This document shows, in pieces, positions 1-64,000 of a stretch of DNA of 64,000 bases; position 1 is the first letter of the stretch, and each line of letters begins with the position of its first letter. The stretch lies in NCBI RefSeq assembly GCF_017744255.1, contig NZ_JAGHQP010000006.1, forward strand, positions 1 to 64,000. The letters run 5' to 3'. The notes under the pieces were generated by a model. The model searched no databases and was not told where the DNA came from. It saw only the letters and a list, made by a program, of their open reading frames with translations. The translations under genes were made by a program, and so were the position numbers. This DNA is from Brevundimonas sp. A19_0 (GTDB taxonomy: Bacteria; Pseudomonadota; Alphaproteobacteria; Caulobacterales; Caulobacteraceae).

Positions 1-37
1 GCCCTGTGTCGTGCGACCTGCCAGCACCCCCACCCAA

Positions 38-60
38 CCCTCCCCCATGGAGGGGGAGGG
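38..60. repeat. perfect GC-rich palindrome
   Basis: A 9-bp perfect inverted repeat (CCCTCCCCC / GGGGGAGGG) flanks a 5-base loop at 47-51. Similar C-rich/G-rich palindromes are common between genes in Caulobacterales, and another is seen at 14577-14599. It lies between the window edge and the carboxypeptidase gene. There is no T-run, so a terminator role is not shown. Confidence 0.6.
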
Positions 61-75
61 CCCACGTTTTCCGCT

Positions 76-100
76 TTCAGACCATTCAGACCATTCAGAC
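76..100. repeat. short tandem repeat upstream of dacA-like gene
   Basis: The 9-base unit TTCAGACCA occurs two full times and a third partial time in direct tandem. It sits about 200 bases upstream of the carboxypeptidase start. It could be a regulator-binding array or a replication-slippage tract; nothing in the sequence decides. Confidence 0.5.
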
Positions 101-299
101 GGTATTTTCCGACCCGACAGCTGAGACGTGCCACTCGCCACTCGCCACCCGGGGCGTTCACAACTCCGTTCACCGGCTCTTAACCCCGATGAAACCCTCG
201 ATCTTCATGATAGGGTAAGACCATTCCGCCTGTGCGGCCTGCCGATCGGCACGGGGTCGCGTGTACGCTTTTGTTTGATTCAGAAGGCAGAACAACTCG

Positions 300-1622
300 A
301 TGTCCCTCATTCTCCGGCGTGCCGTCGCCCTGCTTCTGTCCCTCTCGCTGCTGGCCGTCGGCCCCCTGCCCGCCTTCTCGCAGCAGGCCCAGGCGCAGGA
401 AAATCTGCGCTACGCCGCCATTGTGGTCGATGCCGCAACCGGCGAGGTCATGTTCGCCCGCCACGCCGACAGCCGCCGCTATCCGGCCTCCATCACCAAG
501 GTCATGACCCTCTATCTGGTGTTCGAGGCCATCACCGAGGGCCGGATCCAGCTGGACGACGTCATCCGTGTCTCGCCGCGCGCCGCTTCCCAGCCCCCGT
601 CCAAACTGGGCCTCGGCGCCGGCCAGACGATTACCGTTGCCGACGCCATCCAGGCCACGGCGCTCCGTTCGGCCAATGACATGGCCGTCGCGCTCGCCGA
701 ACACGTCGCCGGGTCCGAGGCCCGCTTCGCCGGCATGATGACGCTCAAGGCCGAGTCTCTCGGCATGACCGACAGCCGCTTCGTCAATGCCAACGGTCTG
801 CCGGACAGCCGCCAGATCACCACAGCCCGCGACATCACCGTCCTGGCCCGCGCCGTGATGCGCGACTTCCCCCAGTATTACCGCTTCTTCGGCGTCTCCA
901 ACTGGACCTATCAGGGCCGCGAATACCGCAACACCAACGGCCTGCTCCGCTCGGGTCACGGCTATGACGGCATCAAGACCGGCTACACCAATGCCTCGGG
1001 CTATAATCTGGCCGCCTCGGCGGTCCGCAACGGTCGCCGCCTGATCACCGTCGTGCTCGGCGGCCGCAGCAGCGCCACCCGCAACGCCCACGTCGAGGAG
1101 CTGATGGATACCGGCTTCGAAATCGCCGACAAGCGCGCCCACGGCGAGCGGATCGAGGTCGCCCAGCTCTATTTCGAGCAGAAGGGGTACGGCATCGGCC
1201 CGGCGACCCCGCCCGGTCCGCCGCCCGTCGTCTATGCCTCGGCCACACCGACGCCGCCGGCGCCGCTGGCCCAGGCCATGGGCGACCGCGACCCCGATGT
1301 GGTCCTGACGTCCGGCCCCGCCACCCTCCCCTCCAGCACGACCGCGCGCCTCAACAGCGACACACCCGCTCGCCGCGCGCCTGCGGCCTCGTCGTGGGGT
1401 GTCCAGGTCGGCGCCTTCCGCGACCGGACCGTGGCCGCCGACTGGCTGACCGAGGTCAACCGCCGCTTCCGTTCCACCTTCCGCGGCAGCGGTCAGTCGG
1501 TGGAGGAGGCGCAGGGCTGGTACCGCTCGCGCTTCACCGGCTTCACCGAGGACCAGGCCCGCGCGGCCTGCGAGACCCTCTCGGCCCGCAATGTCACCTG
1601 TATGGTCGTGCGACCGAACTGA
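300..1622 (+). CDS. D-alanyl-D-alanine carboxypeptidase with SPOR domain (PBP5/6 type)
   Basis: Penicillin-binding protein 5 type serine peptidase (family S11) that trims the terminal D-Ala from peptidoglycan stem peptides in the periplasm. An N-terminal signal peptide covers about residues 1-33. The three active-site motifs are all present: S64-I-T-K67, S124-A-N126 and K226-T-G. A proline-rich linker (about residues 300-360) leads to a C-terminal SPOR domain (about 360-440), which in this family binds denuded glycan strands and targets proteins to the division septum. The 440-residue length fits the DacA/DacF plus SPOR arrangement common in Alphaproteobacteria. The ATG follows a long noncoding stretch, so it probably has its own promoter. 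The FKBP lipoprotein gene follows 41 bases later on the same strand. Confidence 0.92.
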   Translation: MSLILRRAVALLLSLSLLAVGPLPAFSQQAQAQENLRYAAIVVDAATGEVMFARHADSRRYPASITKVMTLYLVFEAITEGRIQLDDVIRVSPRAASQPPSKLGLGAGQTITVADAIQATALRSANDMAVALAEHVAGSEARFAGMMTLKAESLGMTDSRFVNANGLPDSRQITTARDITVLARAVMRDFPQYYRFFGVSNWTYQGREYRNTNGLLRSGHGYDGIKTGYTNASGYNLAASAVRNGRRLITVVLGGRSSATRNAHVEELMDTGFEIADKRAHGERIEVAQLYFEQKGYGIGPATPPGPPPVVYASATPTPPAPLAQAMGDRDPDVVLTSGPATLPSSTTARLNSDTPARRAPAASSWGVQVGAFRDRTVAADWLTEVNRRFRSTFRGSGQSVEEAQGWYRSRFTGFTEDQARAACETLSARNVTCMVVRPN

Positions 1623-1663
1623 TCCGGCTTGCCTCGCCGGAAAGGCCTGATAGCGTCGCCTGC

Positions 1664-2158
1664 ATGAAGCTGCACCATATCGCCCTGCCCGCCCTCGCCG
1701 CCCTGACCCTCTCGGCCTGCGCCACGGCCACGCCCGTTGCCGAGGTCGTGCCCAGCCAGGCGGGCTGGGAGGCGGGTCAGGCCGCCTATCTCGCTTGGAA
1801 CGGCGACCGGCGCGGCTGGACCACCACGGACAGCGGCCTGCAGTATCGCCGGGTCGGCCGCGCCCATCGCGACGCGCGCCAGCCGGCCGCCACCGACACC
1901 GTCCGTGTCCACTACCGTGGCACCTTCATCGACGGCCGCGAGTTCGACAGCTCGTATTCCCGCAACGAGCCGGCCGAGTTCCCGCTGAACCGGGTGATCA
2001 AGGGCTGGACCGAGGGCTTGGCCCTCATGCGCGTCGGCGAGACATATGACTTCGTCATCCCGGCCGATCTCGCCTATGGCAATCGCTGGGTCGGCGGCGA
2101 CGAGATCCCGCCCAACTCGGTGCTGCTGTTCCGCGTCGAGCTGCTCGACGTCCTCTAG
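1664..2158 (+). CDS. FKBP-type peptidyl-prolyl isomerase lipoprotein
   Basis: Predicted periplasmic FKBP-type peptidyl-prolyl cis-trans isomerase of 164 residues. It starts with a lipoprotein signal ending in a lipobox (L-S-A-C at about residues 16-19), so the mature protein should be membrane-anchored. The FKBP fold follows, with the typical segments VRVHYRGTFIDGREFDSS, VIKGWTEGLALM and IPADLAYG. The chosen ATG gives a proper signal peptide; longer reading in this frame only overlaps the upstream gene. It converges with the DnaJ-like gene, overlapping it by about 4 bases at the 3' end. Confidence 0.9.
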   Translation: MKLHHIALPALAALTLSACATATPVAEVVPSQAGWEAGQAAYLAWNGDRRGWTTTDSGLQYRRVGRAHRDARQPAATDTVRVHYRGTFIDGREFDSSYSRNEPAEFPLNRVIKGWTEGLALMRVGETYDFVIPADLAYGNRWVGGDEIPPNSVLLFRVELLDVL

Positions 2159-2427
2159 CGCGCGTTCAGCAGGCTGTCCCGGGCGGCATTCAGCTGCGCC
2201 GCCAGCCCCTCGGTTCCGCCCTGGTCGGGGTGGGCCCGCGCCATCAGCCGCCGCCAGGCGTCGTTGATTTCCCGGGCGCTGGCACCCTCGCCGACGCCGA
2301 GCAGGGCCCGGGCCTCGGCCAGCGGCATGGCGCCCCTGCGGGCCCGCTTCTCGGCGTCGGCGCGGCGGCCCAGCTGGACCAGGGCCCAGAAGGCCACCCC
2401 TACCGCGAGGACCGCCAGCAGCATCAT
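2155..2427 (-). CDS. membrane-anchored DnaJ-domain protein
   Basis: A 90-residue protein with one N-terminal transmembrane segment (about residues 2-19) and a C-terminal J-domain-like region. The region contains the HPD signature (in RAHPDQGG) and the helices LAEARALLGVGEGASAREINDAWRR around it. This small membrane J-protein type (related to the Tim14/Pam18 J-fold) is common in Alphaproteobacteria, but its DnaK-related client is unknown. The start overlaps the mipZ stop by four bases (ATGA), so it is probably translationally coupled to mipZ. Confidence 0.85.
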   Translation of the reverse strand: MMLLAVLAVGVAFWALVQLGRRADAEKRARRGAMPLAEARALLGVGEGASAREINDAWRRLMARAHPDQGGTEGLAAQLNAARDSLLNAR

Positions 2428-3251
2428 TCCGTGACGTCGAAGGCCGCCTCGGCCCCCTCCAGTCCCAGCGCCATCATCAGGGAGCGCATCTCCTGCCGCG
2501 CCGCCACATGGGCCAGCGACACCGCCACCGGCCGGATCTCGTTGGACAGGTCCGCCACCGTCAGCCCGAACGGGAACAGCTCGCGGTAGATCACCCGGTC
2601 CCTCAGGCCCGGACCGATGCGGAAGCCGATCCGCTTGGCCAGCTTCTTCATCCGGTCGGTCAGCCGCTGCCGGTTCCGCGCCGCCGCCACCGCCAGGCGG
2701 TTGGTCACGACCACCCAGTCGATCGGCGTACCGCCCGCGATCGCCCGGTTCTTGCGGGCTTCCCACACGCTCTCCGAGTAGATCGAGGGCCGGATCAGGT
2801 CGAGGGTCACAGCGTCAACCTGCCCCAGCAGGTCGAAGTCGACGAAGCTGTCGTTCATCGGCGTGACGATCTGGTCCGCCAGCCCGTGCGCCCTGCGCGA
2901 CAGGGGGGTGTCACCGCCCGGGGTGTCGATCAGCACGACGTCGGCCATCTGGCGGGCCTCGGCAAAGGCGGCCTCGAAGCGGGCCAGCTGCTCCTCCTCG
3001 GACGCACGCGCCAGGGCCTTGCCGTCGCCCAGGTCCGGCTCGACCGGCAGGGGCAGCTTCTGTCCGTTGGCCGTCATCCAGGCCCGGCGATTGTCAAAGA
3101 AGCGCGCCATGGATCGCTGGCGCAGGTCCAGGTCCAGCAGCGCCACGCTCCGCCCCGAGTACAGCAGGCCCACGGCGATATGGATGGCCAGGGTGGACTT
3201 GCCCGCCCCGCCCTTCTCATTGCCGACCACGATGACTTTTGGCTGCTTCAT
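2424..3251 (-). CDS. mipZ: MipZ, ParA-type ATPase that positions the division plane
   Basis: MipZ is a ParA/MinD-superfamily ATPase that forms a gradient from the ParB-bound poles and inhibits FtsZ, placing the division ring at mid-cell in Caulobacterales. The deviant Walker A motif KGGAGKST is at residues 13-20, followed by the LLDLDLRQRSMARFFDNR region, the IDTPGGDT switch and the MNDSFVDFD motif; the C-terminal GFRIGPGLRDRVIYRELFP block matches Caulobacter MipZ closely. The 275-residue length agrees with the family. The ATG at 3251 was chosen because the MKQPKVIVVGNEKGG start matches MipZ; an upstream in-frame start would add an unrelated basic tail. The J-domain gene downstream is overlapped. 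Confidence 0.95.
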   Translation of the reverse strand: MKQPKVIVVGNEKGGAGKSTLAIHIAVGLLYSGRSVALLDLDLRQRSMARFFDNRRAWMTANGQKLPLPVEPDLGDGKALARASEEEQLARFEAAFAEARQMADVVLIDTPGGDTPLSRRAHGLADQIVTPMNDSFVDFDLLGQVDAVTLDLIRPSIYSESVWEARKNRAIAGGTPIDWVVVTNRLAVAAARNRQRLTDRMKKLAKRIGFRIGPGLRDRVIYRELFPFGLTVADLSNEIRPVAVSLAHVAARQEMRSLMMALGLEGAEAAFDVTE

Positions 3252-3353
3252 GCACTCTATCCCGTCCCGCGACTCATGCGGGGCCCGGGGCAAAATCGGG
3301 GGCAGACCCCTCCGGGTCAACGCCTCTTTGGCCGGAGGGTCCGGGAAGCGGCC

Positions 3354-4022
3354 CTAAGTGCCCCTTTGGCACCACGGGTCGCGGATGCGCGCAGCGGCAC
3401 AGACCGCGGCGGCGCCGGAGGCCGGGACGGGGACCTTCAGGCGCACCAGCTGGCGTCCGTCGACAGTCACCGGCTCATAGCGCGGGGTCATGTCGCCCAG
3501 CACCTCGGGGGCGGCGGCGCGGATGCGGGCCCAGGCCGTGCGGGCCGAGGCCTCGCTCCCGAACGCCCCCAGCTGGACCAGCGCCCCATCCTCGCGCTGC
3601 CGCGCAGCGGGCCGGGTCGAGACCGGGCGCGCCCGCAGCTCCGGCACGGCATCGGCGACGCGGGTCTCGACGGCCTCCACAGCGGCCTCGGCGATGGCGG
3701 GCGCAGCCGCCTGAACCAGGCCTTCCATGGCGCCGTCGCGGGCCTCCCAGAGGTCGTGCGGATCCATGACCTCGACGCGGACGGCACCGGGGCGTCCCTC
3801 GCGCAGGCCCATTTCGGCGGCCTTGCGGGGCGTTTCCAGCGGGGTCTTGCCGGGACGGTCGAGGCTGACGGGGATGGCGGCGACGCGCTCGGCCATCTGT
3901 TCGAACCGGTGGGGGTCATGTTCGACCCAGCCACACCCCGACAGGGTCACGGCCCCTCCGAGGATCAGGGCCATACCCACGCGGCGCTTCTGCACTGGAC
4001 GGGACACTTCTGCGGACGTCAT
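3354..4022 (-). CDS. SPOR-domain lipoprotein
   Basis: A 222-residue predicted lipoprotein with a lipobox near residues 27-30 (L-S-G-C) after a basic N-terminus. The C-terminal part (about residues 145-222) is SPOR-like: GALVQLGAFGSEASARTAWARI, then a RLKVPVP strand. SPOR domains bind denuded peptidoglycan at the septum, so a role in cell-wall remodelling or division is likely. The middle is Ala/Glu-rich and unrecognised. It is divergent from panC with a 76-base shared promoter region. Confidence 0.8.
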   Translation of the reverse strand: MTSAEVSRPVQKRRVGMALILGGAVTLSGCGWVEHDPHRFEQMAERVAAIPVSLDRPGKTPLETPRKAAEMGLREGRPGAVRVEVMDPHDLWEARDGAMEGLVQAAAPAIAEAAVEAVETRVADAVPELRARPVSTRPAARQREDGALVQLGAFGSEASARTAWARIRAAAPEVLGDMTPRYEPVTVDGRQLVRLKVPVPASGAAAVCAAARIRDPWCQRGT

Positions 4023-4098
4023 AAGGCGACCCTACCCGGAGCGCATTTCAGCCCGGTTCACGAACACCCTTAAGTAGATAGGTTAACGGGGTCTGATC

Positions 4099-4959
4099 AT
4101 GCCCACAGCCGCATCCCCCCTCGCCCGTGCCCACACGCCCGCGGACGTCCGCGCGGCGGTAGCAGGGTGGCGCGCGGCGGGTGAGGCCGTCGCCTTTGTG
4201 CCGACCATGGGCGCCTTGCATGACGGCCACCTGCGGCTGGTGGAACAGGCCCGCATGGAGGCCCGGCGCGTCGTCACCAGCGTGTTCGTCAATCCGACCC
4301 AGTTCGCCGCGCACGAGGATCTGGACACCTATCCGCGCACGCTGGAGCGCGATGCCGGGCTGCTGGCCGGGGCCGGGTGCGACCTGCTCTATGCCCCGAC
4401 CGCGTCAACCATGTATCCGGAGGGCTTCGCCACCCGGATCGCCATGGACGGCCCCGCCCTCGGACTGGAGACCGACCATCGCCCGCACTTCTTCGGCGGG
4501 GTCTGCATCGTGGTGGCCAAGCTGCTCAACCAGGCCCAGGCCGACGTCGCCCTGTTCGGCGAGAAGGACTATCAGCAGCTGCGGGTCATCACCCGGCTGG
4601 CGGCGGACCTCGACATCCCGACGCGCATCGTCGGCGTGCCGACCGAACGGGACGGCCACGGCCTCGCCCTGTCGTCGCGCAATGCCTACCTCAGCGACGA
4701 GGAACTGGCGGTCGCCCGCCGGCTCAATGGTCGGCTGGCTGACGCCGCCGCCCGCGTCCGCGAAGGCGCCCCGATCGCCACGGTCGAACAGGACGCCGCT
4801 GCGGCCCTGGTCGCGGACGGCTTCACCAGCGTGGACTATGTCGCCGTGCGCGACGCCGACTCGCTGGCACCGGTTGACGGCAGCACGGGCGCGCCCCTGC
4901 GCATCCTCGCGGCGGCTTGGCTGGGGCGCACCCGGTTGATCGATAATATGGCGGTCTGA
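4099..4959 (+). CDS. panC: pantothenate synthetase
   Basis: Condenses pantoate and beta-alanine with ATP to pantothenate, the vitamin precursor of coenzyme A (cytoplasm). All hallmark motifs are visible: PTMGALHDGHLRL (the HxGH-type adenylate motif), VNPTQFAAHEDLDTYPRT, the GEKDYQQL motif with the catalytic lysine, and LSSRNAYLS (KMSKS-like). The length of 286 is typical. The partner gene panB lies separately at 23.5-24.3 kb, so the two steps are not in one operon here. Confidence 0.96.
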   Translation: MPTAASPLARAHTPADVRAAVAGWRAAGEAVAFVPTMGALHDGHLRLVEQARMEARRVVTSVFVNPTQFAAHEDLDTYPRTLERDAGLLAGAGCDLLYAPTASTMYPEGFATRIAMDGPALGLETDHRPHFFGGVCIVVAKLLNQAQADVALFGEKDYQQLRVITRLAADLDIPTRIVGVPTERDGHGLALSSRNAYLSDEELAVARRLNGRLADAAARVREGAPIATVEQDAAAALVADGFTSVDYVAVRDADSLAPVDGSTGAPLRILAAAWLGRTRLIDNMAV

Positions 4960-4969
4960 GCCGCCGCCG

Positions 4970-5719
4970 TCAGGCGATGGCGCCCACGCAACCTTCGGGG
5001 CCACCGGGCACGACCGCAGCCGAGGTCAGCGACAGGCTCCAGCCATGGTGGGTATCCAGTCCGCGTCGCCCTGCGCCCGAGCCATCGCCCGCGTCACCGC
5101 CAGCGGTGACCAGCACCCGGTCTCCGCGCGGCAGGGCCCCGGGATCAATCCGCCCGACCGCCAGGGCTGTCGGCACACCCTTGCCGAAGCCCTCGAAGAC
5201 GCTGAGGGTCGACCATTTGCGACGCAGGCCCATCCACCACGGGTCGCCCGCATTGATGGCCAGGACCGCCACCCCCTTGCCCTCGGCCGCGAAGGCCAGG
5301 GCGGCTTGGGGATCGCGCTCCGACTTCAGTTCGGCGGCGCGACCGAAGCGCAGGCGGGCGGCGTCGAAGGCTCGCGCGGGTTCGACCGGGGCCCACACCC
5401 GCACCGCCAGCTGCCCCTGACGCGCCAGACCATGACCCACGACCTCGCGCCACAAGGCCTCGACGGCCTCCTGTGTGTCGGGACGGGCACCCTGCAGCAC
5501 ATGGGCCAGCACGGCCTGCTCCCGGTCGGGGCGCAGCTTCACATAGCCGCCGGTCGGCGCGTCCTTGGCCTTGCCGACGCGGTCCGCGAGGGCGAGGCGC
5601 TTCTGGAACAGCGATACCATCTCGGCGTCGATCTCGTCGATCTCATGCCGCAGGGCAGCCAGCGTCATGCGTTCAAGGTCGGCGGTCGGATCGGGGGATT
5701 TCACAAGGGTCAGGGGCAT
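4970..5719 (-). CDS. chorismate mutase-family protein with extra C-terminal domain
   Basis: The N-terminal 90 residues are an AroQ-type chorismate mutase, which converts chorismate to prephenate. Visible features are LRHEIDEIDAEMVSLFQKRLALADRVGKAK and VKLRPDREQAVL with the conserved Arg, Lys and Asp positions. The remaining roughly 150 residues form a second domain that I do not recognise; it is not a prephenate dehydratase or dehydrogenase domain. The gene lies 97 bases downstream of a Phe/Tyr-rich leader peptide and in the same direction as prephenate dehydratase and DAHP synthase, which supports a role in Phe/Tyr synthesis. Its ribosome-binding site is weak, consistent with control through the leader. 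Confidence 0.85.
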   Translation of the reverse strand: MPLTLVKSPDPTADLERMTLAALRHEIDEIDAEMVSLFQKRLALADRVGKAKDAPTGGYVKLRPDREQAVLAHVLQGARPDTQEAVEALWREVVGHGLARQGQLAVRVWAPVEPARAFDAARLRFGRAAELKSERDPQAALAFAAEGKGVAVLAINAGDPWWMGLRRKWSTLSVFEGFGKGVPTALAVGRIDPGALPRGDRVLVTAGGDAGDGSGAGRRGLDTHHGWSLSLTSAAVVPGGPEGCVGAIA

Positions 5720-5762
5720 CTTCAGAACTTTCGAGGGGGAGGATCGGGGGGGCCGAAGTCCG

Positions 5763-5780
5763 CCGCTCCGGGGGGAGCGG
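5763..5780 (-). promoter_or_regulatory. GC-rich hairpin between leader peptide and chorismate mutase
   Basis: A 7-bp perfect inverted repeat (CCGCTCC / GGAGCGG) with a 4-base loop lies 37 bases after the leader-peptide stop and 43 bases before the chorismate mutase ATG. It is a candidate attenuator or anti-attenuator stem. It lacks a U-tract, so whether it would act on transcription or translation cannot be told. Confidence 0.45.
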
Positions 5781-5816
5781 TCGCCGGTGAGAGGTCAGGA
5801 ACAGGGTCCGGACGCC

Positions 5817-5924
5817 TCAGCCGGCGTATCGAAAGCCGTAGAAATAGAAGCCGTAGGCATAGGGGGCCGACGCCGCGAAAGCGCGGGCGTCAAAAGCGGC
5901 AGTCAGGGCGCGCTCGGTGGCCAT
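5817..5924 (-). CDS. Phe/Tyr-rich leader peptide (pheA-type attenuator)
   Basis: A 35-codon reading frame whose last 14 residues, PYAYGFYFYGFRYAG without the first Pro, contain eight aromatic residues (Y22, Y24, F26, Y27, F28, Y29, F31, Y33). It ends in TGA 97 bases before the chorismate mutase gene and begins 32 bases after the prephenate dehydratase stop. This is the signature of ribosome-mediated attenuation, in which shortage of charged tRNA-Phe or tRNA-Tyr stalls the ribosome and changes the folding of the mRNA. No strong Shine-Dalgarno precedes the ATG; an upstream in-frame TTG is an alternative start. The function is inferred from composition and position. Confidence 0.72.
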   Translation of the reverse strand: MATERALTAAFDARAFAASAPYAYGFYFYGFRYAG

Positions 5925-5956
5925 GGGTCGGTGATGCCCGCAGAAATCGTGCGCCG

Positions 5957-6508
5957 TCAAGCGCCCTTTCGGCCCAGCAGGACAAATCGCGTCCGATTAT
6001 CGGCCGAATCCTGCATGTCGTTGCGCAAAATCGACAATCCGTAGATCTCGGCCGCCCCGGTCGGCGCCAGCGCCCCGCGGCTGGTGTCTCCCGCCTCGGC
6101 CACGGCGCGGGCGGCCCCGGCGGTGTCATAGGCCTCGACGGCCTTGAGCCCCAGGTCTGCCAGGGTTCCGGTGCATTGGCCCAGGGCCGCCGGATGGCTC
6201 TCGACCGTACGGATGTCCGACAGACGCGCCCCCTCGGGCGCCATCAGGGCCAGGCGTATGGGCCGCCAGACTTCGGCCAGGACCTCCAGCCCGGACGCGG
6301 CGACCAGATCGCTGGCGGGCTGCACCGTACCGATCCGGCTGTTCTCGACGGGGATCAGGGCGCAGTCACAGTCTCCCTGCCGGACCGCATCGATGGCCTG
6401 GGCGAAGGTCTCGTGGCCGACCGGCTCATCCCAAGGGCGCAGTACGGCACAGGCTTCATGGCTGAAGGACCCCGGAGCCCCCTGATACGCGACGCGTCCC
6501 CGGGCCAT
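5957..6508 (-). CDS. prephenate dehydratase, catalytic domain only
   Basis: Converts prephenate to phenylpyruvate in phenylalanine synthesis. The start VAYQGAPGSFSHEA, the PVENSRIG motif and the catalytic TRF motif (in NRTRFVLLG near the C-terminus) are present. At 183 residues it covers only the two catalytic lobes; the ACT regulatory domain that follows the TRF motif in most PheA proteins (ESRPSR motif) is absent. Feedback inhibition by Phe through ACT is therefore not expected. It starts 7 bases from the DAHP synthase stop, so the two are probably co-transcribed. Confidence 0.9.
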   Translation of the reverse strand: MARGRVAYQGAPGSFSHEACAVLRPWDEPVGHETFAQAIDAVRQGDCDCALIPVENSRIGTVQPASDLVAASGLEVLAEVWRPIRLALMAPEGARLSDIRTVESHPAALGQCTGTLADLGLKAVEAYDTAGAARAVAEAGDTSRGALAPTGAAEIYGLSILRNDMQDSADNRTRFVLLGRKGA

Positions 6509-6515
6509 GACGACC

Positions 6516-7889
6516 TCAGGCCGCGGCGGATCGGGACTGGCGTCCCGACGTCAGGCGTTCCGCCACCAGGAAGGCCAGCTCCAGCGCCTGGTCGGCGTTG
6601 AGGCGCGGATCGCAATGGGTGTGATAGCGACTGCTCAGGTCATCCTCGGTCAGCATCTGGGCGCCGCCCAGGCATTCGGTGACGTTCTGGCCCGTCATCT
6701 CCAGATGGACGCCGCCGGGGTGCACGTCCTCGGCCTCGGCCACATCGATGAAGGTGCGCACCTCGCTCAGAATCCGCTCGAACGGGCGGGTCTTGTAGCC
6801 GTTTCCGGCCTTGAGGGTGTTGCCGTGCATCGGATCGATCGACCAGATCACCCGGCGCCCCGCGGCCTTCACCTCGCGCATCAGTTTCGGAAGGCGCTCG
6901 CCGACCTTGTCCGCGCCGAACCGGCCGATCAGCGTCATGCGCCCGGGGATGTTCTCCGGGTTCAGGATGTCCAGCAGGGCGAGCAGGTCCTCGGGCTCCA
7001 TCGTCGGCCCGCACTTCAGGCCGATCGGATTCCGGATACCGCGGGCGAATTCAATGTGGGCGCCGTCCGGCTGACGGGTGCGCTCGCCGATCCAGACCAT
7101 ATGGGCCGAGGTGTCGAACCATTCCCCGGTGGCGCCGTCCAGCCGCGTCAGCGCGCTCTCGAGGTTCAGCAGCAGGGCCTCGTGGCTGGTGAAGACCTCG
7201 ACCCGCGACAGGTCGGGATGGCTCTCCGGCGTCACGCCGACCGCTTCCATGAAGGCCAGGGCCTCGCCGATCTTGTCGGCCAGCTCGCGGTAGCGCGCGC
7301 CATAGGTGTTGTCGGCCGCGAACCCCAGGGTCCAGCGATGGATGTTGTACAGATCGGCATAGCCGCCGCCGGCGAAGGCGCGCAGCAGGTTCAGCGTCGA
7401 GGCCGACTGGTGATAGGCCTTCAGCAGGCGCTGGGGATCGGGCACGCGCTCGGCGGGCGTAAAGCCCATGCCGTTGATGATGTCGCCGCGGTAGCTGGGC
7501 AGCTCGACGCCGTCGATGGCCTCGACCGAGGAGGAACGCGGCTTGGCAAACTGGCCGGCGATCCGGCCCACCTTCACCACGGGCTTGCGACCGGCGAAGG
7601 TCAGGACGACCGCCATCTGCAGGATCAGGCGGAAGGTGTCGCGGATATTGTCGGTCGAGAACTCCTTGAAGCTCTCGGCGCAGTCGCCGCCTTGCAGCAG
7701 GAAGGCCCGCCCCGCCTCGACATCCGCCAGCCGGTCGGTCAGGCGGCGCGCTTCTCCCGCAAACACCAGCGGCGGCAGAGCCCGCAGCTCATCCTCGACG
7801 GCCGCCAGCGCACCGGCGTCCGGATAGTCCGTCGGCATCTGCACGACGGGTTTCTCTCTCCAGCTATCGGGGGTCCAGCGGCGGGTCAT
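6516..7889 (-). CDS. 3-deoxy-7-phosphoheptulonate synthase, class II
   Basis: Plant-type (class II) DAHP synthase that joins phosphoenolpyruvate and erythrose-4-phosphate, the first step of the shikimate pathway. The 457-residue protein has the family blocks [58 protein letters not shown] and [15 protein letters not shown], plus the C-terminal [14 protein letters not shown]. The conserved metal-binding Cys (in GGDCAE), His, Glu and Asp residues are visible. It is first in a same-strand run with prephenate dehydratase and chorismate mutase. Confidence 0.95.
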
Positions 7890-7976
7890 ACCGCCAAGAT
7901 AGGACGTTGAAGCTTCCTGAACAATAAACGGTTGAAGCCATTCGGTCGCAGGATAGACAGGGGTGACCGCGCGTGC

Positions 7977-8005
7977 TTGCCGTACGGGCGGAAATCCCCT
8001 ATACG
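7977..8005 (+). promoter_or_regulatory. probable sigma-70 promoter of rpsF operon
   Basis: TTGCCG (7977-7982) and TATACG (8000-8005) are separated by exactly 17 bases. They lie about 140 bases upstream of rpsF, leaving a long GC-rich 5' leader that could carry ribosomal-protein autoregulation. The match is by eye only. Confidence 0.5.
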
Positions 8006-8141
8006 CCGCCGCTTTCCAGGGCCTCGGTCCCGGTGCGGAATGTCAAAGGGTCCGGGAATGCCTTCCGGCCGCCGCTTCGGGAACCATCGTGGAGCCGACT
8101 TACCCGGTCACTCCATGCCGAGCCCCACAAGGGAGATGACG

Positions 8142-8516
8142 ATGGCTCTATACGAGCACACGGTCATGTCGCGCCAGGATATCAGCGCGCAACAGGCCGA
8201 AGCCCTCAACGAAACGATCAAGGGTCTGGTCGAGCAAGGCGGCGGTGCCGTTGCCAAGATCGAGTACTGGGGCCTGCGTAACCTGACCTACCGGGTCAAG
8301 AAGAACCGCAAGGCGCACTATTCGCTGCTCGCCATCGACGCCCCGCCGGCCGCCATGGCCGAGGTCGAGCGTCAGCTGTCGATCAATGAAGACGTGCTGC
8401 GCTGGCTGACCGTCCGCGTCGAGGAACTCGACCTGGAGCTGTCGCCCCTGCTGGCCCGTCGCGAGCGCGAGCGTGAACGCTCGTCGCGCGACGATTCCTC
8501 CAACGCCTCGGAATAA
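8142..8516 (+). CDS. rpsF: 30S ribosomal protein S6
   Basis: Ribosomal protein S6 (124 residues), which pairs with S18 on the small-subunit platform. It begins [15 protein letters not shown] and contains the family blocks [21 protein letters not shown] and [13 protein letters not shown]. The charged tail ([13 protein letters not shown]) is typical of alphaproteobacterial S6. The ATG at 8142 is favoured over the ATG six bases upstream because the GGGAG ribosome-binding site then has proper spacing. First gene of rpsF-rpsR-rplI. Confidence 0.97.
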
Positions 8517-8527
8517 GGACCGGCCAC

Positions 8528-8803
8528 ATGACCGATACCCAATCCCCCAAGCCGGGCGCCCCCGTCGGTGACGGCCCCGCCCGTCGTCCGTTCTATCGTC
8601 GCCGCAAGGTCTGCCCGTTCTCGGGCGATAACGCGCCGAAGATCGACTACAAGGACGTCAAGCTGCTGCAACGCTACATCTCGGAGCGCGGCAAGATCGT
8701 GCCGTCGCGCATCACTGCGGTGTCGCAAAAGAAGCAACGCGAGCTGGCCAAGGCCATCAAGCGCGCGCGTTACCTGGCCCTCCTGCCTTATGTGGTGAAG
8801 TAA
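8528..8803 (+). CDS. rpsR: 30S ribosomal protein S18
   Basis: Ribosomal protein S18 (91 residues). The [19 protein letters not shown] segment and the basic core [38 protein letters not shown] are diagnostic. It lies 11 bases after rpsF and its stop is directly followed by rplI, the usual alphaproteobacterial order. Confidence 0.97.
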
Positions 8804-8804
8804 G

Positions 8805-9389
8805 ATGAAGGTCGTTCTGCTTGAACGCGTCGAGAACCTCGGCGCCATCGGCGACGTCGTCACTGTCAAGGACGGTTTCGCCCGTAACTTCCTTCTGCCG
8901 CGCGACAAGGCCCGCCGGGCCACTGCCGCCAACCTGAAGGCTTTCGAAGTCGAACGCGCCGCCATCGAGGCGCGCAACGACAAGAACAAGGCCGAGGCCC
9001 AGAAGATCGCCGACAAGATCGACGGCCAGACCTATGTGATGATCCGTCAGGCCGGCGAAACCGGCCAGCTGTACGGTTCGGTCGCCGGTCGCGACGTCGC
9101 CGAGGCCATCCAGGCCGAAGGCGGCAAGGTCGAGCGCTCGCAGGTCGTGCTGCACTTCCCCATCAAGACGCTGGGCGTCCACGAGGTGCAGGTCCGCCTG
9201 CACGCCGAGGTCTCGGCCACCGTCAAGATGAACGTCGCGCGTTCGGCCGATGAAGCCGAGCGTCAGGCGCGCGGTGAGGACGTCATCCGCTCGCAGTTCG
9301 ATGACGAGCGTCAGGCCGCCGAACAGGCTGCCGCGGACCTCATCGAAGGCGGCGCCGGTCAACAGGAAGGCTTCGGCGAAGAAGCCTGA
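8805..9389 (+). CDS. rplI: 50S ribosomal protein L9
   Basis: Ribosomal protein L9, 194 residues. The N-terminal domain [34 protein letters not shown] and the C-terminal domain with [14 protein letters not shown] and [17 protein letters not shown] are clear. The protein carries a C-terminal acidic/alanine-rich extension of about 40 residues beyond the canonical length, common in this group. The ATG is placed one base after the rpsR stop, and a strong terminator follows the stop codon. Confidence 0.97.
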
Positions 9390-9412
9390 TCCCTGCGGAT
9401 CGACGACAGATC

Positions 9413-9446
9413 AGGGCGCGTCTCCTGCGGGAGGCGCGCCCTTTTT
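9413..9446 (+). terminator. rho-independent terminator of rpsF-rpsR-rplI
   Basis: A 13-bp stem (AGGGCGCGTCTCC with GGAGGCGCGCCCT, one mismatch as a G-T pair) with a 4-base loop is directly followed by five Ts. It ends the ribosomal protein operon 24 bases after the rplI stop. Confidence 0.92.
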
Positions 9447-9526
9447 CGTGGCCGGATCCCCGCCTGTCCCGCGCCCCAGTTTTGACACGAGGCCGGACAA
9501 CTCTCCCGCCATCGAGGGAGGGTCTC

Positions 9527-9904
9527 ATGCGTATCGGTGCCTTGATCGCTCTGGCGGTCGTCGTTCTGGCGGGCGTCGCCCATGCCCAGGCGGCCATGAA
9601 CCTGGACACCTTCGTCACCCGGGCCAACCGCATCCCCATGAACCCTGCGGCCATGCTGATGCCCGACGCCCACCGACTGAAGGGAGAAGCCGAGCGCGCC
9701 TTCACCGCCGTCGGCCGGGAGATCCGCGATGCTCGCGCCGCCGGCCGCACGCCGCCCGCCTGCCCGCCCGAGCGCCTGGACCTCAATCCGCGCCAGCTGC
9801 TGGACTATCTGAACGGCATTCCGCAGTCCCGCCGCCAGCGCATGACGGTCACCGACGGCATCCGGTCCTGGCTCGCCTCGCGTTATCCCTGTCCCGGCGG
9901 CTGA
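9527..9904 (+). CDS. small secreted protein, weakly Rap1a/Tai-like
   Basis: A 125-residue protein with a clear signal peptide (about residues 1-21, ending A-H-A-Q). The second half has CPPERLDLNPRQLLDYLNGIPQSRRQRM..ASRYPC, a Cys-to-Cys layout reminiscent of the Rap1a/Tai family of small periplasmic immunity-like proteins. The similarity is by eye and weak; a general hypothetical protein is the safer name. The GAGGGAGG ribosome-binding site fits the ATG at 9527. It stands alone between the rplI terminator and dnaB, with no secretion-effector genes nearby. Confidence 0.7.
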   Translation: MRIGALIALAVVVLAGVAHAQAAMNLDTFVTRANRIPMNPAAMLMPDAHRLKGEAERAFTAVGREIRDARAAGRTPPACPPERLDLNPRQLLDYLNGIPQSRRQRMTVTDGIRSWLASRYPCPGG

Positions 9905-9986
9905 TCCACAGCCCCCGCCAATCCGTCCCCGGCCAAGCGGGACACCCCCCTCACGCCCGCGCGCTGCATCGGTTACACGTTAACCA

Positions 9987-11471
9987 ATGAACGCCTTCGC
10001 TGCCCTCTCCCCCTCCGACGCCGGCCCCCAGTCGCTGCCCCACAACCTGGAGGCGGAACAGGCGCTGCTGGGCTGTCTGCTGTTCGACAACTCGGCCTTC
10101 GAGCGCCTGTCGGACAAGCTGAGAGGTAGCCACTTCTACGAACCGTTCCACCAGCGCCTGTATGACGTGATCGAGGATCACATCCGCCAGGGCCTGCTGG
10201 CCGAGCCCACACTGCTGATGGGCCGCTTCAAGCAGGACCCGGCCTTCGAACAGTTCGGCGGCCTGCGCTATCTGGCCGATCTGGTGGACCGGGCTCCGCC
10301 CGCCGCCAATGCGCCGGACTATGCGCGCGTCATCTATGACCTAGCCCTGCGGCGGGACCTGATCCGCATCGGCGGCGACATCACCCGGGCGGCCCCGGAC
10401 CCCGAGACCCCCGCGCTGGACCAGATCGAAAGCGCCGAACAGTCGCTCTACACCCTGGCCGAAACCGGCAAGCCGTCCTCAGGCTTCGTCAGCTTCTCGA
10501 CGGCGCTGGCCGGTGCGGTGCAGATGGCGGGCGAAGCCTATCAGCGCGACGGCAAGCTGGCGGGCCTGGCCACACAGCTGGACGACCTCGACCAGAAATT
10601 GGGCGGCCTCTACCCCTCCGACCTGTTGATTCTCGCGGGCCGCCCCTCGATGGGCAAGACGTCGCTGGCCACCAATGTCGCCTTCAACGTAGCCCGCAAC
10701 TATCGCTGGGAGCCGACCCCGGAGGGCCGCAAGACGGTCTCGGGCGGGGTGGTGGCCTTCTTCTCACTGGAAATGAGCGCCGAACAGCTGGCCATGCGGA
10801 TTCTGGCCGACGCCTCGGGCATTTCGTCCGACCGGCTGAGAAAGGGCGAGATTGACGCCTCGGATTACGGCAGGCTGCGCGATGCCGCCATCGAGATCGG
10901 CGAAAGCCCGCTCTACATCGACGCCACCGGCGGCCTGCCCATCTCCAAACTGGCCGCGCGCGCCCGCCGTCTGAAGCGCCAGGAACACGGGCTGGACCTG
11001 ATCATCGTCGACTACCTGCAGCTGCTGACCGTGGGCGACGCCAACAGCCAGAAGAACCGGGTGCAGGAGGTCTCCGAGATCACCGGGGGCCTCAAGGCGC
11101 TGGCCAAGGAGCTGAACGTCCCGGTCATCGCCCTGTCGCAGCTGTCGCGTCAGGTCGAAAGCCGCGACGACAAACGCCCCCAGCTGTCCGACCTGCGGGA
11201 ATCGGGCTCGATCGAGCAGGACGCCGACGTGGTCATGTTCGTCTATCGCGAGAGCTATTACCTGGGCCGTTCCGAGCCGCGCGAAGGCACGGAGGAACAC
11301 CTCAAATGGCAGCAGGACATGGACCAGCTGCAGCACGTCGCCGAGGTCATCATCGGCAAGCAGCGTCACGGCCCCATCGGCACCGTCCGCCTGTCGTTCG
11401 ACGCCGACACGACCCGCTTCGGCAACCTCGCCCACGACAACCGCTACGACAGCAGCAACTACGGCGATTGA
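9987..11471 (+). CDS. dnaB: replicative DNA helicase DnaB
   Basis: Hexameric helicase that unwinds DNA at the fork. The N-terminal domain begins LPHNLEAEQALLGCLLFDN; the RecA-like C-terminal domain has Walker A GRPSMGKTSLATN, the FFSLEMSAEQLAMRIL block, DLIIVDYLQLL (Walker B) and ALSQLSRQVE..LRESGSIEQDADVV. The 494-residue length is standard and no intein is present. It follows rplI in the usual neighbourhood seen in many Alphaproteobacteria. Confidence 0.97.
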   Translation: MNAFAALSPSDAGPQSLPHNLEAEQALLGCLLFDNSAFERLSDKLRGSHFYEPFHQRLYDVIEDHIRQGLLAEPTLLMGRFKQDPAFEQFGGLRYLADLVDRAPPAANAPDYARVIYDLALRRDLIRIGGDITRAAPDPETPALDQIESAEQSLYTLAETGKPSSGFVSFSTALAGAVQMAGEAYQRDGKLAGLATQLDDLDQKLGGLYPSDLLILAGRPSMGKTSLATNVAFNVARNYRWEPTPEGRKTVSGGVVAFFSLEMSAEQLAMRILADASGISSDRLRKGEIDASDYGRLRDAAIEIGESPLYIDATGGLPISKLAARARRLKRQEHGLDLIIVDYLQLLTVGDANSQKNRVQEVSEITGGLKALAKELNVPVIALSQLSRQVESRDDKRPQLSDLRESGSIEQDADVVMFVYRESYYLGRSEPREGTEEHLKWQQDMDQLQHVAEVIIGKQRHGPIGTVRLSFDADTTRFGNLAHDNRYDSSNYGD

Positions 11472-11509
11472 GATTTGACCGGGTGCGACCGGCAGACATA
11501 GGGTGAGGA

Positions 11510-11917
11510 ATGATCACCTTGTCCCTGCTGAGCGCGCTGCTGGTCTCGGCCCAGGATCCGGCGCCGGCACCCCCGCCCGTGCGGATCCCGATACGTCCTG
11601 CGGCGCTGATCCCGGCCGACCCGGAACGGCCAAGCATCATCACCAACCCGCGGTGGGCGGTCAGGCCGCAGGTGACCGAGCGGGAACTTCGAATGGTTAT
11701 GCCTGCTTTGGAGCAGGACATCTCTGGTGAAGCGGCCGTGAGTTGTCGCGTCAACGCAGATGGCCGTCTCCGCGACTGTACCGTCATCGAAACGCCGGCC
11801 GGTCACGGGTTTGGCGACGCGGCCCTGTCGGCAGCCAGGAGCGGGCAAGTTGATGTGAGCCGCTACACGCCGCCGAGCGAGTCGACCGTGCACTTCACGA
11901 TCCGGTTCAGGCCCTAG
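11510..11917 (+). CDS. TonB C-terminal-like domain protein
   Basis: A 135-residue protein with a short hydrophobic N-terminus (MITLSLLSALLVSAQ), a proline-rich stretch and a C-terminal TonB-like domain. The domain contains VSCRVNADGRLRDCTVIETPAGHGFGDAALSAAR, typical of many energy-transducer TonB-family proteins in Caulobacterales. With no long periplasm-spanning linker and only a signal-like N-terminus, it is unlikely to be a true energy transducer and may be a soluble periplasmic relative. It lies between dnaB and alr. Confidence 0.75.
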   Translation: MITLSLLSALLVSAQDPAPAPPPVRIPIRPAALIPADPERPSIITNPRWAVRPQVTERELRMVMPALEQDISGEAAVSCRVNADGRLRDCTVIETPAGHGFGDAALSAARSGQVDVSRYTPPSESTVHFTIRFRP

Positions 11918-11955
11918 GTTATTGCGTCGCACAATTTCTGCGGCATAAGTGGCCG

Positions 11956-12990
11956 ATGACCCGTGCCCGCCTGTCGGTCGATCTCGACGCCCTTGCCGCC
12001 AATCATGATTTTCTGGCCCGCCTGACCGGGCGCCCGGTACAGCCCGTGGTCAAGGCCGACGCCTATGGCTTGGGGGCCGAGGCCTGCGTGACCCGGCTGA
12101 TGCAGGCGGGGGCGCGCACCTTCTTCGTCGCCCGACTGGTCGAGGGTCTGGCCCTGCGCGAGGCCATGGGACCGACCCCCGTCATCTATGTGCTGGACGG
12201 ATGCACCGCAGGCGCTGCGGCCGCCCTGCGGGAGCCGGACCTCCGCCCGGTCATCAATCATGGCGAACAGCTGGCCCGTTGGCTGGAGGCCGGCGGCGGC
12301 GCGTGCGGCCTGCACATAGACACCGGAATGAACCGGCTGGGCTTTCGTCCGGAGCAGGCCCCGGCCACCTTCCCCGGGCTGGAACTGGTGATCAGCCACC
12401 TCGCCTGCGCCGATGAGCCGGACAGCCCGATGAACCGGCAGCAGCGCGACACCTTTGCCGCTGTCCGTGGCCACTATCCCGACATCCCCGCCTCCTTCGC
12501 CAATTCAGGCGGCTGTTTCCTGGGGCCCGACTATGCCTTCGACGCCGTTCGGCCCGGCATCAGCCTGTGGGGCGGTGGCCCCGAGGGGCGGCCCGACCCG
12601 CGCATCCGGCCGGTTGCCACCTTCAGCGCGCCGATCCTGCAGGTGCGCCCGGTCCCCGTCGGCGAGAGCGTCGGCTATGCCCGGGGCAAGGTGGCCGACC
12701 AGCCGCTGACCGTCGCGACCGTCGGCGCCGGCTATGCCGATGGCGTCATGCGCGCCACCAGCCCGAGGGGCCAGGTGTTCGTCGCCGGTCAGCTGCGGCC
12801 GATTCTGGGGCGGATATCCATGGACGCGCTGGCGGTCGACGTCACCGGACTGGATGTGGTCGAGGGCGACCGGGTCGAACTGTTTGGCCCCAACCGGCCG
12901 ATCGACGATGCCGCGCGCGACACCGGCACCATCGCCTATGAGCTGCTGACCTCGGTCGGCAGCCGGGTGGATCGCACCTACACCGGCTGA
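11956..12990 (+). CDS. alr: alanine racemase
   Basis: PLP-dependent enzyme that makes D-alanine for peptidoglycan. The PLP lysine motif VVKADAYGLGA is near residues 31-41. The catalytic Tyr region GAGYADGVMR and the C-terminal ILGRISMDALAVDVT and YELLTSVGSRVDRTYTG blocks are present. The 344-residue length is at the shorter end for the family but complete. Confidence 0.95.
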   Translation: MTRARLSVDLDALAANHDFLARLTGRPVQPVVKADAYGLGAEACVTRLMQAGARTFFVARLVEGLALREAMGPTPVIYVLDGCTAGAAAALREPDLRPVINHGEQLARWLEAGGGACGLHIDTGMNRLGFRPEQAPATFPGLELVISHLACADEPDSPMNRQQRDTFAAVRGHYPDIPASFANSGGCFLGPDYAFDAVRPGISLWGGGPEGRPDPRIRPVATFSAPILQVRPVPVGESVGYARGKVADQPLTVATVGAGYADGVMRATSPRGQVFVAGQLRPILGRISMDALAVDVTGLDVVEGDRVELFGPNRPIDDAARDTGTIAYELLTSVGSRVDRTYTG

Positions 12991-13064
12991 GGCTACGTCA
13001 GGATCGGTCGTAGCCGCCATTTCCGCCGCTGCGCCCGCCTCGGGATTCGGTGTAAGCGGACCGC

Positions 13065-14441
13065 ATGGCTCGTGACTCATCCCAATACATCTGTCGCGTC
13101 TGCGGGGCCGTTCATGCCAAATGGGCGGGCCAGTGCTCGGCCTGCGGCGAATGGAACTGCCTGACGGAAGAGACCTCAAGCGCCCCGCCCGGCGCGCTCA
13201 AGCCCGCCGCGACCAAGCGCGCACGCGGCATCCAGTTCGAGGATCTCCGCTCGGAAAGCCCCGATCCGCCCCGCCTGATCACCGGCGTCGGAGAGTTCGA
13301 CCGCGTGTGCGGCGGCGGCCTGGTGCCCGGCTCGGCCCTGCTGATCAGCGGGGATCCGGGGGTCGGCAAGTCGACCCTGTTGCTGGAAGTCTGCGCCCGG
13401 GCGGCGCTGAAGGGCGCAAAGGTCGCCTATCTGTCGGGCGAGGAGGCGGTCGAGCAGATCCGCTCGCGCGCGCGGCGCATGGGCCTGTCGGAGGCCGACG
13501 TCGCACTCGCCTCGGCCACGGCGCTTCGCGAAATCGTCGCCACCCTGAAGCGCGAGACCTTTGATCTGGTGGTGATCGATTCCGTCCAGACGCTGTGGTC
13601 CGACGTGCATGAGGCCGGACCCGGCTCGATCGTCCAGGTCCGGGCCTGTGCCTCCGAGCTGGTGCGGCTGGCCAAGGCGGGCGGGCCGGCCATGATCCTG
13701 GTCGGCCATGTGACCAAGGACGGACAGGTGGCCGGACCCCGGGTGGTCGAGCACATGGTCGATGCGGTGCTGAACTTCGAGGGCGAGCGCGGCTACCCCT
13801 TCCGCGTGCTGCGCGCCGGCAAGAACCGCTTTGGCGCCACCGACGAGATCGGCGTGTTCGAGATGGGCGACACGGGCCTGCGCGAGGTCACCAATCCCTC
13901 GTCGCTGTTCCTCGGCGACCAGAATGGCGAGCGGGCCGAGCGCGAACCGGGCACCGCCGTCTTTGCCGGAATCGAGGGCTCGCGGCCGGTGCTGGTCGAG
14001 ATCCAGGCCCTGTCGGCACCCTCGGCCTATGGTACGCCGCGTCGTGCTGTGGTGGGTTGGGATTCCGGGCGTCTTGCCATGGTGCTGGCCGTGCTCGAGT
14101 CGCGCTGTGGCCTCGGCTTCGGCGACCGCGACATCTATCTGAATGTCGCCGGCGGGCTGAAGATCAATGAACCGGCCGCTGACCTCGCCGCCGCCGCCGC
14201 CCTGATCAGCTCGGTCTGCGACAAACCCCTGCCACGCGGCTGCGTCGTGTTTGGCGAGATCGGCCTGTCAGGCGAGGTCCGGGCCGTCGGCCGGGCCGAA
14301 GCAAGACTGCGCGAGGCCATGAAGCTGGGCTTCGACAAGGCACTCTGTCCCCCGCTCAGTCATGAGCCAGCCGACATGGCCGCCACCTCGCTCAGCCGTC
14401 TGGCCGAGGCGGTCGAACGAATCTCGCAAAGCAGGTATTAG
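13065..14441 (+). CDS. radA: DNA repair protein RadA
   Basis: RadA/Sms is a hexameric RecA-like helicase acting in recombination branch migration. The N-terminal zinc finger CRVCGAVHAKWAGQCSACGEW, the Walker A GDPGVGKSTL, the RadA-specific KNRFG motif and a C-terminal Lon-protease-like domain (INEPAADLAAAAALIS..GEIGLSGEVRAV) are all present. The 458-residue length is normal. cvpA follows after a palindrome-rich intergenic stretch. Confidence 0.97.
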   Translation: MARDSSQYICRVCGAVHAKWAGQCSACGEWNCLTEETSSAPPGALKPAATKRARGIQFEDLRSESPDPPRLITGVGEFDRVCGGGLVPGSALLISGDPGVGKSTLLLEVCARAALKGAKVAYLSGEEAVEQIRSRARRMGLSEADVALASATALREIVATLKRETFDLVVIDSVQTLWSDVHEAGPGSIVQVRACASELVRLAKAGGPAMILVGHVTKDGQVAGPRVVEHMVDAVLNFEGERGYPFRVLRAGKNRFGATDEIGVFEMGDTGLREVTNPSSLFLGDQNGERAEREPGTAVFAGIEGSRPVLVEIQALSAPSAYGTPRRAVVGWDSGRLAMVLAVLESRCGLGFGDRDIYLNVAGGLKINEPAADLAAAAALISSVCDKPLPRGCVVFGEIGLSGEVRAVGRAEARLREAMKLGFDKALCPPLSHEPADMAATSLSRLAEAVERISQSRY

Positions 14442-14576
14442 ATGCTTGTCTCCTCCCTGTTCGCGCCGCGAACGGAGAGGTGGATCGGCGGCGCAGCCGA
14501 CGAGACGGAGGGGTTGTGAGGCGATCCGGAAAAGGTCAGCGGGGCGAAAAGTGCCCCTCCACCGCTTCGCGGTCCC

Positions 14577-14599
14577 CCTCCCCATTTGCAATGGGGAGG
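14577..14599. repeat. perfect palindrome that supplies the cvpA ribosome-binding site
   Basis: CCTCCCCATT (14577-14586) and AATGGGGAGG (14590-14599) form a perfect 10-bp stem with a 3-base loop. It ends a roughly 150-base noncoding stretch after radA (14442-14606) that also holds a shorter GTTCGCG/CGCGAAC repeat. The right arm contains GGGGAGG, correctly spaced to be the Shine-Dalgarno of cvpA, so folding could mask it. Confidence 0.65.
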
Positions 14600-14606
14600 A
14601 GACGCC

Positions 14607-15200
14607 ATGACCGCCTATGACGTCTTTGCCGTACTGGTCCTGCTGGCCTCGGGGGCCGCGGGCTGGATCCGGGGCGGCACGCGCGAGCTTCTGACCCTGC
14701 TCAGCTTTGTGCTGGCGGCCTTCATCGCCCTGATCGCCCTGCCCTTCTCCGCCCCGATCGGCAAGGCGCTGGTCGATCCCGACTGGGCCGGGACGCTGCT
14801 GGCGGCCCTCGCCAGCTTCCTGCTGGTCTATTTCGGCGTACGCATCTTCGGATCGACCTTGTCGAGACGGGCCCAGGCCCATCCGCATCTGGGCGGCATC
14901 GACCGGTTTTTCGGCATCTTCGTCGGCCTGGCCCGGGCGCTGGTCCTGATCGGGGCGATCCATCTGGTGGTCGTGGCCGCCATGCCCGGAGAGAAGACGC
15001 CACGCTGGCTGGGCGAGGCCGCCCTCTATTCCGTCAGCGCCGGTGCGGCGCGCACGATCCAGTTCATCCTGCCCGGCATCGGACGGGGCGCTGACGCCCT
15101 CGTGCCCGTGGTAGACTCGTCCGTACGCCAAGGGTTTTCCGATCAGGATGCCTTGCCGAAAACACAAACAGCGCCTAACTCGCCCGACACCGCCCGCTAG
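14607..15200 (+). CDS. cvpA: CvpA family membrane protein
   Basis: A 197-residue integral membrane protein of the CvpA family with four predicted transmembrane segments in the first 130 residues (VFAVLVLLASGAAGWIRGG, LLTLLSFVLAAFIALIAL, LLAALASFLLVYFGVRIFG and ALVLIGAIHLVVVAAM). CvpA is needed for colicin V production in E. coli and more generally for envelope homeostasis. It is directly upstream of purF, as in many proteobacteria. The ATG at 14607 has its ribosome-binding site inside a palindrome. Confidence 0.9.
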   Translation: MTAYDVFAVLVLLASGAAGWIRGGTRELLTLLSFVLAAFIALIALPFSAPIGKALVDPDWAGTLLAALASFLLVYFGVRIFGSTLSRRAQAHPHLGGIDRFFGIFVGLARALVLIGAIHLVVVAAMPGEKTPRWLGEAALYSVSAGAARTIQFILPGIGRGADALVPVVDSSVRQGFSDQDALPKTQTAPNSPDTAR

Positions 15201-15233
15201 TTATTTTCCCCCAGGTCATCGGAGCCGCCGACG

Positions 15234-16739
15234 ATGTCCCACCGCCTCGCCGATCCCGTCGTCCACCATTGGCCCGAGCGCGAGGCCGACGATGACCAGC
15301 TGCGGCTGGAATGCGGTGTGTGCGGGGTCTGGGGCGCCGCGGCCAACGAAGCCTCTTCCATCGTCGCCCTGGGCCTGCACGCCCTGCAGCATCGCGGACA
15401 GGAAGCCTGCGGCATCGCCAGCGTCGCCGACACCCATTTCCACACCGAGCGCCACGTTGGTCTGGTGGGCGAGGCCTTCGGCAGCACCGACCTGACCGGT
15501 CGCCTGCCCGGCTCGGCCGCGGTCGGCCACACCCGTTATTCCACCTCGGGCGGCAGCTTCCTGCGCAACATCCAGCCGATGTTCGCCGATCTGGACACCG
15601 GCGGTATCGCCGTGGCGCACAACGGCAATCTGACCAACTTCCTGTTCCTGCGGAACCAGCTGGTCTCGGAAGGCGCCATCTTCCAGTCGACCTCCGACTC
15701 CGAGGTCATCCTGCACCTGATTGCCCGCAGCCGTAAGGCAAGGGTGGTCGACCGCTTCATCGACGCCCTGGCCCGGATCGAGGGCGGCTATGCCCTCGTC
15801 GCCCAGACGCCGAAGAAGATGATCGGCGCCCGCGACCCGCTGGGCATTCGCCCGCTGGTGCTCGGTCAGCTGGGCGACGCCTGGGTGCTGGCCTCCGAGA
15901 CCTGTGCGCTCGACTCCATGGGCGCAACCTTCGTCCGCGATGTCGAGCATGGGGAGGTCGTGGTGATCGACGAGAACGGCGTCAGCTCGCTCAAGCCCTT
16001 CCCGGCGCGCGCCGCCCGTCCCTGCCTGTTCGAATATGTCTATTTCGCCCGCCCCGACAGCGTGGTGAACGGCCGCTCGGTCTATGAAGTCCGCAAGCGC
16101 ATGGGTCAGGGTCTGGCCCACGAGCATGCGGTCGAGGCCGATGTGGTCGTGCCGGTGCCCGACTCTGGCGTGCCCGCCGCCCTCGGCTATGCCCAGGCCA
16201 GCGGCATTCCCTATGAGATGGGCATCATCCGCAGCCACTATCTGGGCCGCACCTTCATCCAGCCCAGCCAGGGCGCCCGGCAGAAGGGCGTACGCATGAA
16301 GCACAGCCCCAACCGGTCGGTGCTCGAGGGCAAGCGGGTGGTGCTGATCGATGACTCCATCGTGCGCGGCACGACCTCGGTCAAACTGGTGCGCGCCGTG
16401 CGTGCCGCCGGGGCCACCGAGGTTCACCTGCGCTCGGCCAGCCCGCCGATCGTCTATCCCGATTTCTACGGCATCGACATGCCCGAGCGGGAGCAGCTGC
16501 TGGCCGCCAACAAGACGCTCGAGGAAATGTGCGCCCACCTAGAGGTCGACAGCCTGGGCTTCCTGTCGGTCGACGGTCTGTATGCCGCCATGGAGGCCGG
16601 TCCGCGCGACCCGGCCAATCCCCAGTTCACCGACCACTACTTCACCGGCGACTATCCGACCCGCCTTCTGGACCGGGAGATCGCCGAAGGCGGTCGCAGC
16701 TCCAATCCGCGCCAGCTGTCGCTGCTGGTCAGCGCCTGA
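15234..16739 (+). CDS. purF: amidophosphoribosyltransferase
   Basis: First committed enzyme of purine synthesis, transferring the amide nitrogen of glutamine to PRPP. The N-terminal glutamine amidotransferase domain needs propeptide removal to expose a catalytic Cys; here the likely nucleophile is C27 in LECGVCGVWG, with C30 replacing the usual aromatic residue. The GHTRYST and HNGNL motifs follow. The C-terminal phosphoribosyltransferase domain has the PRPP loop VVLIDDSIVRGTTS. The 501-residue length is normal. It is downstream of cvpA and two bases upstream of the dehydrogenase gene. Confidence 0.96.
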   Translation: MSHRLADPVVHHWPEREADDDQLRLECGVCGVWGAAANEASSIVALGLHALQHRGQEACGIASVADTHFHTERHVGLVGEAFGSTDLTGRLPGSAAVGHTRYSTSGGSFLRNIQPMFADLDTGGIAVAHNGNLTNFLFLRNQLVSEGAIFQSTSDSEVILHLIARSRKARVVDRFIDALARIEGGYALVAQTPKKMIGARDPLGIRPLVLGQLGDAWVLASETCALDSMGATFVRDVEHGEVVVIDENGVSSLKPFPARAARPCLFEYVYFARPDSVVNGRSVYEVRKRMGQGLAHEHAVEADVVVPVPDSGVPAALGYAQASGIPYEMGIIRSHYLGRTFIQPSQGARQKGVRMKHSPNRSVLEGKRVVLIDDSIVRGTTSVKLVRAVRAAGATEVHLRSASPPIVYPDFYGIDMPEREQLLAANKTLEEMCAHLEVDSLGFLSVDGLYAAMEAGPRDPANPQFTDHYFTGDYPTRLLDREIAEGGRSSNPRQLSLLVSA

Positions 16740-16742
16740 TCC

Positions 16743-17483
16743 ATGGTTGATATGACGGTCCTCGACGGGCGTATCGCCCTGATCACCGGCGCCTCGCGCG
16801 GCATCGGCTATGAAGCGGCGCTTGGCCTGGCCCGCGCCGGCGCCCATGTCGTCGCCACGGCCCGCACCCAAGGCGGACTGGAAGAGCTGGACGATGCCAT
16901 CTTCGCCGCGACCGGCCAGCACGCCACCCTGATCCCGTTCGATCTGGTCGATGGCGGCGCGATCGACCGGCTGGGCGGCGCCCTCTACGAGCGCTTCGGC
17001 CGGCTGGACATCTGGGTCAACACGGCCGCCACCCTGGGCGCCGAAGGTCTGACCCCGGTCGCCCATGCCGACCCCCGTCAGTTCGCCAAGATCGAAAAGG
17101 TCAATCTGACCGCCGTCTACCGGCTGATTCGCTCGCTGGAGCCGCTGCTGCGGGCCTCTGACGCCGGGCGCGCCATCCACCTGACCACCAGCCTCGCCAA
17201 TGCGCCCAAGGCCTTCTGGGGCAGCTATGCCGCGACCAAGGCGGCCGCCGAGGTGCTGGTGCGTTGCTGGGCCGACGAGATCGAGTCCACCCCGATCCGC
17301 GCCACCGTGCTGGATCCCGGCCGCATGCGCACCCGCCTGCGCGCCCAGGCCTTCCCCGGCGAGGATCCCGAGACCCTGCCCCACCCGTCCGAAATCGCGC
17401 CGCTGATCGTCGATCTGGCCCGCGGCGACCAGGTGCCGCCGGTGATGGAGAGCTTCAGGGAGTGGAAGGCCTCAAGAGCCTGA
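16743..17483 (+). CDS. SDR family NAD(P)-dependent oxidoreductase
   Basis: A 246-residue classical short-chain dehydrogenase. The Rossmann motif TGASRGIGYE is at about residues 16-25, NTAATLG takes the place of the NNAG motif, and the catalytic YxxxK is YAATK. The substrate cannot be read from the sequence; this type is a common partner downstream of purF in Caulobacterales. The final 75 bases and adjacent noncoding DNA have a diverged second copy at 18279-18353. Confidence 0.9.
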   Translation: MVDMTVLDGRIALITGASRGIGYEAALGLARAGAHVVATARTQGGLEELDDAIFAATGQHATLIPFDLVDGGAIDRLGGALYERFGRLDIWVNTAATLGAEGLTPVAHADPRQFAKIEKVNLTAVYRLIRSLEPLLRASDAGRAIHLTTSLANAPKAFWGSYAATKAAAEVLVRCWADEIESTPIRATVLDPGRMRTRLRAQAFPGEDPETLPHPSEIAPLIVDLARGDQVPPVMESFREWKASRA

Positions 17484-17498
17484 GTTCCGGCGGCAGGG
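17424..17498. repeat. 75-bp direct repeat, copy 1 (3' end of SDR gene)
   Basis: These 75 bases cover the last 20 codons of the dehydrogenase and 15 bases beyond the stop. They align without gaps to 18279-18353 with about 11 mismatches counted by hand (about 85% identity). The two copies flank the lipoprotein and HlyD fragment. Confidence 0.75.
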
Positions 17499-17593
17499 GA
17501 ACAGATACCGGGACCAATGCCGGATCAGCCCTGATGTCGGCACCCAAAGGTCGCGCCCTGATGCGTATCAACACATCACGCCAGTCCGCAGGA

Positions 17594-17983
17594 TCACCAG
17601 GCGTTGCGAATAGCGCCCCAGAGGCCCGTATCATGTCCTGAGCGGACGCTCGCTATGCCAATGTAATAGCGGCAACGTCTCGGCATATACCCACGATATT
17701 CATGTGTATGGTAGCTATTGGCCGTTGAGACACGTTCCCATAGAGCCCGGCCGCACACGCCCTGCTCTTCCAGCTCAACCTGATCGATTGTCAGCCAGCG
17801 GCCATAGGTAAAGTAGAGCGTGATAACTCCACTCTCGCCAGATTCTGCAAGGGCCTGCTCTACCATGGCCCGGCCTTCCGCAGGCGTGGGAGCGACTGAT
17901 ACGCAACCCCCAAGAGAGGCAACCATCGAGGCCGCCAGTACCAAATGGCGAATTCCCCCTGGCAAGATCTGACGCCCCCTCAT
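17594..17983 (-). CDS. small lipoprotein of unknown function
   Basis: A 129-residue protein with a lipobox (L-G-G-C near residue 27) after a basic, hydrophobic N-terminus. Further Cys residues occur in GVCGRALW and RRCRYYIG. The second half is rich in Tyr and Arg and not assigned to a family. Its start overlaps the stop of the HlyD-like fragment by four bases (ATGA), so it was probably the downstream partner of that gene before truncation. Confidence 0.65.
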   Translation of the reverse strand: MRGRQILPGGIRHLVLAASMVASLGGCVSVAPTPAEGRAMVEQALAESGESGVITLYFTYGRWLTIDQVELEEQGVCGRALWERVSTANSYHTHEYRGYMPRRCRYYIGIASVRSGHDTGLWGAIRNAW

Positions 17984-18294
17984 CGCTCCCTCCCTGCCGT
18001 CAGCACGGCGCGGCCCAGTGGTGATGGGAGAAAGTCGATCACGCGGCGGCGGCCGGTGACGATCTCGAAAGTAGCGGCCATATCGGGTTGCAAGACGACG
18101 CCCTCCCCTGATGCATCCCGAGTTGCCCAGGAGACAACCCTTACATGCGCAGGGAACCTCAACCGGCGGCGTTCGTCTACTATCGCGTCGCGAGGAACGT
18201 GTACGACTTCATCCGCTTGAGCCTCCGTTCGCTGAATGGATAAGCTTCGAGCTTTGTGATCGCCCCCGTTCAGGGCTTGGCGAACAGGTCCCAC
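17980..18294 (-). pseudogene. 3' fragment of an HlyD-family membrane fusion protein
   Basis: The frame encodes the last 80 or so residues of an HlyD/EmrA-like adaptor for type I secretion: VVHVPRDAIVDERRRLRF, then VLQPDMAATFEIVTG and RRRVIDFLPSPL, which corresponds to the usual PGM.A.v.i.TG-R-v-dYL.SP ending. The roughly 350 residues expected upstream are missing; instead the frame runs into the second copy of the SDR 3' end. It is judged a truncated relic. No ABC transporter gene is nearby. Confidence 0.7.
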
Positions 18295-18353
18295 CAGTGA
18301 TGGTCAGCTTCAGGAAGTGGAGAGCTTCAGGAGCCTGAGTTCCGGCGGCAGGG
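18279..18353. repeat. 75-bp direct repeat, copy 2 (relic of SDR 3' end)
   Basis: On the plus strand this still reads GEQVPPVMVSFRKWRASGA-stop, compared with GDQVPPVMESFREWKASRA-stop at the true SDR end. It overlaps the 3' end of the minus-strand hypothetical gene at 18310-18984, whose last residues it encodes. Confidence 0.75.
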
Positions 18354-18984
18354 AGTCCCAGCCGCCCAGACCCAGCATGTGTAGGCCGACGTCACGAACC
18401 GGTTCGTCCTGTGCCCACTGGCGATAGTGATATCGATAGCCGTGCTCGGGATCGGACGTTTCCACGATCCACGACATTCCGTCGATCACGCCATCGCTAC
18501 AGCCGGTTGACGCCGCTTCGAGCAGTCCGGAGTCGGCCAGCACAGAATTCAGCGACCGGGCCTCGTCATCGGACAGCAGGCGGACACGCGCTCCCGAGAA
18601 TCGGCCCTTCCTTTCCCAGTCGTAGTCCGGCGGCGCGAGGCGCCTCTCGGTCATCACCAGACGACCGTCGTCCCGCGTCTCCACCCGCACCGCAATCGGT
18701 GGGTGGAAGCTGGGTATGAGGGTGAAGCGGACGGATCTCGGTGAGCCCGCCGGGCGCTGAAACAGGGATGGCTCTTCCAGATCGGCCAGCACGCCCGAGA
18801 ACCAGGCGGCGTGAAAGTCGTCCTGAACCGGTTCGCGAGTCTGAAAGCCGTGGAGCTCGCAGTCGTTGACCTGCTTCTGAAACTCGGGCGGGAAATAGAG
18901 GACCCGGCGATTGCTGTACCAACCGGTAAACAGCGCGGCGGCCAGCACCAGCAAGGTCAGCAGAACGGCGACACCTCTGGTCAT
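18310..18984 (-). CDS. membrane-anchored hypothetical protein
   Basis: A 224-residue protein with one N-terminal transmembrane segment or uncleaved signal (about residues 5-23: VAVLLTLLVLAAALFTGWY) and a soluble, probably periplasmic remainder. No family was recognised. Two cysteines lie in NDCELHG and STGCSDG. The last 12 codons are encoded within the second copy of the 75-bp repeat, so its native C-terminus may overlap an ancestral convergent gene. It is followed in the same direction by nothing obvious. Confidence 0.7.
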   Translation of the reverse strand: MTRGVAVLLTLLVLAAALFTGWYSNRRVLYFPPEFQKQVNDCELHGFQTREPVQDDFHAAWFSGVLADLEEPSLFQRPAGSPRSVRFTLIPSFHPPIAVRVETRDDGRLVMTERRLAPPDYDWERKGRFSGARVRLLSDDEARSLNSVLADSGLLEAASTGCSDGVIDGMSWIVETSDPEHGYRYHYRQWAQDEPVRDVGLHMLGLGGWDSLPPELRLLKLSTS

Positions 18985-18990
18985 CGACGT

Positions 18991-19497
18991 CTAGGGCTCC
19001 GGCAGGACCGGCGGCGAGTCATTCCAGTAGGTCAGGTGGTTTGCCCAGATCGTGTGCGTCCGCGCCTGTGTCAGCTCAAGTCGGCAGCCCAGCCATACGA
19101 TCGTCCGGATCGTGCCGCCCTTGACGTCCTCGTAGACGGCCAGGCACGCCTGATTGGCATACTCGGCCCATGCAATCTGGGACGCTTCCAGATAGCGGGC
19201 GCTCTCCACCGGCTCCGGGCCGGTGGCTTCCTGGTCCGAGAGACCGGCGCGTTCGAGCGCCGCATCCAGGTACTTGAACATCTGCTCTTCAGCCCGGGCA
19301 AGGTCGAGGGCGCCACAGGCGTTCATCTCCAGCGTGGTCATCGCCTCCGCACAATCGGTGACGTCGAACTCTGCAACGCGCGCTTCGGCCGCTTCGACGG
19401 CGCGGCGGCCACAGGTAAGGCGCTCTTTCGCGGCGACCTCATGACAGCTGACAGGGTCCGCCTGAAGCAGGGCCAGCGCCATCAGAGTTGCGATCAT
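18991..19497 (-). CDS. secreted LprI-like (DUF1311) protein
   Basis: A 168-residue protein with a short signal-like N-terminus and six cysteines. The core DCAEAMTTLEMNACGALDLARAEEQMFKYLDAALERA, with YLEASQIAWAEYANQACLAVYE further on and a final GCRLELTQART, matches the LprI/DUF1311 pattern of small secreted proteins (the namesake is a lysozyme inhibitor in mycobacteria). The actual role here is unknown. It is immediately upstream (same strand) of the membrane-anchored hypothetical gene, spaced by 6 bases. Confidence 0.8.
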   Translation of the reverse strand: MIATLMALALLQADPVSCHEVAAKERLTCGRRAVEAAEARVAEFDVTDCAEAMTTLEMNACGALDLARAEEQMFKYLDAALERAGLSDQEATGPEPVESARYLEASQIAWAEYANQACLAVYEDVKGGTIRTIVWLGCRLELTQARTHTIWANHLTYWNDSPPVLPEP

Positions 19498-19535
19498 GGT
19501 CGGCCCTCCTCCGGCTTGATCCGGCTGACCTTACC

Positions 19536-21161
19536 CTACTTCTTCGGCGCGTGCTTCTGGCCGGTGCGGATGCGGCCGGAGCGGCTGACCTGGCGGGCGC
19601 CACCGCGAGCGCCCTTCTGGATGGCCACGCTCTGGCCGGCCTTCTTGGAAGAGCGCGCCTTCAGGCCGCTGATGACCTTGGGCTTGGGACCGCTGGCCTT
19701 CTTCTGCTCCAGAGCTTTGCCGGGCAGGTTCGAGAGGGCTTCGGCCTTTTCGGCCTTCTTGATCCGCCGCGGAGCGGTCTTGGCCGTGCCCTTGTAGCGT
19801 TCCGGTCCCGACTTGGCCCCGCCCTCGGCATAGGGGTTGGCCCCGCCCGACTTGACCGTCAGGCGGATCGGCGTACCTGGCAGATCAAAACTCTCGCGCA
19901 GAGTGTTGATCAGATAGCGTTTATAGGTGTCAGGCATGGCCGAGGCCCGGCTGGCGAACAGCACGAAGGTGGGCGGCCGGGCCTTGGTCTGGGCCATGTA
20001 TTTCGGCTTGATACGTTTGCCGTCGACGGCGGGCGGCGGGTGCCGCTGGGTCGCCATGGCCAGCCAGTCGTTCAGGTCGCGGGTCTTGACCTTCACCGAC
20101 CAGGTCTCGTGGGCCTTGATGATGGCCGGCATCAGCCGGTCGACGCCCCAGCCGGAATGGGCCGACAGGGCGACGAAGGGCGTGCCGCGCAGCTGCGGCA
20201 GCTTGCTGTCGGCCAGACGGGTCAGTTCGGCCAGACGCGCCTGGGGCTCTTCCTCGAGGTCCCATTTGGAGGCGACATAGACCAGCGCCCGGCCCTCGCG
20301 CTCGACCAGATCGGCCAGCTGCAGGTCCTGGATGTCGAAGGCGTTGTCCTTGTCCATCACCAGCACGACGACCTCGGCGAAGGTGATGGCGCGCAGGGTG
20401 TCGGCGACCGACAGCTTCTCGAGCTTCTCCTGCACCCGCGCCTTGCGCCGCAGGCCGGCGGTGTCGACGAAGCGGACGGCCCGGCCCTCCCACTCCCAGT
20501 CCACCGAAATGGAGTCGCGCGTGATGCCGGCTTCGGGGCCGGTCAGCAGACGGTCCTCGCCCAGCATCCGGTTGACCAGGGTCGACTTGCCCGCATTCGG
20601 GCGGCCGATGACGGCGATGCGGATCGGCTTGTCGGCCTCATCCTCGTCGTCATCGACGAAGGATTCCTGCCCGGCCGCGGCGACCAGCGCGGCATAGAGA
20701 TCCGCCATGCCCTCGCCATGCTCGGCCGAAAGCGGCACCGGTTCGCCAAAGCCCAGCGAGTGGGCCTCGCCCACGCCGCCGCCGCTCTCGCGGCTTTCCG
20801 ACTTGTTGGCGACCAGCACGACCGGCTTGGGCTGACGCCGCAGGCGTTCGGCAAAGATGCGGTCCAGCGGGGTCACCCCGTCGCGCGCATCCATCATGAA
20901 CAGGATCAGATCGCCGTCGCTGATGGCGGCCTCGGTCTGCTCGCGCATCCGCGATTCCAGACTGTCGTCGGTGATGTCCTCAAAGCCTGCCGTGTCGATC
21001 AGGGTCAGGTCCAGATCGCCGAGGGTGCCCTTGGCATAGCGGCGGTCGCGGGTCACGCCCGGCCGGTCATCGACCAGCGCGAGACGCTTTCCCACCAGCC
21101 TGTTGAACAGGGTGGACTTACCCACATTGGGGCGGCCGACAATGGCGAGTTTCAGGGCCAT
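19536..21161 (-). CDS. der: ribosome biogenesis GTPase Der
   Basis: EngA/Der has two tandem GTPase domains and a KH-like domain, and helps assemble the 50S subunit. G1 motifs [12 protein letters not shown] (residues about 8-19) and [12 protein letters not shown] (about 185-196) are both intact, with DTAGF and DTAGL G3 motifs and NKSE/SKWD at the G4 positions. The KH-like domain ends around residue 450. The remaining roughly 90 residues are a Lys/Arg/Gly/Ala-rich basic tail, longer than in E. coli and probably RNA-binding. It is followed upstream by bamB and the YfgM-like gene, a common arrangement. Confidence 0.95.
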
Positions 21162-21201
21162 ATCGGCGTCTAGCCTGTTTCTGGCGTGGCTGGAAGGCAG
21201 A

Positions 21202-22578
21202 TCAGCGGATGCTGATCAGCTCGCCCCGATCGGTGACGACCAGCAGGGCCCCGTTGTAGGCGCTCGGCGCGACATAGGCGGGGGCGCCCAGACGCAGGGT
21301 CGCGGTGACCTCGCCCGTCTTGGGGTTGAGGGCCACCAGCTCACCGTCCGAGTTGGTAAGCACCAGCCGGTTCGACGCCAGAATCGGGCCCGACCAGGTC
21401 GGACGCACGGTGCGGTCGAAGAAGCCGAGGAAGCCGCCTTCCTGACGCACGCGGCCTTCGTTCAGGTCACGCGTCCAGTAGACCTGGCCCGACTCGCGGT
21501 TGACCACGGTCAGCTCGCCCAGCTTGGACACCACATAGACCACGTCACCGACGGGCAGCGGCGCATTGACCGAAGCGATCGGCACCTGCCAGCGCGGCTG
21601 GCCGCTGCGGACATCCATGGAGGCGAGGACGCCCGCGTGGCTGACCGCATAGACGAAGCCACGGCTGACGACCGGGCGACCGGCAATGTCACGAATGTCC
21701 GACAGGGCGCTGGTGCGGGTCGAACGCGACAGCTCCTGTTGCCAGACCGGCTGGCCGGTCGAGGCACGCAGGGCGAACACTTCCCCGGAAGACATCGGCG
21801 CGATGACCGTGTCGCCCGTCACCGCCGGGCTGGAGGCGCGCATGATGCGGGCCGGCTCGACAATGCCGCGGTAGGACCATTCGACCTGACCGGTCTGGGT
21901 GTTGAAGGCGATGATCTGGTTGTCGATGTCGACCACATAGACCCGGGCGCCTGAAACGGTGGGGGCGCCGTGGATCGGCACGTCCACGGGCGTCTGCCAC
22001 AACATGGCACCGGTCGACTGGTCGAAGGCCGTCATGGTGCGATAGCCCGACGACACGAACACCTTTCCGCCGCCAAGGGCCACGCCGCCGCCAAAGCCGC
22101 CGCCTTCACGCCCCTCGGGCTTGACCGAGGCACGCCAGGCTACAGCCCCCGTCTGGGCGTCGACAGCCGAGACCGTGGCCTCGCCGTCCATGACGAAGAT
22201 GCGGCCGTTCTCGGCGACCGGCTGGGCCATGATCTGACGGGTGCGCGCCGAACCGGCCCCGATGTCACGGCGCCAGGCGATGGTGAAGTCGGCGCCTGCG
22301 ATCGCGTGCTCGATCGCATTCTCGGGCGTGCCGCCCGGCGCGGGCCAGGACACGACGGCTTGCGGGCCCGGCAGGAAGAAGTCACGACCGGCCAGTGCCG
22401 GCGACGGCACGAGTGCCTGGTCGAACTCGAGAACCGACAGGCGTTCCCCTTCCGAGGCCACCGCATCGGCCGCCGCAGAGCGCCCGAGATTGAACGGCAG
22501 CAGATTGCTGACCGTGCCACAGGCCGTGACGGTGAGGGCAGCGCCACAGACCATGAGTGTTCTGGCGAACCGGTTCAT
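21202..22578 (-). CDS. bamB: outer membrane assembly lipoprotein BamB
   Basis: PQQ-type beta-propeller lipoprotein of the BAM complex, which inserts beta-barrels in the outer membrane. The ATG at 22578 gives a signal peptide with lipobox T-A-C (near residue 20) and is preceded by AGGAG. Repeats of the form [66 protein letters not shown] and [11 protein letters not shown] mark the blades. The 458-residue length is slightly above E. coli BamB. Gene order YfgM-like, bamB, der is the classical cluster. Confidence 0.93.
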
Positions 22579-22601
22579 TGGAGAACTCCTGAACTGTGAC
22601 G

Positions 22602-23366
22602 TCATTCGGCGGCCGGAGCCTGGGCTTCCGCCGGCGATCCCTCGCCCGGTGCGGCCTCGGGCGAGACAACCTCGGGGGCAGCCGACTGGGCTTCCAGCAC
22701 CTGTCCAATGCTACCCAGCGTGCCGGCATCGATCATGCCGATGGCCGCCTGGGCCCGCTGGCGGATCGTGTCCGGCACATCCTGGCCCAGCTGCAGCTGA
22801 ACAAAGGTGGCGCGCGCCTCGGTCGTCTTGCCGTGCTGGATCTGCGCCATGGCCAGCGCTTCAAGCGCTTCGGCACGGAAGGGGCGCCCCTCGCGGGTCA
22901 GCGGGGTCAGACGCTTTTCAACATCCTCGTAGCTGGCGTCCGTATCGATCACCAGCAGGGCGGCCTTGAAGGCCGAAGAGTCCGACATCAGCGGGTCGCC
23001 GATCGCCTTGGCCGACTGGTCCAGGAGATCGATCGCGTCATCTGTCCGGTTGGACGTCAGCGCCAGGCCGGCGCGCTGCGCCAGGGCCATCGACTTGTAG
23101 GCGCCATTGCCCATCTGGGCGGCTTCCTGGAAGGCCGACTCGGCCGCGGCCAGATCATTCGAGCGCAGGGCCTCGATGCCGCGCTCATAGGCGACCGACG
23201 CCTTTCCGGCGCGCGAGGTCTCATTGGCCTGCCAGCCCCACCAGCCCAAGGCCGCCATCAGCGCCAGCAGCAGCACGCCACCCAGCACCGGCAGCCAGGT
23301 CCTGGCCAGACGCTTGTAGCGTTCGGAGCGAAGCTCCTCCTCGACCTGCTCGAAGATATCCGTCAC
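22602..23366 (-). CDS. YfgM-like tetratricopeptide membrane protein
   Basis: An inner-membrane protein with a short cytoplasmic N-terminus (TDIFEQVEEELRSERYKRL), one transmembrane segment (about residues 25-45, WLPVLGGVLLLALMAALGWWGW) and a periplasmic TPR region. YfgM in E. coli associates with the SecYEG translocon and the PpiD chaperone. A Pro/Ala/Glu-rich tail ends the protein. The GTG at 23366 (VTDIFEQ) is preferred, as relatives begin TDIF; a GTG at 23375 is also possible. It lies 23 bases upstream of bamB. Confidence 0.88.
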   Translation of the reverse strand: MTDIFEQVEEELRSERYKRLARTWLPVLGGVLLLALMAALGWWGWQANETSRAGKASVAYERGIEALRSNDLAAAESAFQEAAQMGNGAYKSMALAQRAGLALTSNRTDDAIDLLDQSAKAIGDPLMSDSSAFKAALLVIDTDASYEDVEKRLTPLTREGRPFRAEALEALAMAQIQHGKTTEARATFVQLQLGQDVPDTIRQRAQAAIGMIDAGTLGSIGQVLEAQSAAPEVVSPEAAPGEGSPAEAQAPAAE

Positions 23367-23483
23367 GAAAAGCACGCCCCAAGTCGTTGTTCAGAGTTCG
23401 GCGCGACCCTAGAGCATTTTCCGCCCGGGTCGAGACGTCCCCCCTTGAAAAAAACCGCATAATCGTCCGTCGCGGATTGCCCG

Positions 23484-24320
23484 CTAGGTGCCGACCGGCT
23501 TGCGCGAGAAATAGGTCTCGACTTCGGCAGGAAAACGGCGGGCCCGCACGTCATCGGCATAGGCCGCCACGCCCTCGACGATATGGCCGCGCATATCGCC
23601 ATAGCGACGCACGAATTTGGGCGTCCAGTCGAACAGGCCCAACATGTCCGGCGTCACCAGAATCTGGCCGTCGCACTCGGCCGAGGCCCCGATCCCGACG
23701 GTCGGGACGGGGATGGCACGGGTGATCTCGCCCGCCAGATCCGCCGCCACACCCTCGATGACCACGGCAAAGGCCCCGGCATCGGCGGTGGCCTCGGCCT
23801 CGGCCATGACCCTGAGGCGTTCCGACTCGGTCCGCCCCTTGGCCTTGAACCCGCCCTCGGTCAGCACCGCCTGGGGGCGCAGCCCCACATGGCCCATGAC
23901 CGGAATGCCCCGCTCGACCAGATAGGCGATGGTCTGGGGGACAGTCGGGCCGCTTTCCAGCTTGACCCCCTGGGCGCCGGTTTCCTTCATCACCCGGGCG
24001 CAGTTCTCATAGGCCAGCTCCTTGCCGCCCTCATAGCTGCCGAACGGCATGTCGACGACCACCATGGCCCGCCGCGCGCCCCGCATGACGGCCTGGCCGT
24101 GCAGGATCATCATCTCCAGGGTCACGCCGACGGTGTTGGGCAGGCCGTGGACCACCATGCCGACGCTGTCCCCGACCAGCAGAAGGTCGCAATGATCGTC
24201 CAGCAGGGCCGCGGTCGGTGCGTCATAGGCCGTCAGGCAGACCAGGGGCTCCTTGCCCTTGCGGGCCTGGATGTCCGGCGCCGCCAGTCGGCGGACGGTT
24301 TCCTGTTTCTGGCTCGACAT
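23484..24320 (-). CDS. panB: 3-methyl-2-oxobutanoate hydroxymethyltransferase
   Basis: Ketopantoate hydroxymethyltransferase, which adds a one-carbon unit from methylene-tetrahydrofolate to alpha-ketoisovalerate in pantothenate synthesis. Family blocks: CLTAYDAPTAALLDDHCDLLLVGDS, VVVDMPFGSYEGG, VKLESG, PVMGHVGLRPQAVL and GIGASAECDGQILVTPDMLG (with its metal- and substrate-binding residues). The length of 278 is typical. panC is at 4.1 kb. Confidence 0.96.
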   Translation of the reverse strand: MSSQKQETVRRLAAPDIQARKGKEPLVCLTAYDAPTAALLDDHCDLLLVGDSVGMVVHGLPNTVGVTLEMMILHGQAVMRGARRAMVVVDMPFGSYEGGKELAYENCARVMKETGAQGVKLESGPTVPQTIAYLVERGIPVMGHVGLRPQAVLTEGGFKAKGRTESERLRVMAEAEATADAGAFAVVIEGVAADLAGEITRAIPVPTVGIGASAECDGQILVTPDMLGLFDWTPKFVRRYGDMRGHIVEGVAAYADDVRARRFPAEVETYFSRKPVGT

Positions 24321-24385
24321 AGTGGGCTCCCGGTCGGCTTTTGCGGTGCAGCATAGCCCCGGACGCCCGCGGCGTCACCCGCCGC

Positions 24386-24805
24386 TCAGACGTCCTGCGA
24401 CAGGCGCACCGCTCCGGCGAGCGCCAGGGCGACCAGCGCGCCGGCGGCGATCCAGAACATCTGCATGCTGCCCATGCCGCCGAGCGTCAGGTCTGCCACG
24501 CCCCAGCTGTCCAGAACCCCGTGGATCGCGGTCGCAAGATCCATATTGACCGAGCGGGAGGCCGATTCCGCCATCTGGACGCCCGGCACGGTTTCGGCAC
24601 CGGAGAGATCGACATCCAGGCTCAGCATTTCCCGGAGCGCCAGCACACCGCCCACGGCTCCGGCGACACCCAAGCCGGCGGCGCGCCAACGGGCACCGGA
24701 CTGCAGTCGCGTCTCGACACTGGCCACGAACAGGGGGGTGTCGGCCATCGGGGCCGCGCGCTCGAAGGCGCGCTCGATGAAGGGGTCGAACTCATCCGCT
24801 GACAT
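24386..24805 (-). CDS. small membrane protein, probable anti-sigma partner
   Basis: A 139-residue protein with two hydrophobic segments (about residues 44-60 and 112-132) and an acidic N-terminus MSADEFDPFIERAFERA. Its start overlaps the ECF sigma gene stop by 14 bases, the usual position for a cognate membrane anti-sigma factor. No zinc-binding HxxxCxxC motif is visible, so it is not a ZAS-type anti-sigma. The role is inferred from context. Confidence 0.7.
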   Translation of the reverse strand: MSADEFDPFIERAFERAAPMADTPLFVASVETRLQSGARWRAAGLGVAGAVGGVLALREMLSLDVDLSGAETVPGVQMAESASRSVNMDLATAIHGVLDSWGVADLTLGGMGSMQMFWIAAGALVALALAGAVRLSQDV

Positions 24806-25355
24806 GTGACGCCCCCCCGCTTTCGCCCATCCCCGGATCGAGGATCTGGCGGAGTTTATCCAGACCACGTTTGACATGAGACTTCACCGTTCCAAGCGGC
24901 AGATTTAGGGCAGTCGCGATCTCCGGATGGGTCATGCCGGCGCCGTGACCGAGGGAGACGCACAGACGCTCCACCTCACTCAGGGTCTGCAGGGCCGCAT
25001 CCAGGTCGAACCGCCCGAGTGGGTCGACGCTGACCGCCTCGTCCCCGGCCGCATCTTCGGAGACATAGCGGGCTTCCCTGTCGCGCCGCTTCAGATAGAG
25101 CCGCGCCGCGATACGCCGGACCCAGGCGGAGAAAGTCCCCTCCCCGCGAAATTCGGCACTCCGCTCGAAGGCGACGATGAAGGCGTCCTGCGCAATATCG
25201 TCGGCCAGGGCGGGCTGCGCCCCCATCCGGCGAAGCAGGGCGCGGACCGACGAGGAGTGCCGGCGCACCAGTTCACCGAAGGCCGCGCGGTCGCTGGCCG
25301 CCGCCAGGGCGGCCAGCTCTACATCGTGCCGGTCGGACAGGCCGGATCGGGTCAT
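24792..25355 (-). CDS. ECF RNA polymerase sigma factor
   Basis: A 187-residue extracytoplasmic-function sigma factor. Region 2 includes ALLRRMGAQPALADDIAQDAFIVAFERSAEFRGEGTFSAWVRRIAARLYLKRRD. Region 4 is LQTLSEVERLCVSLGHGAGMTHPEIATALNLPLGTVKSHVKRGLDKLRQIL, with a helix-turn-helix. It is followed by an overlapping small membrane protein and preceded by a DUF6249-like membrane protein, a frequent three-gene module in Caulobacterales. The target regulon is unknown. Confidence 0.92.
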   Translation of the reverse strand: MTRSGLSDRHDVELAALAAASDRAAFGELVRRHSSSVRALLRRMGAQPALADDIAQDAFIVAFERSAEFRGEGTFSAWVRRIAARLYLKRRDREARYVSEDAAGDEAVSVDPLGRFDLDAALQTLSEVERLCVSLGHGAGMTHPEIATALNLPLGTVKSHVKRGLDKLRQILDPGMGESGGASHVSG

Positions 25356-25381
25356 GACATTCGTCCCCTCGGATCCCGACC

Positions 25382-25780
25382 TCAGTCCACGTTTTTGTTG
25401 AAGAAGCTCAGCACCAGGAAGGCCAGGCCGATGGTGGCCGGGATCACGGCGAAGGCCAGCATGCCGTCACCGACGTTGTCGCTCCAGTTGCGATCGCCCA
25501 GGTCCTGGACCAGGCCGAACCCGGCGATGCCGATCCCGACGGCCAGCCACATCACGCCGCGGCGGATGTCCCGGGTGCGCGACGGCAGGTTCTTGGTGAT
25601 GTCCTTGCTCAGGGCGTCGATCACTTCCGGCGGCAGGGGCTGACCCTTGTCGATCGCGGTCCTGACCGTGGCCTGAATCTCGCGGCGTTCGCGGCTCTTC
25701 AGCCAGCTCGGTCCGACAACAATGGCCGTGATAGTGCCGAACACCGCCAGAATGGCCACGACGGGAATGAAGTCTTCCAT
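25382..25780 (-). CDS. DUF6249-like membrane protein
   Basis: A 132-residue inner-membrane protein with an N-terminal segment (IPVVAILAVFGTITAIVVGPSWL) and two C-terminal segments (GVMWLAVGIGIAGFGLVQDLG and LAFAVIPATIGLAFLVLSFF). The central ATVRTAIDKGQPLPPEVIDAL block is characteristic of small proteins (DUF6249 type) found beside ECF sigma operons. It lies 26 bases upstream of the sigma gene, on the same strand, so it is likely the first gene of that operon. Confidence 0.8.
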   Translation of the reverse strand: MEDFIPVVAILAVFGTITAIVVGPSWLKSRERREIQATVRTAIDKGQPLPPEVIDALSKDITKNLPSRTRDIRRGVMWLAVGIGIAGFGLVQDLGDRNWSDNVGDGMLAFAVIPATIGLAFLVLSFFNKNVD

Positions 25781-25917
25781 GACTAATCCTCTCAGGGGCC
25801 TGAAACAGAATGTTCCCGGCTTCTATGGGGGAAGAGGCGCCGACAGGGTTGAACAGATGCGATGCCCCGGGTGAAATCTTCGTAAGGTTGGCACGGCCGA
25901 CCGGAAAGGCTCCCCTC

Positions 25918-26730
25918 ATGACCACGCGCCGCCGGCTTCTTGCCGCCCTGCCCGCCCTGTCGTTCGCCGCCTGTGCCGGCCTGCCGTCCCGCAATGCCGC
26001 GGGGCCCACCGTCGCCACCTTCAACATCTGGCACGACCAGGGTGACTGGCCCGCCCGCCTGCCGCTGGTCGAGGCCACCCTGCGCGCCGCAAACGCGGAT
26101 GTCATCGGCCTTCAGGAGATCCTCCAGGATGGCGCCGCCCTGCCCAATCAGGCGCAGACCTTGGCCGACCGGCTGGGCATGCAGATGGTCTTCAGCTCGG
26201 TCGACGACGCGGACCGCCCGCGGCGCTATGGCAATGCCCTGCTCTCCCGGCTGCCGATAATTGACTACGACTGGGTCAAGCTGGAGCCCCTCGATGACTA
26301 CCGCACAGCCCAGCGCATCCGCTGCCGGACGGCCGACGGTCGCGTCGTCGACTTCGCCAATACCCATTTCCATCACACGCCCGAGGGCGGCGCGATCCGG
26401 GCCCGCCAGATCGCCCATCTGCTGGAGTGGCTGCCGAACGACGGCGTGCCGCTGATCCTGACCGGCGACCTCAATGCGCCGCTCGACAATCCGGAAATGG
26501 CGCCCCTCCGCGCCCGCTTCTCCGAAGCCCTGCGCACCGTCCACCCCGATCAGGCCGACCGAACCACGCTCAACACCGCGCTCGGCCACCGCTCGGTCCA
26601 GATCGACCACATCCTGTACGATGCCGGCGCGTTCCGCCCGGTAGAGGCCGCCATTCTCGGCGATCAGCCGGTCGGCGATGTCTGGCCCTCGGACCACTTC
26701 GCCAAGATGGCCCGGTTTGTCGGCGTCTAG
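25918..26730 (+). CDS. endonuclease/exonuclease/phosphatase family protein, exported
   Basis: A 270-residue EEP-fold hydrolase. The N-terminus MTTRRRLLAALPALSFAACAG looks like a twin-arginine/lipoprotein-type signal. Conserved residues of the fold are seen in ATFNIWHD, IGLQEI, ANTHFHH, TGDLNAP and the final PSDHF. It may be a phosphodiesterase or nuclease at the cell envelope; the substrate is unknown. The ATG at 25918 was picked because it starts the signal peptide; a longer frame is possible. It converges with the ArsC-like gene, overlapping by 4 bases. Confidence 0.85.
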   Translation: MTTRRRLLAALPALSFAACAGLPSRNAAGPTVATFNIWHDQGDWPARLPLVEATLRAANADVIGLQEILQDGAALPNQAQTLADRLGMQMVFSSVDDADRPRRYGNALLSRLPIIDYDWVKLEPLDDYRTAQRIRCRTADGRVVDFANTHFHHTPEGGAIRARQIAHLLEWLPNDGVPLILTGDLNAPLDNPEMAPLRARFSEALRTVHPDQADRTTLNTALGHRSVQIDHILYDAGAFRPVEAAILGDQPVGDVWPSDHFAKMARFVGV

Positions 26731-27074
26731 CCCAGCGCGGACTTCCACTCGTCCGGCTTGAACCCGACCAGCAGCGTCCTGCCCGTCTCGACCACCGGCC
26801 GCTTGATCATCGAAGGCTGGGCCAGCATCAGCGCCACCGCCTTGTCAGCATTCAGGTAGGCCTTGTCCGCGTCGGGCAGCTTCCGAAACGTGGTGCCGGC
26901 GCGGTTGAGCAGCCTTTCCCAGCCCACCTGATCCACCCAGCCGCGCAGGCGCCCCTCGTCGATCCCCGCCTTCTTGTAGTCGTGGAAGGCGTAGGCATGC
27001 CCTTCCCCGTCCAGCCAGACCCGCGCCTTCTTGACCGTGTCGCAATTGGGAATGCCGTAGAGGGTGAGGGTCAT
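26727..27074 (-). CDS. ArsC/Spx family protein (YffB type)
   Basis: A 115-residue thioredoxin-fold protein of the ArsC/Spx family, close to E. coli YffB. It has a single catalytic-type Cys in GIPNCDTVKKARVWL, followed by FHDYKKAGIDEGRLRGWV and PSMIKRPVVETG. The arsenate reductase function is not implied; YffB-type proteins are thought to be glutathione-dependent thiol reductases. The ATG at 27074 is chosen as upstream in-frame sequence lacks family similarity. Confidence 0.9.
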   Translation of the reverse strand: MTLTLYGIPNCDTVKKARVWLDGEGHAYAFHDYKKAGIDEGRLRGWVDQVGWERLLNRAGTTFRKLPDADKAYLNADKAVALMLAQPSMIKRPVVETGRTLLVGFKPDEWKSALG

Positions 27075-27194
27075 GGGGAGCTCCTGTGAATCACGGGGCG
27101 CGATCCTGCCGCCTCCGAAGGGTCCCGACCACCTCTTGCCCGTCGCGTACCGATTCACCTCGCCCCCGGCCGCCGGTGCAGCTATGTCCGAACC

Positions 27195-28265
27195 ATGGTG
27201 GACGGTCTGGTCTTCGGATGGAGAAGCGCGGTTCTGCTGACGGCCCTTGCGCCGTTGATCCCGCTCATCTTCGGCCTTGCGGGAGCCCTGCACAATCGGC
27301 TTGCCAACCGGGCGCTGGCAGGGCTCCTGCTTGTCCTGGCCGGGATCGTGACCCCGTGGATGATCGGGTTCGCCGGCTTCTATGATCGGTGGCCCGGGCT
27401 CAGCCATGTGCCCTTTTCGCTGTCGCTGGCCGTAATGCCGCTCCTGTGGATCTACACGGTCGCCCTGACGACCGGACACCTGCCGTCCCGGTTCGGACTG
27501 CACCTCGTCCCCGCCCTGTTGCAGGCGGCACTGAAGGTGCTGCCGGCGCTCACCGGTCCGGTGCCGGGCACGGCCCTCCTCGCGGACGTGGGCCTTGTTG
27601 CAGGTCTGGCGGGATACAGCTGGCTCTCGTACCGGGCCCTCAGCCGGTACCGTCAGGTCCTCCTTGAACAGCGAAGCGACCCGGCGCGCTACGCCGCCCA
27701 CTGGCTGGCACGGGCCATCGCCGCCGTCGGCCTGCTGCTACTGCTCACCCTTGGACACAAGGTGTGGGGCGCCGTCCGCCCGCTCGGCTACGAGGGCCTG
27801 ATGGGCCTTCACATCGCCATTGCCGGGGTGGCCCTCTATCTCGGCGTGGAGGGATGGCGCACCGGCAGTCAACCGGTGCCAACCTTTCCGGCAGGGCAGC
27901 CCCCTCCGCCGCCGAGACCTGGCCGCGACTGGCGGGCCCTGGGCGAAGACTACCGTCGGCAGATCGAGGCGGCGGGATGGGTGCGCGATCCCGGACTGAC
28001 CCTCTCGGCGCTGGCCCAGCATCTCGGCACCAACACCTCCTATCTGTCCCGGGCGCTGAACGAGGGGCTCCGGACCAGCTTCTCGGACTTCGTCAATCAG
28101 GAGCGCAGCCGCATCGTGGCCGCCATGCTGGACGAGGGTCGCAAGGACAGCCTGCTCGACCTGGCGCTCGAAGCCGGGTTTGCCTCAAAGGCCACCTTCA
28201 ACCGGGCCTTCCAGCACCAATTCGGCTGCTCGCCCTCGGCCTACCGGCAACGGCTCAAACGCTGA
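27195..28265 (+). CDS. AraC family regulator with membrane-embedded sensor domain
   Basis: The first 225 residues hold about seven hydrophobic segments and the last 110 residues are a double helix-turn-helix AraC/XylS domain (LTLSALAQHLGTNTSYLSRALNEGLRTSFSDFVNQERSRIV..LDLALEAGFASKATFNRAFQHQFGCSPSAYRQ). It is therefore a one-component membrane sensor. A proline-rich linker joins the two halves. It lies 81 bases upstream of the S41-like peptidase gene on the same strand, which is a candidate target. Confidence 0.88.
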   Translation: MVDGLVFGWRSAVLLTALAPLIPLIFGLAGALHNRLANRALAGLLLVLAGIVTPWMIGFAGFYDRWPGLSHVPFSLSLAVMPLLWIYTVALTTGHLPSRFGLHLVPALLQAALKVLPALTGPVPGTALLADVGLVAGLAGYSWLSYRALSRYRQVLLEQRSDPARYAAHWLARAIAAVGLLLLLTLGHKVWGAVRPLGYEGLMGLHIAIAGVALYLGVEGWRTGSQPVPTFPAGQPPPPPRPGRDWRALGEDYRRQIEAAGWVRDPGLTLSALAQHLGTNTSYLSRALNEGLRTSFSDFVNQERSRIVAAMLDEGRKDSLLDLALEAGFASKATFNRAFQHQFGCSPSAYRQRLKR

Positions 28266-28346
28266 AATTCTGACAGCTTTCAAGCTCTGAGGCGCCGCAG
28301 CCGCCGGTCGCCTCCACAGCTTCCCCCTCAACCCGGGAGGCTTTCC

Positions 28347-29828
28347 ATGAGACGACGACATTTCCTTGCCCTTGGCGCTGCCGGTCTGGGCACGATGCTC
28401 CCTGGCGCCCGTGCCGTGGCGCGCGGTCGGGCGTCTCCGGACCTTGAGATCATCCGGCAGGCCATCGCGATCCACCCGGGGGCCCTGCGCTACAACACGC
28501 CCGCCCGACTGGAGCAGAGACTTCAGGCGTTCGAGGCCGAATGGGAGGCCCGCCCCGCGATCGAGGCGCGGTTTCTGGCCCTGTCCGCCCTGCTGGGCAC
28601 ACTGAAGTGCGGCCACACTCACTGCAATCTCTATAACCAGTCGGAGACCGTAGAGCAGCAGGTCATCCGCCGGGCGACCCGCCTGCCCTTCCTGTTTGTA
28701 TGGAGGGGCGACCGGATGATCATCACCTCGGACCACAGCGGCACGGACATGCTGCCACGGGGCACCGAAGTCCTCACCCTGAACGGCAGGCATGCGTCGG
28801 CCGTGCTCGCCGACCTGTGGCCCTACACGCGGGCGGACGGCAGCAATGACGGCAAGCGCCGGGCCCAGCTCTCCGTCACGCCGGGAGAGCCCTACCCCGC
28901 CTTCGACGTGTTCCAGGGCCTGCTGCATCCGCCCTCGGCGGGACGGTTCGTGCTGGAGATCCGCCGCCCGGACGGAGCCCACGCTGTCGTGGATGTCCCG
29001 GCGTCTTCCTTTGAGGACCGCCTGTCCATGTCGCCCCCACCCCCGCCGGGGGACCAGCCCCTCTGGTCCTGGACCGTCGGCGACGACGGCATTGCTCTCC
29101 TGACCATGCCGACCTGGGTGGTCTACCGGGGCAGCTGGGACTGGCGCGGCTGGCTGACGGGCAAGCTGGACGGTCTGGGTGACGCCCGAGGGCTGATCGT
29201 CGACGTTCGCCGGAACGAGGGCGGGCTGAACTGCGGCGATGAAATCCTTGCCCAGCTGACGACACAGGATCTGGTGCTCGACACCTATGAGCCCCGCGTC
29301 CGCTTCCGCCGCTCCCCGCCCGATATGGACGCCTATTTCGAGACCTTTTCTCCGGGCTTCCGGACGCTCGGCGAACAGGGCGTTCCGCTTGAAGGGGGCT
29401 TCTTCGGTTATCCGCCGGAGCGGCCGGCCGATCGGATCGCGGCGCGTGGCTCACTGGCCGGAGTGCCGACGGCAATCCTCTGCGACAGCCACAACAGCTC
29501 TGCCACCTTCAACTTTGCGCAGCGGGTCAAGCAGTTCGGCCTCGCGAGGCTGTTCGGAGAGCAGACCGGGGGGAACCTGCGCGGCATCAATGCCGGCGCC
29601 ATGTTCTTCGTGCGCCTGCCGGAAAGCGGCCTTGAGTTCGACCTGCCGTTGATCGGTTATTTCCCGAAGACTCCGCAGCCGGATCGCGGGGTGCTTCCAG
29701 ATGTCGAGATCGCCCGGACGCCCGACGATATCGCGGCGGGCGCCGATCCCGTGCTCGCCGCCGCCACGGCCTGGATCACAGGTCGCCGACCGGCTCGGCG
29801 CAGAAGATGTCGTGCAGCATGCCCATGA
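28347..29828 (+). CDS. exported S41-like peptidase
   Basis: A 493-residue protein with a twin-arginine-like signal (MRRRHFLALGAAGLG). The middle has a PDZ-like strand region (LPRGTEVLTLNGRHA), and the C-terminal half resembles tail-specific protease family S41: GLIVDVRRNEGG, then ILCDSHNSSATFNFAQRVKQ, where the Ser of S-S-A-T would be the nucleophile, and FGEQTGGNLRG. The last residues overlap the convergent ArsR-type gene. The substrate is unknown; similar proteins are often paired with AraC-type membrane regulators. Confidence 0.8.
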   Translation: MRRRHFLALGAAGLGTMLPGARAVARGRASPDLEIIRQAIAIHPGALRYNTPARLEQRLQAFEAEWEARPAIEARFLALSALLGTLKCGHTHCNLYNQSETVEQQVIRRATRLPFLFVWRGDRMIITSDHSGTDMLPRGTEVLTLNGRHASAVLADLWPYTRADGSNDGKRRAQLSVTPGEPYPAFDVFQGLLHPPSAGRFVLEIRRPDGAHAVVDVPASSFEDRLSMSPPPPPGDQPLWSWTVGDDGIALLTMPTWVVYRGSWDWRGWLTGKLDGLGDARGLIVDVRRNEGGLNCGDEILAQLTTQDLVLDTYEPRVRFRRSPPDMDAYFETFSPGFRTLGEQGVPLEGGFFGYPPERPADRIAARGSLAGVPTAILCDSHNSSATFNFAQRVKQFGLARLFGEQTGGNLRGINAGAMFFVRLPESGLEFDLPLIGYFPKTPQPDRGVLPDVEIARTPDDIAAGADPVLAAATAWITGRRPARRRRCRAACP

Positions 29829-30147
29829 TGCCCTGCACCCGCTCGTCGGCGATCGAATAGTAGATGGAGCGCGACTCGCGTCGCGTCTTGACCAGACCGG
29901 CCTGACGCAGCTCGGCCAGTTGCTGCGACAGACCCGGCTGTTTCAGGCCAAGGTCCCGCTCCATTTCGCCCACGGCCCGCTCCTGGCGGGTGACGTGGCA
30001 CAGGATCAGCAGACGCGTCGGATTGGCCAGCTGACGCAACAGGTCAGCGGCCTCGGGGGCCTTTTCCTTCAGGCGGGCCATGGCCTCGAAATCCGGGGGC
30101 GGCAGGGTGTCAACGGTCATGTCGGACATATGGGGTTGGTGCGTCAT
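29776..30147 (-). CDS. BigR/SqrR-type persulfide-responsive ArsR repressor
   Basis: An ArsR-family winged-helix repressor. The DNA-binding core is LKQPGLSQQLAELRQAGLVKTRRESRSIYYSI. Two cysteines, in LLILCHV and HDIFCAEP, sit where BigR and SqrR form a di- or tetrasulfide that releases DNA in response to persulfides. It is divergent from the ETHE1-like dioxygenase gene, with a perfect 8-bp palindrome between them as likely operator. The ATG at 30147 is used; a GTG at 30156 and ATGs at 30129 and 30120 are alternatives. Confidence 0.88.
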   Translation of the reverse strand: MTHQPHMSDMTVDTLPPPDFEAMARLKEKAPEAADLLRQLANPTRLLILCHVTRQERAVGEMERDLGLKQPGLSQQLAELRQAGLVKTRRESRSIYYSIADERVQGIMGMLHDIFCAEPVGDL

Positions 30148-30156
30148 CACGTCCAC

Positions 30157-30181
30157 ATAATTACATACTTGCAGTAATTAT
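30157..30181. promoter_or_regulatory. probable operator of the persulfide-responsive repressor
   Basis: ATAATTAC (30157-30164) and GTAATTAT (30174-30181) form a perfect 8-bp inverted repeat with a 9-base spacer. It lies in the short divergent region between the repressor and the dioxygenase gene and is strikingly A+T-rich for this genome. BigR-type repressors bind A+T-rich palindromes, so it is the likely binding site for both promoters. Confidence 0.75.
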
Positions 30182-30222
30182 GAAACTGTTTATATCGGGA
30201 CTCCACTGAACGGAGATTGCCG

Positions 30223-31152
30223 ATGTCGGACCCCGCCCGCGACCACGCCGCTTCCATCATCGAAGCCGCCCTGGCCGATTCCGTCAAACGCCCTGTCGTG
30301 AAATCCTTCTTCGACGAGGCCACCTTCACCATCAGTCACGTCGTCCACGACCCTGCGACCCGCCGCGCGGCGCTGATCGACAGCGTGCTCGACTTCGACC
30401 AGGCCTCGGGGCGGACGTCCCACGCCTCGGCCGATGCCCTGATCGCGTATGTCGAGGCCCAGGACCTGACGGTCGACTGGATTCTGGAAACCCACGCCCA
30501 CGCCGATCACCTGTCGGCCGCGCCCTATCTTCAGGAAAAGCTGGGCGGGCGTCTCGCCATCGGCCACGAGATCCTGACCGTGCAGGACGTGTTCGGAAAG
30601 ATCTTCAACGAAGGCACCGAATTTCGCCGCGACGGCAGCCAGTTCGACCAGTTGTTCAATGACGGGGATCGCTTCACCGTCGGTTCGCTGGACGCCACCG
30701 TCCTGCACGTGCCCGGCCACACCCCGGCCTGTCTGGCCTATGTGATCGGCGATGCCATCTTCCCGGGCGATACCCTGTTCATGCCGGACTATGGCACCGC
30801 GCGCTGCGACTTCCCCGGCGGGGATGCCCGCACCCTCTATCGCTCGATCCACCGGCTGCTCAGCCTGCCGGACGAGGCGCGTCTGTTCCTGTGCCACGAC
30901 TACAAGGCCCCCCCGGGCCGGACCGAGTTCGCCTGGGAGACCACCATCGGCGCCGAGCGTACGGGCAACATCCATGTGCGCGAGGGCATCAGCGAGGACG
31001 AGTTCGTCGCCATGCGCACCCAGCGCGACGCGACGCTGGCCATGCCGCGCCTGATCCTGCCCTCGGTCCAGGTCAATATGAACGGTGGGCGCCCGCCCGA
31101 GCCGGAGGCCAACGGCACCCGCTATCTCAAACTGCCGTTGAACCTGCTGTGA
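30223..31152 (+). CDS. ETHE1-like persulfide dioxygenase (MBL fold)
   Basis: A 309-residue metallo-beta-lactamase-fold protein with the metal motif ETHAHADHLSAA (HxHxDH), a second His in VPGHTP, the Asp in FPGDTLF and a further His in LCHDYK. This pattern matches ETHE1/Blh persulfide dioxygenases, which oxidise glutathione persulfide to sulfite in sulfide detoxification. The CGGAG ribosome-binding site supports the ATG at 30223. It is the first gene of a five-gene operon and is divergent from the repressor. Confidence 0.92.
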   Translation: MSDPARDHAASIIEAALADSVKRPVVKSFFDEATFTISHVVHDPATRRAALIDSVLDFDQASGRTSHASADALIAYVEAQDLTVDWILETHAHADHLSAAPYLQEKLGGRLAIGHEILTVQDVFGKIFNEGTEFRRDGSQFDQLFNDGDRFTVGSLDATVLHVPGHTPACLAYVIGDAIFPGDTLFMPDYGTARCDFPGGDARTLYRSIHRLLSLPDEARLFLCHDYKAPPGRTEFAWETTIGAERTGNIHVREGISEDEFVAMRTQRDATLAMPRLILPSVQVNMNGGRPPEPEANGTRYLKLPLNLL

Positions 31153-31577
31153 GCGAGCTGTCCTTCATCTGGCCCCTGACCGGCGGCCTGCTGATCGGGG
31201 CCTCAGCGGGGCTGTTCCTGCTGATGCACGGGCGCATCGCCGGCGTATCCGGCCTGATGGCCAGTGGTCTGCGGCTGGGCGGTAGCGGCCCCCGCGAACT
31301 CAGCCTGGGCTTCCTCGGCGGCTTGCTGGGCGGGGCGCTGCTGGCCGGTGCCCTGATCCGTCGCCCGGAGGTGATCGTGACCAGCAGCCTTCCGCTGCTG
31401 ATCATCGGCGGCCTGCTGGTGGGGTTCGGCACGCGGTGGGGCTCCGGCTGCACCAGCGGGCACGGAGTCTGCGGCATCGCCCGCCTGTCTCCCCGGTCGC
31501 TGGCGGCCACCGCCCTGTTCATGGGGACGGCGGCCGTGACCGTCTTCGTCACCCGCCACCTGATCGGAGGGCTGTAG
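31149..31577 (+). CDS. YeeE/YedE family half-transporter, part 1
   Basis: A 142-residue membrane protein with about four transmembrane segments and the signature GSGCTSGHGVCGIARLS. The Cys residues of GCTSGHG are the thiosulfate-relay type residues of the YeeE/YedE (DUF395) family of sulfur-compound transporters. The GTG start at 31149 overlaps the dioxygenase stop by four bases. In this operon type the transporter is split into two genes; the second half follows directly. Confidence 0.88.
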   Translation: MSELSFIWPLTGGLLIGASAGLFLLMHGRIAGVSGLMASGLRLGGSGPRELSLGFLGGLLGGALLAGALIRRPEVIVTSSLPLLIIGGLLVGFGTRWGSGCTSGHGVCGIARLSPRSLAATALFMGTAAVTVFVTRHLIGGL

Positions 31578-31578
31578 G

Positions 31579-32025
31579 ATGCGCCTGCTCATCGCCATTC
31601 TCTGTGGCGTCCTGTTCGGCGCCGGCATGATCGTCTCCGACATGGTCAACCCGGCCCGGGTGCTGGCCTTCCTGGACGTGACCGGCGACTGGGACCCCGC
31701 GCTGGCCTTTGTCATGGGCGGCGCCCTGATCCCGTCCGGCCTCGCCTATCTGGTCCACCGTCGCATGCACGCCCCGATGCTGGCAGAAGACTTCGCCATT
31801 CCGACCAGCCGCCGGATCGATCGCCCGCTGATCGGCGGGGCTGTCCTGTTCGGCGTCGGCTGGGGCCTCGTCGGCCTGTGCCCCGGGCCTGCCCTCGCTT
31901 CGCTGACGACCGGCGCCTGGCAGGGCGTGGTCTTCGTTGCCGCCATGCTCGCAGGCATGGCCCTGTTCCACTTCCTCCCGACCCTCGTGCCCACACTTCA
32001 AGGAGCCCCCCATGGCAGGCCGTAA
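31579..32025 (+). CDS. YeeE/YedE family half-transporter, part 2
   Basis: A 148-residue membrane protein with GMIVSDMVNPARVLAFLDV near the N-terminus and the signature GWGLVGLCPGPALASL. The Cys of GLCPGPA is conserved in the second half of YeeE/YedE transporters. It starts one base after the first half and probably forms a heterodimer with it to move sulfur compounds such as thiosulfate. The last bases overlap the start of the DUF442 gene. Confidence 0.88.
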   Translation: MRLLIAILCGVLFGAGMIVSDMVNPARVLAFLDVTGDWDPALAFVMGGALIPSGLAYLVHRRMHAPMLAEDFAIPTSRRIDRPLIGGAVLFGVGWGLVGLCPGPALASLTTGAWQGVVFVAAMLAGMALFHFLPTLVPTLQGAPHGRP

Positions 32026-32419
32026 ACTGGACGACACCCTCAGCACCTCGCCCCAGGTGGCTCCCGAGGAGCTCGAGATCATCGCGGCGGCCGGCTTCCG
32101 TTCGGTCATCTCCAACCGGCCCGACGGCGAGGATCCGGGTCAGCCCACCGCGGCCGAGATGAAAGCTGCAGCCGACAAGCACGGACTGGCCTTCCGACAC
32201 ATCCCCGTCACCGGCGGCAACATCGGTCCGGACGACGTCGCGGCCATGGCCGAGGCGCTCGACACCCTGCCCGCTCCCATCTTCGGCTTCTGCCGCAGCG
32301 GCACCCGCACCGCCATGCTCTGGGCGCTGGCCCGCGCACCGCAGTCGGACCCGCACACCCTGATCAACGCCGCCCGCGAGGCCGGCTACGACCTTTCCGG
32401 CCTGCGCTCACGCCTCTAG
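32012..32419 (+). CDS. DUF442 protein-tyrosine-phosphatase-like sulfurtransferase
   Basis: A 135-residue protein of the DUF442/TIGR01244 family, often fused to ETHE1-like dioxygenases as Blh. The active loop FCRSGTRT has the CxxxGxR pattern of tyrosine phosphatase/rhodanese-like enzymes, with Cys as the probable sulfur acceptor. Here it is a separate protein, encoded 14 bases overlapping the transporter stop. AGGAG lies upstream of the ATG. A role in sulfane sulfur handling is likely. Confidence 0.88.
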   Translation: MAGRKLDDTLSTSPQVAPEELEIIAAAGFRSVISNRPDGEDPGQPTAAEMKAAADKHGLAFRHIPVTGGNIGPDDVAAMAEALDTLPAPIFGFCRSGTRTAMLWALARAPQSDPHTLINAAREAGYDLSGLRSRL

Positions 32420-32446
32420 GGCCGGCCCCTTCCAAGGACACCTTCT

Positions 32447-33241
32447 GTGGACCTTTCCCTGCTGCAGTACGGACTCGGCGCGGCCGCCGGGTCGCTGGTC
32501 GGCTTCTCGCTCGGCCTTGTCGGCGGCGGCGGATCGATCCTCGCCGTGCCGCTGATCGTCTATCTGGTCGGGGTCAAGGAGCCGCACCTGGCGATCGGGA
32601 CCAGCGCGCTGGCGGTCGCCGCCAATGCCGCCGCCAATCTGGTCAACCATGCCCGCCACGGCACCGTGAAGTGGAAGATCGCCGGCCTGTTCGCCCTCGC
32701 CGGGGTCTTCGGTGCGTTGCTCGGCTCCTCGCTCGGCAAGGCCTTTGACGGCCAGAAGCTGCTGGCCCTCTTCGCCATCCTGATGGTGATCGTCGGTGTC
32801 CTCATGCTGCGCGGCCGCAAGGGCGAGGGCGATCCCGATGTCACCCTCACCCGGGGCAATGCGCCGAAGCTGCTCGGCACCGGCGCGGCCACCGGCATCC
32901 TGTCCGGCTTCTTCGGCATTGGCGGGGGTTTCCTGATCGTGCCCAGCCTGATGTACGCCACCCGCATGCCGATCTTTTACGCCGTCGGCTCATCGCTGGT
33001 CGGGGTCACCGCCTTCGGCCTGACGACGGCCGCCAACTATGCCCTGTCCGGCTGGGTCGACTGGCCGCTGGCCGGCGTCTTCCTGGCCGGCGGGATCGCC
33101 GGTGGCATGCTTGGCGCAGGGCTGGCCAAGACCCTCTCCAGCCACAAGGGCGCGCTCAACGCCGTTTTTGCGACCCTGATCTTCGTCGTCGCCGCCTATA
33201 TGCTGTACCGCAGCGTCGGCGCGCTGGGGACCGGGGTCTAG
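32447..33241 (+). CDS. TauE/SafE family sulfite exporter-like protein
   Basis: A 264-residue membrane protein with eight or so transmembrane segments. The TauE/SafE repeats are visible: GFSLGLVGGGGSILAVPLIVYLVG in the N-terminal half and GILSGFFGIGGGFLIVPSLMY in the C-terminal half. It probably exports sulfite made by the dioxygenase. It begins with GTG 27 bases after the DUF442 stop and ends the persulfide operon; its stop is followed by the likely island attachment sequence. Confidence 0.9.
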   Translation: MDLSLLQYGLGAAAGSLVGFSLGLVGGGGSILAVPLIVYLVGVKEPHLAIGTSALAVAANAAANLVNHARHGTVKWKIAGLFALAGVFGALLGSSLGKAFDGQKLLALFAILMVIVGVLMLRGRKGEGDPDVTLTRGNAPKLLGTGAATGILSGFFGIGGGFLIVPSLMYATRMPIFYAVGSSLVGVTAFGLTTAANYALSGWVDWPLAGVFLAGGIAGGMLGAGLAKTLSSHKGALNAVFATLIFVVAAYMLYRSVGALGTGV

Positions 33242-33245
33242 CGCC

Positions 33246-33260
33246 CTATTCCCACTCGAT
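33246..33260 (-). other. possible att site: copy of the guaA 3' end
   Basis: Read on the minus strand these 15 bases encode I-E-W-E-stop, the invariant C-terminus of GMP synthetase (GuaA), although no guaA gene is attached. The guaA 3' end is a known integration hotspot for genomic islands, which leave a short duplicate at the far end. Everything to the right is accessory DNA, so this is a candidate left boundary. The match is short and might be chance. Confidence 0.5.
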
Positions 33261-33270
33261 TACTCGAAAT

Positions 33271-33302
33271 CCCGCAACATATTGATCTTGCGGGTATTTT
33301 TT
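33271..33302 (+). terminator. rho-independent terminator after the persulfide operon
   Basis: CCCGCAA and TTGCGGG form a 7-bp perfect stem around a 10-base A+T-rich loop, followed by TATTTTTT. It lies about 30 bases beyond the TauE/SafE stop and would end the persulfide operon; on the other strand it has no T-run. Confidence 0.75.
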
Positions 33303-33385
33303 CGTCAATACCGACACCGGCGCCGACCAGAAGGACGAACAAATACTTAGGTGTTGATTTAGTTGGGAAATATAGGAGGTATAAA

Positions 33386-33601
33386 ATGTGCGTGATGACG
33401 CTATCATTCGAGACCTATTTCGGCGGTCAGACCTCGTGAAGCTTGAATAGGGAATCGGCTTCTCTCGATCATCGAAGTATCCATACTATCGAAAAATATG
33501 CTCCGGTCGATCCTGGTTGGCGCATCATCGATGATCCGAATGGACGTCGCACATCCTCAAACGAGTGGGTGCTCCGCCTCCCCAAGGAGCGGCGCGCGTG
33601 A
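33386..33601 (+). pseudogene. small reading frame with strong RBS and one internal TGA
   Basis: TAGGAGGT lies 5-12 bases before an ATG that opens a 17-codon frame (MCVMTLSFETYFGGQTS-stop). The same frame then stays open for 53 more codons to a TGA at 33599-33601, ending WVLRLPKERRA. The region is A+T-richer than its neighbours. It may be a degraded small gene, a true 17-residue peptide, or chance. No family was recognised. Confidence 0.35.
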
Positions 33602-33608
33602 CCAGTCG

Positions 33609-34856
33609 CTACAGCGCCAGGGCCTGGTTCAGGTCGTCATGCTCGAAAGCGCTGGCCATGCGGTTGATCTCCGCCGGCCGGGCGCCGGCGGCTCTGGCGA
33701 CCTCGCGCCATGTCGCGGTGACGGTCGCCACCTCTTTGATGATCTCACGGGCCTGCGCCAACGTGAGGGCGAAATATTCCGCCGCGGCTTCGAGCAGGTC
33801 GAGCGAGCAGGTGCCTTCGTCGAGATCGATGTTGGTGGTCAGCACCCGCGCCTTAAGGTCGGTGGGGACCGGATTGAGGTCGTAGGCCGGCGCCAGCGAC
33901 CAGCCGGCCTTGCCTAGCCACAGGAAGCCGTGGTTCCGGAGGTGATCGTCGACGTTCGAGATCAGCACATTGAACGCTACGCGCCGATAGAGGGCGTGAG
34001 CGTCCGTCTTGGCCTGGGCGCCGTGCCGTGTGAGCACATCGACGACCTCGGGATAGCTCCCGCGTTCACCGTCCCTGGCGCCCATCATCGCCATCGCCGA
34101 TAGGAATGGGATGCGGACCGCGCCGTCACGGTCGAAGCGTCGCGACAGCAAGACCGGCTTTCCCGCGACATCGATCAGGCTGTACTCAGGCGTGACAAGA
34201 CCGGCCAAGCCGGCCAGCCGCAGCGCGATCGCCTCCCAAGTCTCGACGCTGTAGTCATCCGTCTCCTTCGGGAACTTGGCGATGGCGAGACGACCGTGCT
34301 GGTCGATCACCGAGGCCTTCGGGCGCGCGCCGCCGAGCGAGGAGCCTGGGGCGAAGATGAGTTGGAGATCTTCGTCGGTCTCCTCGTCGCGGAGAATCCG
34401 CTCGGTGATCTGGAGCAGCCGTCCGAGCTCGATCAGGGCCGGCACCCCGGCACGGATCGGCGCCTGGAAGGCCTCCTCTCCGACCCAGCGGAACCGAAGG
34501 GCCCCGAGCCGCGTCTCGTCGGCGACGCCGAGCAGGTAGTCGCTTTCTGACAGGGTGCGCACGGCGCGGCCCTCGCGGGCGGCGAGCCGGCGTTCGGCCC
34601 GTTGCATCAGGCGGCGTCCCCAGGTGTCGGGCGCGGAATCGCCGATCGAGCCGAACGTCGCCGCCCCGGCGGGAGGCGCGAAGGCGCCGCGGGTGAGGGT
34701 CAGCGCCGGCTCCAGCGAAAACCGGTCCGCATCCTGGAGCCATGCCTCTTCGTATTCGAAAAGGATGGTCTCGGCGCCCCGCACACGGTTGCTCCGCGCC
34801 CGGCCGACCGGACGCACCCTGCCCTCCAGATCGATGTGCACTTCGAAGTCAGGCAT
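33609..34856 (-). CDS. hipA: HipA-family serine/threonine kinase toxin
   Basis: A 415-residue HipA-like kinase. N-terminal subdomain: GAATFGSIGDSAPDTWGRRLMQRAERR. The kinase core has SSLGGARPKASVIDQHGRLAIAKFPKETDDYSVETWEAIALRLA, with the ATP-binding Lys in IAKFP, then FNVLISNVDDHLRNHGFLW (catalytic Asp-Asp-His region) and the metal site PAYDLNPVP. In E. coli HipA phosphorylates glutamyl-tRNA synthetase to arrest growth. It overlaps the hipB stop by eight bases. Placement at the island end suggests an addiction module. Confidence 0.9.
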   Translation of the reverse strand: MPDFEVHIDLEGRVRPVGRARSNRVRGAETILFEYEEAWLQDADRFSLEPALTLTRGAFAPPAGAATFGSIGDSAPDTWGRRLMQRAERRLAAREGRAVRTLSESDYLLGVADETRLGALRFRWVGEEAFQAPIRAGVPALIELGRLLQITERILRDEETDEDLQLIFAPGSSLGGARPKASVIDQHGRLAIAKFPKETDDYSVETWEAIALRLAGLAGLVTPEYSLIDVAGKPVLLSRRFDRDGAVRIPFLSAMAMMGARDGERGSYPEVVDVLTRHGAQAKTDAHALYRRVAFNVLISNVDDHLRNHGFLWLGKAGWSLAPAYDLNPVPTDLKARVLTTNIDLDEGTCSLDLLEAAAEYFALTLAQAREIIKEVATVTATWREVARAAGARPAEINRMASAFEHDDLNQALAL

Positions 34857-35184
34857 CCCGGCCCGCCCCCCTCGGCCGCTTGAGGTGGACGTGACGGGGC
34901 AATTCCGCGCTGGCCAATGCCTGGCCGACGCTGTCGTTGGCGATGTCGGCGACCTGACCCAGGCCATCCAGCAGGCCAAGCGCCTGCAGCACGGCGGCAT
35001 AGATGCCGATGCTGACGCCGGTGTCGCCGGCCTCCACCTTCTGCAGGGTCGAGCGCGAAGTGAAGGCGCGCTCGGCCACGACCGCCATCGGCAAACGGCG
35101 GCGGCGGCGGGCGTCGTGGATATCCGCGCCGAGCTTGCGCAGGGCGCGCCGAACGGCGGCTGGAGGCTGATGGGGCGTCGGCAT
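34849..35184 (-). CDS. hipB: HipB-like XRE antitoxin
   Basis: A 111-residue protein with a Cro/C1-type helix-turn-helix: LRKLGADIHDARRRRRLPMAVVAERAFTSRSTLQKVEAGDTGVSIGIYAAVLQALGL. It would bind the palindromic operator just upstream and neutralise HipA. The stop lies inside the hipA start region, so the pair is translationally coupled. Confidence 0.9.
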   Translation of the reverse strand: MPTPHQPPAAVRRALRKLGADIHDARRRRRLPMAVVAERAFTSRSTLQKVEAGDTGVSIGIYAAVLQALGLLDGLGQVADIANDSVGQALASAELPRHVHLKRPRGAGRDA

Positions 35185-35198
35185 TTGCGATCTTCACG

Positions 35199-35221
35199 CT
35201 ACATATTGCGCCAATATGTAG
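35199..35221. promoter_or_regulatory. palindromic operator of hipBA
   Basis: CTACATATTG (35199-35208) and CAATATGTAG (35212-35221) form a perfect 10-bp inverted repeat with a 3-base centre. It sits 15 bases upstream of the hipB start; a further ACATAT half-site follows. It is a strong candidate for HipB autoregulation. Confidence 0.8.
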
Positions 35222-35583
35222 CACGAAGATTACATATTTCTAGATGGCTCGGCAGTTGCGAAGCGAGCCGAGTGCCGCCAGTCGCCGGCTTTGTGCAGAA
35301 GGCACCGTGCGGGTCGATCATCCACGTCGATCACGGATAGCGACGATGCCTACGCCTGTCATGACGGCCCGATGCCCAGACGCGCCACACCTTGCGGGCG
35401 ACGCGCCCAGATTAGCGGTGATTGCTGACGAGATGGACCTTCCCGCGCATCGAGGGTGAGCAGCCTTGTAGCGGGTCACTGTCAAACTCGCCCCGCACTC
35501 ACCTTCAACGATCACCGGTTGCCCAACGCGATCTCCGGTGTCATCGTTGGAATTGGTGCTGGCGGTACATAGCGGGGGCGTCA
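35222..35583. other. noncoding stretch without a supported gene
   Basis: Short reading frames exist on both strands (for example 35244-35459 plus and 35318-35584 minus), but neither has a good ribosome-binding site or a recognisable family. The minus frame has a few Cys residues loosely like a small zinc-ribbon protein and may be a degenerate remnant. Confidence 0.5.
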
Positions 35584-37287
35584 ATGCTTGCTTGGATCAT
35601 GGCCGGCCTAATGGTCGGGCCGCTACTGTATATCCTAGTGACTCTGTTCACACCGCGCCTAGCCGGCGTGGAGGACTATCAATTTGGCGCTCGGCGACTG
35701 AACCCAGCGGACGTCGTCGATAGTTCTATAATGTACGGCCTACAGGTCGCAGCGATCGCCCTCTTCGCAACTTGGGGGTATATCTACGGGCTCGCAGCTC
35801 TTATCGTACCGATATTTTGGATAGCCGGATATTTCCTGTTCAGCTGGGCGCTTTCTGACACCTTCCTTCAGCGTTTCGCAGCGGACACAGCCTTTAGGAC
35901 ACTGCACGGCTTCCTCGCGGATCACAACAAAGCTCGCTCCGTCTGCATCACCGCTGCTCTGATGACACTAGTGGGCCTAGCCGGTCCGGCGATGTTCGAG
36001 GCTTTCACTGTCGGGCGGTCGATCGCCGCAAGTGTACCGTCCTGGAGTCCAGCATCTGGGGCAGGACTTGCGCTCGCCTTCCTGTTCGTAAGCCTCGTTT
36101 ACATGATCCGTAGCGGCTTTCCAGGAGTCGTTCGACTGGATCAACTGCAAATGACTATCGGGTACGGGGGCTTTTGCGCGGCGTTTTCGGGGGCCCTAAT
36201 TCTCTTCCTTGAGCGTGTTGGCGCCGGGTTTGCGCTTTGGGTTAGTTTGTCAGGCCTACTGGCGGCGTCCGTGATCGCCATCCTAAAGGTCAGGTATGAT
36301 CTTGAAGTTAGGCGATATCTGAAGGATTTCGATCCGAAGACAGGGCCCCGCACCACTGCCGATTTTCTAGGGATCACATCCATCCTTGTCGGTATTATTT
36401 CCTTCGGCCTCTCCGCCGCCGCGTCATATAGGGCGTTGGGTTCGGCCCCTCTGTCGCCAGATCTAATCACCTTCGCCTCAAGTCAGTTCTCCTTCGGGTT
36501 CACCTTGCTAGCAACGGTTAGCTTGTTCATCGCGAATGCCCTGTATCAGTTCGTCGACGTCACCCAATGGCAGAGATTGCTATCGCTTGCAGTCGACAAT
36601 TCCGATTTGAAAGCTGCCGCAAAAATTTTGCGAGGGAACGTGATTACCGGCGGTGTGTGTAGCGGTATGACTTGGGTAATAGCTGTTCTTTTCGGGGTTT
36701 TCCTTGGCCAGCTACTACCTGGATCGGATGCATATAGCCTACTTTCAAGCTTTCTGAAGATGGTTGGCACGTTGCCTTCCGCGCACGCAGGCATACTCGC
36801 CTTCGTGTTTGTCGCCGCCCTTGTCGGGATAATGTTTTCGACATTGGATTCGCTGGTAGCGGCAACATCGTTCACTATACAGCAAGACATCCTTGGGGGA
36901 TTCGGGGGCCAGCACGCGCTCCTCGTTGCCCGATTTGTGACGGTTATTGTAGTTGCTATTCAGCTCGCCTTCTATTTGGCAATATCCGCCTTAGCGAACG
37001 ATCGCGTGGATGCAGTGCTCTACATCTGTTGGTCCTTCCAACTCGCAATGGTGCCGATCGTCGTTGGGCTCGTGATTGGCCGAGGGGGCGCTCACATTGC
37101 CCGGACTCTGGCAATGATTGTCGGCTGCCTTGGTGCGCTCACCCCGCTCGCCATTGGGTCAGCAGAAGCCGCCTACGAACTTAGTCCGTGGCTGGCAGTG
37201 GGAACCTCAAGCCTCGTCTATCTAGCCCTTGGCGGCTGGCGCCGGCGTCCTGCCTTGACGGACACAGCGGCGGGAGCAGCGCTATGA
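35584..37287 (+). CDS. sodium:solute symporter-like membrane protein
   Basis: A 567-residue protein with about 13-14 hydrophobic segments. GYIYGLAALIVPIFWIAGYFLFSWALSDTFLQRF, TLHGFLADHNKARSV and GIMFSTLDSLVAATSFTIQQDI resemble the solute:sodium symporter (SSS) fold, including the S-T-x-D-S type segment. The substrate is unknown. Codon use and GC content are clearly lower than in flanking genes, pointing to recent transfer. The two following small genes overlap or adjoin it, so this forms a three-gene unit. A weak GGGGG ribosome-binding site precedes the ATG. Confidence 0.75.
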   Translation: MLAWIMAGLMVGPLLYILVTLFTPRLAGVEDYQFGARRLNPADVVDSSIMYGLQVAAIALFATWGYIYGLAALIVPIFWIAGYFLFSWALSDTFLQRFAADTAFRTLHGFLADHNKARSVCITAALMTLVGLAGPAMFEAFTVGRSIAASVPSWSPASGAGLALAFLFVSLVYMIRSGFPGVVRLDQLQMTIGYGGFCAAFSGALILFLERVGAGFALWVSLSGLLAASVIAILKVRYDLEVRRYLKDFDPKTGPRTTADFLGITSILVGIISFGLSAAASYRALGSAPLSPDLITFASSQFSFGFTLLATVSLFIANALYQFVDVTQWQRLLSLAVDNSDLKAAAKILRGNVITGGVCSGMTWVIAVLFGVFLGQLLPGSDAYSLLSSFLKMVGTLPSAHAGILAFVFVAALVGIMFSTLDSLVAATSFTIQQDILGGFGGQHALLVARFVTVIVVAIQLAFYLAISALANDRVDAVLYICWSFQLAMVPIVVGLVIGRGGAHIARTLAMIVGCLGALTPLAIGSAEAAYELSPWLAVGTSSLVYLALGGWRRRPALTDTAAGAAL

Positions 37288-37721
37288 GCTTGCCTCCGCA
37301 AACATCACTTACGCATCAGAGTCAGATTGCGTCGACCGACGAAGCCTTCGGTGAAATCCTCCACTTTCTTTTTGGGCCGAACTCCATCCTGACTACCATC
37401 CATCTGGCGATACTTGTTTCGGGACTGGTGTTCGCGATCTGGGTTTATCGCATCAATCCCCAGAACCTGAGGTCGGACTTTCCATGCCGAGAGTTCGCGA
37501 CCGCCATCGTCGCCTCCGTCAAGGAGTCCGTCAGCGCATTCCTCACGATGTTCCTGATCGGGGGGGCAATGTTCTATATTGCTGTCGCGCTTGATGGGGA
37601 CGAGCTTCCGTCTAAGATGGTCCAACTGTTGACTTATGCGCCGATTATCGTGCTGGCCCTCAGTCAGTTCCGAGCCCTTTTCAAGGGGGTTCAGACCATC
37701 AAACATCATACGGGCCTTTGA
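37284..37721 (+). CDS. small membrane protein of the symporter cassette
   Basis: A 145-residue protein with three hydrophobic segments (about residues 36-53, 83-101 and 115-128). No family was recognised. Its ATG overlaps the symporter stop (ATGA), implying translational coupling and perhaps a subunit role. Confidence 0.7.
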   Translation: MSLPPQTSLTHQSQIASTDEAFGEILHFLFGPNSILTTIHLAILVSGLVFAIWVYRINPQNLRSDFPCREFATAIVASVKESVSAFLTMFLIGGAMFYIAVALDGDELPSKMVQLLTYAPIIVLALSQFRALFKGVQTIKHHTGL

Positions 37722-37722
37722 C

Positions 37723-38088
37723 ATGCCTCCCTGCGGCTATCGACCCCCAGCCATCTCTGGCATCGACGCTTTTCTGCGCGACAACCTGCAGTATTTCGTC
37801 GACCTTTACCGACCCAGGGGTTTGACCCCGAAGCAAGCCATAGAAGTTGAGATGGCCGAAATCTCGCGCATCCGGTCTGGCGATCGTGGTGGCGTTTGGT
37901 CGGCGTCTGTGGTCGAGACCAATAGGGTCTTCTACGAACAGCTTTCCCACTTAGAACCCACGGGTTGGGACGAAGTGCTTTTGTTCGGCCGACGGCTCGT
38001 CGACGAAGCGGCCCGAGATCTTCGATCTCTAACCCAGACCCCGAGCACCGAGGAGTTCGCCACGCAGGCCCTCGCCGTGGGCGAATAG
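37723..38088 (+). CDS. soluble hypothetical protein of the symporter cassette
   Basis: A 121-residue protein without signal or membrane segment. It has a central helical region YFVDLYRPRGLTPKQAIEVEMAEISRIRSG and the end DEVLLFGRRLVDEAARDLRSL. No family was recognised. It starts one base after the upstream stop, without a clear ribosome-binding site, so it probably depends on coupling. The three genes may form an unnamed transport or stress cassette. Confidence 0.65.
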   Translation: MPPCGYRPPAISGIDAFLRDNLQYFVDLYRPRGLTPKQAIEVEMAEISRIRSGDRGGVWSASVVETNRVFYEQLSHLEPTGWDEVLLFGRRLVDEAARDLRSLTQTPSTEEFATQALAVGE

Positions 38089-38261
38089 TTGCGGGTTCCG
38101 CTCACTGCATGTGCATCCGTGAGGCTCGTGGTAGGAAGGCGGCGGCGGGTTCCGGAACGATAGCGGTCGATCTTGAGCCAGGGGACGCTTCGGCGTCGGC
38201 GGCGATCGGCTGTGAAACGCCGGGCTTCCGTACAGAAGTTCCAGGCCCGCCCCCTCCCCCG

Positions 38262-38498
38262 TCAGACCGGATCGATCAGACCCGTGCGGACCGCCAGCGC
38301 GACCGCTTCGATCCGGGTGCGGACGCGCAGCTTGGCGCAGGCTTTTTCGAGGTAGCTGTCGACCGTTCGCGGAGATAGCCCAAGAATGGCGCCGATGTCG
38401 GAGGAGCTTTTGCCGCGGCTGACCCAGGCCAGGCATTCGGCCTCGCGCTGGCTGAGCGCCAAGGGTTCTTTAGGGTTCGGGATGGGTTCCAGACGCAT
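38262..38498 (-). CDS. solo LuxR-type helix-turn-helix protein
   Basis: A 78-residue protein that is only a LuxR C-terminal DNA-binding domain: LSQREAECLAWVSRGKSSSDIGAILGLSPRTVDSYLEKACAKLRVRTRIEAVALAVRTGL. No receiver or autoinducer domain is attached. The ATG at 38498 has GAGG upstream; an in-frame ATG at 38513 is also possible. A related protein is encoded at 49769-50035, before the conjugation operon. It could be a regulator of the divergent lasso sigma/FecR/receptor genes or of the island. Confidence 0.85.
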   Translation of the reverse strand: MRLEPIPNPKEPLALSQREAECLAWVSRGKSSSDIGAILGLSPRTVDSYLEKACAKLRVRTRIEAVALAVRTGLIDPV

Positions 38499-38513
38499 GG
38501 AGCATAACCTCAT

Positions 38514-39001
38514 GGTTGCGCCCCACTCCCCGTAAATCGCGTCGGTTTTGCAAGCAACGTCAGAGTCTTGCGGGCTATCCGCGACTTTCTTGCGGCCTTG
38601 GATTGGGACATCCGTTCGTGTGGGCGGCATCGCTTGCGGCCGGTCCCGCCGGCGCCTAAACGGTCCCGGTCGGGCGCCGTGAGATAGGCGCGGGGCTGGA
38701 GCCGGGGTTCGCCAATGGCGGAGGCGGCGCTCCGCGGCGAAGTAGCGGGCCTCTCGATCGCAGAGGATTCCAACGCCCGACCCCTCCGCCTTGCGTGTTG
38801 ATTCCATTTGATTCATGGTCGTCGAGTCGGCGTTCGCGCCGATAGGGGCTTGGAATCCCCTGTGCGATATCAAAACCCAACGACCCGCGCCCGCGCGGTC
38901 GTCGCTTGTCCAGCGGCCGAGCCCGTGCGTCGCGCGGCACTGATCGGCTGAGCTGTCGCGCCTGCGGATTCCGGCCTCGCCCTTGTGGCCGGAGGAGCGT
39001 G
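38514..39001. other. long noncoding divergent region
   Basis: About 490 bases between the solo LuxR gene and the sigma-factor gene hold no reading frame with a recognised family or good ribosome-binding site until the GGAGGAG before the sigma gene. It likely carries the promoters of both genes. No strong palindrome was found by eye. Confidence 0.5.
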
Positions 39002-39490
39002 GTGAGCAACGCCAAGGAGCTGGAGGCGGGGGCAGCGGACAGGCTGGACAGCCTGTTTCGCCGCTATGCGGCCTGGCTCGACGGGCGTCTGCGGAGTCGG
39101 CTCGGGCCGGACGAGGCGGCCGACATGGTCCAGGAGACCTATCTGCGGATCGCTCCCTATGACGGCGAGAGCATCCGCCACCCCAAGGCGTTCCTGCTGC
39201 GGGTCGCGCTGAACCTCGTGCGGGACGACCGTCGCCGGCAGGCGCGCCGCGCCAGGGTCCTCGACGAGCAACCGGCGGCCGAAGGCGAGGCCGCCTCGCA
39301 GCTCGACCAGGTCCTGCTCAAGCAGATCGTCCTGACGATGCCGCCGCTCTACCGCGACATCTTCGTGTTGAACCGCTTTGGCGGTATGACTTACCCGGAG
39401 ATCGCCCGCGCGCGAGGGATCAGCGTCAAGACCGTCGAGTGGCGGATGTCGAAGGCGCTCGAACATTGCGCGTCGCGGCTGGACGTTTAG
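39002..39490 (+). CDS. FecI-like ECF sigma factor
   Basis: A 162-residue ECF sigma factor of the iron-starvation/FecI type. Region 2: LDSLFRRYAAWLDGRLRSRLGPDEAADMVQETYLRI; region 4: MPPLYRDIFVLNRFGGMTYPEIARARGISVKTVEWRMSKALEHC. The GTG at 39002 follows GGAGGAGC. It is paired with a FecR-like gene 7 bases downstream and a TonB receptor with a signalling domain, so ligand binding outside the cell probably turns on the receptor/isopeptidase genes. Confidence 0.9.
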   Translation: MSNAKELEAGAADRLDSLFRRYAAWLDGRLRSRLGPDEAADMVQETYLRIAPYDGESIRHPKAFLLRVALNLVRDDRRRQARRARVLDEQPAAEGEAASQLDQVLLKQIVLTMPPLYRDIFVLNRFGGMTYPEIARARGISVKTVEWRMSKALEHCASRLDV

Positions 39491-39497
39491 GCGGGAC

Positions 39498-40487
39498 ATG
39501 ATGACGGTCGACGAGGACGCCGACATCCGACGCAAGGAGACCGCTTCCTGGTTCGCACGCCTGAACCAGCGCAAGGTCTCGGCCGCCGATATCAAGGCCT
39601 TCAGCGCCTGGCGGCGCGTTCCCGGGAACGCCGAGGCCTACGACCGCATGCAGCCGGTGTGGGAGGCGACCGAGACCCTGGCCGACGATCCGGAGATCGC
39701 CGCCCTGACCAGACAGGCCAGGGACGCCGCTTCTGCGCCCGCCCGCGCGCGGGCGCTGTTCTCGGACGTCCTCAAGCCGCTGGGCGCGGCCGGCGCCCTG
39801 GTCGCCGTCCTGGTCGTCGGCCTGGGGGTCTGGAGCCTGTCCCGACCAACCTCGTACGACACCGCGATCGGCGAGCAGCGCACGGTGCGGCTCGACGACG
39901 GCTCGCGGATCACGCTCGACACCGCTTCGAAGGTCGAGGTGCGCCTCGGCCGCGACCGGCGATCGGTCGCGCTGGTCGAGGGCCAGGCCCTCTTCGACGT
40001 CGAGGGCGACGCGGACCGGCCGTTCGTGGTCACCGCCGGCGACACCCGGGTGACGGCGCTGGGAACGCGCTTCGACGTACGCCGTGTCGGCTCAGGCGCC
40101 CGGGTCGTCCTCATCGAGGGTCGCGTCGCCGTGCGGGACGGACAAGGGTCCGACCGCGCCTGGTCGCTGGCGCCGGGACAGCAGGTCCTGACCGCCGCGC
40201 CGCGCCCGGCGGTCGCCGCCGTCGACGTGCCGACCGCGACCAGCTGGGCCAGCGGCCGCCTGACTTTCCGGGAGACGCCGATCGGCGAGGCCGTCGCCGA
40301 GGTAAACCGCTACAGTCCGCGCCCGATCGAACTGGAGGCGACCGAGTTCGCGGCCATTCGGGTGAGCGGCGTCTTCAACACCGGCGACGTCGACGGCTTC
40401 GTGGCTGCCCTGACCGATCTCTATCCTCTGCGGGCGACCCGCTCGGCGGACGGGACCATCGTCCTCTCGGACAGCGCCGCAAAATAA
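39498..40487 (+). CDS. FecR-like anti-sigma regulator
   Basis: A 329-residue inner-membrane regulator. The N-terminal DUF4880-type cytoplasmic domain contains KETASWFARLNQRKVSAADIKAFSAWRRVPGNAEAYDRM; one transmembrane segment is near residues 94-112 (LGAAGALVAVLVVGLGVWSL); the periplasmic FecR domain has RTVRLDDGSRITLDTASKV and VTALGTRFDVR. It would receive the signal from the STN domain of the receptor and control the sigma factor upstream. Order sigma-FecR-receptor is canonical. Confidence 0.93.
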   Translation: MMTVDEDADIRRKETASWFARLNQRKVSAADIKAFSAWRRVPGNAEAYDRMQPVWEATETLADDPEIAALTRQARDAASAPARARALFSDVLKPLGAAGALVAVLVVGLGVWSLSRPTSYDTAIGEQRTVRLDDGSRITLDTASKVEVRLGRDRRSVALVEGQALFDVEGDADRPFVVTAGDTRVTALGTRFDVRRVGSGARVVLIEGRVAVRDGQGSDRAWSLAPGQQVLTAAPRPAVAAVDVPTATSWASGRLTFRETPIGEAVAEVNRYSPRPIELEATEFAAIRVSGVFNTGDVDGFVAALTDLYPLRATRSADGTIVLSDSAAK

Positions 40488-40573
40488 ATCGCATACGGAC
40501 TTAGGGGGCCTCGCGCGCCCGGTCGTCTCTTCCCCATCCCGCATGACGACGGGTAGAAAACAGGGGGAAGACC

Positions 40574-43540
40574 ATGCGTAACGGTTTCAGTTCATCCGCG
40601 CTGGCCGCGTTGCTTTTGGCCTCGGCGCCGCCCGCCTTCGCACAGGCCGCCCAGGAGGCCGCGCGGCGCTACGAGATCGCGCCCGGCCCGTTGGACCAGG
40701 CTTTGCCCGCCTTCGCCCGGCAGAGCGGTCTGCAGATCCTCTACCCCGCCGCCCTCGTCGCCGGGCGCCGGTCTCCTGGGCTGAACGGGACCCACACCCC
40801 CGAAGCGGCCCTGGCCGCGGTGCTGAAGGACTCGGGCCTCGCCTGGCGCCGCAGCCGGCCGAACGTCTTCGTCGTCTACGACCCGGCCGCGCGGGCCGAG
40901 GCCGGCGCGCCGGAGCCCGAGCCCACCACGCTGGACGAGGTGGTGGTGACCGGCAGCCTGATCCGGGGGGTGGCCGACGGCCCCTCCCCGGTCGTCATGG
41001 TCACGCGCGAGGACATTGATCGCAGCGGCTACGCGACCGTGGCCCAGGCGCTCGCGGCCCTGCCGCAAAATTTCGGCGGCACGGCCAACGAAGGCGCGCT
41101 ACAGAACGGCGCCGACCGCAGCGCCACCAACGGCACCTTCGCCTCGGGCGTCAATCTGCGGGGCCTGGGCAGCGACGCCACCCTGGTGCTGATCAACGGC
41201 CGCCGCATGGCCGGCACCGGGGCCATGGGCGACTTCGCCGACGTCTCGACCCTGCCGACCAGCGCCATCAAGCGCATCGACGTGCTGCTGGACGGGGCCT
41301 CGGCCCTGTACGGCGCCGACGCGGTCGGCGGGGTCGTCAACATCATCCTGCGCGACGACTACGAGGGCGCCGAGACCCGGGTCCGGCTCGGCCAGACCGC
41401 CGACGGGGCCAGCGACGAATACCAGTTCGGCCAGACCTTCGGCCGGCGCTGGTCATCCGGCGGCCTGCTGGGAACCTACGAATTCTACGAGCGCGGCGCC
41501 CTGCCCGTGTCGGAACGGCGCCTGGCCGGGGACGCGGACCTACGATGGCGCGGCGGCTCGGACCGGCGGCTCAACTACGCCAGCCCCGGCAACATCGTCG
41601 TCTTCGATCCCGTCAGCGGCGGCTACGTCTCGGCCTACGCCATCCCCGCCGGCCAGGACGGGACGGACCTGGAGCCCGGCGACTTCCTCGCCGGCCAGAC
41701 CAATCTGAGCAACCAGCGGCTCGGCATGAACGTCCTGCCGCGGCAAACCCGGCACAGCCTGTTCGCGGCGCTGCGGCAGGACCTGGGATCGCGGGTCGTG
41801 CTCACCGCCGACGCCCGCTACGGCCTGCGCGAGTACGAAACTGTCTCGACGCCGCTGGCCATCCTGCTGACGGTCAACGGCGGCAATCCCTGGTTCGTGT
41901 CTCCGACGGGGGCGAGTTCGCACACCATCGCCTATTCCTTCGAGAACGACCTGCCGAACCCCGAGATCACCGGCGAGGCGGAGAGCTTCGGCGCCTCGGT
42001 CGGGGTCAAGGTTGACCTCTTCGACGACTGGCGGCTTGACGCCTACATCGCCTACGCCTCGGAGGCGGGCGAGAACCGCACCCGCGGCACGCTGAACTCG
42101 ACCTTCCTGCGCGAGGCCCTGGGCGCCGTGGCCGACAACCCCGCCACCCCGTTCAGCGCCGCGCGCGACGGCTATTTCAACCCGTTCGGCGACGGCGGCG
42201 GCAGCCCGGCGGCGGTGCTCGACTTCATCAGCTCTGGCCGCACCGCGACCCTGAGCGAAACCGGCGTCGCCTCGGCCAACCTGCAGGTCGACGGGACCGT
42301 GCTCACCCTGCCCGGCGGCCCGCTCCGGCTCGCCGCCGGGCTCTCCTTTCGCGAGGAGACCTTCTGGCGCCGCAACGACAGCTTCACCTCGGGGGTGACG
42401 CCCACCACCGGCGTCCCCACGGACTCGAGCCGGCGGGTGGCAGCCGTATTCGGCGAGCTGCGCATCCCGCTGTTCGGGGCCGACAACCGCCGGCCCGGCT
42501 TCGAGCGGCTCGAGCTTTCGATGGCGGCCCGGTTCGAGGACTATGAGGACATCGGCCAGACGACCAGTCCCAAGATCGGCGTCGTCTGGGGCCCGACCGG
42601 AGAGCTGACCCTGCGCGCCAACTACGGCGCCTCCTACCGGGCGCCGGCCCTGCGCGAGCTCAACGACGCGGCGCGGGCCAGCCCGACCTTCCTGCCGCGC
42701 GGCTCGCAGCAGGTCCTGTCGATGATCCTCTACGGCGGCAACCCGGACCTGGAGCCGGAACAGGCCGACACCTGGACCCTGGGGGCGGAGTACCGGCCCG
42801 CCTCCGTCGACGGCCTGCGTCTCAGCGCCAACTGGTTCCGCACCGACTTCGACAACCGCATCGGCCAGCCGACCTTCGAGAACATCCTCATCGCCCTGAC
42901 CGACCCCGCCCTGTCGCCGTTCGTGCGGCTGGTCGATCCACTCAACAACGCCGATGACCGGGCCGCCCTCCAGGCCATCCTCGACCTGCCGACCACCGGC
43001 TTCGCCGACGCCTTTCCGGCGACCTCCTACGGGGCGATCGTCGACGCCCGCTACGTCAACACCGCCCGCGTCGAGGTCGAGGGGGTGGACGTCAGCGCCG
43101 GCTACGATTTCGAGGTCGGGGCCAACGCCTTCGACCTGAACCTGGCCTTCTCCTATCTCGGCCGGTTCGACAGCCAGGCCACGCCCAAGTCGGCGGCCGT
43201 CTCCCTGCGCAACCGCCCCAACTATCCGGTCGGGCTGCGCGGCCGGGGCACGCTGGCCTGGTCGCGCGGCGACTGGGGCCTGTCCTCCTCGGTCAACTAT
43301 GTCGATGGCTACGAAGACCTGGCCGGCGCCCGGATCGACCCCTGGGCCACCCTCGACCTGCAAGTCCGCTATGAGCCGCAGTCCGGCCCGCTGCAGGGCA
43401 CGACCATCGCCCTCAACGTCCAGAACGCCTTCGACCGCGACCCGCCCTTCTACAACGCCCCCGAGGGCATCGGTTACGACGCGGCCAACACCAACGTCAT
43501 CGGCCGCTTCATCTCGCTGCAGCTGACCCGGGCCTGGTGA
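40574..43540 (+). CDS. TonB-dependent receptor with STN signalling domain (lasso peptide locus)
   Basis: A 988-residue outer-membrane transducer. After a signal peptide (about residues 1-24) comes an STN domain (YEIAPGPLDQALPAFARQSGLQILYPAALVAGRR) that contacts FecR, then a TonB box-like TLDEVVVTG, the plug domain (VNLRGLGSDATLVLINGRRMAG) and a C-terminal beta-barrel ending in a terminal Trp. In astexin-type loci a receptor of this kind is thought to import lasso peptides for degradation. The isopeptidase start overlaps its stop by one base. Confidence 0.93.
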   Translation: MRNGFSSSALAALLLASAPPAFAQAAQEAARRYEIAPGPLDQALPAFARQSGLQILYPAALVAGRRSPGLNGTHTPEAALAAVLKDSGLAWRRSRPNVFVVYDPAARAEAGAPEPEPTTLDEVVVTGSLIRGVADGPSPVVMVTREDIDRSGYATVAQALAALPQNFGGTANEGALQNGADRSATNGTFASGVNLRGLGSDATLVLINGRRMAGTGAMGDFADVSTLPTSAIKRIDVLLDGASALYGADAVGGVVNIILRDDYEGAETRVRLGQTADGASDEYQFGQTFGRRWSSGGLLGTYEFYERGALPVSERRLAGDADLRWRGGSDRRLNYASPGNIVVFDPVSGGYVSAYAIPAGQDGTDLEPGDFLAGQTNLSNQRLGMNVLPRQTRHSLFAALRQDLGSRVVLTADARYGLREYETVSTPLAILLTVNGGNPWFVSPTGASSHTIAYSFENDLPNPEITGEAESFGASVGVKVDLFDDWRLDAYIAYASEAGENRTRGTLNSTFLREALGAVADNPATPFSAARDGYFNPFGDGGGSPAAVLDFISSGRTATLSETGVASANLQVDGTVLTLPGGPLRLAAGLSFREETFWRRNDSFTSGVTPTTGVPTDSSRRVAAVFGELRIPLFGADNRRPGFERLELSMAARFEDYEDIGQTTSPKIGVVWGPTGELTLRANYGASYRAPALRELNDAARASPTFLPRGSQQVLSMILYGGNPDLEPEQADTWTLGAEYRPASVDGLRLSANWFRTDFDNRIGQPTFENILIALTDPALSPFVRLVDPLNNADDRAALQAILDLPTTGFADAFPATSYGAIVDARYVNTARVEVEGVDVSAGYDFEVGANAFDLNLAFSYLGRFDSQATPKSAAVSLRNRPNYPVGLRGRGTLAWSRGDWGLSSSVNYVDGYEDLAGARIDPWATLDLQVRYEPQSGPLQGTTIALNVQNAFDRDPPFYNAPEGIGYDAANTNVIGRFISLQLTRAW

Positions 43541-45993
43541 TGCGCCGGATAGTGGGTTGCGGCCTGGCCGTCGCGCTGCTGGCGACGGCCGGACCGGTCA
43601 TGGGCCAGGCGCCGGCGCCGGTCATCCTCGAGGCCCTGCTGGACCAGGAGAGCCTCGGGTCGGTGCGGATCAGCCCGAACGGGCGCTGGATCGTGGTCGA
43701 GCGCCGGGCCGCCTGGTCGGCGGCGGCCACCTACCGCTTCGGGCTGATGACCCCGCATCTGCTCAGCGGGCTGGAGGTGCATACGCCGGCCGGCGACCTG
43801 GTGCGCCGACTGGAGGACCCGGGCCACGCCAACGGCTACGTCTCCGGGCCCTTCTCGCCCAGCGGCGAGCTGATGCTGGTCGTCCGCCTGCGCGAGACCG
43901 CCCGCACCCTGGGGGTCATGACCCTGGCCACCGGCGAGGTGCGCTGGCTGCCGCTGACCCCGGAGTTCACCGAGTTGGGCCGCACCGTCGCCTGGCGTTC
44001 GGAGACGCAGCTGGTGGCCATCGCCCGTCCGGACGGCGACCTGCCGCTGGTGTATCGCCTCGGCGCCCAGACCGAGGCGCGCAAGACGGGGCTGTGGCGG
44101 GCCTTCGCCGCCGGCCACGCACCGTCCGCCGTGGTCATTCCCAGCGGCCCGGCCCGCGACAGCCGCGAACGGTCGACCGCGCCGCGGCTGGTCCTCTACG
44201 ACCTCGCCGGCGGCGAGGAGCGGGTGCTGGCGCGCGGCGAGCTGTTCGACCTGGAGCTCTCGCCGGACGGCGGCGCCGTCGCGGCCCTGCTCAACGCCGA
44301 GGACCTGCAGGCGGGCGGAGAGACGCCGGTCGATGTCGGCACGCCGAGCCGGCGGCGACGCCTGCTGCTCATCGATCTCGACCGGGGCGCGGCCGTCGAG
44401 CCCCTGCCCGATCAGGACTTCCTCTCGCACCTGCTGTCCTGGTCGCCGGATTCCCGCCGGCTGATCGCCTTCGCCCGCGACGCCGGGTCCCTCTGGGGCG
44501 AGGGCCGCTTCTGGATCCTCGATCGCCGCGGGTCGGCCGAACCCCTCCGGCTGGGCGAGGCCCGCCCCTGGCTCGACGCCGAGGTCGGCCGGATCCCCAT
44601 CGCCCGCGCTGGCTGGAGCGCGGGGCGGCCGGTGGCGCAGGTCCGCACCGCCGCGGGCCGCAGGGTCTGGCTTCGCGCCGCCCCCGGGTCCGTCTCGGTC
44701 CCGGTCCTCGAGCCGCGCGAGACCCTGGTCGAGGTCGCCGGACGCACCTGGATCGAGCGCGCCGCCGGCCTGCACTCCTTCGTCGCCGACCCGACCCTGC
44801 CCGTCCTGCCGGGCCGGCTGTGGGACCGCGAACGGGCGGCGGACGGCGGCAGCCGGCAGGGCTGGAACCCGGACGGCGTCCAGCGGGGCCGGCGCGGCCT
44901 GGTCGGTCCGGACGGCTGCGTGACCCGGCCGGCGGTTCCCGCGGCGCCGAGCTGCCCCGCGCCGCTGTCGGCCGACGAAACCCTGGTCGCCGTCAGCCCG
45001 ACGCGGGACTTTCTGATCGCCCAGCGGCGAACCCCGGGCGGATCGACCGCCCTGCGCCTGCACGCGCTGGACGGCGCGCGCGAGTTGGCCACCGTCAACG
45101 CCGCCTTCGACGCCCTGGCCTGGGGGACGATCACGCCCATCGCCCATACGGGCCCCGAGGGCCAGGCCCTGACCAGCTGGCTGCTGCTGCCGCCCGGCGC
45201 CGCGCCGGGCGACAGGCTTCCGGTGGTCGTGATCGTCTATCCCGGCGCGGCCTACGCCGCCGCCCCGGCCTGGCTGCGCCCCGGCGGCGAGCGTCTGCAC
45301 ATCAATCCGTCGGTGCTGGCCGCCGCCGGCTACGCCGTCCTCGTGCCGAGCCTGCCCAAGCCCGCCGGCGCCGGTCCCAGGTTGGACGACCTGGCCGACC
45401 GGATCGGGGCGATCGTCGACGCCGCCGCCCTCCAGGCCCCCATCGACCCGACCCGGGTCGGCCTCGTCGGTCACAGCTACGGCGGCTACGGGGTGCTGCT
45501 GGCCGCCTCCCAGAGCGACCGGTTCCGGGCGGTGGCGGCGGCGGCCGGCTACGCCGACCTGTCGCGAGTCTACGCCCTGCCGCCCCACTTCCTGGTCTCG
45601 CCCGACGATGGCGTGCCGATCAACGCCCTGGTCGGCTGGGCCGAGACCGGCCAGGGCGCGATCGGGGCCTCGCTGCCCGACCAGCCCCAGGCCTATGTCG
45701 CGGGCAGCCCGCTATACCTCGCCAGCAGGATCCGCACGCCGACGCTGCTCATCGAGGGCGACCTCGATCCCGCCGGCGCCGACGTGCTGTTCGGCGTCCT
45801 CTACCGGCTCGGCCGGGAGGCGGCGCTGGTCACCTACGCCGGCGAGGGTCATGTCTTCGTCAGCCCGGCCAACCTGCGTGACCTGCACGCCCGCATCCTG
45901 GATTGGCTCGATCGCCATGTGCGCCCGGCGGATGTCGGCGATCCGCGCCTGCCAGCGCCGGGCCCAGACCTCCAGCACGGCGCCGACCAGTAG
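43540..45993 (+). CDS. lasso peptide isopeptidase-like S9 serine peptidase
   Basis: An 817-residue prolyl-oligopeptidase-type (S9) protein. A signal peptide (about residues 1-24, ending MGQ) is followed by a beta-propeller-like region and an alpha/beta hydrolase domain: nucleophile Ser in GHSYGGYG (about residue 646), Asp in IEGDLDPAG (about 742), His in AGEGHVFVSP (about 769). In astexin-type clusters such enzymes (AtxE family) cut the isopeptide bond of a threaded lasso peptide. The ATG at 43540 overlaps the receptor stop; a GTG is three bases upstream. Its 3' end overlaps the cyclase gene antisense. Assignment as isopeptidase rests mainly on context. Confidence 0.88.
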   Translation: MRRIVGCGLAVALLATAGPVMGQAPAPVILEALLDQESLGSVRISPNGRWIVVERRAAWSAAATYRFGLMTPHLLSGLEVHTPAGDLVRRLEDPGHANGYVSGPFSPSGELMLVVRLRETARTLGVMTLATGEVRWLPLTPEFTELGRTVAWRSETQLVAIARPDGDLPLVYRLGAQTEARKTGLWRAFAAGHAPSAVVIPSGPARDSRERSTAPRLVLYDLAGGEERVLARGELFDLELSPDGGAVAALLNAEDLQAGGETPVDVGTPSRRRRLLLIDLDRGAAVEPLPDQDFLSHLLSWSPDSRRLIAFARDAGSLWGEGRFWILDRRGSAEPLRLGEARPWLDAEVGRIPIARAGWSAGRPVAQVRTAAGRRVWLRAAPGSVSVPVLEPRETLVEVAGRTWIERAAGLHSFVADPTLPVLPGRLWDRERAADGGSRQGWNPDGVQRGRRGLVGPDGCVTRPAVPAAPSCPAPLSADETLVAVSPTRDFLIAQRRTPGGSTALRLHALDGARELATVNAAFDALAWGTITPIAHTGPEGQALTSWLLLPPGAAPGDRLPVVVIVYPGAAYAAAPAWLRPGGERLHINPSVLAAAGYAVLVPSLPKPAGAGPRLDDLADRIGAIVDAAALQAPIDPTRVGLVGHSYGGYGVLLAASQSDRFRAVAAAAGYADLSRVYALPPHFLVSPDDGVPINALVGWAETGQGAIGASLPDQPQAYVAGSPLYLASRIRTPTLLIEGDLDPAGADVLFGVLYRLGREAALVTYAGEGHVFVSPANLRDLHARILDWLDRHVRPADVGDPRLPAPGPDLQHGADQ

Positions 45994-47326
45994 CCGGTTG
46001 TAGCCGGGGCTCCAGATCAGGCGCGCCTCCGTCAGTTCGGCCTCGAGCGCCTTGCGGTCCAGCAGGCCGTGGGCGGCCTGAAGCCCGTCGAGCAGCAGCG
46101 GCGTCAGGGTCGGCAGGCTGGCGCGCGTCACCTGGCCGTAGAAATGGCTGAGGTCGCCCTTGCTGCGGCGCTCGACGATCATCGGCGGCAGGCGCGTGGC
46201 GAAGGCCTGCCGGGCCAGGCCCCGGTCCCGCACCCCGGCGATCAGCCGGTCGGCCGGAATGGCCAGGCAGTGCTCGGCCACCGGCTGGCTGAGGAAGGGG
46301 TGCAAGAGGTCGCCCGCGCGGGCGCGCAGGCAGTCGCCCCAGAACAGCTGGGCGTTGACGAACTGCCGCAGTTGCCCGGCCTTGGCCGGCGGCAGGTCGT
46401 CGACCTCCTCCAGCCACGGATGGCGGCGCGTCCCGGCGTCGGCCCGCTCGCCCGACGGGCCGCCGAGGGCGTAGCCAAGCACCGTCCAGGCCGAGTGCCG
46501 GGTCCAGCGCGCCACGGCGGCGATGAAGGCCGGCGACACCCCGGCCAGGCCCTCCCGGCGGCGGCGGTCGACGACTACGGCGGGGTTGGGCGCCTGGAAG
46601 AACACCGCGTCGCCGCCCTGGCCGGTGAGCAATCCGGTCGCCCGCCCTCGGCGCATCCGCCCGGACACCTCGATGTCGTAGGCCACATCGACGCCCGGCC
46701 CGGCAGAAGTCCGTGGGCCGCCAGACGGCCGCGGTCTCCGCCGCCTCGCCGATGACGCTGACCGCGCCCGGATTGACGGCGGTCAGGCCGCGCAGGGCCA
46801 GCCGGTCGCCGAGCAGTTCCGGCGTCCTGGCGATCTCGCCGAGCACCGGCCAGTCGATGGCGAGGTCGGCCGGCAGCAGGGCGTCGACCAGGCGCGGCGG
46901 CTCGCGGGCGGCGATCACCGCCCCGCCATGGCGCCACCAGACGCAGTCCAGGGCGCCGCTGGGATCACGCAGCAGGGCGAGGCGTCCCTCGTCGTCCCGC
47001 CAGACCAGGATGTATCGGCCCCAACCCGAGGCGACGGCGCCCCGGGCCAGGTCGGCCGGGCCGGCGCTGCGCGAGATCACCGTCGACAGGAAGCCATCGG
47101 TCCCCCGCCAGTCGCCGATCAGGAGGTGCTGGCGGCCGACCTGGCGGACGGCGTAGCGGGCCCGCGGCGCGAGCAGGACTTGGATTTCCTCGATCGGACC
47201 AAACGACCGCCAGCCCTCCCGCTCGAGGGCGGCCAGGACCCGGTCGAGCGCGCGTCGGTCGTCCTCGCCGGTGCGCCGCCGGTCGATCACCAGATAGCCG
47301 TTGTCGGCGGGACCGGGGACCTTCAT
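45712..47326 (-). pseudogene. degraded lasso cyclase (asparagine synthetase-like, C protein)
   Basis: Lasso cyclases activate an Asp/Glu side chain with ATP and close the macrolactam. The N-terminal glutamine-amidotransferase-like half (MKVPGPADNGYLVIDRR..WRPTDFCRAG) is in one frame; the C-terminal synthetase half (IEVSG then LLTGQGGDAVFFQ..WSPGYNRLLVG) is one base out of frame, with the shift near 46690-46715. Between the VSG of the expected VSGGLDSS ATP-loop and the GQGGD motif only about 11 residues remain where roughly 100 are expected, so the catalytic loop is deleted. The start overlaps the B gene stop (ATGA). The C-frame stop lies 281 bases inside the isopeptidase gene. Confidence 0.8.
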
Positions 47327-47952
47327 CGGCAGTAGATCGGCGTATAGGCCCAGAGCCGCTCGACATCGTCGTTGAGACAGACGTCGCCGGCCTGGACCCA
47401 GCAATGGGCGTTGAACGGCCAGAGGCGCACGCCGAACACCCAGTCGGCGGCCAGACCGCGGCGGCGCAGGAAGGCGATCAGCATGGCCGACCGCGGCAGG
47501 CATTCGCCTTCGACCGGGAGCCAGGGGCTGATCTTCCAGAACAGCCGCGCCGCCGCCAGCACCGCGTCGGGATCACGCGACAGGTCGCTCCGGGCCTCGG
47601 CGAGAGCCAGATAGGGGGCGATCCCCTGCCCCGCCCGCGCCCGACGGATATCGGCGACGACGCCGGCGGCGGCGAGCAGCGCCCGCGGTCCCGCCGGCTC
47701 GGCCAGGGGCTCATGGATGATCGATCTTGCGGCCGACGGCGGCGGCGTCCGGGTCGCGGGCGGCGGCTCGGCCGCCAGCAGCCCGGCCTCGCCCAGCGCC
47801 TCGGCCATCGGCCCGGGCGCGATCCCGCCTGCGGCGGTCAGGGCCGCCGCGCCGCCGGGCAGGCAAAGGTAGGCGTCGCCGGCGATGTCGAGCACCGCCA
47901 GGTCGGCCCCGATGGCGACGGCGTGGACGTCCGGTTTGAGGTGGCGGGTCAT
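47323..47952 (-). CDS. lasso leader peptidase with fused RRE (B protein)
   Basis: A 209-residue fusion of an N-terminal PqqD-like recognition element (residues about 1-65, with YLCLPGGAAALT) and a C-terminal transglutaminase-like cysteine protease. The catalytic triad fits C151 (GECLPRS), H183 (FNAHCWV) and D195 (CLNDD). It binds the precursor leader and cuts it before macrolactam formation. All catalytic residues are present, unlike the adjacent cyclase. It lies 57 bases downstream of the precursor gene. Confidence 0.9.
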   Translation of the reverse strand: MTRHLKPDVHAVAIGADLAVLDIAGDAYLCLPGGAAALTAAGGIAPGPMAEALGEAGLLAAEPPPATRTPPPSAARSIIHEPLAEPAGPRALLAAAGVVADIRRARAGQGIAPYLALAEARSDLSRDPDAVLAAARLFWKISPWLPVEGECLPRSAMLIAFLRRRGLAADWVFGVRLWPFNAHCWVQAGDVCLNDDVERLWAYTPIYCR

Positions 47953-48008
47953 CGGCGAGGGTCCGGCCGGGAGGCGGTGGGCGCCGGCCGCAGCCGGCGC
48001 CCTGGCCT

Positions 48009-48236
48009 TCAGCCCTGCTGCCAGAGCCGCACCGGGATCAGCTCGAAATCGCCGGTGGGCGAGTCGGCGCGGGTGGCCTGCTCGGCCGAGCCCAGCCGGA
48101 CGACGTCGGCGCGGACGCCGGTCGGCTCATAGAGACGGACCGGGATCAGCTCCATGTCGCCGGTGTGGGAATCGGCGCGGGTGTTGCGCCGGGCGGAGCC
48201 GAGCCCGATGAGGCGCGGCGTGGTCTGGGTGTTCAT
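48009..48236 (-). CDS. lasso peptide precursor with two tandem cores (A protein)
   Basis: A 75-residue precursor with an excellent AGGAGGT ribosome-binding site. It contains two copies, offset by 36 residues, of LGSA-xxx-TR followed by ADS-x-TGD-x-ELIPVRL (19 of 26 positions identical by hand). Each TR end puts Thr at position -2 of a core beginning with Ala, the usual lasso leader rule. Core 1 would be A21-D-S-H-T-G-D-M-E29..; core 2 A57-D-S-P-T-G-D-F-E65-LIPVRLWQQG to the C-terminus. Ring closure to Glu9 (9-residue ring) or Asp7 is possible in both. Leader peptidase and cyclase genes follow. Confidence 0.88.
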   Translation of the reverse strand: MNTQTTPRLIGLGSARRNTRADSHTGDMELIPVRLYEPTGVRADVVRLGSAEQATRADSPTGDFELIPVRLWQQG

Positions 48237-48306
48237 GATGGAACCTCCTTGCACGGGACGGGATGCCCGCCCGCGCAGTCGGCGCGCGCATGAGCCTATT
48301 TTCAAA

Positions 48307-48921
48307 CTATATTCGCTCTATACTTTGACCCGACCGCCTCATGACTGCGAACACCGCCGGCGCGGCCAGCCGCCGACCGTCATGATAGGCGTCGACCTCG
48401 GCCCGCAATTCGGCGACACGGCCCGTCGCCAGCAGCCGCTCTTGCCGGGTGATCTGTTCGATGTCGGCGGGCCGAACCTCCCTCTCGAACGCCCGGATAG
48501 GGCGGAGCTGAAGCATGACCCGGCGGTGGGCGCGGGTCAGGATGTCGACGCCGGCGGCGGCCGCGATCGTCGCATAGAGGATTTCGAGGCGCAGATCGGG
48601 CGGCGACGGCGCCTCCGCAGGGCGCGAGGCAGCCGCCGGCGCGACGTCCAGCGCCCAGTGGGTCAGGCGGCGGTGCAATTCGTAGAGATCGGCGATGTCG
48701 GACGCCGTCGGGCTTGGCGCAAAATATCCGCGGCCCGGCCGATGCTCGATGACCCCTTCCCCGGCCAGCCGGGCCAGCGCTTCGCGCACCGGCGTGGGGC
48801 TGAGGCGCAGTTCCTCGGCCAGGGCGGTGGCGACGAGCGGTTCGCCCCAGCCGAAGCGGCCCGCCGCGGCGAAACCTGCCAGGGCGTTGAGGGCGCTGTG
48901 GTAGGGATCGCGATCCTTCAT
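48307..48921 (-). CDS. GntR-family regulator of the lasso locus
   Basis: A 204-residue FadR-type GntR regulator. The winged helix is ALAEELRLSPTPVREALARLAGEGVIEHRPGRGYFAPSP; the all-helical ligand domain follows (DIADLYELHRRLTHWAL). It lies upstream of the precursor gene by 70 bases on the same strand and may control the A-B-C genes. The ATG at 48921 precedes the conserved domain; an in-frame upstream start would add about 70 residues of doubtful sequence. Confidence 0.87.
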   Translation of the reverse strand: MKDRDPYHSALNALAGFAAAGRFGWGEPLVATALAEELRLSPTPVREALARLAGEGVIEHRPGRGYFAPSPTASDIADLYELHRRLTHWALDVAPAAASRPAEAPSPPDLRLEILYATIAAAAGVDILTRAHRRVMLQLRPIRAFEREVRPADIEQITRQERLLATGRVAELRAEVDAYHDGRRLAAPAVFAVMRRSGQSIERI

Positions 48922-49199
48922 CCCGCCCGCTCCCGGCCGCGGGGCATGAGGGCGGGAGGACGCGACTGTCGCGCCGGACCTGGCCCGCGGCGGGTCGGGC
49001 CCCGAGGGAATGCGGTATAGGACGCCGTTACGCAAGCTTTCGCGATGTATCCGCAGGTTCTTTGCGTCATGCCGCAAGGTTTTCGACACCGTTTCTTTGC
49101 CATCTTTCATTTGAGGCTCCGGCGCCGCATTTTTCAACCAGTAGGGGTGCGAGAACGGTAGTCTCGGCGGCCCCAGCCGGCAGGAGTGAAGTCGAGGTC

Positions 49200-49931
49200 A
49201 TGGAGCGCGCCGACCGCCAATCCCAGAGCGAAACCCTGTCCGCGGCCCTGCGCCTGATCCGCGCCCATCGCCGGATGAAGTCGGCCGACGTGGCGCGCGG
49301 GATGAACATGGCGCTGCGGTCCTACGAGCACTTCGAAGCCGGCGGCGGCCGCATCAATCTCGAGCGGGTGCATCGCTTCGCCGAGGTCACCGACAGCGAC
49401 CCGCACGCCATCATGGCCGCCCTGGCGCTGGGCTCGCCGGCCTTCGCCCTGCGCTGCGCCGACAACAAGCTGATGACCATCTTCACCGTCGCCGTCCAGG
49501 AGTTCGACGAGGAGGTCGGCGACGCCATCACCGAGCTCGACGCCCGGACCATCATCAACACCTTCACCAAGGCCCTGAAGGAACTGGCGGTGCAGTCGGT
49601 GCGCCGCGACAGCGCCGCCGACGCCTGGCTCGAGCAACGGCTGCGCCGCCTGGTGTCGCCGGCGAACGGTGACGGGGATGGCCCCACCGGTGACGGCACA
49701 CCGTGGACGGCCGACGGGCTCATTACGGACTGGCGGCGGAGCGGCCGCGTCCGGTTTGCTTCGGCCCGATGGCACAGTACGCGTACAGTAACCGCCAGGA
49801 GTCCCCCGGCGACCTCGATAGTCTCTCCGAACGACAGCGCGATTGCCTGCGGCTGGCCGCCCGGGGCCTCACCTCGGCGGGGATCGGCGAACACCTCGGC
49901 CTGTCTCCCCGCACCGTCGACGAACATCTGA
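49200..49931 (+). CDS. XRE-family regulator upstream of the conjugation operon
   Basis: A 243-residue protein with an N-terminal XRE helix-turn-helix (LSAALRLIRAHRRMKSADVARGMNMALRSYEHFEAGGGRINLERVHRFAEVTDSDPHAI). The middle is helical (MTIFTVAVQEFDEEVGDAITELDARTIINTFTKALKELAV). The last 55 codons overlap the LuxR-type gene in another frame and read as low-complexity, so the natural stop may have been lost. It is divergent from the GntR gene and probably controls transfer genes. Confidence 0.78.
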   Translation: MERADRQSQSETLSAALRLIRAHRRMKSADVARGMNMALRSYEHFEAGGGRINLERVHRFAEVTDSDPHAIMAALALGSPAFALRCADNKLMTIFTVAVQEFDEEVGDAITELDARTIINTFTKALKELAVQSVRRDSAADAWLEQRLRRLVSPANGDGDGPTGDGTPWTADGLITDWRRSGRVRFASARWHSTRTVTARSPPATSIVSPNDSAIACGWPPGASPRRGSANTSACLPAPSTNI

Positions 49932-50035
49932 TGCTGGCCTGCCGGACGCTCGGCGTGCGCACCAGGGTCCAGGCGGTGGCCCGGCTGGCGCTCGAGGCGC
50001 GCGCCGCGCCGGAGGCCCGAAGCTTCCTACCGTAG
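49769..50035 (+). CDS. solo LuxR-type helix-turn-helix protein (conjugation-linked)
   Basis: An 88-residue LuxR C-terminal domain without sensor part: LSERQRDCLRLAARGLTSAGIGEHLGLSPRTVDEHLMLACRTLGVRTRVQAVARLAL. It resembles the solo LuxR protein at 38262-38498. Its 5' part overlaps the XRE gene by 163 bases in a different frame. It lies 63 bases before the virB1-like gene and is a candidate activator of the conjugation operon. Confidence 0.83.
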   Translation: MAQYAYSNRQESPGDLDSLSERQRDCLRLAARGLTSAGIGEHLGLSPRTVDEHLMLACRTLGVRTRVQAVARLALEARAAPEARSFLP

Positions 50036-50098
50036 ATTCCCCACGGGCCGCTGGCGGGTCGCGCGAGCGGGTCGGGATCGGTTTGCTGAACGCCAGAC

Positions 50099-50734
50099 AT
50101 GGAGTTCGCCTTGCTGGACCTCGGCCTCATCCTCAGCCTCGCCCAGGCCTGCGCGCCGCAGGTGGCGCCGCAGACCCTCGCCGCCGTCGCCTATGCGGAG
50201 AGCCGGTTCGACCCGCTCGCCATCGGCGTCAATCGGGGACCGCGGCCGGCCCGCCGACCCCGCGATCCGGCCGAGGCGGCCCGGGCGGCGCGCGCCCTCA
50301 TCGCCCGCGGCGCCAACCTCGACCTCGGCCTCGCCCAGATCAACAGCGCCAATCTCGGCTGGCTCGGGCTGTCGGTCGAGGACGCCTTCGACCCCTGCCG
50401 CAACCTGACCGCCGCCGGGCGGGTGCTGCAGGCGGGATATCGTCCCGCCTCGGCCAGCCCCGCCGACCGCCAGGTCGCGCTCCGGGCGGCGCTGTCCCGC
50501 TACAACACCGGCCATCCCGAGCGCGGCCTGCGCAACGGCTATGTGGCCCGCGTCGAACGCGCCGCCGTCCGTCTCGCCCTCGCGGCGCCCGGTCCCTCGC
50601 CGGAGCCGCCGCCCGCACCGCCCCTCCCTGAGCCGCCTCCGCCGCCGGCCTGGGACGTGTTCGCCCGCGCCCGGCTCAATCCGACCGTCGTCTTCGCCCC
50701 GGTCCCGTCCGAACCCTGGAGAGTCCTCCCATGA
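50099..50734 (+). CDS. virB1: VirB1-like lytic transglycosylase
   Basis: A 211-residue peptidoglycan hydrolase that opens the wall for the conjugation channel. The catalytic Glu lies in AAVAYAESRFDPLAIGVN; LGLAQINSANLGWLGLSVEDAFDPCRNLTAAGRVL is typical of the transglycosylase SLT fold. The C-terminal tail is proline-rich. It is the first gene of a continuous overlapping operon to 62.1 kb; its stop overlaps the pilin start by four bases. Confidence 0.92.
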   Translation: MEFALLDLGLILSLAQACAPQVAPQTLAAVAYAESRFDPLAIGVNRGPRPARRPRDPAEAARAARALIARGANLDLGLAQINSANLGWLGLSVEDAFDPCRNLTAAGRVLQAGYRPASASPADRQVALRAALSRYNTGHPERGLRNGYVARVERAAVRLALAAPGPSPEPPPAPPLPEPPPPPAWDVFARARLNPTVVFAPVPSEPWRVLP

Positions 50735-51033
50735 CCGTCCGCGTCTCCCGCGCGCGCCGCGCCGGCGCCGCCGGCGCCATCGCCCTCGCCAGCCTCGCGA
50801 TCGTCTCCGAGCCGGCCTTCGCCCAGGCCAATGTCGAGGGCCTGCTGCAGAACGTCGTCGACATGCTGACCGGCAACACCGCCCGCCTGCTGGCGGTGCT
50901 GGCGGTGGTGGTGGTCGGCATCCTGTGGATGTTCGGCCTGTTCGACCTGCGCCGCGCGGCCATCGTCATCCTCGGCATCATCGTCGTCTTCGGCGCCGCC
51001 GAGATCGTCAACCTGATCACCGGGGGCGGCTGA
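50731..51033 (+). CDS. virB2: VirB2/TrbC-like conjugal pilin
   Basis: A 100-residue prepilin with a signal peptide (about residues 1-32, ending A-F-A) and two hydrophobic helices (LLAVLAVVVVGILWMFGLFDL and AIVILGIIVVFGAAEIVNLI). This is the classic VirB2/TrbC pattern: a mature pilin of about 68 residues that polymerises into the conjugative pilus. Overlaps both neighbours by a few bases. Confidence 0.92.
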   Translation: MTVRVSRARRAGAAGAIALASLAIVSEPAFAQANVEGLLQNVVDMLTGNTARLLAVLAVVVVGILWMFGLFDLRRAAIVILGIIVVFGAAEIVNLITGGG

Positions 51034-51206
51034 TGACCGCCCTGACCTGGCTCCTCGTCACCGCCGCCGTCCTGCTGGGCGCCCTGAGCCTGATGCTGGC
51101 CCTGCGGCTGATCTCCCCGCAGCGCTTCGCCCAGGCCGTCGCCGCCGGCGCGCTCGGCCTGGCGGCCTGGACGCTGCCCCTGCTGCTGGACGCCGCCCAT
51201 GACTGA
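51033..51206 (+). CDS. small two-helix membrane protein inside the T4SS operon
   Basis: A 57-residue protein with two hydrophobic helices separated by SPQRFAQ. It is wedged between virB2 and virB3, overlapping both by one to eight bases, so it is almost certainly expressed with them. It is not one of the eleven canonical VirB proteins. No family was recognised. Confidence 0.72.
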   Translation: MTALTWLLVTAAVLLGALSLMLALRLISPQRFAQAVAAGALGLAAWTLPLLLDAAHD

Positions 51207-51534
51207 GGAGCGTCTGATCGAGGACCCGCTGTTCCTGGCCTGCACCCGACCGGCCATGGTGCTGGGCGTGCCGATGGAGGCGATGGGCGTCAACGTCATC
51301 GTCTCGGGGCTGGTGTTCCTGGTCGGCGGCAGCCTGCTCTACCTGCTGGTCGCCCCCGTCCTCCACCTGGTCTTCCGCGCCATCTGCAAGGTCGACCACA
51401 ACGCCTTCCGGCTGCTGCTGGTCTTCGTCGACACCAAGGGGCGGGCCCGCAACGGCGGCCTGTGGGGCGGCTCCTCGCCCACGCCCCTGCCCCTGGTCCG
51501 CCGCTACCGCATCGGGGAGCTGGCCCGTGGCTGA
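51199..51534 (+). CDS. virB3: VirB3-like T4SS protein
   Basis: A 111-residue inner-membrane component. The conserved beginning is EERLIEDPLFLACTRPAMVLGVPMEAMGVNVIVSGLVFLVG, typical of VirB3/TrbD. Two transmembrane stretches lie at about residues 26-60. The C-terminal region ends YRIGELARG. It overlaps the virB4 start by eight bases. Confidence 0.93.
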   Translation: MTEERLIEDPLFLACTRPAMVLGVPMEAMGVNVIVSGLVFLVGGSLLYLLVAPVLHLVFRAICKVDHNAFRLLLVFVDTKGRARNGGLWGGSSPTPLPLVRRYRIGELARG

Positions 51535-53902
51535 GGCGAGCGTCTCCCCGGCCCGGCTGCGGCGCGAGGCGGACGTCCGCGCCAACCTGCCGTTCGCGCG
51601 CCATGTCGACGACCAGGTGGTGGCGCTGGACAGCGGCGCCCTGATGCTGAGCTTCCAGCTCGCCGGGGCCGCCTTCGAGACGGCGGACGCGCGCGATCTG
51701 AACGACTGGCACGTCAAGCTGAACCAGACCTGGCGCAACCTCGCCGACGACCGCCTGGCGGTGTGGCATCACATCGTCCGGCGCGAGGTGGCGGCCGAGC
51801 CGGCGACCGGCTTCCGCTCCGCCTTCGCCCGCGACCTGAACGCCGCCTACGAGGCCCGGCTCGCCGGCCGGCGGATGTTCGTCAACGAGCTGTTCGTCAC
51901 CCTGGTCCTGCACCCGGGCCGGGCGAGCAGCGAGCGCGCCGCGGCGATGATGGGGCGGCTGAAGGCGGCCCGGCGCGGCGGCCTCGAGATCGAGGCCGAG
52001 GCGGTCAAGCGGCTGCACGAGGCCGGCCGGGACCTGGCCCAATACCTCGCCCGCTACGCGCCCCGGCCGCTCGGCCTCTATGCGCGCGGCGGCCTGTGGT
52101 TCTCCGAACCGATGGAGGCCATGCGGCTGGTCCTCACCGGCCGTCCGGGTCGCGTGCCCATCGTCCGCGGCCACCTGGGCTCGGCCCTCTATACGGTGCG
52201 GGCGATCTTCGGCCGCGAGAGCCTGGAGCTGCGCGACGTCGGCGACGCCCGCTACGCCGGCGTCCTGGCGGTCAAGGAGTATCCGGCCTCGACCCGCCCG
52301 GGCCTGTGGGACGCCCTGCTCAGCGCGCCCTTCCCGTTCGTGATCAGCCAGTCCTTCGCCTTCCTATCCAAGGCCTCGGCCCGGGCGGTGATGGAGCGCA
52401 AGCAGAACCAGATGGTCTCGGCGCGCGACCGGGCCGCCTCGCAGATCGCCGGCCTCTCCGACGCGCTGGACGACCTGGTCAGCAACCGCTTCGTGATGGG
52501 CGAGCACCAGGCCTCGGTGCTGGTCTACGGGGCCGCGCCCGGGGACCTGGCCGATCACCTCTCGAAGGCCCGCGCCCTCCTGGCCGATTCCGGCCTGGTG
52601 GTGGCGCGCGAGGACCTCGGCCTGGAAGCGGCCTTCTGGGCGCAGTTCCCGGGAGCGTTCGCCCGACGCACCCGGCCGGCGGCCATCACCTCGCGCAACT
52701 TCGCCGCCCTGGCCCCGTTCCACGCCCATCCGGTCGGCCAGGCCCGCGGCAATCACTGGGGCCCGGCGGTCGCCCTGCTGCGCACCACGGCCGGCTCGCC
52801 GTTCTGGTTCAACTTCCACGTCGGGGACCTCGGCCACACCTTCATCTGCGGCCCCTCGGGTTCGGGCAAGACGGTGGTGCAGAGCTTCATGCTCGCCCAG
52901 CTCGAGCGGCTCGGCGCCCAGCAGCTGTTCGTCGACAAGGACCGCGGCGCCGAGCTCTTCGTACGCGCCTGCGGCGGGACCTATCTGACCCTGCGCAACG
53001 GCGAGCCGACCGGTTTCGCGCCGTTCAAGGCCCTGCCGCCCAGCCCCGGCAATCGCGCCTTCCTGGTCGGGCTGGTGCGGGCCCTGGTGGCCCACGACGG
53101 CGAGCCCCTGACCGTCATCCAGGCCCGCGCCATCGACGCCGGCGTGGCGGCGCTCGAAGCCCTGCCGCGCGAGCGCCGCTCGCTGACCGCCCTGCGCAGC
53201 GTGCTCGGTCAGGCCGACGGCGGCGGGATCGGGGCGCGGCTGGAGCGCTGGACCCGGGAGGGCCCGCTCGGCTGGGTGCTCGACAACGAGGACGACGCCC
53301 TGTCGCTGGACACCCGCTTCGCCGGCTTCGACCTGACCCAGGTGCTCGACCACGCCGAAATCCGCACCCCGGTGATGCTCTATCTGTTCCACCGCATCGC
53401 CGAGCGGGTCGACGGCCGCCGGCTGGTGCTGGACATCGACGAGTTCTGGAAGGCGCTCGGTGATCCGGCCTTCACCGACCTGGCCCAGGACGGGCTGAAG
53501 ACCTGGCGCAAGCAGAACGCCCTGATGGTGTTCGGCACCCAGTCGCCGGCCGATGCCCTGCGCTCGCCGATCGCCCACGCCATCCTCGAACAGTGCGCCA
53601 CCAAGATCTTCCTGCCCAACCCGCACGGCCAGGCGCGCGACTACGTCGAGGGCTTCGGCCTGACCGGCGAAGAGTTCCGGTTGATCCGCGATGTCCTGAC
53701 CCCGGAGTCGCATCGCTTCCTGGTCAAGCAGGGCCACGACAGCGTCGTGGTCGAGCTCGACCTGACAGGCCTCGACGACGAGTTGGCCATCCTCTCGGGC
53801 CGCAGCGAGACCGTGGCCCTGCTCGACCGCCTGCGCGCCGAACACGGCGACGACTACGCGCGCTGGCGCGACCCCTTCCATGCCCAAAGGAGGTTTCCAT
53901 GA
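51527..53902 (+). CDS. virB4: VirB4-like conjugation ATPase
   Basis: A 791-residue AAA+ ATPase that energises pilus assembly and DNA transfer. The Walker A is GPSGSGKTVVQ near residue 443 and the Walker B is LVLDIDEFWKAL near residue 633. The N-terminal CagE/TrbE/VirB4 domain spans about 1-380. It begins with a GTG inside the end of virB3. The length is normal for the family and all NTPase motifs are intact. Confidence 0.95.
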   Translation: MAEASVSPARLRREADVRANLPFARHVDDQVVALDSGALMLSFQLAGAAFETADARDLNDWHVKLNQTWRNLADDRLAVWHHIVRREVAAEPATGFRSAFARDLNAAYEARLAGRRMFVNELFVTLVLHPGRASSERAAAMMGRLKAARRGGLEIEAEAVKRLHEAGRDLAQYLARYAPRPLGLYARGGLWFSEPMEAMRLVLTGRPGRVPIVRGHLGSALYTVRAIFGRESLELRDVGDARYAGVLAVKEYPASTRPGLWDALLSAPFPFVISQSFAFLSKASARAVMERKQNQMVSARDRAASQIAGLSDALDDLVSNRFVMGEHQASVLVYGAAPGDLADHLSKARALLADSGLVVAREDLGLEAAFWAQFPGAFARRTRPAAITSRNFAALAPFHAHPVGQARGNHWGPAVALLRTTAGSPFWFNFHVGDLGHTFICGPSGSGKTVVQSFMLAQLERLGAQQLFVDKDRGAELFVRACGGTYLTLRNGEPTGFAPFKALPPSPGNRAFLVGLVRALVAHDGEPLTVIQARAIDAGVAALEALPRERRSLTALRSVLGQADGGGIGARLERWTREGPLGWVLDNEDDALSLDTRFAGFDLTQVLDHAEIRTPVMLYLFHRIAERVDGRRLVLDIDEFWKALGDPAFTDLAQDGLKTWRKQNALMVFGTQSPADALRSPIAHAILEQCATKIFLPNPHGQARDYVEGFGLTGEEFRLIRDVLTPESHRFLVKQGHDSVVVELDLTGLDDELAILSGRSETVALLDRLRAEHGDDYARWRDPFHAQRRFP

Positions 53903-54624
53903 AGACCCGACTGCTCGGCGCCGCCGGCGCCGCCCTGATCGTTCTGGCCGGCGTCCCGGCCCAGGCCCAGGAGATCGTCTATGACCCGATGGCCTACGCC
54001 CGAATGATCGAGGACGCGCGCACCGCCCTGGAACAGCTGGAGGCCCTCAAGGCCCAGATCGAACAGGGCGAGAAGCTGTACGACAGCCTCAACGACCTGT
54101 CGGACGTCAACGCCCTGGCCGGCAGGCTGGGCTTGCCGGAGGTCCGCAACCCCCTGCCGGACATGACCGCCCTGCGGGCCGCCGCCGACGGCGACCTGTC
54201 GGCGCTCGGCGCCCTGGCCGGGCGGGCCGAGGCCATCCGCCGCGAGACCCGGCTCTACACGCCGCCGGCCGGCGAAGCCGGCCCGGCCGAGGCCTACTAC
54301 CGCGACAGTCTCGAGCGCTCGGGCCTGCGCACGGCCCGCGACCTCGCGGTCGGCGAAGCGATCGGCCAGGCCGCCGACGCCCGGCTCGAGGGCCTGGAGA
54401 CCCTGCGCCGGGCGCTGGATGAGGCCCCCAACGCCCGGGCGGTGATGGACCTCGACGCCCGCCTGGCCGCCGAACAGGCGTTGATCCAGAACGAACAGGT
54501 GCGGCTGCAGGGCCTGGCCCTGATGCAGGCCGCCGAGGCGCGCCTGGAGGAGCAACGGGCCCGCGAACGGGCCGAGGCGGCCCGGGCGGCGCGGATGAGC
54601 GTCTACGAGCGGGCCTTCAAGTGA
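53899..54624 (+). CDS. virB5: VirB5-like minor pilin
   Basis: A 241-residue periplasmic protein with a signal peptide (about residues 1-22, ending A-Q-A-Q). The mature part is almost wholly helical (MIEDARTALEQLEALKAQIEQGEKLYDSL, and a long coiled coil at the end), as in VirB5/TrbJ, the pilus-tip adhesin. AAAGGAGG precedes the ATG, which overlaps the virB4 stop by four bases. Confidence 0.9.
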   Translation: MKTRLLGAAGAALIVLAGVPAQAQEIVYDPMAYARMIEDARTALEQLEALKAQIEQGEKLYDSLNDLSDVNALAGRLGLPEVRNPLPDMTALRAAADGDLSALGALAGRAEAIRRETRLYTPPAGEAGPAEAYYRDSLERSGLRTARDLAVGEAIGQAADARLEGLETLRRALDEAPNARAVMDLDARLAAEQALIQNEQVRLQGLALMQAAEARLEEQRARERAEAARAARMSVYERAFK

Positions 54625-54833
54625 GAGCCCTCCCGCTCGCCGTCCTGCTCCTGGGCGCCTGCTCGCCCGCCCCGCGCACGGCCGACGCCTTCGCCGCCGA
54701 CCCGGTCGCCGCCCGCGCGACCGTGGCCGCCTGCGACGCCGGCGAGCGCCGCGGCGACTGCGCGGCGGCGCGGGCGGGCCTCGCCGAAGCCCGCCGCCGC
54801 GAGCGCATGGCCGCCTACCGGCGGGCCTTCTGA
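54621..54833 (+). CDS. EexN/TrbK-like entry exclusion lipoprotein
   Basis: A 70-residue lipoprotein (lipobox L-G-A-C near residues 11-14) with CDAGERRGDCAAARAGLAEARRRERMAAYRRAF following. Small Cys-rich lipoproteins after VirB5, with the C-x(7)-C spacing seen here, are commonly EexN/TrbK entry-exclusion proteins that block redundant mating. The GTG start overlaps the virB5 stop. Confidence 0.7.
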   Translation: MRALPLAVLLLGACSPAPRTADAFAADPVAARATVAACDAGERRGDCAAARAGLAEARRRERMAAYRRAF

Positions 54834-54844
54834 AGGAGGCGGCG

Positions 54845-55768
54845 ATGCAGTTCCGGGTCTTCGAGCCGAGCTACGACTTCATCGACGCCCGGCTGAACGA
54901 CTTCCTCGGCGACCGGCTGGCCTCGGTCATCGCCCAGGTGGAAGGCCCGCTGCGTGTGGCCCTGGTCCTCTACATCGTGCTCTACGGCTACGCCATTTTC
55001 CGCGGCGCGATCAGCGAACCGATCATGGATTTCGCGATCCGCGGCATCAAGCTGGTGTTCATCTACCTCTTGGCCACCACCGCCGCCTACGGCGACTTCG
55101 TCACCCGGCCGCTGTTCACCGACCTGCCCAACGCCCTGACCGAGGCGATCAGCGGGGCCGGGACGCCCAGCGTCGGCGCGGCCTTCGACCAGTTCTTCGC
55201 CTATGCCGCCTACCTCGGCGAGAAGATCAGCCGCGACGCCTCCGCCTTCAATCCGGCCCCCTACGTCGTCTCGGCGGCAGTGTTCATCATCGGCGCCCTG
55301 GCCGCCGCGCTCGGCTTCGGGGTGGTGCTGGTCGCCAAGCTGGCCCTGGCCCTGCTGGTCACGCTCGGACCGATCTTCATCGCCTGCGCCCTGTTCGACG
55401 CCACCCGCCGCTTCTTCTTCGGCTGGCTGAGCCAGGCGGTGAACTACCTGATCCTGTTCGCCCTGATCATCGTCATCTTCCAGCTGGTGCTGTCGCTGGT
55501 GCGCGACCAGTGGGGGGCGATCGAGGGCGGCGACCCTATGATCGGCGGCCTGATCTTCATCGCCCTGTGCCTGCTCGGCGCGATCTTCTTCCTGCAGACC
55601 CCGGCCATCGCCGCCGGCATCGCCGGCGGGGCCAGCGCCGGCCTAGCCGACTTCGCCAACGCCGCCGCGCTGGGGACCAGCGGCTCCGGCCGCGCCGTCG
55701 GACCGCAGGAGGCCGGCCGCCAGCCGCCGCGCGGCGGCGGATCCATTCGACCCACGGGAGCCCGCTGA
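54845..55768 (+). CDS. virB6: VirB6-like polytopic channel protein
   Basis: A 307-residue inner-membrane protein with about six hydrophobic segments, including VALVLYIVLYGYAIFRG, LVFIYLLATTAAYG, VSAAVFIIGALAAALGFGVVLVAKLALALLVTLGPIFIACALF and YLILFALIIVIFQLVL. This matches VirB6/TrbL, the channel for DNA passage through the inner membrane. GGAGG lies just upstream. The C-terminal tail is Gly/Ala-rich. Confidence 0.92.
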   Translation: MQFRVFEPSYDFIDARLNDFLGDRLASVIAQVEGPLRVALVLYIVLYGYAIFRGAISEPIMDFAIRGIKLVFIYLLATTAAYGDFVTRPLFTDLPNALTEAISGAGTPSVGAAFDQFFAYAAYLGEKISRDASAFNPAPYVVSAAVFIIGALAAALGFGVVLVAKLALALLVTLGPIFIACALFDATRRFFFGWLSQAVNYLILFALIIVIFQLVLSLVRDQWGAIEGGDPMIGGLIFIALCLLGAIFFLQTPAIAAGIAGGASAGLADFANAAALGTSGSGRAVGPQEAGRQPPRGGGSIRPTGAR

Positions 55769-55992
55769 TGACCATCCCCCGCCTGCTCATCCTCGCCGCC
55801 GCCGCCACGGTCCTCGCCGGCTGCGCCAGCCTCGGTCGCGACGACGCCCGGGTCTGCGACGGCCGTCATCGCCGCCCGGCCAACCCGCACGGCTCGACGC
55901 TCGTCCCCGCCCCGGCGCCGGCCCAGCCGCAGCCGCCCGCGCCCGCGCCCGCACCCCCACCCTCGGCCTCGCTCGGCGGAGGCTGCGCATGA
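55768..55992 (+). CDS. VirB7-like T4SS lipoprotein
   Basis: A 74-residue lipoprotein with lipobox L-A-G-C near residues 16-19, followed by CDGRHRRPANPHGSTL and a Pro/Ala-rich tail. The CDG-x-RRPANP motif is typical of small lipoproteins encoded just before virB8 in alphaproteobacterial conjugation operons. It probably anchors VirB9 at the outer membrane. Overlaps neighbours by one and four bases. Confidence 0.8.
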   Translation: MTIPRLLILAAAATVLAGCASLGRDDARVCDGRHRRPANPHGSTLVPAPAPAQPQPPAPAPAPPPSASLGGGCA

Positions 55993-56672
55993 CCGGCGTG
56001 CCCGCCCCCGATCTGAAGGCCTATTTCGCCGAGGCCCGGCGCTGGGACCAGGACCGCCTGGCCGAAGCCCTGCGCTCGCGCCGACTGGCCTGGGCGGCGG
56101 CCGCGACGGCGGCGGCCCTGGCTGCGATTTCCGTCAGCGCCGTGGCGGAGCTGACGCCGCTGAAGACCACCGAACCGTTCGTGATCCGCGTCGACCAGGC
56201 GACCGGCGCCGTCGACGTGGTGCGCGGCCTCGGTCCGGGCGACGGCCCGGCGACCTATGACGAGGCGATCAGCAAATTCTTCCTCGCCCAGTATGTGCGG
56301 GCCCGCGAGGGCTATCTCGACGCCGCCGCCGAGGACAGCTTCCGCCTGGTCTCGGTCCTGTCGGGCGGCGCCGAGCAACGGCGCTGGGCCGACCTCTACC
56401 GCGGCTCCAATCCGGACAGCCCGCAGAACCTCTACGGCCCCGACGCCGAGGCGATCGTCAACATCCGGGCGATCGGCTTCATCAACGACGGCGTCGCCAA
56501 CGTCCGCTTCCATCGCACCGTGCGGCGGGCGCAGCAGGTCGTCGAGAGCGACTGGATCGCCACCATCGCCTTCACCTACACCCGCGCCCCGATGTCCGAG
56601 GCCGACCGCCTGCGCAACCCGCTCGGTTTCCAGGTCACCTCGTACCGCGCCGATCCGGAGGTCATCCGATGA
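55989..56672 (+). CDS. virB8: VirB8-like assembly factor
   Basis: A 227-residue bitopic inner-membrane protein. The cytoplasmic N-terminus (DLKAYFAEARRWDQDRLAEALRSRR) precedes one transmembrane segment (about residues 35-53); the periplasmic domain has NTF2-like features: TTEPFVIRVDQATGAVDVV, YVRAREGYLDAA and NPLGFQVTSYRADPEVI. VirB8 nucleates the T4SS core. Confidence 0.94.
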   Translation: MTGVPAPDLKAYFAEARRWDQDRLAEALRSRRLAWAAAATAAALAAISVSAVAELTPLKTTEPFVIRVDQATGAVDVVRGLGPGDGPATYDEAISKFFLAQYVRAREGYLDAAAEDSFRLVSVLSGGAEQRRWADLYRGSNPDSPQNLYGPDAEAIVNIRAIGFINDGVANVRFHRTVRRAQQVVESDWIATIAFTYTRAPMSEADRLRNPLGFQVTSYRADPEVIR

Positions 56673-57496
56673 ACCGCCTGTCGACCGCCCTCGCCATCGC
56701 CCTGACCCTCCTGGCCGTGCCTGCCGCCGCCTTGGCGGAGGACTCGGCCGACCCGCGCATCCGCATCGTCGACTATGACCCGGACGGCATCTACCGGATC
56801 ACCGGCGCCTATCGCACCGCCACCCAGGTGGTGTTCGCCCCCGACGAGACCATCCGCCATGTGGCGGTCGGCGACAGCGTCGCCTGGGAGGTCGCCGCCG
56901 AGGGCTCGGTGCTGTTCCTCAAGCCCCGCGAGCGGCACCAGGCCACCAACCTGCTGGTGGTCACCGACCGCGGCGGTCAGGCCCGCCACTACGCCTTCGA
57001 GCTCGCCGCCGGCGAGGCCCGCGGCCGGACGCCCGCCTATCAGATCCGCTTCCGCTACCCGGCCGACGACCAGGCGCGGGCCCTGCGGGCGGTGGAAACC
57101 GCGGCCGCCGCCGTCGAGACCCGGCTGGTCGGCCTCGCCCTACAGCAGGGCGCGCTGGAAGGCCCGCGCAACCTGGCCTATTCCGTCCAGGGCTCGGCCG
57201 ACCTGCAGCCCAGCGAGGTCTCGGACAACGGGCGGTTCACGGTGCTGCGCTTCCCCGGCGGCCAGGCCGTGCCGGCCATCTTCGCCGTCGCCGAGAACGG
57301 CAGCGAGCGGCTGGTCCCGTTCGACGTGCGCGGCGACTACGTGGTCATCCACGGCGTCGAGCGCGGCCTGCGCCTTCGCCGCGGCCGCCAGGTGCTGTGC
57401 ATCTACAACGAGGCGTTCGACCCAAGGGGCGTCGGCGGCGAGACCGCCACCGCCTCGCCCCAGGTCGAGCGCGCGCCCGCGGGAGGCCGCCCATGA
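56669..57496 (+). CDS. virB9: VirB9-like outer-membrane core protein
   Basis: A 275-residue exported protein (signal about residues 1-22, ending A-L-A). It carries the CagX/VirB9 pattern: DPRIRIVDYDPDGIYRITGAYRTATQVVFAPDE, GDSVAWEVAAEGSVLFLKPRE, and the C-terminal FTVLRFPGGQAVPAIFAV..RRGRQVLCIYN. VirB9 forms the outer-membrane complex with VirB7 and VirB10. Confidence 0.95.
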   Translation: MNRLSTALAIALTLLAVPAAALAEDSADPRIRIVDYDPDGIYRITGAYRTATQVVFAPDETIRHVAVGDSVAWEVAAEGSVLFLKPRERHQATNLLVVTDRGGQARHYAFELAAGEARGRTPAYQIRFRYPADDQARALRAVETAAAAVETRLVGLALQQGALEGPRNLAYSVQGSADLQPSEVSDNGRFTVLRFPGGQAVPAIFAVAENGSERLVPFDVRGDYVVIHGVERGLRLRRGRQVLCIYNEAFDPRGVGGETATASPQVERAPAGGRP

Positions 57497-58611
57497 CCGT
57501 CGAAGACCCCAGACCCCCGGCCGACGACGGCCCGGTCAGAACCGCCCCGGCGGAGGCGGACCGGGCGATCTCGCCGATCGCCGGCCGCTTCGGCGGTCAG
57601 CGGCGCTGGATCAGCCTGGCGGCCTTGGCCGCCGGCTGCGGCGTCTTCCTCTTGGCCACCTGGGACCGCGACGGCGCCGCCAAGCCGCCGGCCGAGCCCG
57701 ATGCGCCGGCCCGCCAGTTGGTCCCGTTCGAACCGGCGCGCCGCGAGCCCCCGCCGCGGCTGGCCGACGCGGCGACCGACCCGCTCGCCCCCGGCCTCGG
57801 CGGCGAGCCCGGCCCCGAGGTTCCGGCCCTGGAGCCCCGCACCGCCGGGCCCGGCCCCGCACCGGCCGATCCGCGCCGCACCCTGCTGGAAAGCGCCCAG
57901 CGGGCGCCGGTGCTGGCCTACAGCCGCCCGGCCCTGTCGGCGCCGACGCTCACTGGACCGGCGGCGGCCCTCGCGTCGCCGCCGGCCGCATCGCCGACCC
58001 CGCTCGACGCCCTGCGTCAGGCCGGCCCGATCGGCCGGGCGCAAGCCGGCCGGCTGCCCGACCGCAACCTGTTGCTGGTCGCCGGCGCCGCCCTGCCCTG
58101 CGTGCTGCAGACGGCGATGGACAGCTCGACGCCGGGCTACGTCAGCTGCGTCGTCCCCAAGGACATCTATTCCGACAACGGCGCCGTGGTGCTGATGGAG
58201 CGCGGCACCCGGGTGCTGGGCGAATACCGCGGCGGCCTGCAGCGGGGCCGCAGCCGCCTCTTTGTGCTGTGGACCCGGGCGGTGACCCCGACCGGCGTCA
58301 CCGTCACCCTGGCCTCGCCGGCGGCCGACGCCCTTGGCCGGGCCGGGTTCGACGGCGAGGTCGACACCCACTTCTGGCAGCGCTTCGGGGGCGCCCTGCT
58401 GCTCTCGGTCGTCGACGACGGCGTCCACGCCGCCGTCGGCGAGGACGGCCCGGCCGGGACCACCCGCCTGCCCTCCGACGCCGCCGGCGTCGCCCTGCAG
58501 GCGTCGGTCGGCATCCCGCCGACCCTGCGCAAGGCGCAGGGGGCGGAGGTGTCGATCTTCGTGGCCCAGGACCTCGACTTCTCACGCGTCTACCGGCTGC
58601 GGGCCCGCTGA
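57493..58611 (+). CDS. virB10: VirB10-like TonB-type energy sensor of the T4SS
   Basis: A 372-residue protein with a transmembrane segment at about residues 38-57, a proline-rich linker and a C-terminal VirB10/TrbI domain. Visible domain features are AALPCVLQTAMDSSTPGYVSCVVPKDIYSDNGAVVLMERGTRVLGEYRGGLQ and FDGEVDTHFWQRFGGALLLS. It spans both membranes and relays ATP-driven conformational signals. Overlaps virB9 and virB11 by one to four bases. Confidence 0.95.
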   Translation: MTVEDPRPPADDGPVRTAPAEADRAISPIAGRFGGQRRWISLAALAAGCGVFLLATWDRDGAAKPPAEPDAPARQLVPFEPARREPPPRLADAATDPLAPGLGGEPGPEVPALEPRTAGPGPAPADPRRTLLESAQRAPVLAYSRPALSAPTLTGPAAALASPPAASPTPLDALRQAGPIGRAQAGRLPDRNLLLVAGAALPCVLQTAMDSSTPGYVSCVVPKDIYSDNGAVVLMERGTRVLGEYRGGLQRGRSRLFVLWTRAVTPTGVTVTLASPAADALGRAGFDGEVDTHFWQRFGGALLLSVVDDGVHAAVGEDGPAGTTRLPSDAAGVALQASVGIPPTLRKAQGAEVSIFVAQDLDFSRVYRLRAR

Positions 58612-59618
58612 TGGACGACACCGCCGTGCTCGACCACTACGTGGCCCCGATCCGCGCCTTCCTCGAGCCAGACGACGTCACCGAGGTGGTCATCAACCGG
58701 CCCGGCGAGGTCGGGGTCGAGCACGCCGGCCGCTGGGTCTGGCACGAGGCGCCGCAGCTCACCGAGGCCTGGCTGCGCACCCTGGCCACCGCGGCGGCGG
58801 CCTTCACCAAACAGGACGTCGGCGAGGAGCGGCCGATCTGCTCCACCGTCCTGCCGGGCGACGAGCGTTGTCAGATCGTCCTGCCGCCGGCGACCCCGGC
58901 CGGCGCGGTCTCCCTGACCATCCGCAAGCCCTCGCGGCGTCAGCTGGGGCTGGCCGACTTCCAGGCCGCCGGCCTGTTCGACCGGGTGGCCTCGGCGCGG
59001 AGCGGCGACCAGGACGGGACCGACGCCGAGTTGGTCCGCCGGCGCGAGGCGGCGGACTGGGCCGGCTTCTTCGACCTGGCGGTCAAGGCCCGGCGCAACA
59101 TCCTGATCTCGGGCGCGACCGGCTCGGGCAAGACCACCTTCGCCAAGGCCCTGGTGGCGCTAATCCCCGACCAGGAGCGGCTGCTGACCATCGAGGACAC
59201 CCGCGAACTCGTCGTGCCGCATCGCAACGTCGTCCACCTGATCTATTCCAAGGACGGCCAGGGCCTGGCCAAGGTCACCGCCAAGGCGCTGCTGGAAAGC
59301 GCCCTGCGCATGCGGCCCGACCGCATCCTGCTGCAGGAGCTACGCGACGGGACCGCCTTCTTCTACCTGCGCAACGTCAACTCCGGCCATCCCGGCTCGA
59401 TCACCACGGTGCACGCCGATTCCGCCGCCCTCGCCTTTGAGCAGCTGACCCTGCTGGTGCGCGAGTCCGAAGGCGGCCGCGACCTGCCGCGCGACGACAT
59501 CCGCGCCCTGCTGCACCTGCTGATCGACGTGGTGGTCCAGATGAAGAAGGTCGACGGCGTCTTCCGGCTGACGGAGGTCTGGCATGAGCCGGCTCGAAAG
59601 CGTCAGCCCGGCGGCTAG
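58611..59618 (+). CDS. virB11: VirB11-like hexameric ATPase
   Basis: A 335-residue traffic ATPase. The Walker A GATGSGKTT is at residues 168-176, with IEDTREL, RPDRILLQELRDGTAFFYLRNVNSGHPGSITTVHADS (with Walker B and His box) following. It directs switching between pilus assembly and substrate transfer. Its last 35 bases overlap the virD4 start. Confidence 0.95.
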   Translation: MDDTAVLDHYVAPIRAFLEPDDVTEVVINRPGEVGVEHAGRWVWHEAPQLTEAWLRTLATAAAAFTKQDVGEERPICSTVLPGDERCQIVLPPATPAGAVSLTIRKPSRRQLGLADFQAAGLFDRVASARSGDQDGTDAELVRRREAADWAGFFDLAVKARRNILISGATGSGKTTFAKALVALIPDQERLLTIEDTRELVVPHRNVVHLIYSKDGQGLAKVTAKALLESALRMRPDRILLQELRDGTAFFYLRNVNSGHPGSITTVHADSAALAFEQLTLLVRESEGGRDLPRDDIRALLHLLIDVVVQMKKVDGVFRLTEVWHEPARKRQPGG

Positions 59619-61446
59619 GGCCGCCCTGATCGCCGCCGCCCTGCTGGCGCTGCTGGCGGCCGCCGCGGTCGGCACAGCGCTGGTCGCCCTCGCCGGCCTT
59701 GGCCGCCTGGAGGCGGACGTCGACCTGACCCGCGCCCCGGCCTGGTTCTGGTACTACCGCGAGGACCCGCAGGTGCGGCGCTGGCTGAGCGTCGCCGCCA
59801 GCGCCCACGGCCTGCTGCTGCTGGTCGTCGCGGTTGCCGTCATCCTCAACCGTCGCCGCCCCCTGCACGGCGCCGCCCGCTGGTCGACGCCGGGCGAGCA
59901 GCGGACGGCCGGTCTGCGGGCCCGCGAAGGCGTCCTGCTCGGCCGCGCCGGCGGCGAGCTGCTGATCTCGGGCGGCCCCGACCATGTGATGCTCTACGCG
60001 CCGACCCGCACCGGCAAGGGTGTCGGCGTGGTCATCCCCAACCTGCTGGCCTGGCCGGGCTCGGTGGTGGTGCTCGACATCAAGCGCGAGAATTTCGCCG
60101 CCACCGCCGGCTTCCGCGCCACCGCGGGCCAGACGGTGCTGCTGTTCGACCCGCTGGCGCGCGACGGCCGCACGGCCCGCTTCAATCCCCTCGGCCATGT
60201 CGATCGCGCCGACCCCGGCGCGGTCCTCGACGAACTGCAGCGGATGGCGGTGATGCTGTTCCCCGGCCACGACCATGCCGATCCGTTCTGGGCGGAGGCG
60301 GCCCGCGTCGGCTTCATCGGCGTCGGCGCCTATGTCGCCGAAACCCCGGACCGGCCCTTCACGCTCGGCGAGATCTTCCGCCAGCTGACTCGGGGCGATC
60401 CGCGCGCCCGCTTCCCGGCCCTGATCGCGGCGCGCCGGTGCGAGGGCCGGCCGCTGTCGGGGCCCTGCGCCGCTGCCCTCACCGACTTCTGCGCATCCAG
60501 CGAAAACACCTTCGCTTCGGTTCGCCAGACGATCACCACGCGGATGGGCCTGTGGCTGAACCCGGCGGTCGACGCCGCCACAGCCGCCAGCGACTTCGAC
60601 CTGCGCGCCCTGCGCCGGGGCGGGGTCTCGCTCTATCTGGGCGCCACCCCGGATAACATGCAGCGGGTGGCGCCGCTCTACAGCCTGCTGTTCCAGCAGC
60701 TGATTGACCTCAGCAGCCGCGCCCTGCCCGGCCCCGGCGACCGTCCGGTGCTGGTGCTGCTCGACGAGTTCGCCCGGCTGGGCCCTGCGCCCGTGCTGGC
60801 CCACGCCTTCTCGTTCGTGGCCGGCTACGGCCTGCGGCTGCTGCCGGTGATCCAGAGCCCCTCGCAGCTGCGCGCCCTCTACGGGCCGGACGTCACCGAG
60901 GAGATCCTGACCAACTGCGGCGTCGAAGTGGTCTTCGCGCCCAAGGAACTGAAGGTCGCCCAGGAGCTCAGCGAGCGGCTCGGGTCCTACACCTACAGCG
61001 CCCGCAGCCGCAGCCGGCCGACCGGCCTCAGCCCCGGCCGGCGCAGCACCACAGCCTCGGACCAGCGCCGGCCGTTGATGCTGCCCCAGGAGCTGATGCA
61101 GCTGCCCGCCGACGCCCTGATCGTCCTCAAGGCTGGCCTGCCGCCGACCCGCGGGCGCAAGATCGTCTACTGGCGCGAGCGGGTCTTCACCGACCGCCAG
61201 CGCCCCCCGCCGGCGATCCCGATCGCCCCGTGCCTATCGCCAGCCGGGCCGGCCGAGAGCGCTGGGGTCGCGCCTGGTGAGGACGACGCATCGCCGCCGC
61301 TGGAGTTCGACGCCATCGTCCGCGCCTTCGCCGAGGAAGGCGTGCCGCCGCCGCAGGCCGGCGCCAGCGAGCAGGAGGTCGGCGACTGGCTGGACCGGAT
61401 GATCGACGCGGCCGCTGCGCCCGTCCCGCAGGAGCGCGAACCATGA
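59584..61446 (+). CDS. virD4: VirD4-like type IV coupling protein
   Basis: A 620-residue coupling protein that brings the relaxosome to the channel. Two transmembrane segments lie at about residues 11-38 and 68-88. The Walker A APTRTGKGVGVVIPN is near 139-153 and the Walker B LVLLDEFARLG is present; the C-terminal half has the VirD4 hallmark ILTNCGVEVVFAPKELKVAQELSE and SYTYSARSRSR. It is last of the canonical T4SS genes and is followed by a LPD7-like gene. Its presence shows that DNA conjugation, not just effector export, is intended. Confidence 0.95.
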   Translation: MSRLESVSPAARAALIAAALLALLAAAAVGTALVALAGLGRLEADVDLTRAPAWFWYYREDPQVRRWLSVAASAHGLLLLVVAVAVILNRRRPLHGAARWSTPGEQRTAGLRAREGVLLGRAGGELLISGGPDHVMLYAPTRTGKGVGVVIPNLLAWPGSVVVLDIKRENFAATAGFRATAGQTVLLFDPLARDGRTARFNPLGHVDRADPGAVLDELQRMAVMLFPGHDHADPFWAEAARVGFIGVGAYVAETPDRPFTLGEIFRQLTRGDPRARFPALIAARRCEGRPLSGPCAAALTDFCASSENTFASVRQTITTRMGLWLNPAVDAATAASDFDLRALRRGGVSLYLGATPDNMQRVAPLYSLLFQQLIDLSSRALPGPGDRPVLVLLDEFARLGPAPVLAHAFSFVAGYGLRLLPVIQSPSQLRALYGPDVTEEILTNCGVEVVFAPKELKVAQELSERLGSYTYSARSRSRPTGLSPGRRSTTASDQRRPLMLPQELMQLPADALIVLKAGLPPTRGRKIVYWRERVFTDRQRPPPAIPIAPCLSPAGPAESAGVAPGEDDASPPLEFDAIVRAFAEEGVPPPQAGASEQEVGDWLDRMIDAAAAPVPQEREP

Positions 61447-62120
61447 GGCCGCCGTCCCGTCTCGACCAACCCCAGGCCGAGCCCGCCCCGAACCGGCTGG
61501 CGCCCTCGGGCCAGCCGGCTGCCATGTCGCGGCTCAAGGGCGATTTGCCGCCCTCGCTCCTCGACCGCTATCTGATCGAGCACGACGGGCGCGGGCGCGC
61601 CGAGCGCTTCTTCCGCGACCATCGCGCCGCCGAGCCGGCGTTCCGGGACGCCGGTCGCGCCCTCGTCGCCGCGACAGCCTATCCCGATGTGGTCGCCGAC
61701 ATGCTGAAGATCGCCCGCCATCGCGGCTGGACGGAGGTCCGGGTGCAGGGCGACGCCGCCTTCAAGCGCGAGGTCTGGGTCCAAGCCCAGGCCCTGGACA
61801 TCACCGTGAAGGGCCACCGGCCAAGCGAGCGCGACCGGCAGGCCGCCGGCCAGCCCGCCCGGACCCCGGACCGGGAGACCGCGCGCGCCCGCGACGGCCA
61901 GGAGCCCCGGCGCGCGGCCGATCTGGAGGACCGCCTGCGGCGCGCCGCCGTCGTCGTCCGCGGTCTGATCGCTAATCCGGAGGCTCGGGCGCGCCTGCTC
62001 GCGCGAGCCTGGAGCCGCGCCGCGGCGCATCTGGAGCGCGCCGCGCCGGTGCGGACGCGCCCTGGACCACCGGGCCCGATCCGGATCGACGCCGATCGGC
62101 GCCGCGAACGCGACCGGTAG
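61443..62120 (+). CDS. LPD7-like domain protein linked to conjugation
   Basis: A 225-residue protein. The segment PSLLDRYLIEHDGRGRAERFFRDHRAAEPAFRDAGRALVAATAYPDVVADMLKIARHRGWTEVRVQGDAAFKREVWVQAQALDITVKGHRPSERD matches in style the LPD7 domain often fused to TraI/MobA relaxases, here as a separate protein (described as one block, with the key residues GW-x-VxVxGDxxFKREVW). The C-terminal half is Arg/Ala-rich. It overlaps the virD4 stop by four bases. Confidence 0.75.
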   Translation: MRPPSRLDQPQAEPAPNRLAPSGQPAAMSRLKGDLPPSLLDRYLIEHDGRGRAERFFRDHRAAEPAFRDAGRALVAATAYPDVVADMLKIARHRGWTEVRVQGDAAFKREVWVQAQALDITVKGHRPSERDRQAAGQPARTPDRETARARDGQEPRRAADLEDRLRRAAVVVRGLIANPEARARLLARAWSRAAAHLERAAPVRTRPGPPGPIRIDADRRRERDR

Positions 62121-62124
62121 GCGC

Positions 62125-63150
62125 TCAGCCCTCGGTGGGCGCGACCGCGGCGTTGGCCCGGGCGGCCAAGTCGGCGCAGGCCTCCATCAGGGCCTCGAAC
62201 GGCTCGGCGTCGTTCTGGAGCAGGCCGTCCTCGATCATCCGGCGATAGTCCTCGCCCAGCGTCTCCAGCGAGGCGCCCTCCGGCTTCAGGCGCAGTCGGC
62301 CCGAAACAGCCTGGCCGTAGTCGATGACCTGGCCGTCGGCCGTCTCACGGAAGAACATCGCCTTATGGCGCGCGACCGCCGCCGCCAGCCCGCGGTCGGC
62401 GATCGCCGTAGCGGCGAAGCCGGCGGCGTCGAGCCGCGCCAGATCGTGCCAGTGCCGGGAGAAGCGGTCGCCGCGCAGACGCCCTTGGGCACAGTAGACG
62501 TGGGCCGCGGTGGCCTTCTCCCAGAAGGTCCGCTCGGCCGCCATCACCCGCGGCTTGGCGGCCGGAAAGACCAGCCCGGCCAGGTGCGGGGCGGCGTCAC
62601 AGGTTACGGCCCGCGGCGCGCTCGGCTCGCCCGTCGCCCGCGCGCCGAACTCCAGCATCACGCTGGGCGAGACATAGCCCGTGCCGGTCCGGGTCGGCGC
62701 ATAGTCGATGAAGGCCTTGGCGTCCTCCACGCGCACGGTCGCGGCGATCCCGTCGGCGGCCAGGCGCGCCTCCAGCGCCGGCCGGACCTGCGTCTCGACC
62801 CACTCGGGCAGGCCTCGCCGGACCGCGTCGGACCAACGCCGTTCCTCGGCGCGACTGGCCGGGAGCGGGTCCTCCCCGGCCTCCGCCAAGGCCGGCAGCA
62901 ACTGCCGAATATCGTAGGTGAGGTCGACGTCCTCGGAGAAGCGCTGGATGACGTCGTAGGCCTTGGACAGGGAGGTGCCGCCCTTGAAGACGAGGTGGTC
63001 CCCGAAGGGCGCCTCGAACAGGGCCTGCAGGGCCCAGACGACCCAGACGTCCTTCTCCAGCAGGTGGGCCGGACGGCCCGAGGCCTCGGCGGCCACGCCC
63101 AGGGCGTCGCGCCGCTCCGCCTCGGACAGGCGCAGGAAGAGCTCAGCCAT
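62125..63150 (-). CDS. AbiEii nucleotidyltransferase toxin
   Basis: A 341-residue toxin of the AbiEii/AbiGii type IV toxin-antitoxin family. The nucleotidyltransferase motif is VFKGGTSLSKAYDVIQRFSEDVDLTYDI: the GG-(T)-S-x-SK loop and the D-x-D metal pair are intact. These toxins modify tRNA acceptor ends and can provide phage abortive infection. The start overlaps the antitoxin stop by eight bases. It is transcribed toward the conjugation operon and separated from its end by only 4 bases. Confidence 0.9.
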   Translation of the reverse strand: MAELFLRLSEAERRDALGVAAEASGRPAHLLEKDVWVVWALQALFEAPFGDHLVFKGGTSLSKAYDVIQRFSEDVDLTYDIRQLLPALAEAGEDPLPASRAEERRWSDAVRRGLPEWVETQVRPALEARLAADGIAATVRVEDAKAFIDYAPTRTGTGYVSPSVMLEFGARATGEPSAPRAVTCDAAPHLAGLVFPAAKPRVMAAERTFWEKATAAHVYCAQGRLRGDRFSRHWHDLARLDAAGFAATAIADRGLAAAVARHKAMFFRETADGQVIDYGQAVSGRLRLKPEGASLETLGEDYRRMIEDGLLQNDAEPFEALMEACADLAARANAAVAPTEG

Positions 63151-63739
63151 GCGCCGCCGACCGGCTGACGGACCGGGCCAGCCAGGTCGGCAGGCGCGGC
63201 CCCACCGCCACCAGTTCCCCGAAGGCCGAGGGGCCCAGCTTGCGCTTGAGCATTTCCAGGGCCGGCTCGACCTTTTCGGGCCCGAGCCAAGCGAGCGCGC
63301 GCACCGCCTCGCCGGCGGGGCGGCCGGCGAGCAGGAGTTGCCAGGGCGGCGCGTGCTTGAACTCGACGGTCTGCTTGCCGAGGTTGAGGGTGCGATCGGG
63401 TCCGCTGGTCAGATAGACCATGCGGATCGGCACCTGGGTCGTCAGCCCCAGGGCGTTCGCCGCCGCCGCCCCGTTGGCGGCGATCACCTCGCCGCGTTGC
63501 GCCCCGACCGCTTGCACCACCTTCTCCACGGCGGGCGGCCGAACCCCGAAGCGGCTTTCCAGCGGACGGACATAGAGGCCGCGGCCGGCGCGCAGCAGCC
63601 GCCCGGCGCGCACCAGTCGCGACAGCGCCTGGTCCACGGCGGCGCGGCTGCCCAGGTGCAGCAGCGCCTTGGCGGCGATCGGCGCGCCTTCGGGGAGCGC
63701 CTGGGCGCGTTCCATGATCTGTTCGGCGAGGGCTTGCAC
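63143..63739 (-). CDS. AbiEi-type antitoxin (DUF6088)
   Basis: A 198-residue type IV antitoxin. An N-terminal winged-helix region (AKALLHLGSRAAVDQALSRLVRAGRLLRAGRGLYVRP) is followed by the DUF6088 C-terminal part (VYLTSGPDRTLNLGKQTVEFKHAPPWQL). It would block the toxin indirectly and repress its own promoter at the palindrome just upstream. The GTG at 63739 follows AGGAGAA with good spacing. Confidence 0.88.
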   Translation of the reverse strand: MQALAEQIMERAQALPEGAPIAAKALLHLGSRAAVDQALSRLVRAGRLLRAGRGLYVRPLESRFGVRPPAVEKVVQAVGAQRGEVIAANGAAAANALGLTTQVPIRMVYLTSGPDRTLNLGKQTVEFKHAPPWQLLLAGRPAGEAVRALAWLGPEKVEPALEMLKRKLGPSAFGELVAVGPRLPTWLARSVSRSAAHG

Positions 63740-63749
63740 GGCGATTCTC

Positions 63750-63779
63750 CTGTCAGAAACATATAGGAGTTTCTGACAG
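63750..63779. promoter_or_regulatory. perfect palindromic operator of the AbiE pair
   Basis: CTGTCAGAAAC (63750-63760) and GTTTCTGACAG (63769-63779) form an 11-bp perfect inverted repeat with an 8-base A+T-rich centre. It lies just upstream of the GTG start of the AbiEi-like gene. AbiEi-type antitoxins autoregulate by binding inverted repeats at this position; the central TATAT may be part of the promoter. Confidence 0.8.
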
Positions 63780-63807
63780 CATTCAAGAACGGCCCGCGCC
63801 CCGCAGC

Positions 63808-64000
63808 TCATCGCCGACGCTCCGGCCCGGCTGCCCCGCCATCCCGGCGCGACTTCTCGCGTCGGACGACCGCCTGCTCGAGCGCCTCCTGGCGGGTCCG
63901 CACCGGCGGCATGGCTTTGACGAACGCCTCCAGGTTCCGCGCCAGAGTCTGGTCGGCCGCCGACGGCGAGCGACGCAGCGCCAGGGCCTGGGCGACATAA
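63808..64000 (-). CDS. 3' end of a gene cut by the window edge
   Basis: The minus-strand frame is open from the window edge to a TGA at 63808-63810 and encodes the last 63 residues of an Ala/Arg-rich protein ending EQAVVRREKSRRDGGAAGPERRR. Its codon use is like the neighbours. A conjugation gene (for example a relaxase or mobilisation protein) is plausible by position, but the visible part is not diagnostic. Confidence 0.55.
   Translation of the reverse strand, partial: YVAQALALRRSPSAADQTLARNLEAFVKAMPPVRTRQEALEQAVVRREKSRRDGGAAGPERRR

Follow-up and report, generated by a model that had tools for sequence, protein, structure and literature searches.

Lasso precursors are described, in part of the text of PMC13352647, as a leader followed by a core, and a short gene of Brevundimonas sp. 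A19_0 raises the question of whether one precursor can serve several lasso peptides. The gene lies in a stretch of 64,000 nt (contig NZ_JAGHQP010000006.1, positions 1-64,000), hereafter the window, and is termed gene A (48009..48236, minus strand; 75 amino acids plus stop). Its translation of 75 residues holds two leader-core units offset by 36 residues, and the DNA carries an 81-nt repeat of 78% identity at a spacing of 108. All on the minus strand, the protein runs through leader 1 (RLIGLGSARRNTR, 48177..48215), core 1 (ADSHTGDMELIPVRLY, 48129..48176, with Ala1, Glu9 and Tyr16), a spacer that is weakly constrained by pN/pS (EPTGVRA, 48108..48128), internal leader 2 (DVVRLGSAEQATR, 48069..48107) and core 2 (ADSPTGDFELIPVRLWQQG, 48012..48068, with Ala1, Glu9 and Trp16). 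The units, at residues 8-36 and 44-72, have 19 of 29 residues in common; when unit 2 was shuffled 100,000 times, no shuffle reached this number (best shuffle, 10). Over residues 1-16, the two cores differ at positions 4 (H/P), 8 (M/F) and 16 (Y/W). A precursor search of the window's own genome gave one match at E 0.001. Translation, repeat and shuffle test agree on what a sequence-only reading of this DNA had proposed, namely two leader-core units 36 residues apart in a 75-residue protein, and the Thr-2, Ala1, Asp7 and Glu9 that it had assigned to each unit are all present in both.

The window precursor was used to search 390 Caulobacteraceae genomes, and 78 matched at E 0.1, 24 of them at E <=1.1e-6 and the rest at >=1e-3. 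Frames read in the 24 best-matching genomes gave two units in 15, three in seven and separate single-unit genes in two (G135 and G063, where the pair of units occurs as two separate single-unit genes). Instead of one leader and one core per precursor, the window gene has two units and 22 of the 390 genomes, the window's included, have two or three in one protein; because of this recurrence, the multi-unit precursor is a real, conserved family and no quirk of one genome. The sequence-only reading had staked its case on other genomes keeping the two-unit form, and since they do keep it, with three units in some, the proposal has survived this comparison. Members include Brevundimonas alba DSM 4736 (L033, with A at 8001-8225, B at 8280-8912, C at 8912-10693 and the unit 2 core ADHITGDFEQIPVRLWDQG), two Brevundimonas MAGs, Caulobacter sp. 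RI_161 (a MAG) and one Caulobacterales MAG. One of the 15 two-unit genomes (G049) has a frame break in the first leader.

Beyond Caulobacteraceae, the search for multi-core lasso precursors consisted of a class-wide unit profile and an order-wide cyclase search. The profile was run on a sample of 385 genomes from which other multi-unit genomes are absent, with the window as sole positive control, and returned only three partial matches (E 9e-4 to 4e-3) besides the window's two units. With the cyclase at E 1e-90, matches were obtained in 10 of 398 genomes, each of them a member of Caulobacteraceae, and no plasmid-borne relative was matched in 72,556 records. A cyclase (C) of the multi-unit clade is also present at L053 (G090) and L054 (G061) with no recognisable precursor, L054 being without a match to the leader peptidase B as well, and contig ends truncate L052, L055 and L056, which likewise hold clade cyclase copies. 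Upstream of the precursor-less cyclase in L053 (G090 C3) and L054 (G061 C77) lie virB-side genes; the G090 genome also carries a complete lasso cluster elsewhere.

Conservation within the family was assessed in 37 distinct units; 22 of the 24 genomes supplied them, and the other two were omitted as identical. The units were cut at TR before A, and agreement at T-2, R-1 and A1 is therefore by construction; as an independent anchor, [LIVM]G.A is followed by three residues and then TRA in 48 of 48 leader anchors (three other matches of the scan belong to C-terminal tails, and G049 lacks a whole first leader). In each of the 24 rows, the motif E[LQE][INV][PG] occurs at unit position 9 and at no other. 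Further, G-8 and A-6 are invariant over the 36 units with a whole leader, residue 12 is Pro in 35/37 distinct units, and residue 16 is always aromatic (Y 23, W 12, F 2) and is likely to be the steric lock. The units show the lasso-type arrangement of Thr-2, a small residue 1 and Asp/Glu at 7-9, with E9 in 37/37 and TRA in 48/48. The sequence-only reading had considered both Asp7 and Glu9 available for the ring. The second half of that proposal stands, Glu9 being invariant in the 37 distinct units, and the first does not: residue 7 is Asp in only eight of them, and Asp7 was rejected as the ring partner. Because E9 never varies and Asp7 is so infrequent, Glu9 is most likely the ring partner, i.e. 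an Ala1-Glu9 closure.

The genes around A are consistent with lasso synthesis. The leader peptidase B adjoins the precursor (47323..47952, minus strand) and comprises an N-terminal recognition-like domain fused to a cysteine protease domain (PF13471, 79.9 bits against a cut-off of 26; NF033537, 76.4 bits against 33). The structure model of B (pLDDT 94.8, 47 sequences) gives weak fold matches (best Z 5.9, best Foldseek E 0.069). Residues 3-62 match TbiB1, a lasso recognition protein with a lasso leader bound (5v1u_A), at Z 5.2 and 2.5 A over 58 residues, where unrelated ribosomal rows reach up to Z 4.5, and the C-terminal part matches fungal lectin protease domains (Z up to 5.9) and LapG (Z 4.6) with modest scores; a PDB sequence search with B returned no match. 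TbiB1 (5v1u, 5v1v) is a separate chain of 84-88 residues, whereas the corresponding domain is fused to the protease in B. Next is the lasso cyclase C (45712..47326, minus strand), which is disrupted, and converging on and overlapping its 3' end is an S9-family putative lasso isopeptidase (43537..45993, plus strand; PF00326). The latter reaches 75.2 bits with the Atxe2-family model NF033523, under the cut-off of 400, and its best PDB match is another S9 peptidase (8wt1, E 4.1e-12), with AtxE2 (5txc) at E 2.1e-6. Also on the plus strand are a TonB-dependent receptor with an STN domain (40574..43540), a FecR-type anti-sigma regulator (39498..40487; PF04773) and an ECF-type sigma factor with an uncertain start codon (38906..39490; PF04542, PF08281). 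Upstream of A lies a GntR-type regulator (48307..49137, minus strand; PF00392; start codon uncertain), homologues of which adjoin A in 21/21 relative loci compared, three of these being repeat fetches of the same locus.

The eight window proteins encoded between 38.9 and 49.1 kb were scanned with Pfam, and none of them is an ABC transporter. TonB receptors and sigma/FecR genes are usual companions of isopeptidase-type lasso clusters. The window gene layout corresponds to that of an isopeptidase-type proteobacterial lasso cluster. An isopeptidase in place of an ABC transporter is described for such proteobacterial clusters in parts of two sources (PMC7549694, PMC5067487). The astexin, caulosegnin and caulonodin clusters, like the window's, contain a precursor, a fused recognition-protease B, C and an S9 isopeptidase (putative in the window), with no ABC transporter among the genes tested; however, they have one core per precursor gene, whereas the window family has two or three leader-core units per protein.

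We consider it quite probable that gene A belongs to a type of multi-core lasso precursor in which each unit is matured to a separate lasso peptide, the window copy itself being probably unproductive. Each unit would consist of a 13-residue leader (xLIxLGSAxxxTR) and then a core that starts at Ala1, with the ring at Glu9 and the aromatic residue at 16. The N-terminal domain of B would bind each leader, the protease domain of B would cut after each TR, and C would join the new Ala1 amine to Glu9. Lasso 1 would be released as a 36-residue peptide whose C-terminal tail consists of the spacer and leader 2, a tail that proteases would later trim. For Brevundimonas alba, the calculated masses after loss of water are 2178.05 for unit 2, 3907.03 for the 36-residue form of unit 1 and 1757.87 for unit 1 trimmed to Tyr16. 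The two lassos could not stay joined, because ring 2 uses the Ala1 amine of core 2, which needs a cut there, and intact relatives would make two or three lassos. We infer the binding and cutting by B and the closure by C; what the sequences themselves show is the two units and how these are conserved, the purifying selection on leader 2, and the lasso genes alongside. The conserved penultimate Thr of the lasso leader is described as a recognition site in part of PMC7549694.

The disrupted cyclase bears on whether the window copy is active at all. Compared with L031, L032 and L033, each of which has C in one open frame, window C has no intact frame: 332 bp are missing at 46696/46697 and the frame is shifted. 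In relatives, the counterparts of the two open pieces of window C lie roughly 330-350 bp apart. The missing 332 bp covers the SGGLDS motif seen in the Brevundimonas alba protein, which we take to have a role in ATP binding, and in the alignment the deletion ends share GGGCG. The intact C of Brevundimonas alba matches PF00733, and curated lasso cyclase models are matched by C only far below their cut-offs. In the window's genome, no other cyclase was found at E 1e-15 among the 3 of 8 candidates scored. As its cyclase is broken, the window copy probably makes no lasso. That the cluster is decaying, with the precursor inert in this genome, is somewhat more probable than the opposite, given the frame-shifting deletion flanked by GGGCG and the outcome of the search for a second cyclase; against it, A, B and the isopeptidase gene have open frames, and an assembly error could account for the gap. 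The deletion is either a loss of lasso production in the strain or an assembly fault. Decay in the window is compatible with multi-core maturation in the family, because the 21 other multi-unit genomes are untouched by the window deletion.

How two units came to share a gene was approached through cyclase phylogeny and controls, the latter being 35 further Caulobacteraceae lasso loci with more distant cyclases, hand-picked from the matches listed. A motif scan near B in these controls flagged 61 ORFs, of which 13 were read as noise and 48, from 31/35 loci, as precursors. All 48 precursor-like ORFs are single-core, and in the sole control ORF with two motif matches the extra match precedes the likely start. 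The midpoint-rooted cyclase tree has 57 rows, namely 16 multi-unit, 2 separate-gene and 4 precursor-unreadable loci and the 35 controls; it omits five near-duplicate genomes and also the window, because window C is broken. The 16 multi-unit and 4 unreadable loci form one clade (support 100/100), the separate-gene pair L046/L047 joins it at 96/89, and nine Brevundimonas separate-gene loci join next at 99/96. A Tyr16 gene is followed by a Trp16 gene in 9/9 of these next-clade loci. In the fused precursors, non-last units have Tyr16 in 21/21 distinct cases, and last units have Trp16 in 11/14 and Tyr16 in three.

Because this Tyr16-then-Trp16 order is common to all nine next-clade loci and most fused precursors, gene A probably arose by fusion of adjacent single-core genes, one of the Tyr16 type and one of the Trp16 type. 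The signature is blurred in G118, G151 and G170, whose precursors end with Tyr16 rather than Trp16, and in the separate-gene pair of G135/G063, which has Phe16 in the first gene. Three-unit rows need two changes on the cyclase tree, which fits gain or loss of a third unit after the fusion. An in-frame tandem duplication would also yield such units and might be read from their likeness in the window's subclade (18-20/29 residues) and from the three relatives with Tyr16 in both units. However, we regard it as rather unlikely: the Tyr16-first and Trp16-last marks match separate genes in the same order in the next clade, G135/G063 hold the pair as two genes, and the likeness of units in the window's subclade may reflect local gene conversion. 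The three-unit forms, the likely gene-fusion origin and the loss of 332 bp with the SGGLDS motif from the window cyclase go beyond the sequence-only reading. In five Brevundimonas loci (L063, L065-L068), a third precursor gene lies nearest B and has Glu/Asp at core position 8, not 9; one B-C pair may therefore make two ring sizes.

Selection on the units was gauged by pN/pS, estimated from Nei-Gojobori counts in three subclades of three genomes each, in which the pairs are few, share branches and are not independent. Internal leader 2 gave 0.08, 0.32 and 0.07 in the three subclades, and leader 1 gave 0.61 and 0.69, with no change in the third. The spacer gave 2.22 in the window's subclade and 0.54 and 0.22 in the others; it is freer than leader 2 in 3/3 subclades, clearly so only in the window's. 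Values for the core 1 ring were 0.35, 1.01 and 0.20, and for core 1 residues 10-16 were 0.08, 0.12 and 0.00; the core 2 ring gave 0.30, 0.30 and 0.44, and core 2 residues 10-16 gave 0.37, 0.00 and 0.00. By these ratios, the internal leader is under purifying selection, and the second recognition-like segment that had been noticed between the cores is indeed conserved. The pN/pS values argue for maintenance of leader 2 and of both cores. Within the core, the rings are the most variable part in most cases. The sequence-only reading had taken ring-clustered substitutions to suggest selection for diversity; the rings are indeed more variable than residues 10-16, but the ratios lend no support to positive selection in them, five of the six ring values lying at 0.20-0.44 and the remaining one at about 1.0.

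These ratios also bear on the idea that processing is confined to the C-terminal unit, with unit 1 either a relic of duplication or a leader extension that aids B/C binding. Leader 1 is less constrained than leader 2 in the two subclades where it varies, and extra tail residues usually reduce lasso yield according to part of PMC13352647, so core 1 might be made poorly; the same part of that source describes C-terminal extensions as well tolerated by astexin-1, pandonodin and others. However, every precursor has E9 and an aromatic at position 16 in its core 1, the low pN/pS of its residues 10-16 indicates that unit 1 is no relic, and separate-gene relatives carry the Tyr16-type core as a gene of its own, which together make C-terminal-only processing improbable. 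Translation of unit 2 from an internal start, which would make the gene two overlapping single-core precursors, could draw on an in-frame GTG between units in 8/19 precursors (at core Val13 in 3, Val21 in 5 and residue 25 in 1, the last in G101, which has the Val13 GTG too), but is very improbable and is unlikely as a general rule because 11/19 precursors, the window's included, have no in-frame ATG, GTG or TTG between units, ATG or TTG occurs there in 0/19, and the two GTG-bearing three-unit precursors have GTG in only one of two linkers each.

In the window, family matches to VirB2, VirB3, VirB4, VirB6, VirB8, a VirB9-like CagX and a coupling protein (50099-61446, plus strand) adjoin the lasso cluster. 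VirB genes lie beside 17/17 multi-unit loci read at length (the window and 16 relatives), 0/2 separate-gene sister loci and 12/35 controls, the control flanks being shorter. Among virB4 copies of the genus at least 70% identical to the window's, 44/48 have a listed lasso cyclase within 5 kb, the four exceptions having no listed cyclase on their contig, and 0/11 more distant genus virB4 matches are near one; conversely, 44/72 listed genus cyclase rows are linked to a close virB4. In 6/6 genomes tested, relaxase-family matches occur 8-11 kb from virB4, on its flank opposite the lasso genes (in the window's genome at G000:C44:64210-64482). Tyrosine recombinases, one a partial match, lie 42-58 kb out on the relaxase side and face the T4SS in 6/6 genomes, though such recombinases are common, at 4 to 12 per genome. 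On the strength of the virB4 linkage and the relaxase and recombinase matches, the lasso cluster seems to be cargo of one conjugative-element family, and such carriage may explain why a precursor 96% identical to the window's is found in a Caulobacter-labelled MAG. Beside the coupling-protein gene, the window also has an AbiEii-family gene (PF08843) and a DUF6088/AbiEi-like partner (62125-63811, minus strand); L100 has homologues of both near the same place, and L098 has a homologue of the partner there.

Precursors with several cores are familiar from other peptide classes. PatE-type cyanobactin precursors contain several cores, with own recognition sequences for each. Plesiocin and other graspetides whose cores are repeated are mentioned in part of PMC13003496. 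Both types resemble gene A in having several cores in one precursor and differ in chemistry and enzymes; in gene A, a full leader precedes each core, and because ring closure consumes the newly freed N-terminus, the cores have to be separated. Among lasso peptides, several products from one cluster are described in part of PMC13352647 for caulosegnins I-III, which come from three precursors. Brevunsin from Brevundimonas diminuta is a lasso peptide of the same genus (described in part of PMC7549694). A literature search that covered mostly non-subscription papers found no multi-core lasso precursor among the matches listed.

A more tentative picture, which we hold to be doubtful, is that the fused Tyr16 and Trp16 lasso polyprotein is a near-constant cargo of the conjugative element and provides the paired lassos in equal ratio, and that the leader-2 tail on lasso 1 could hold it on the recognition domain and so couple the two maturations. 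The existence of a natural precursor with repeated leader-core units suggests that the lasso enzymes can use a leader inside the chain and can act on a core followed by a long C-terminal extension. Genes of this type would offer a natural model for producing several lassos at a set ratio from a single gene, and tools built for one core per precursor could read only part of their products. Because two-unit, three-unit and separate-gene genomes occur side by side in the family, they make the change from a gene set to a polyprotein traceable.
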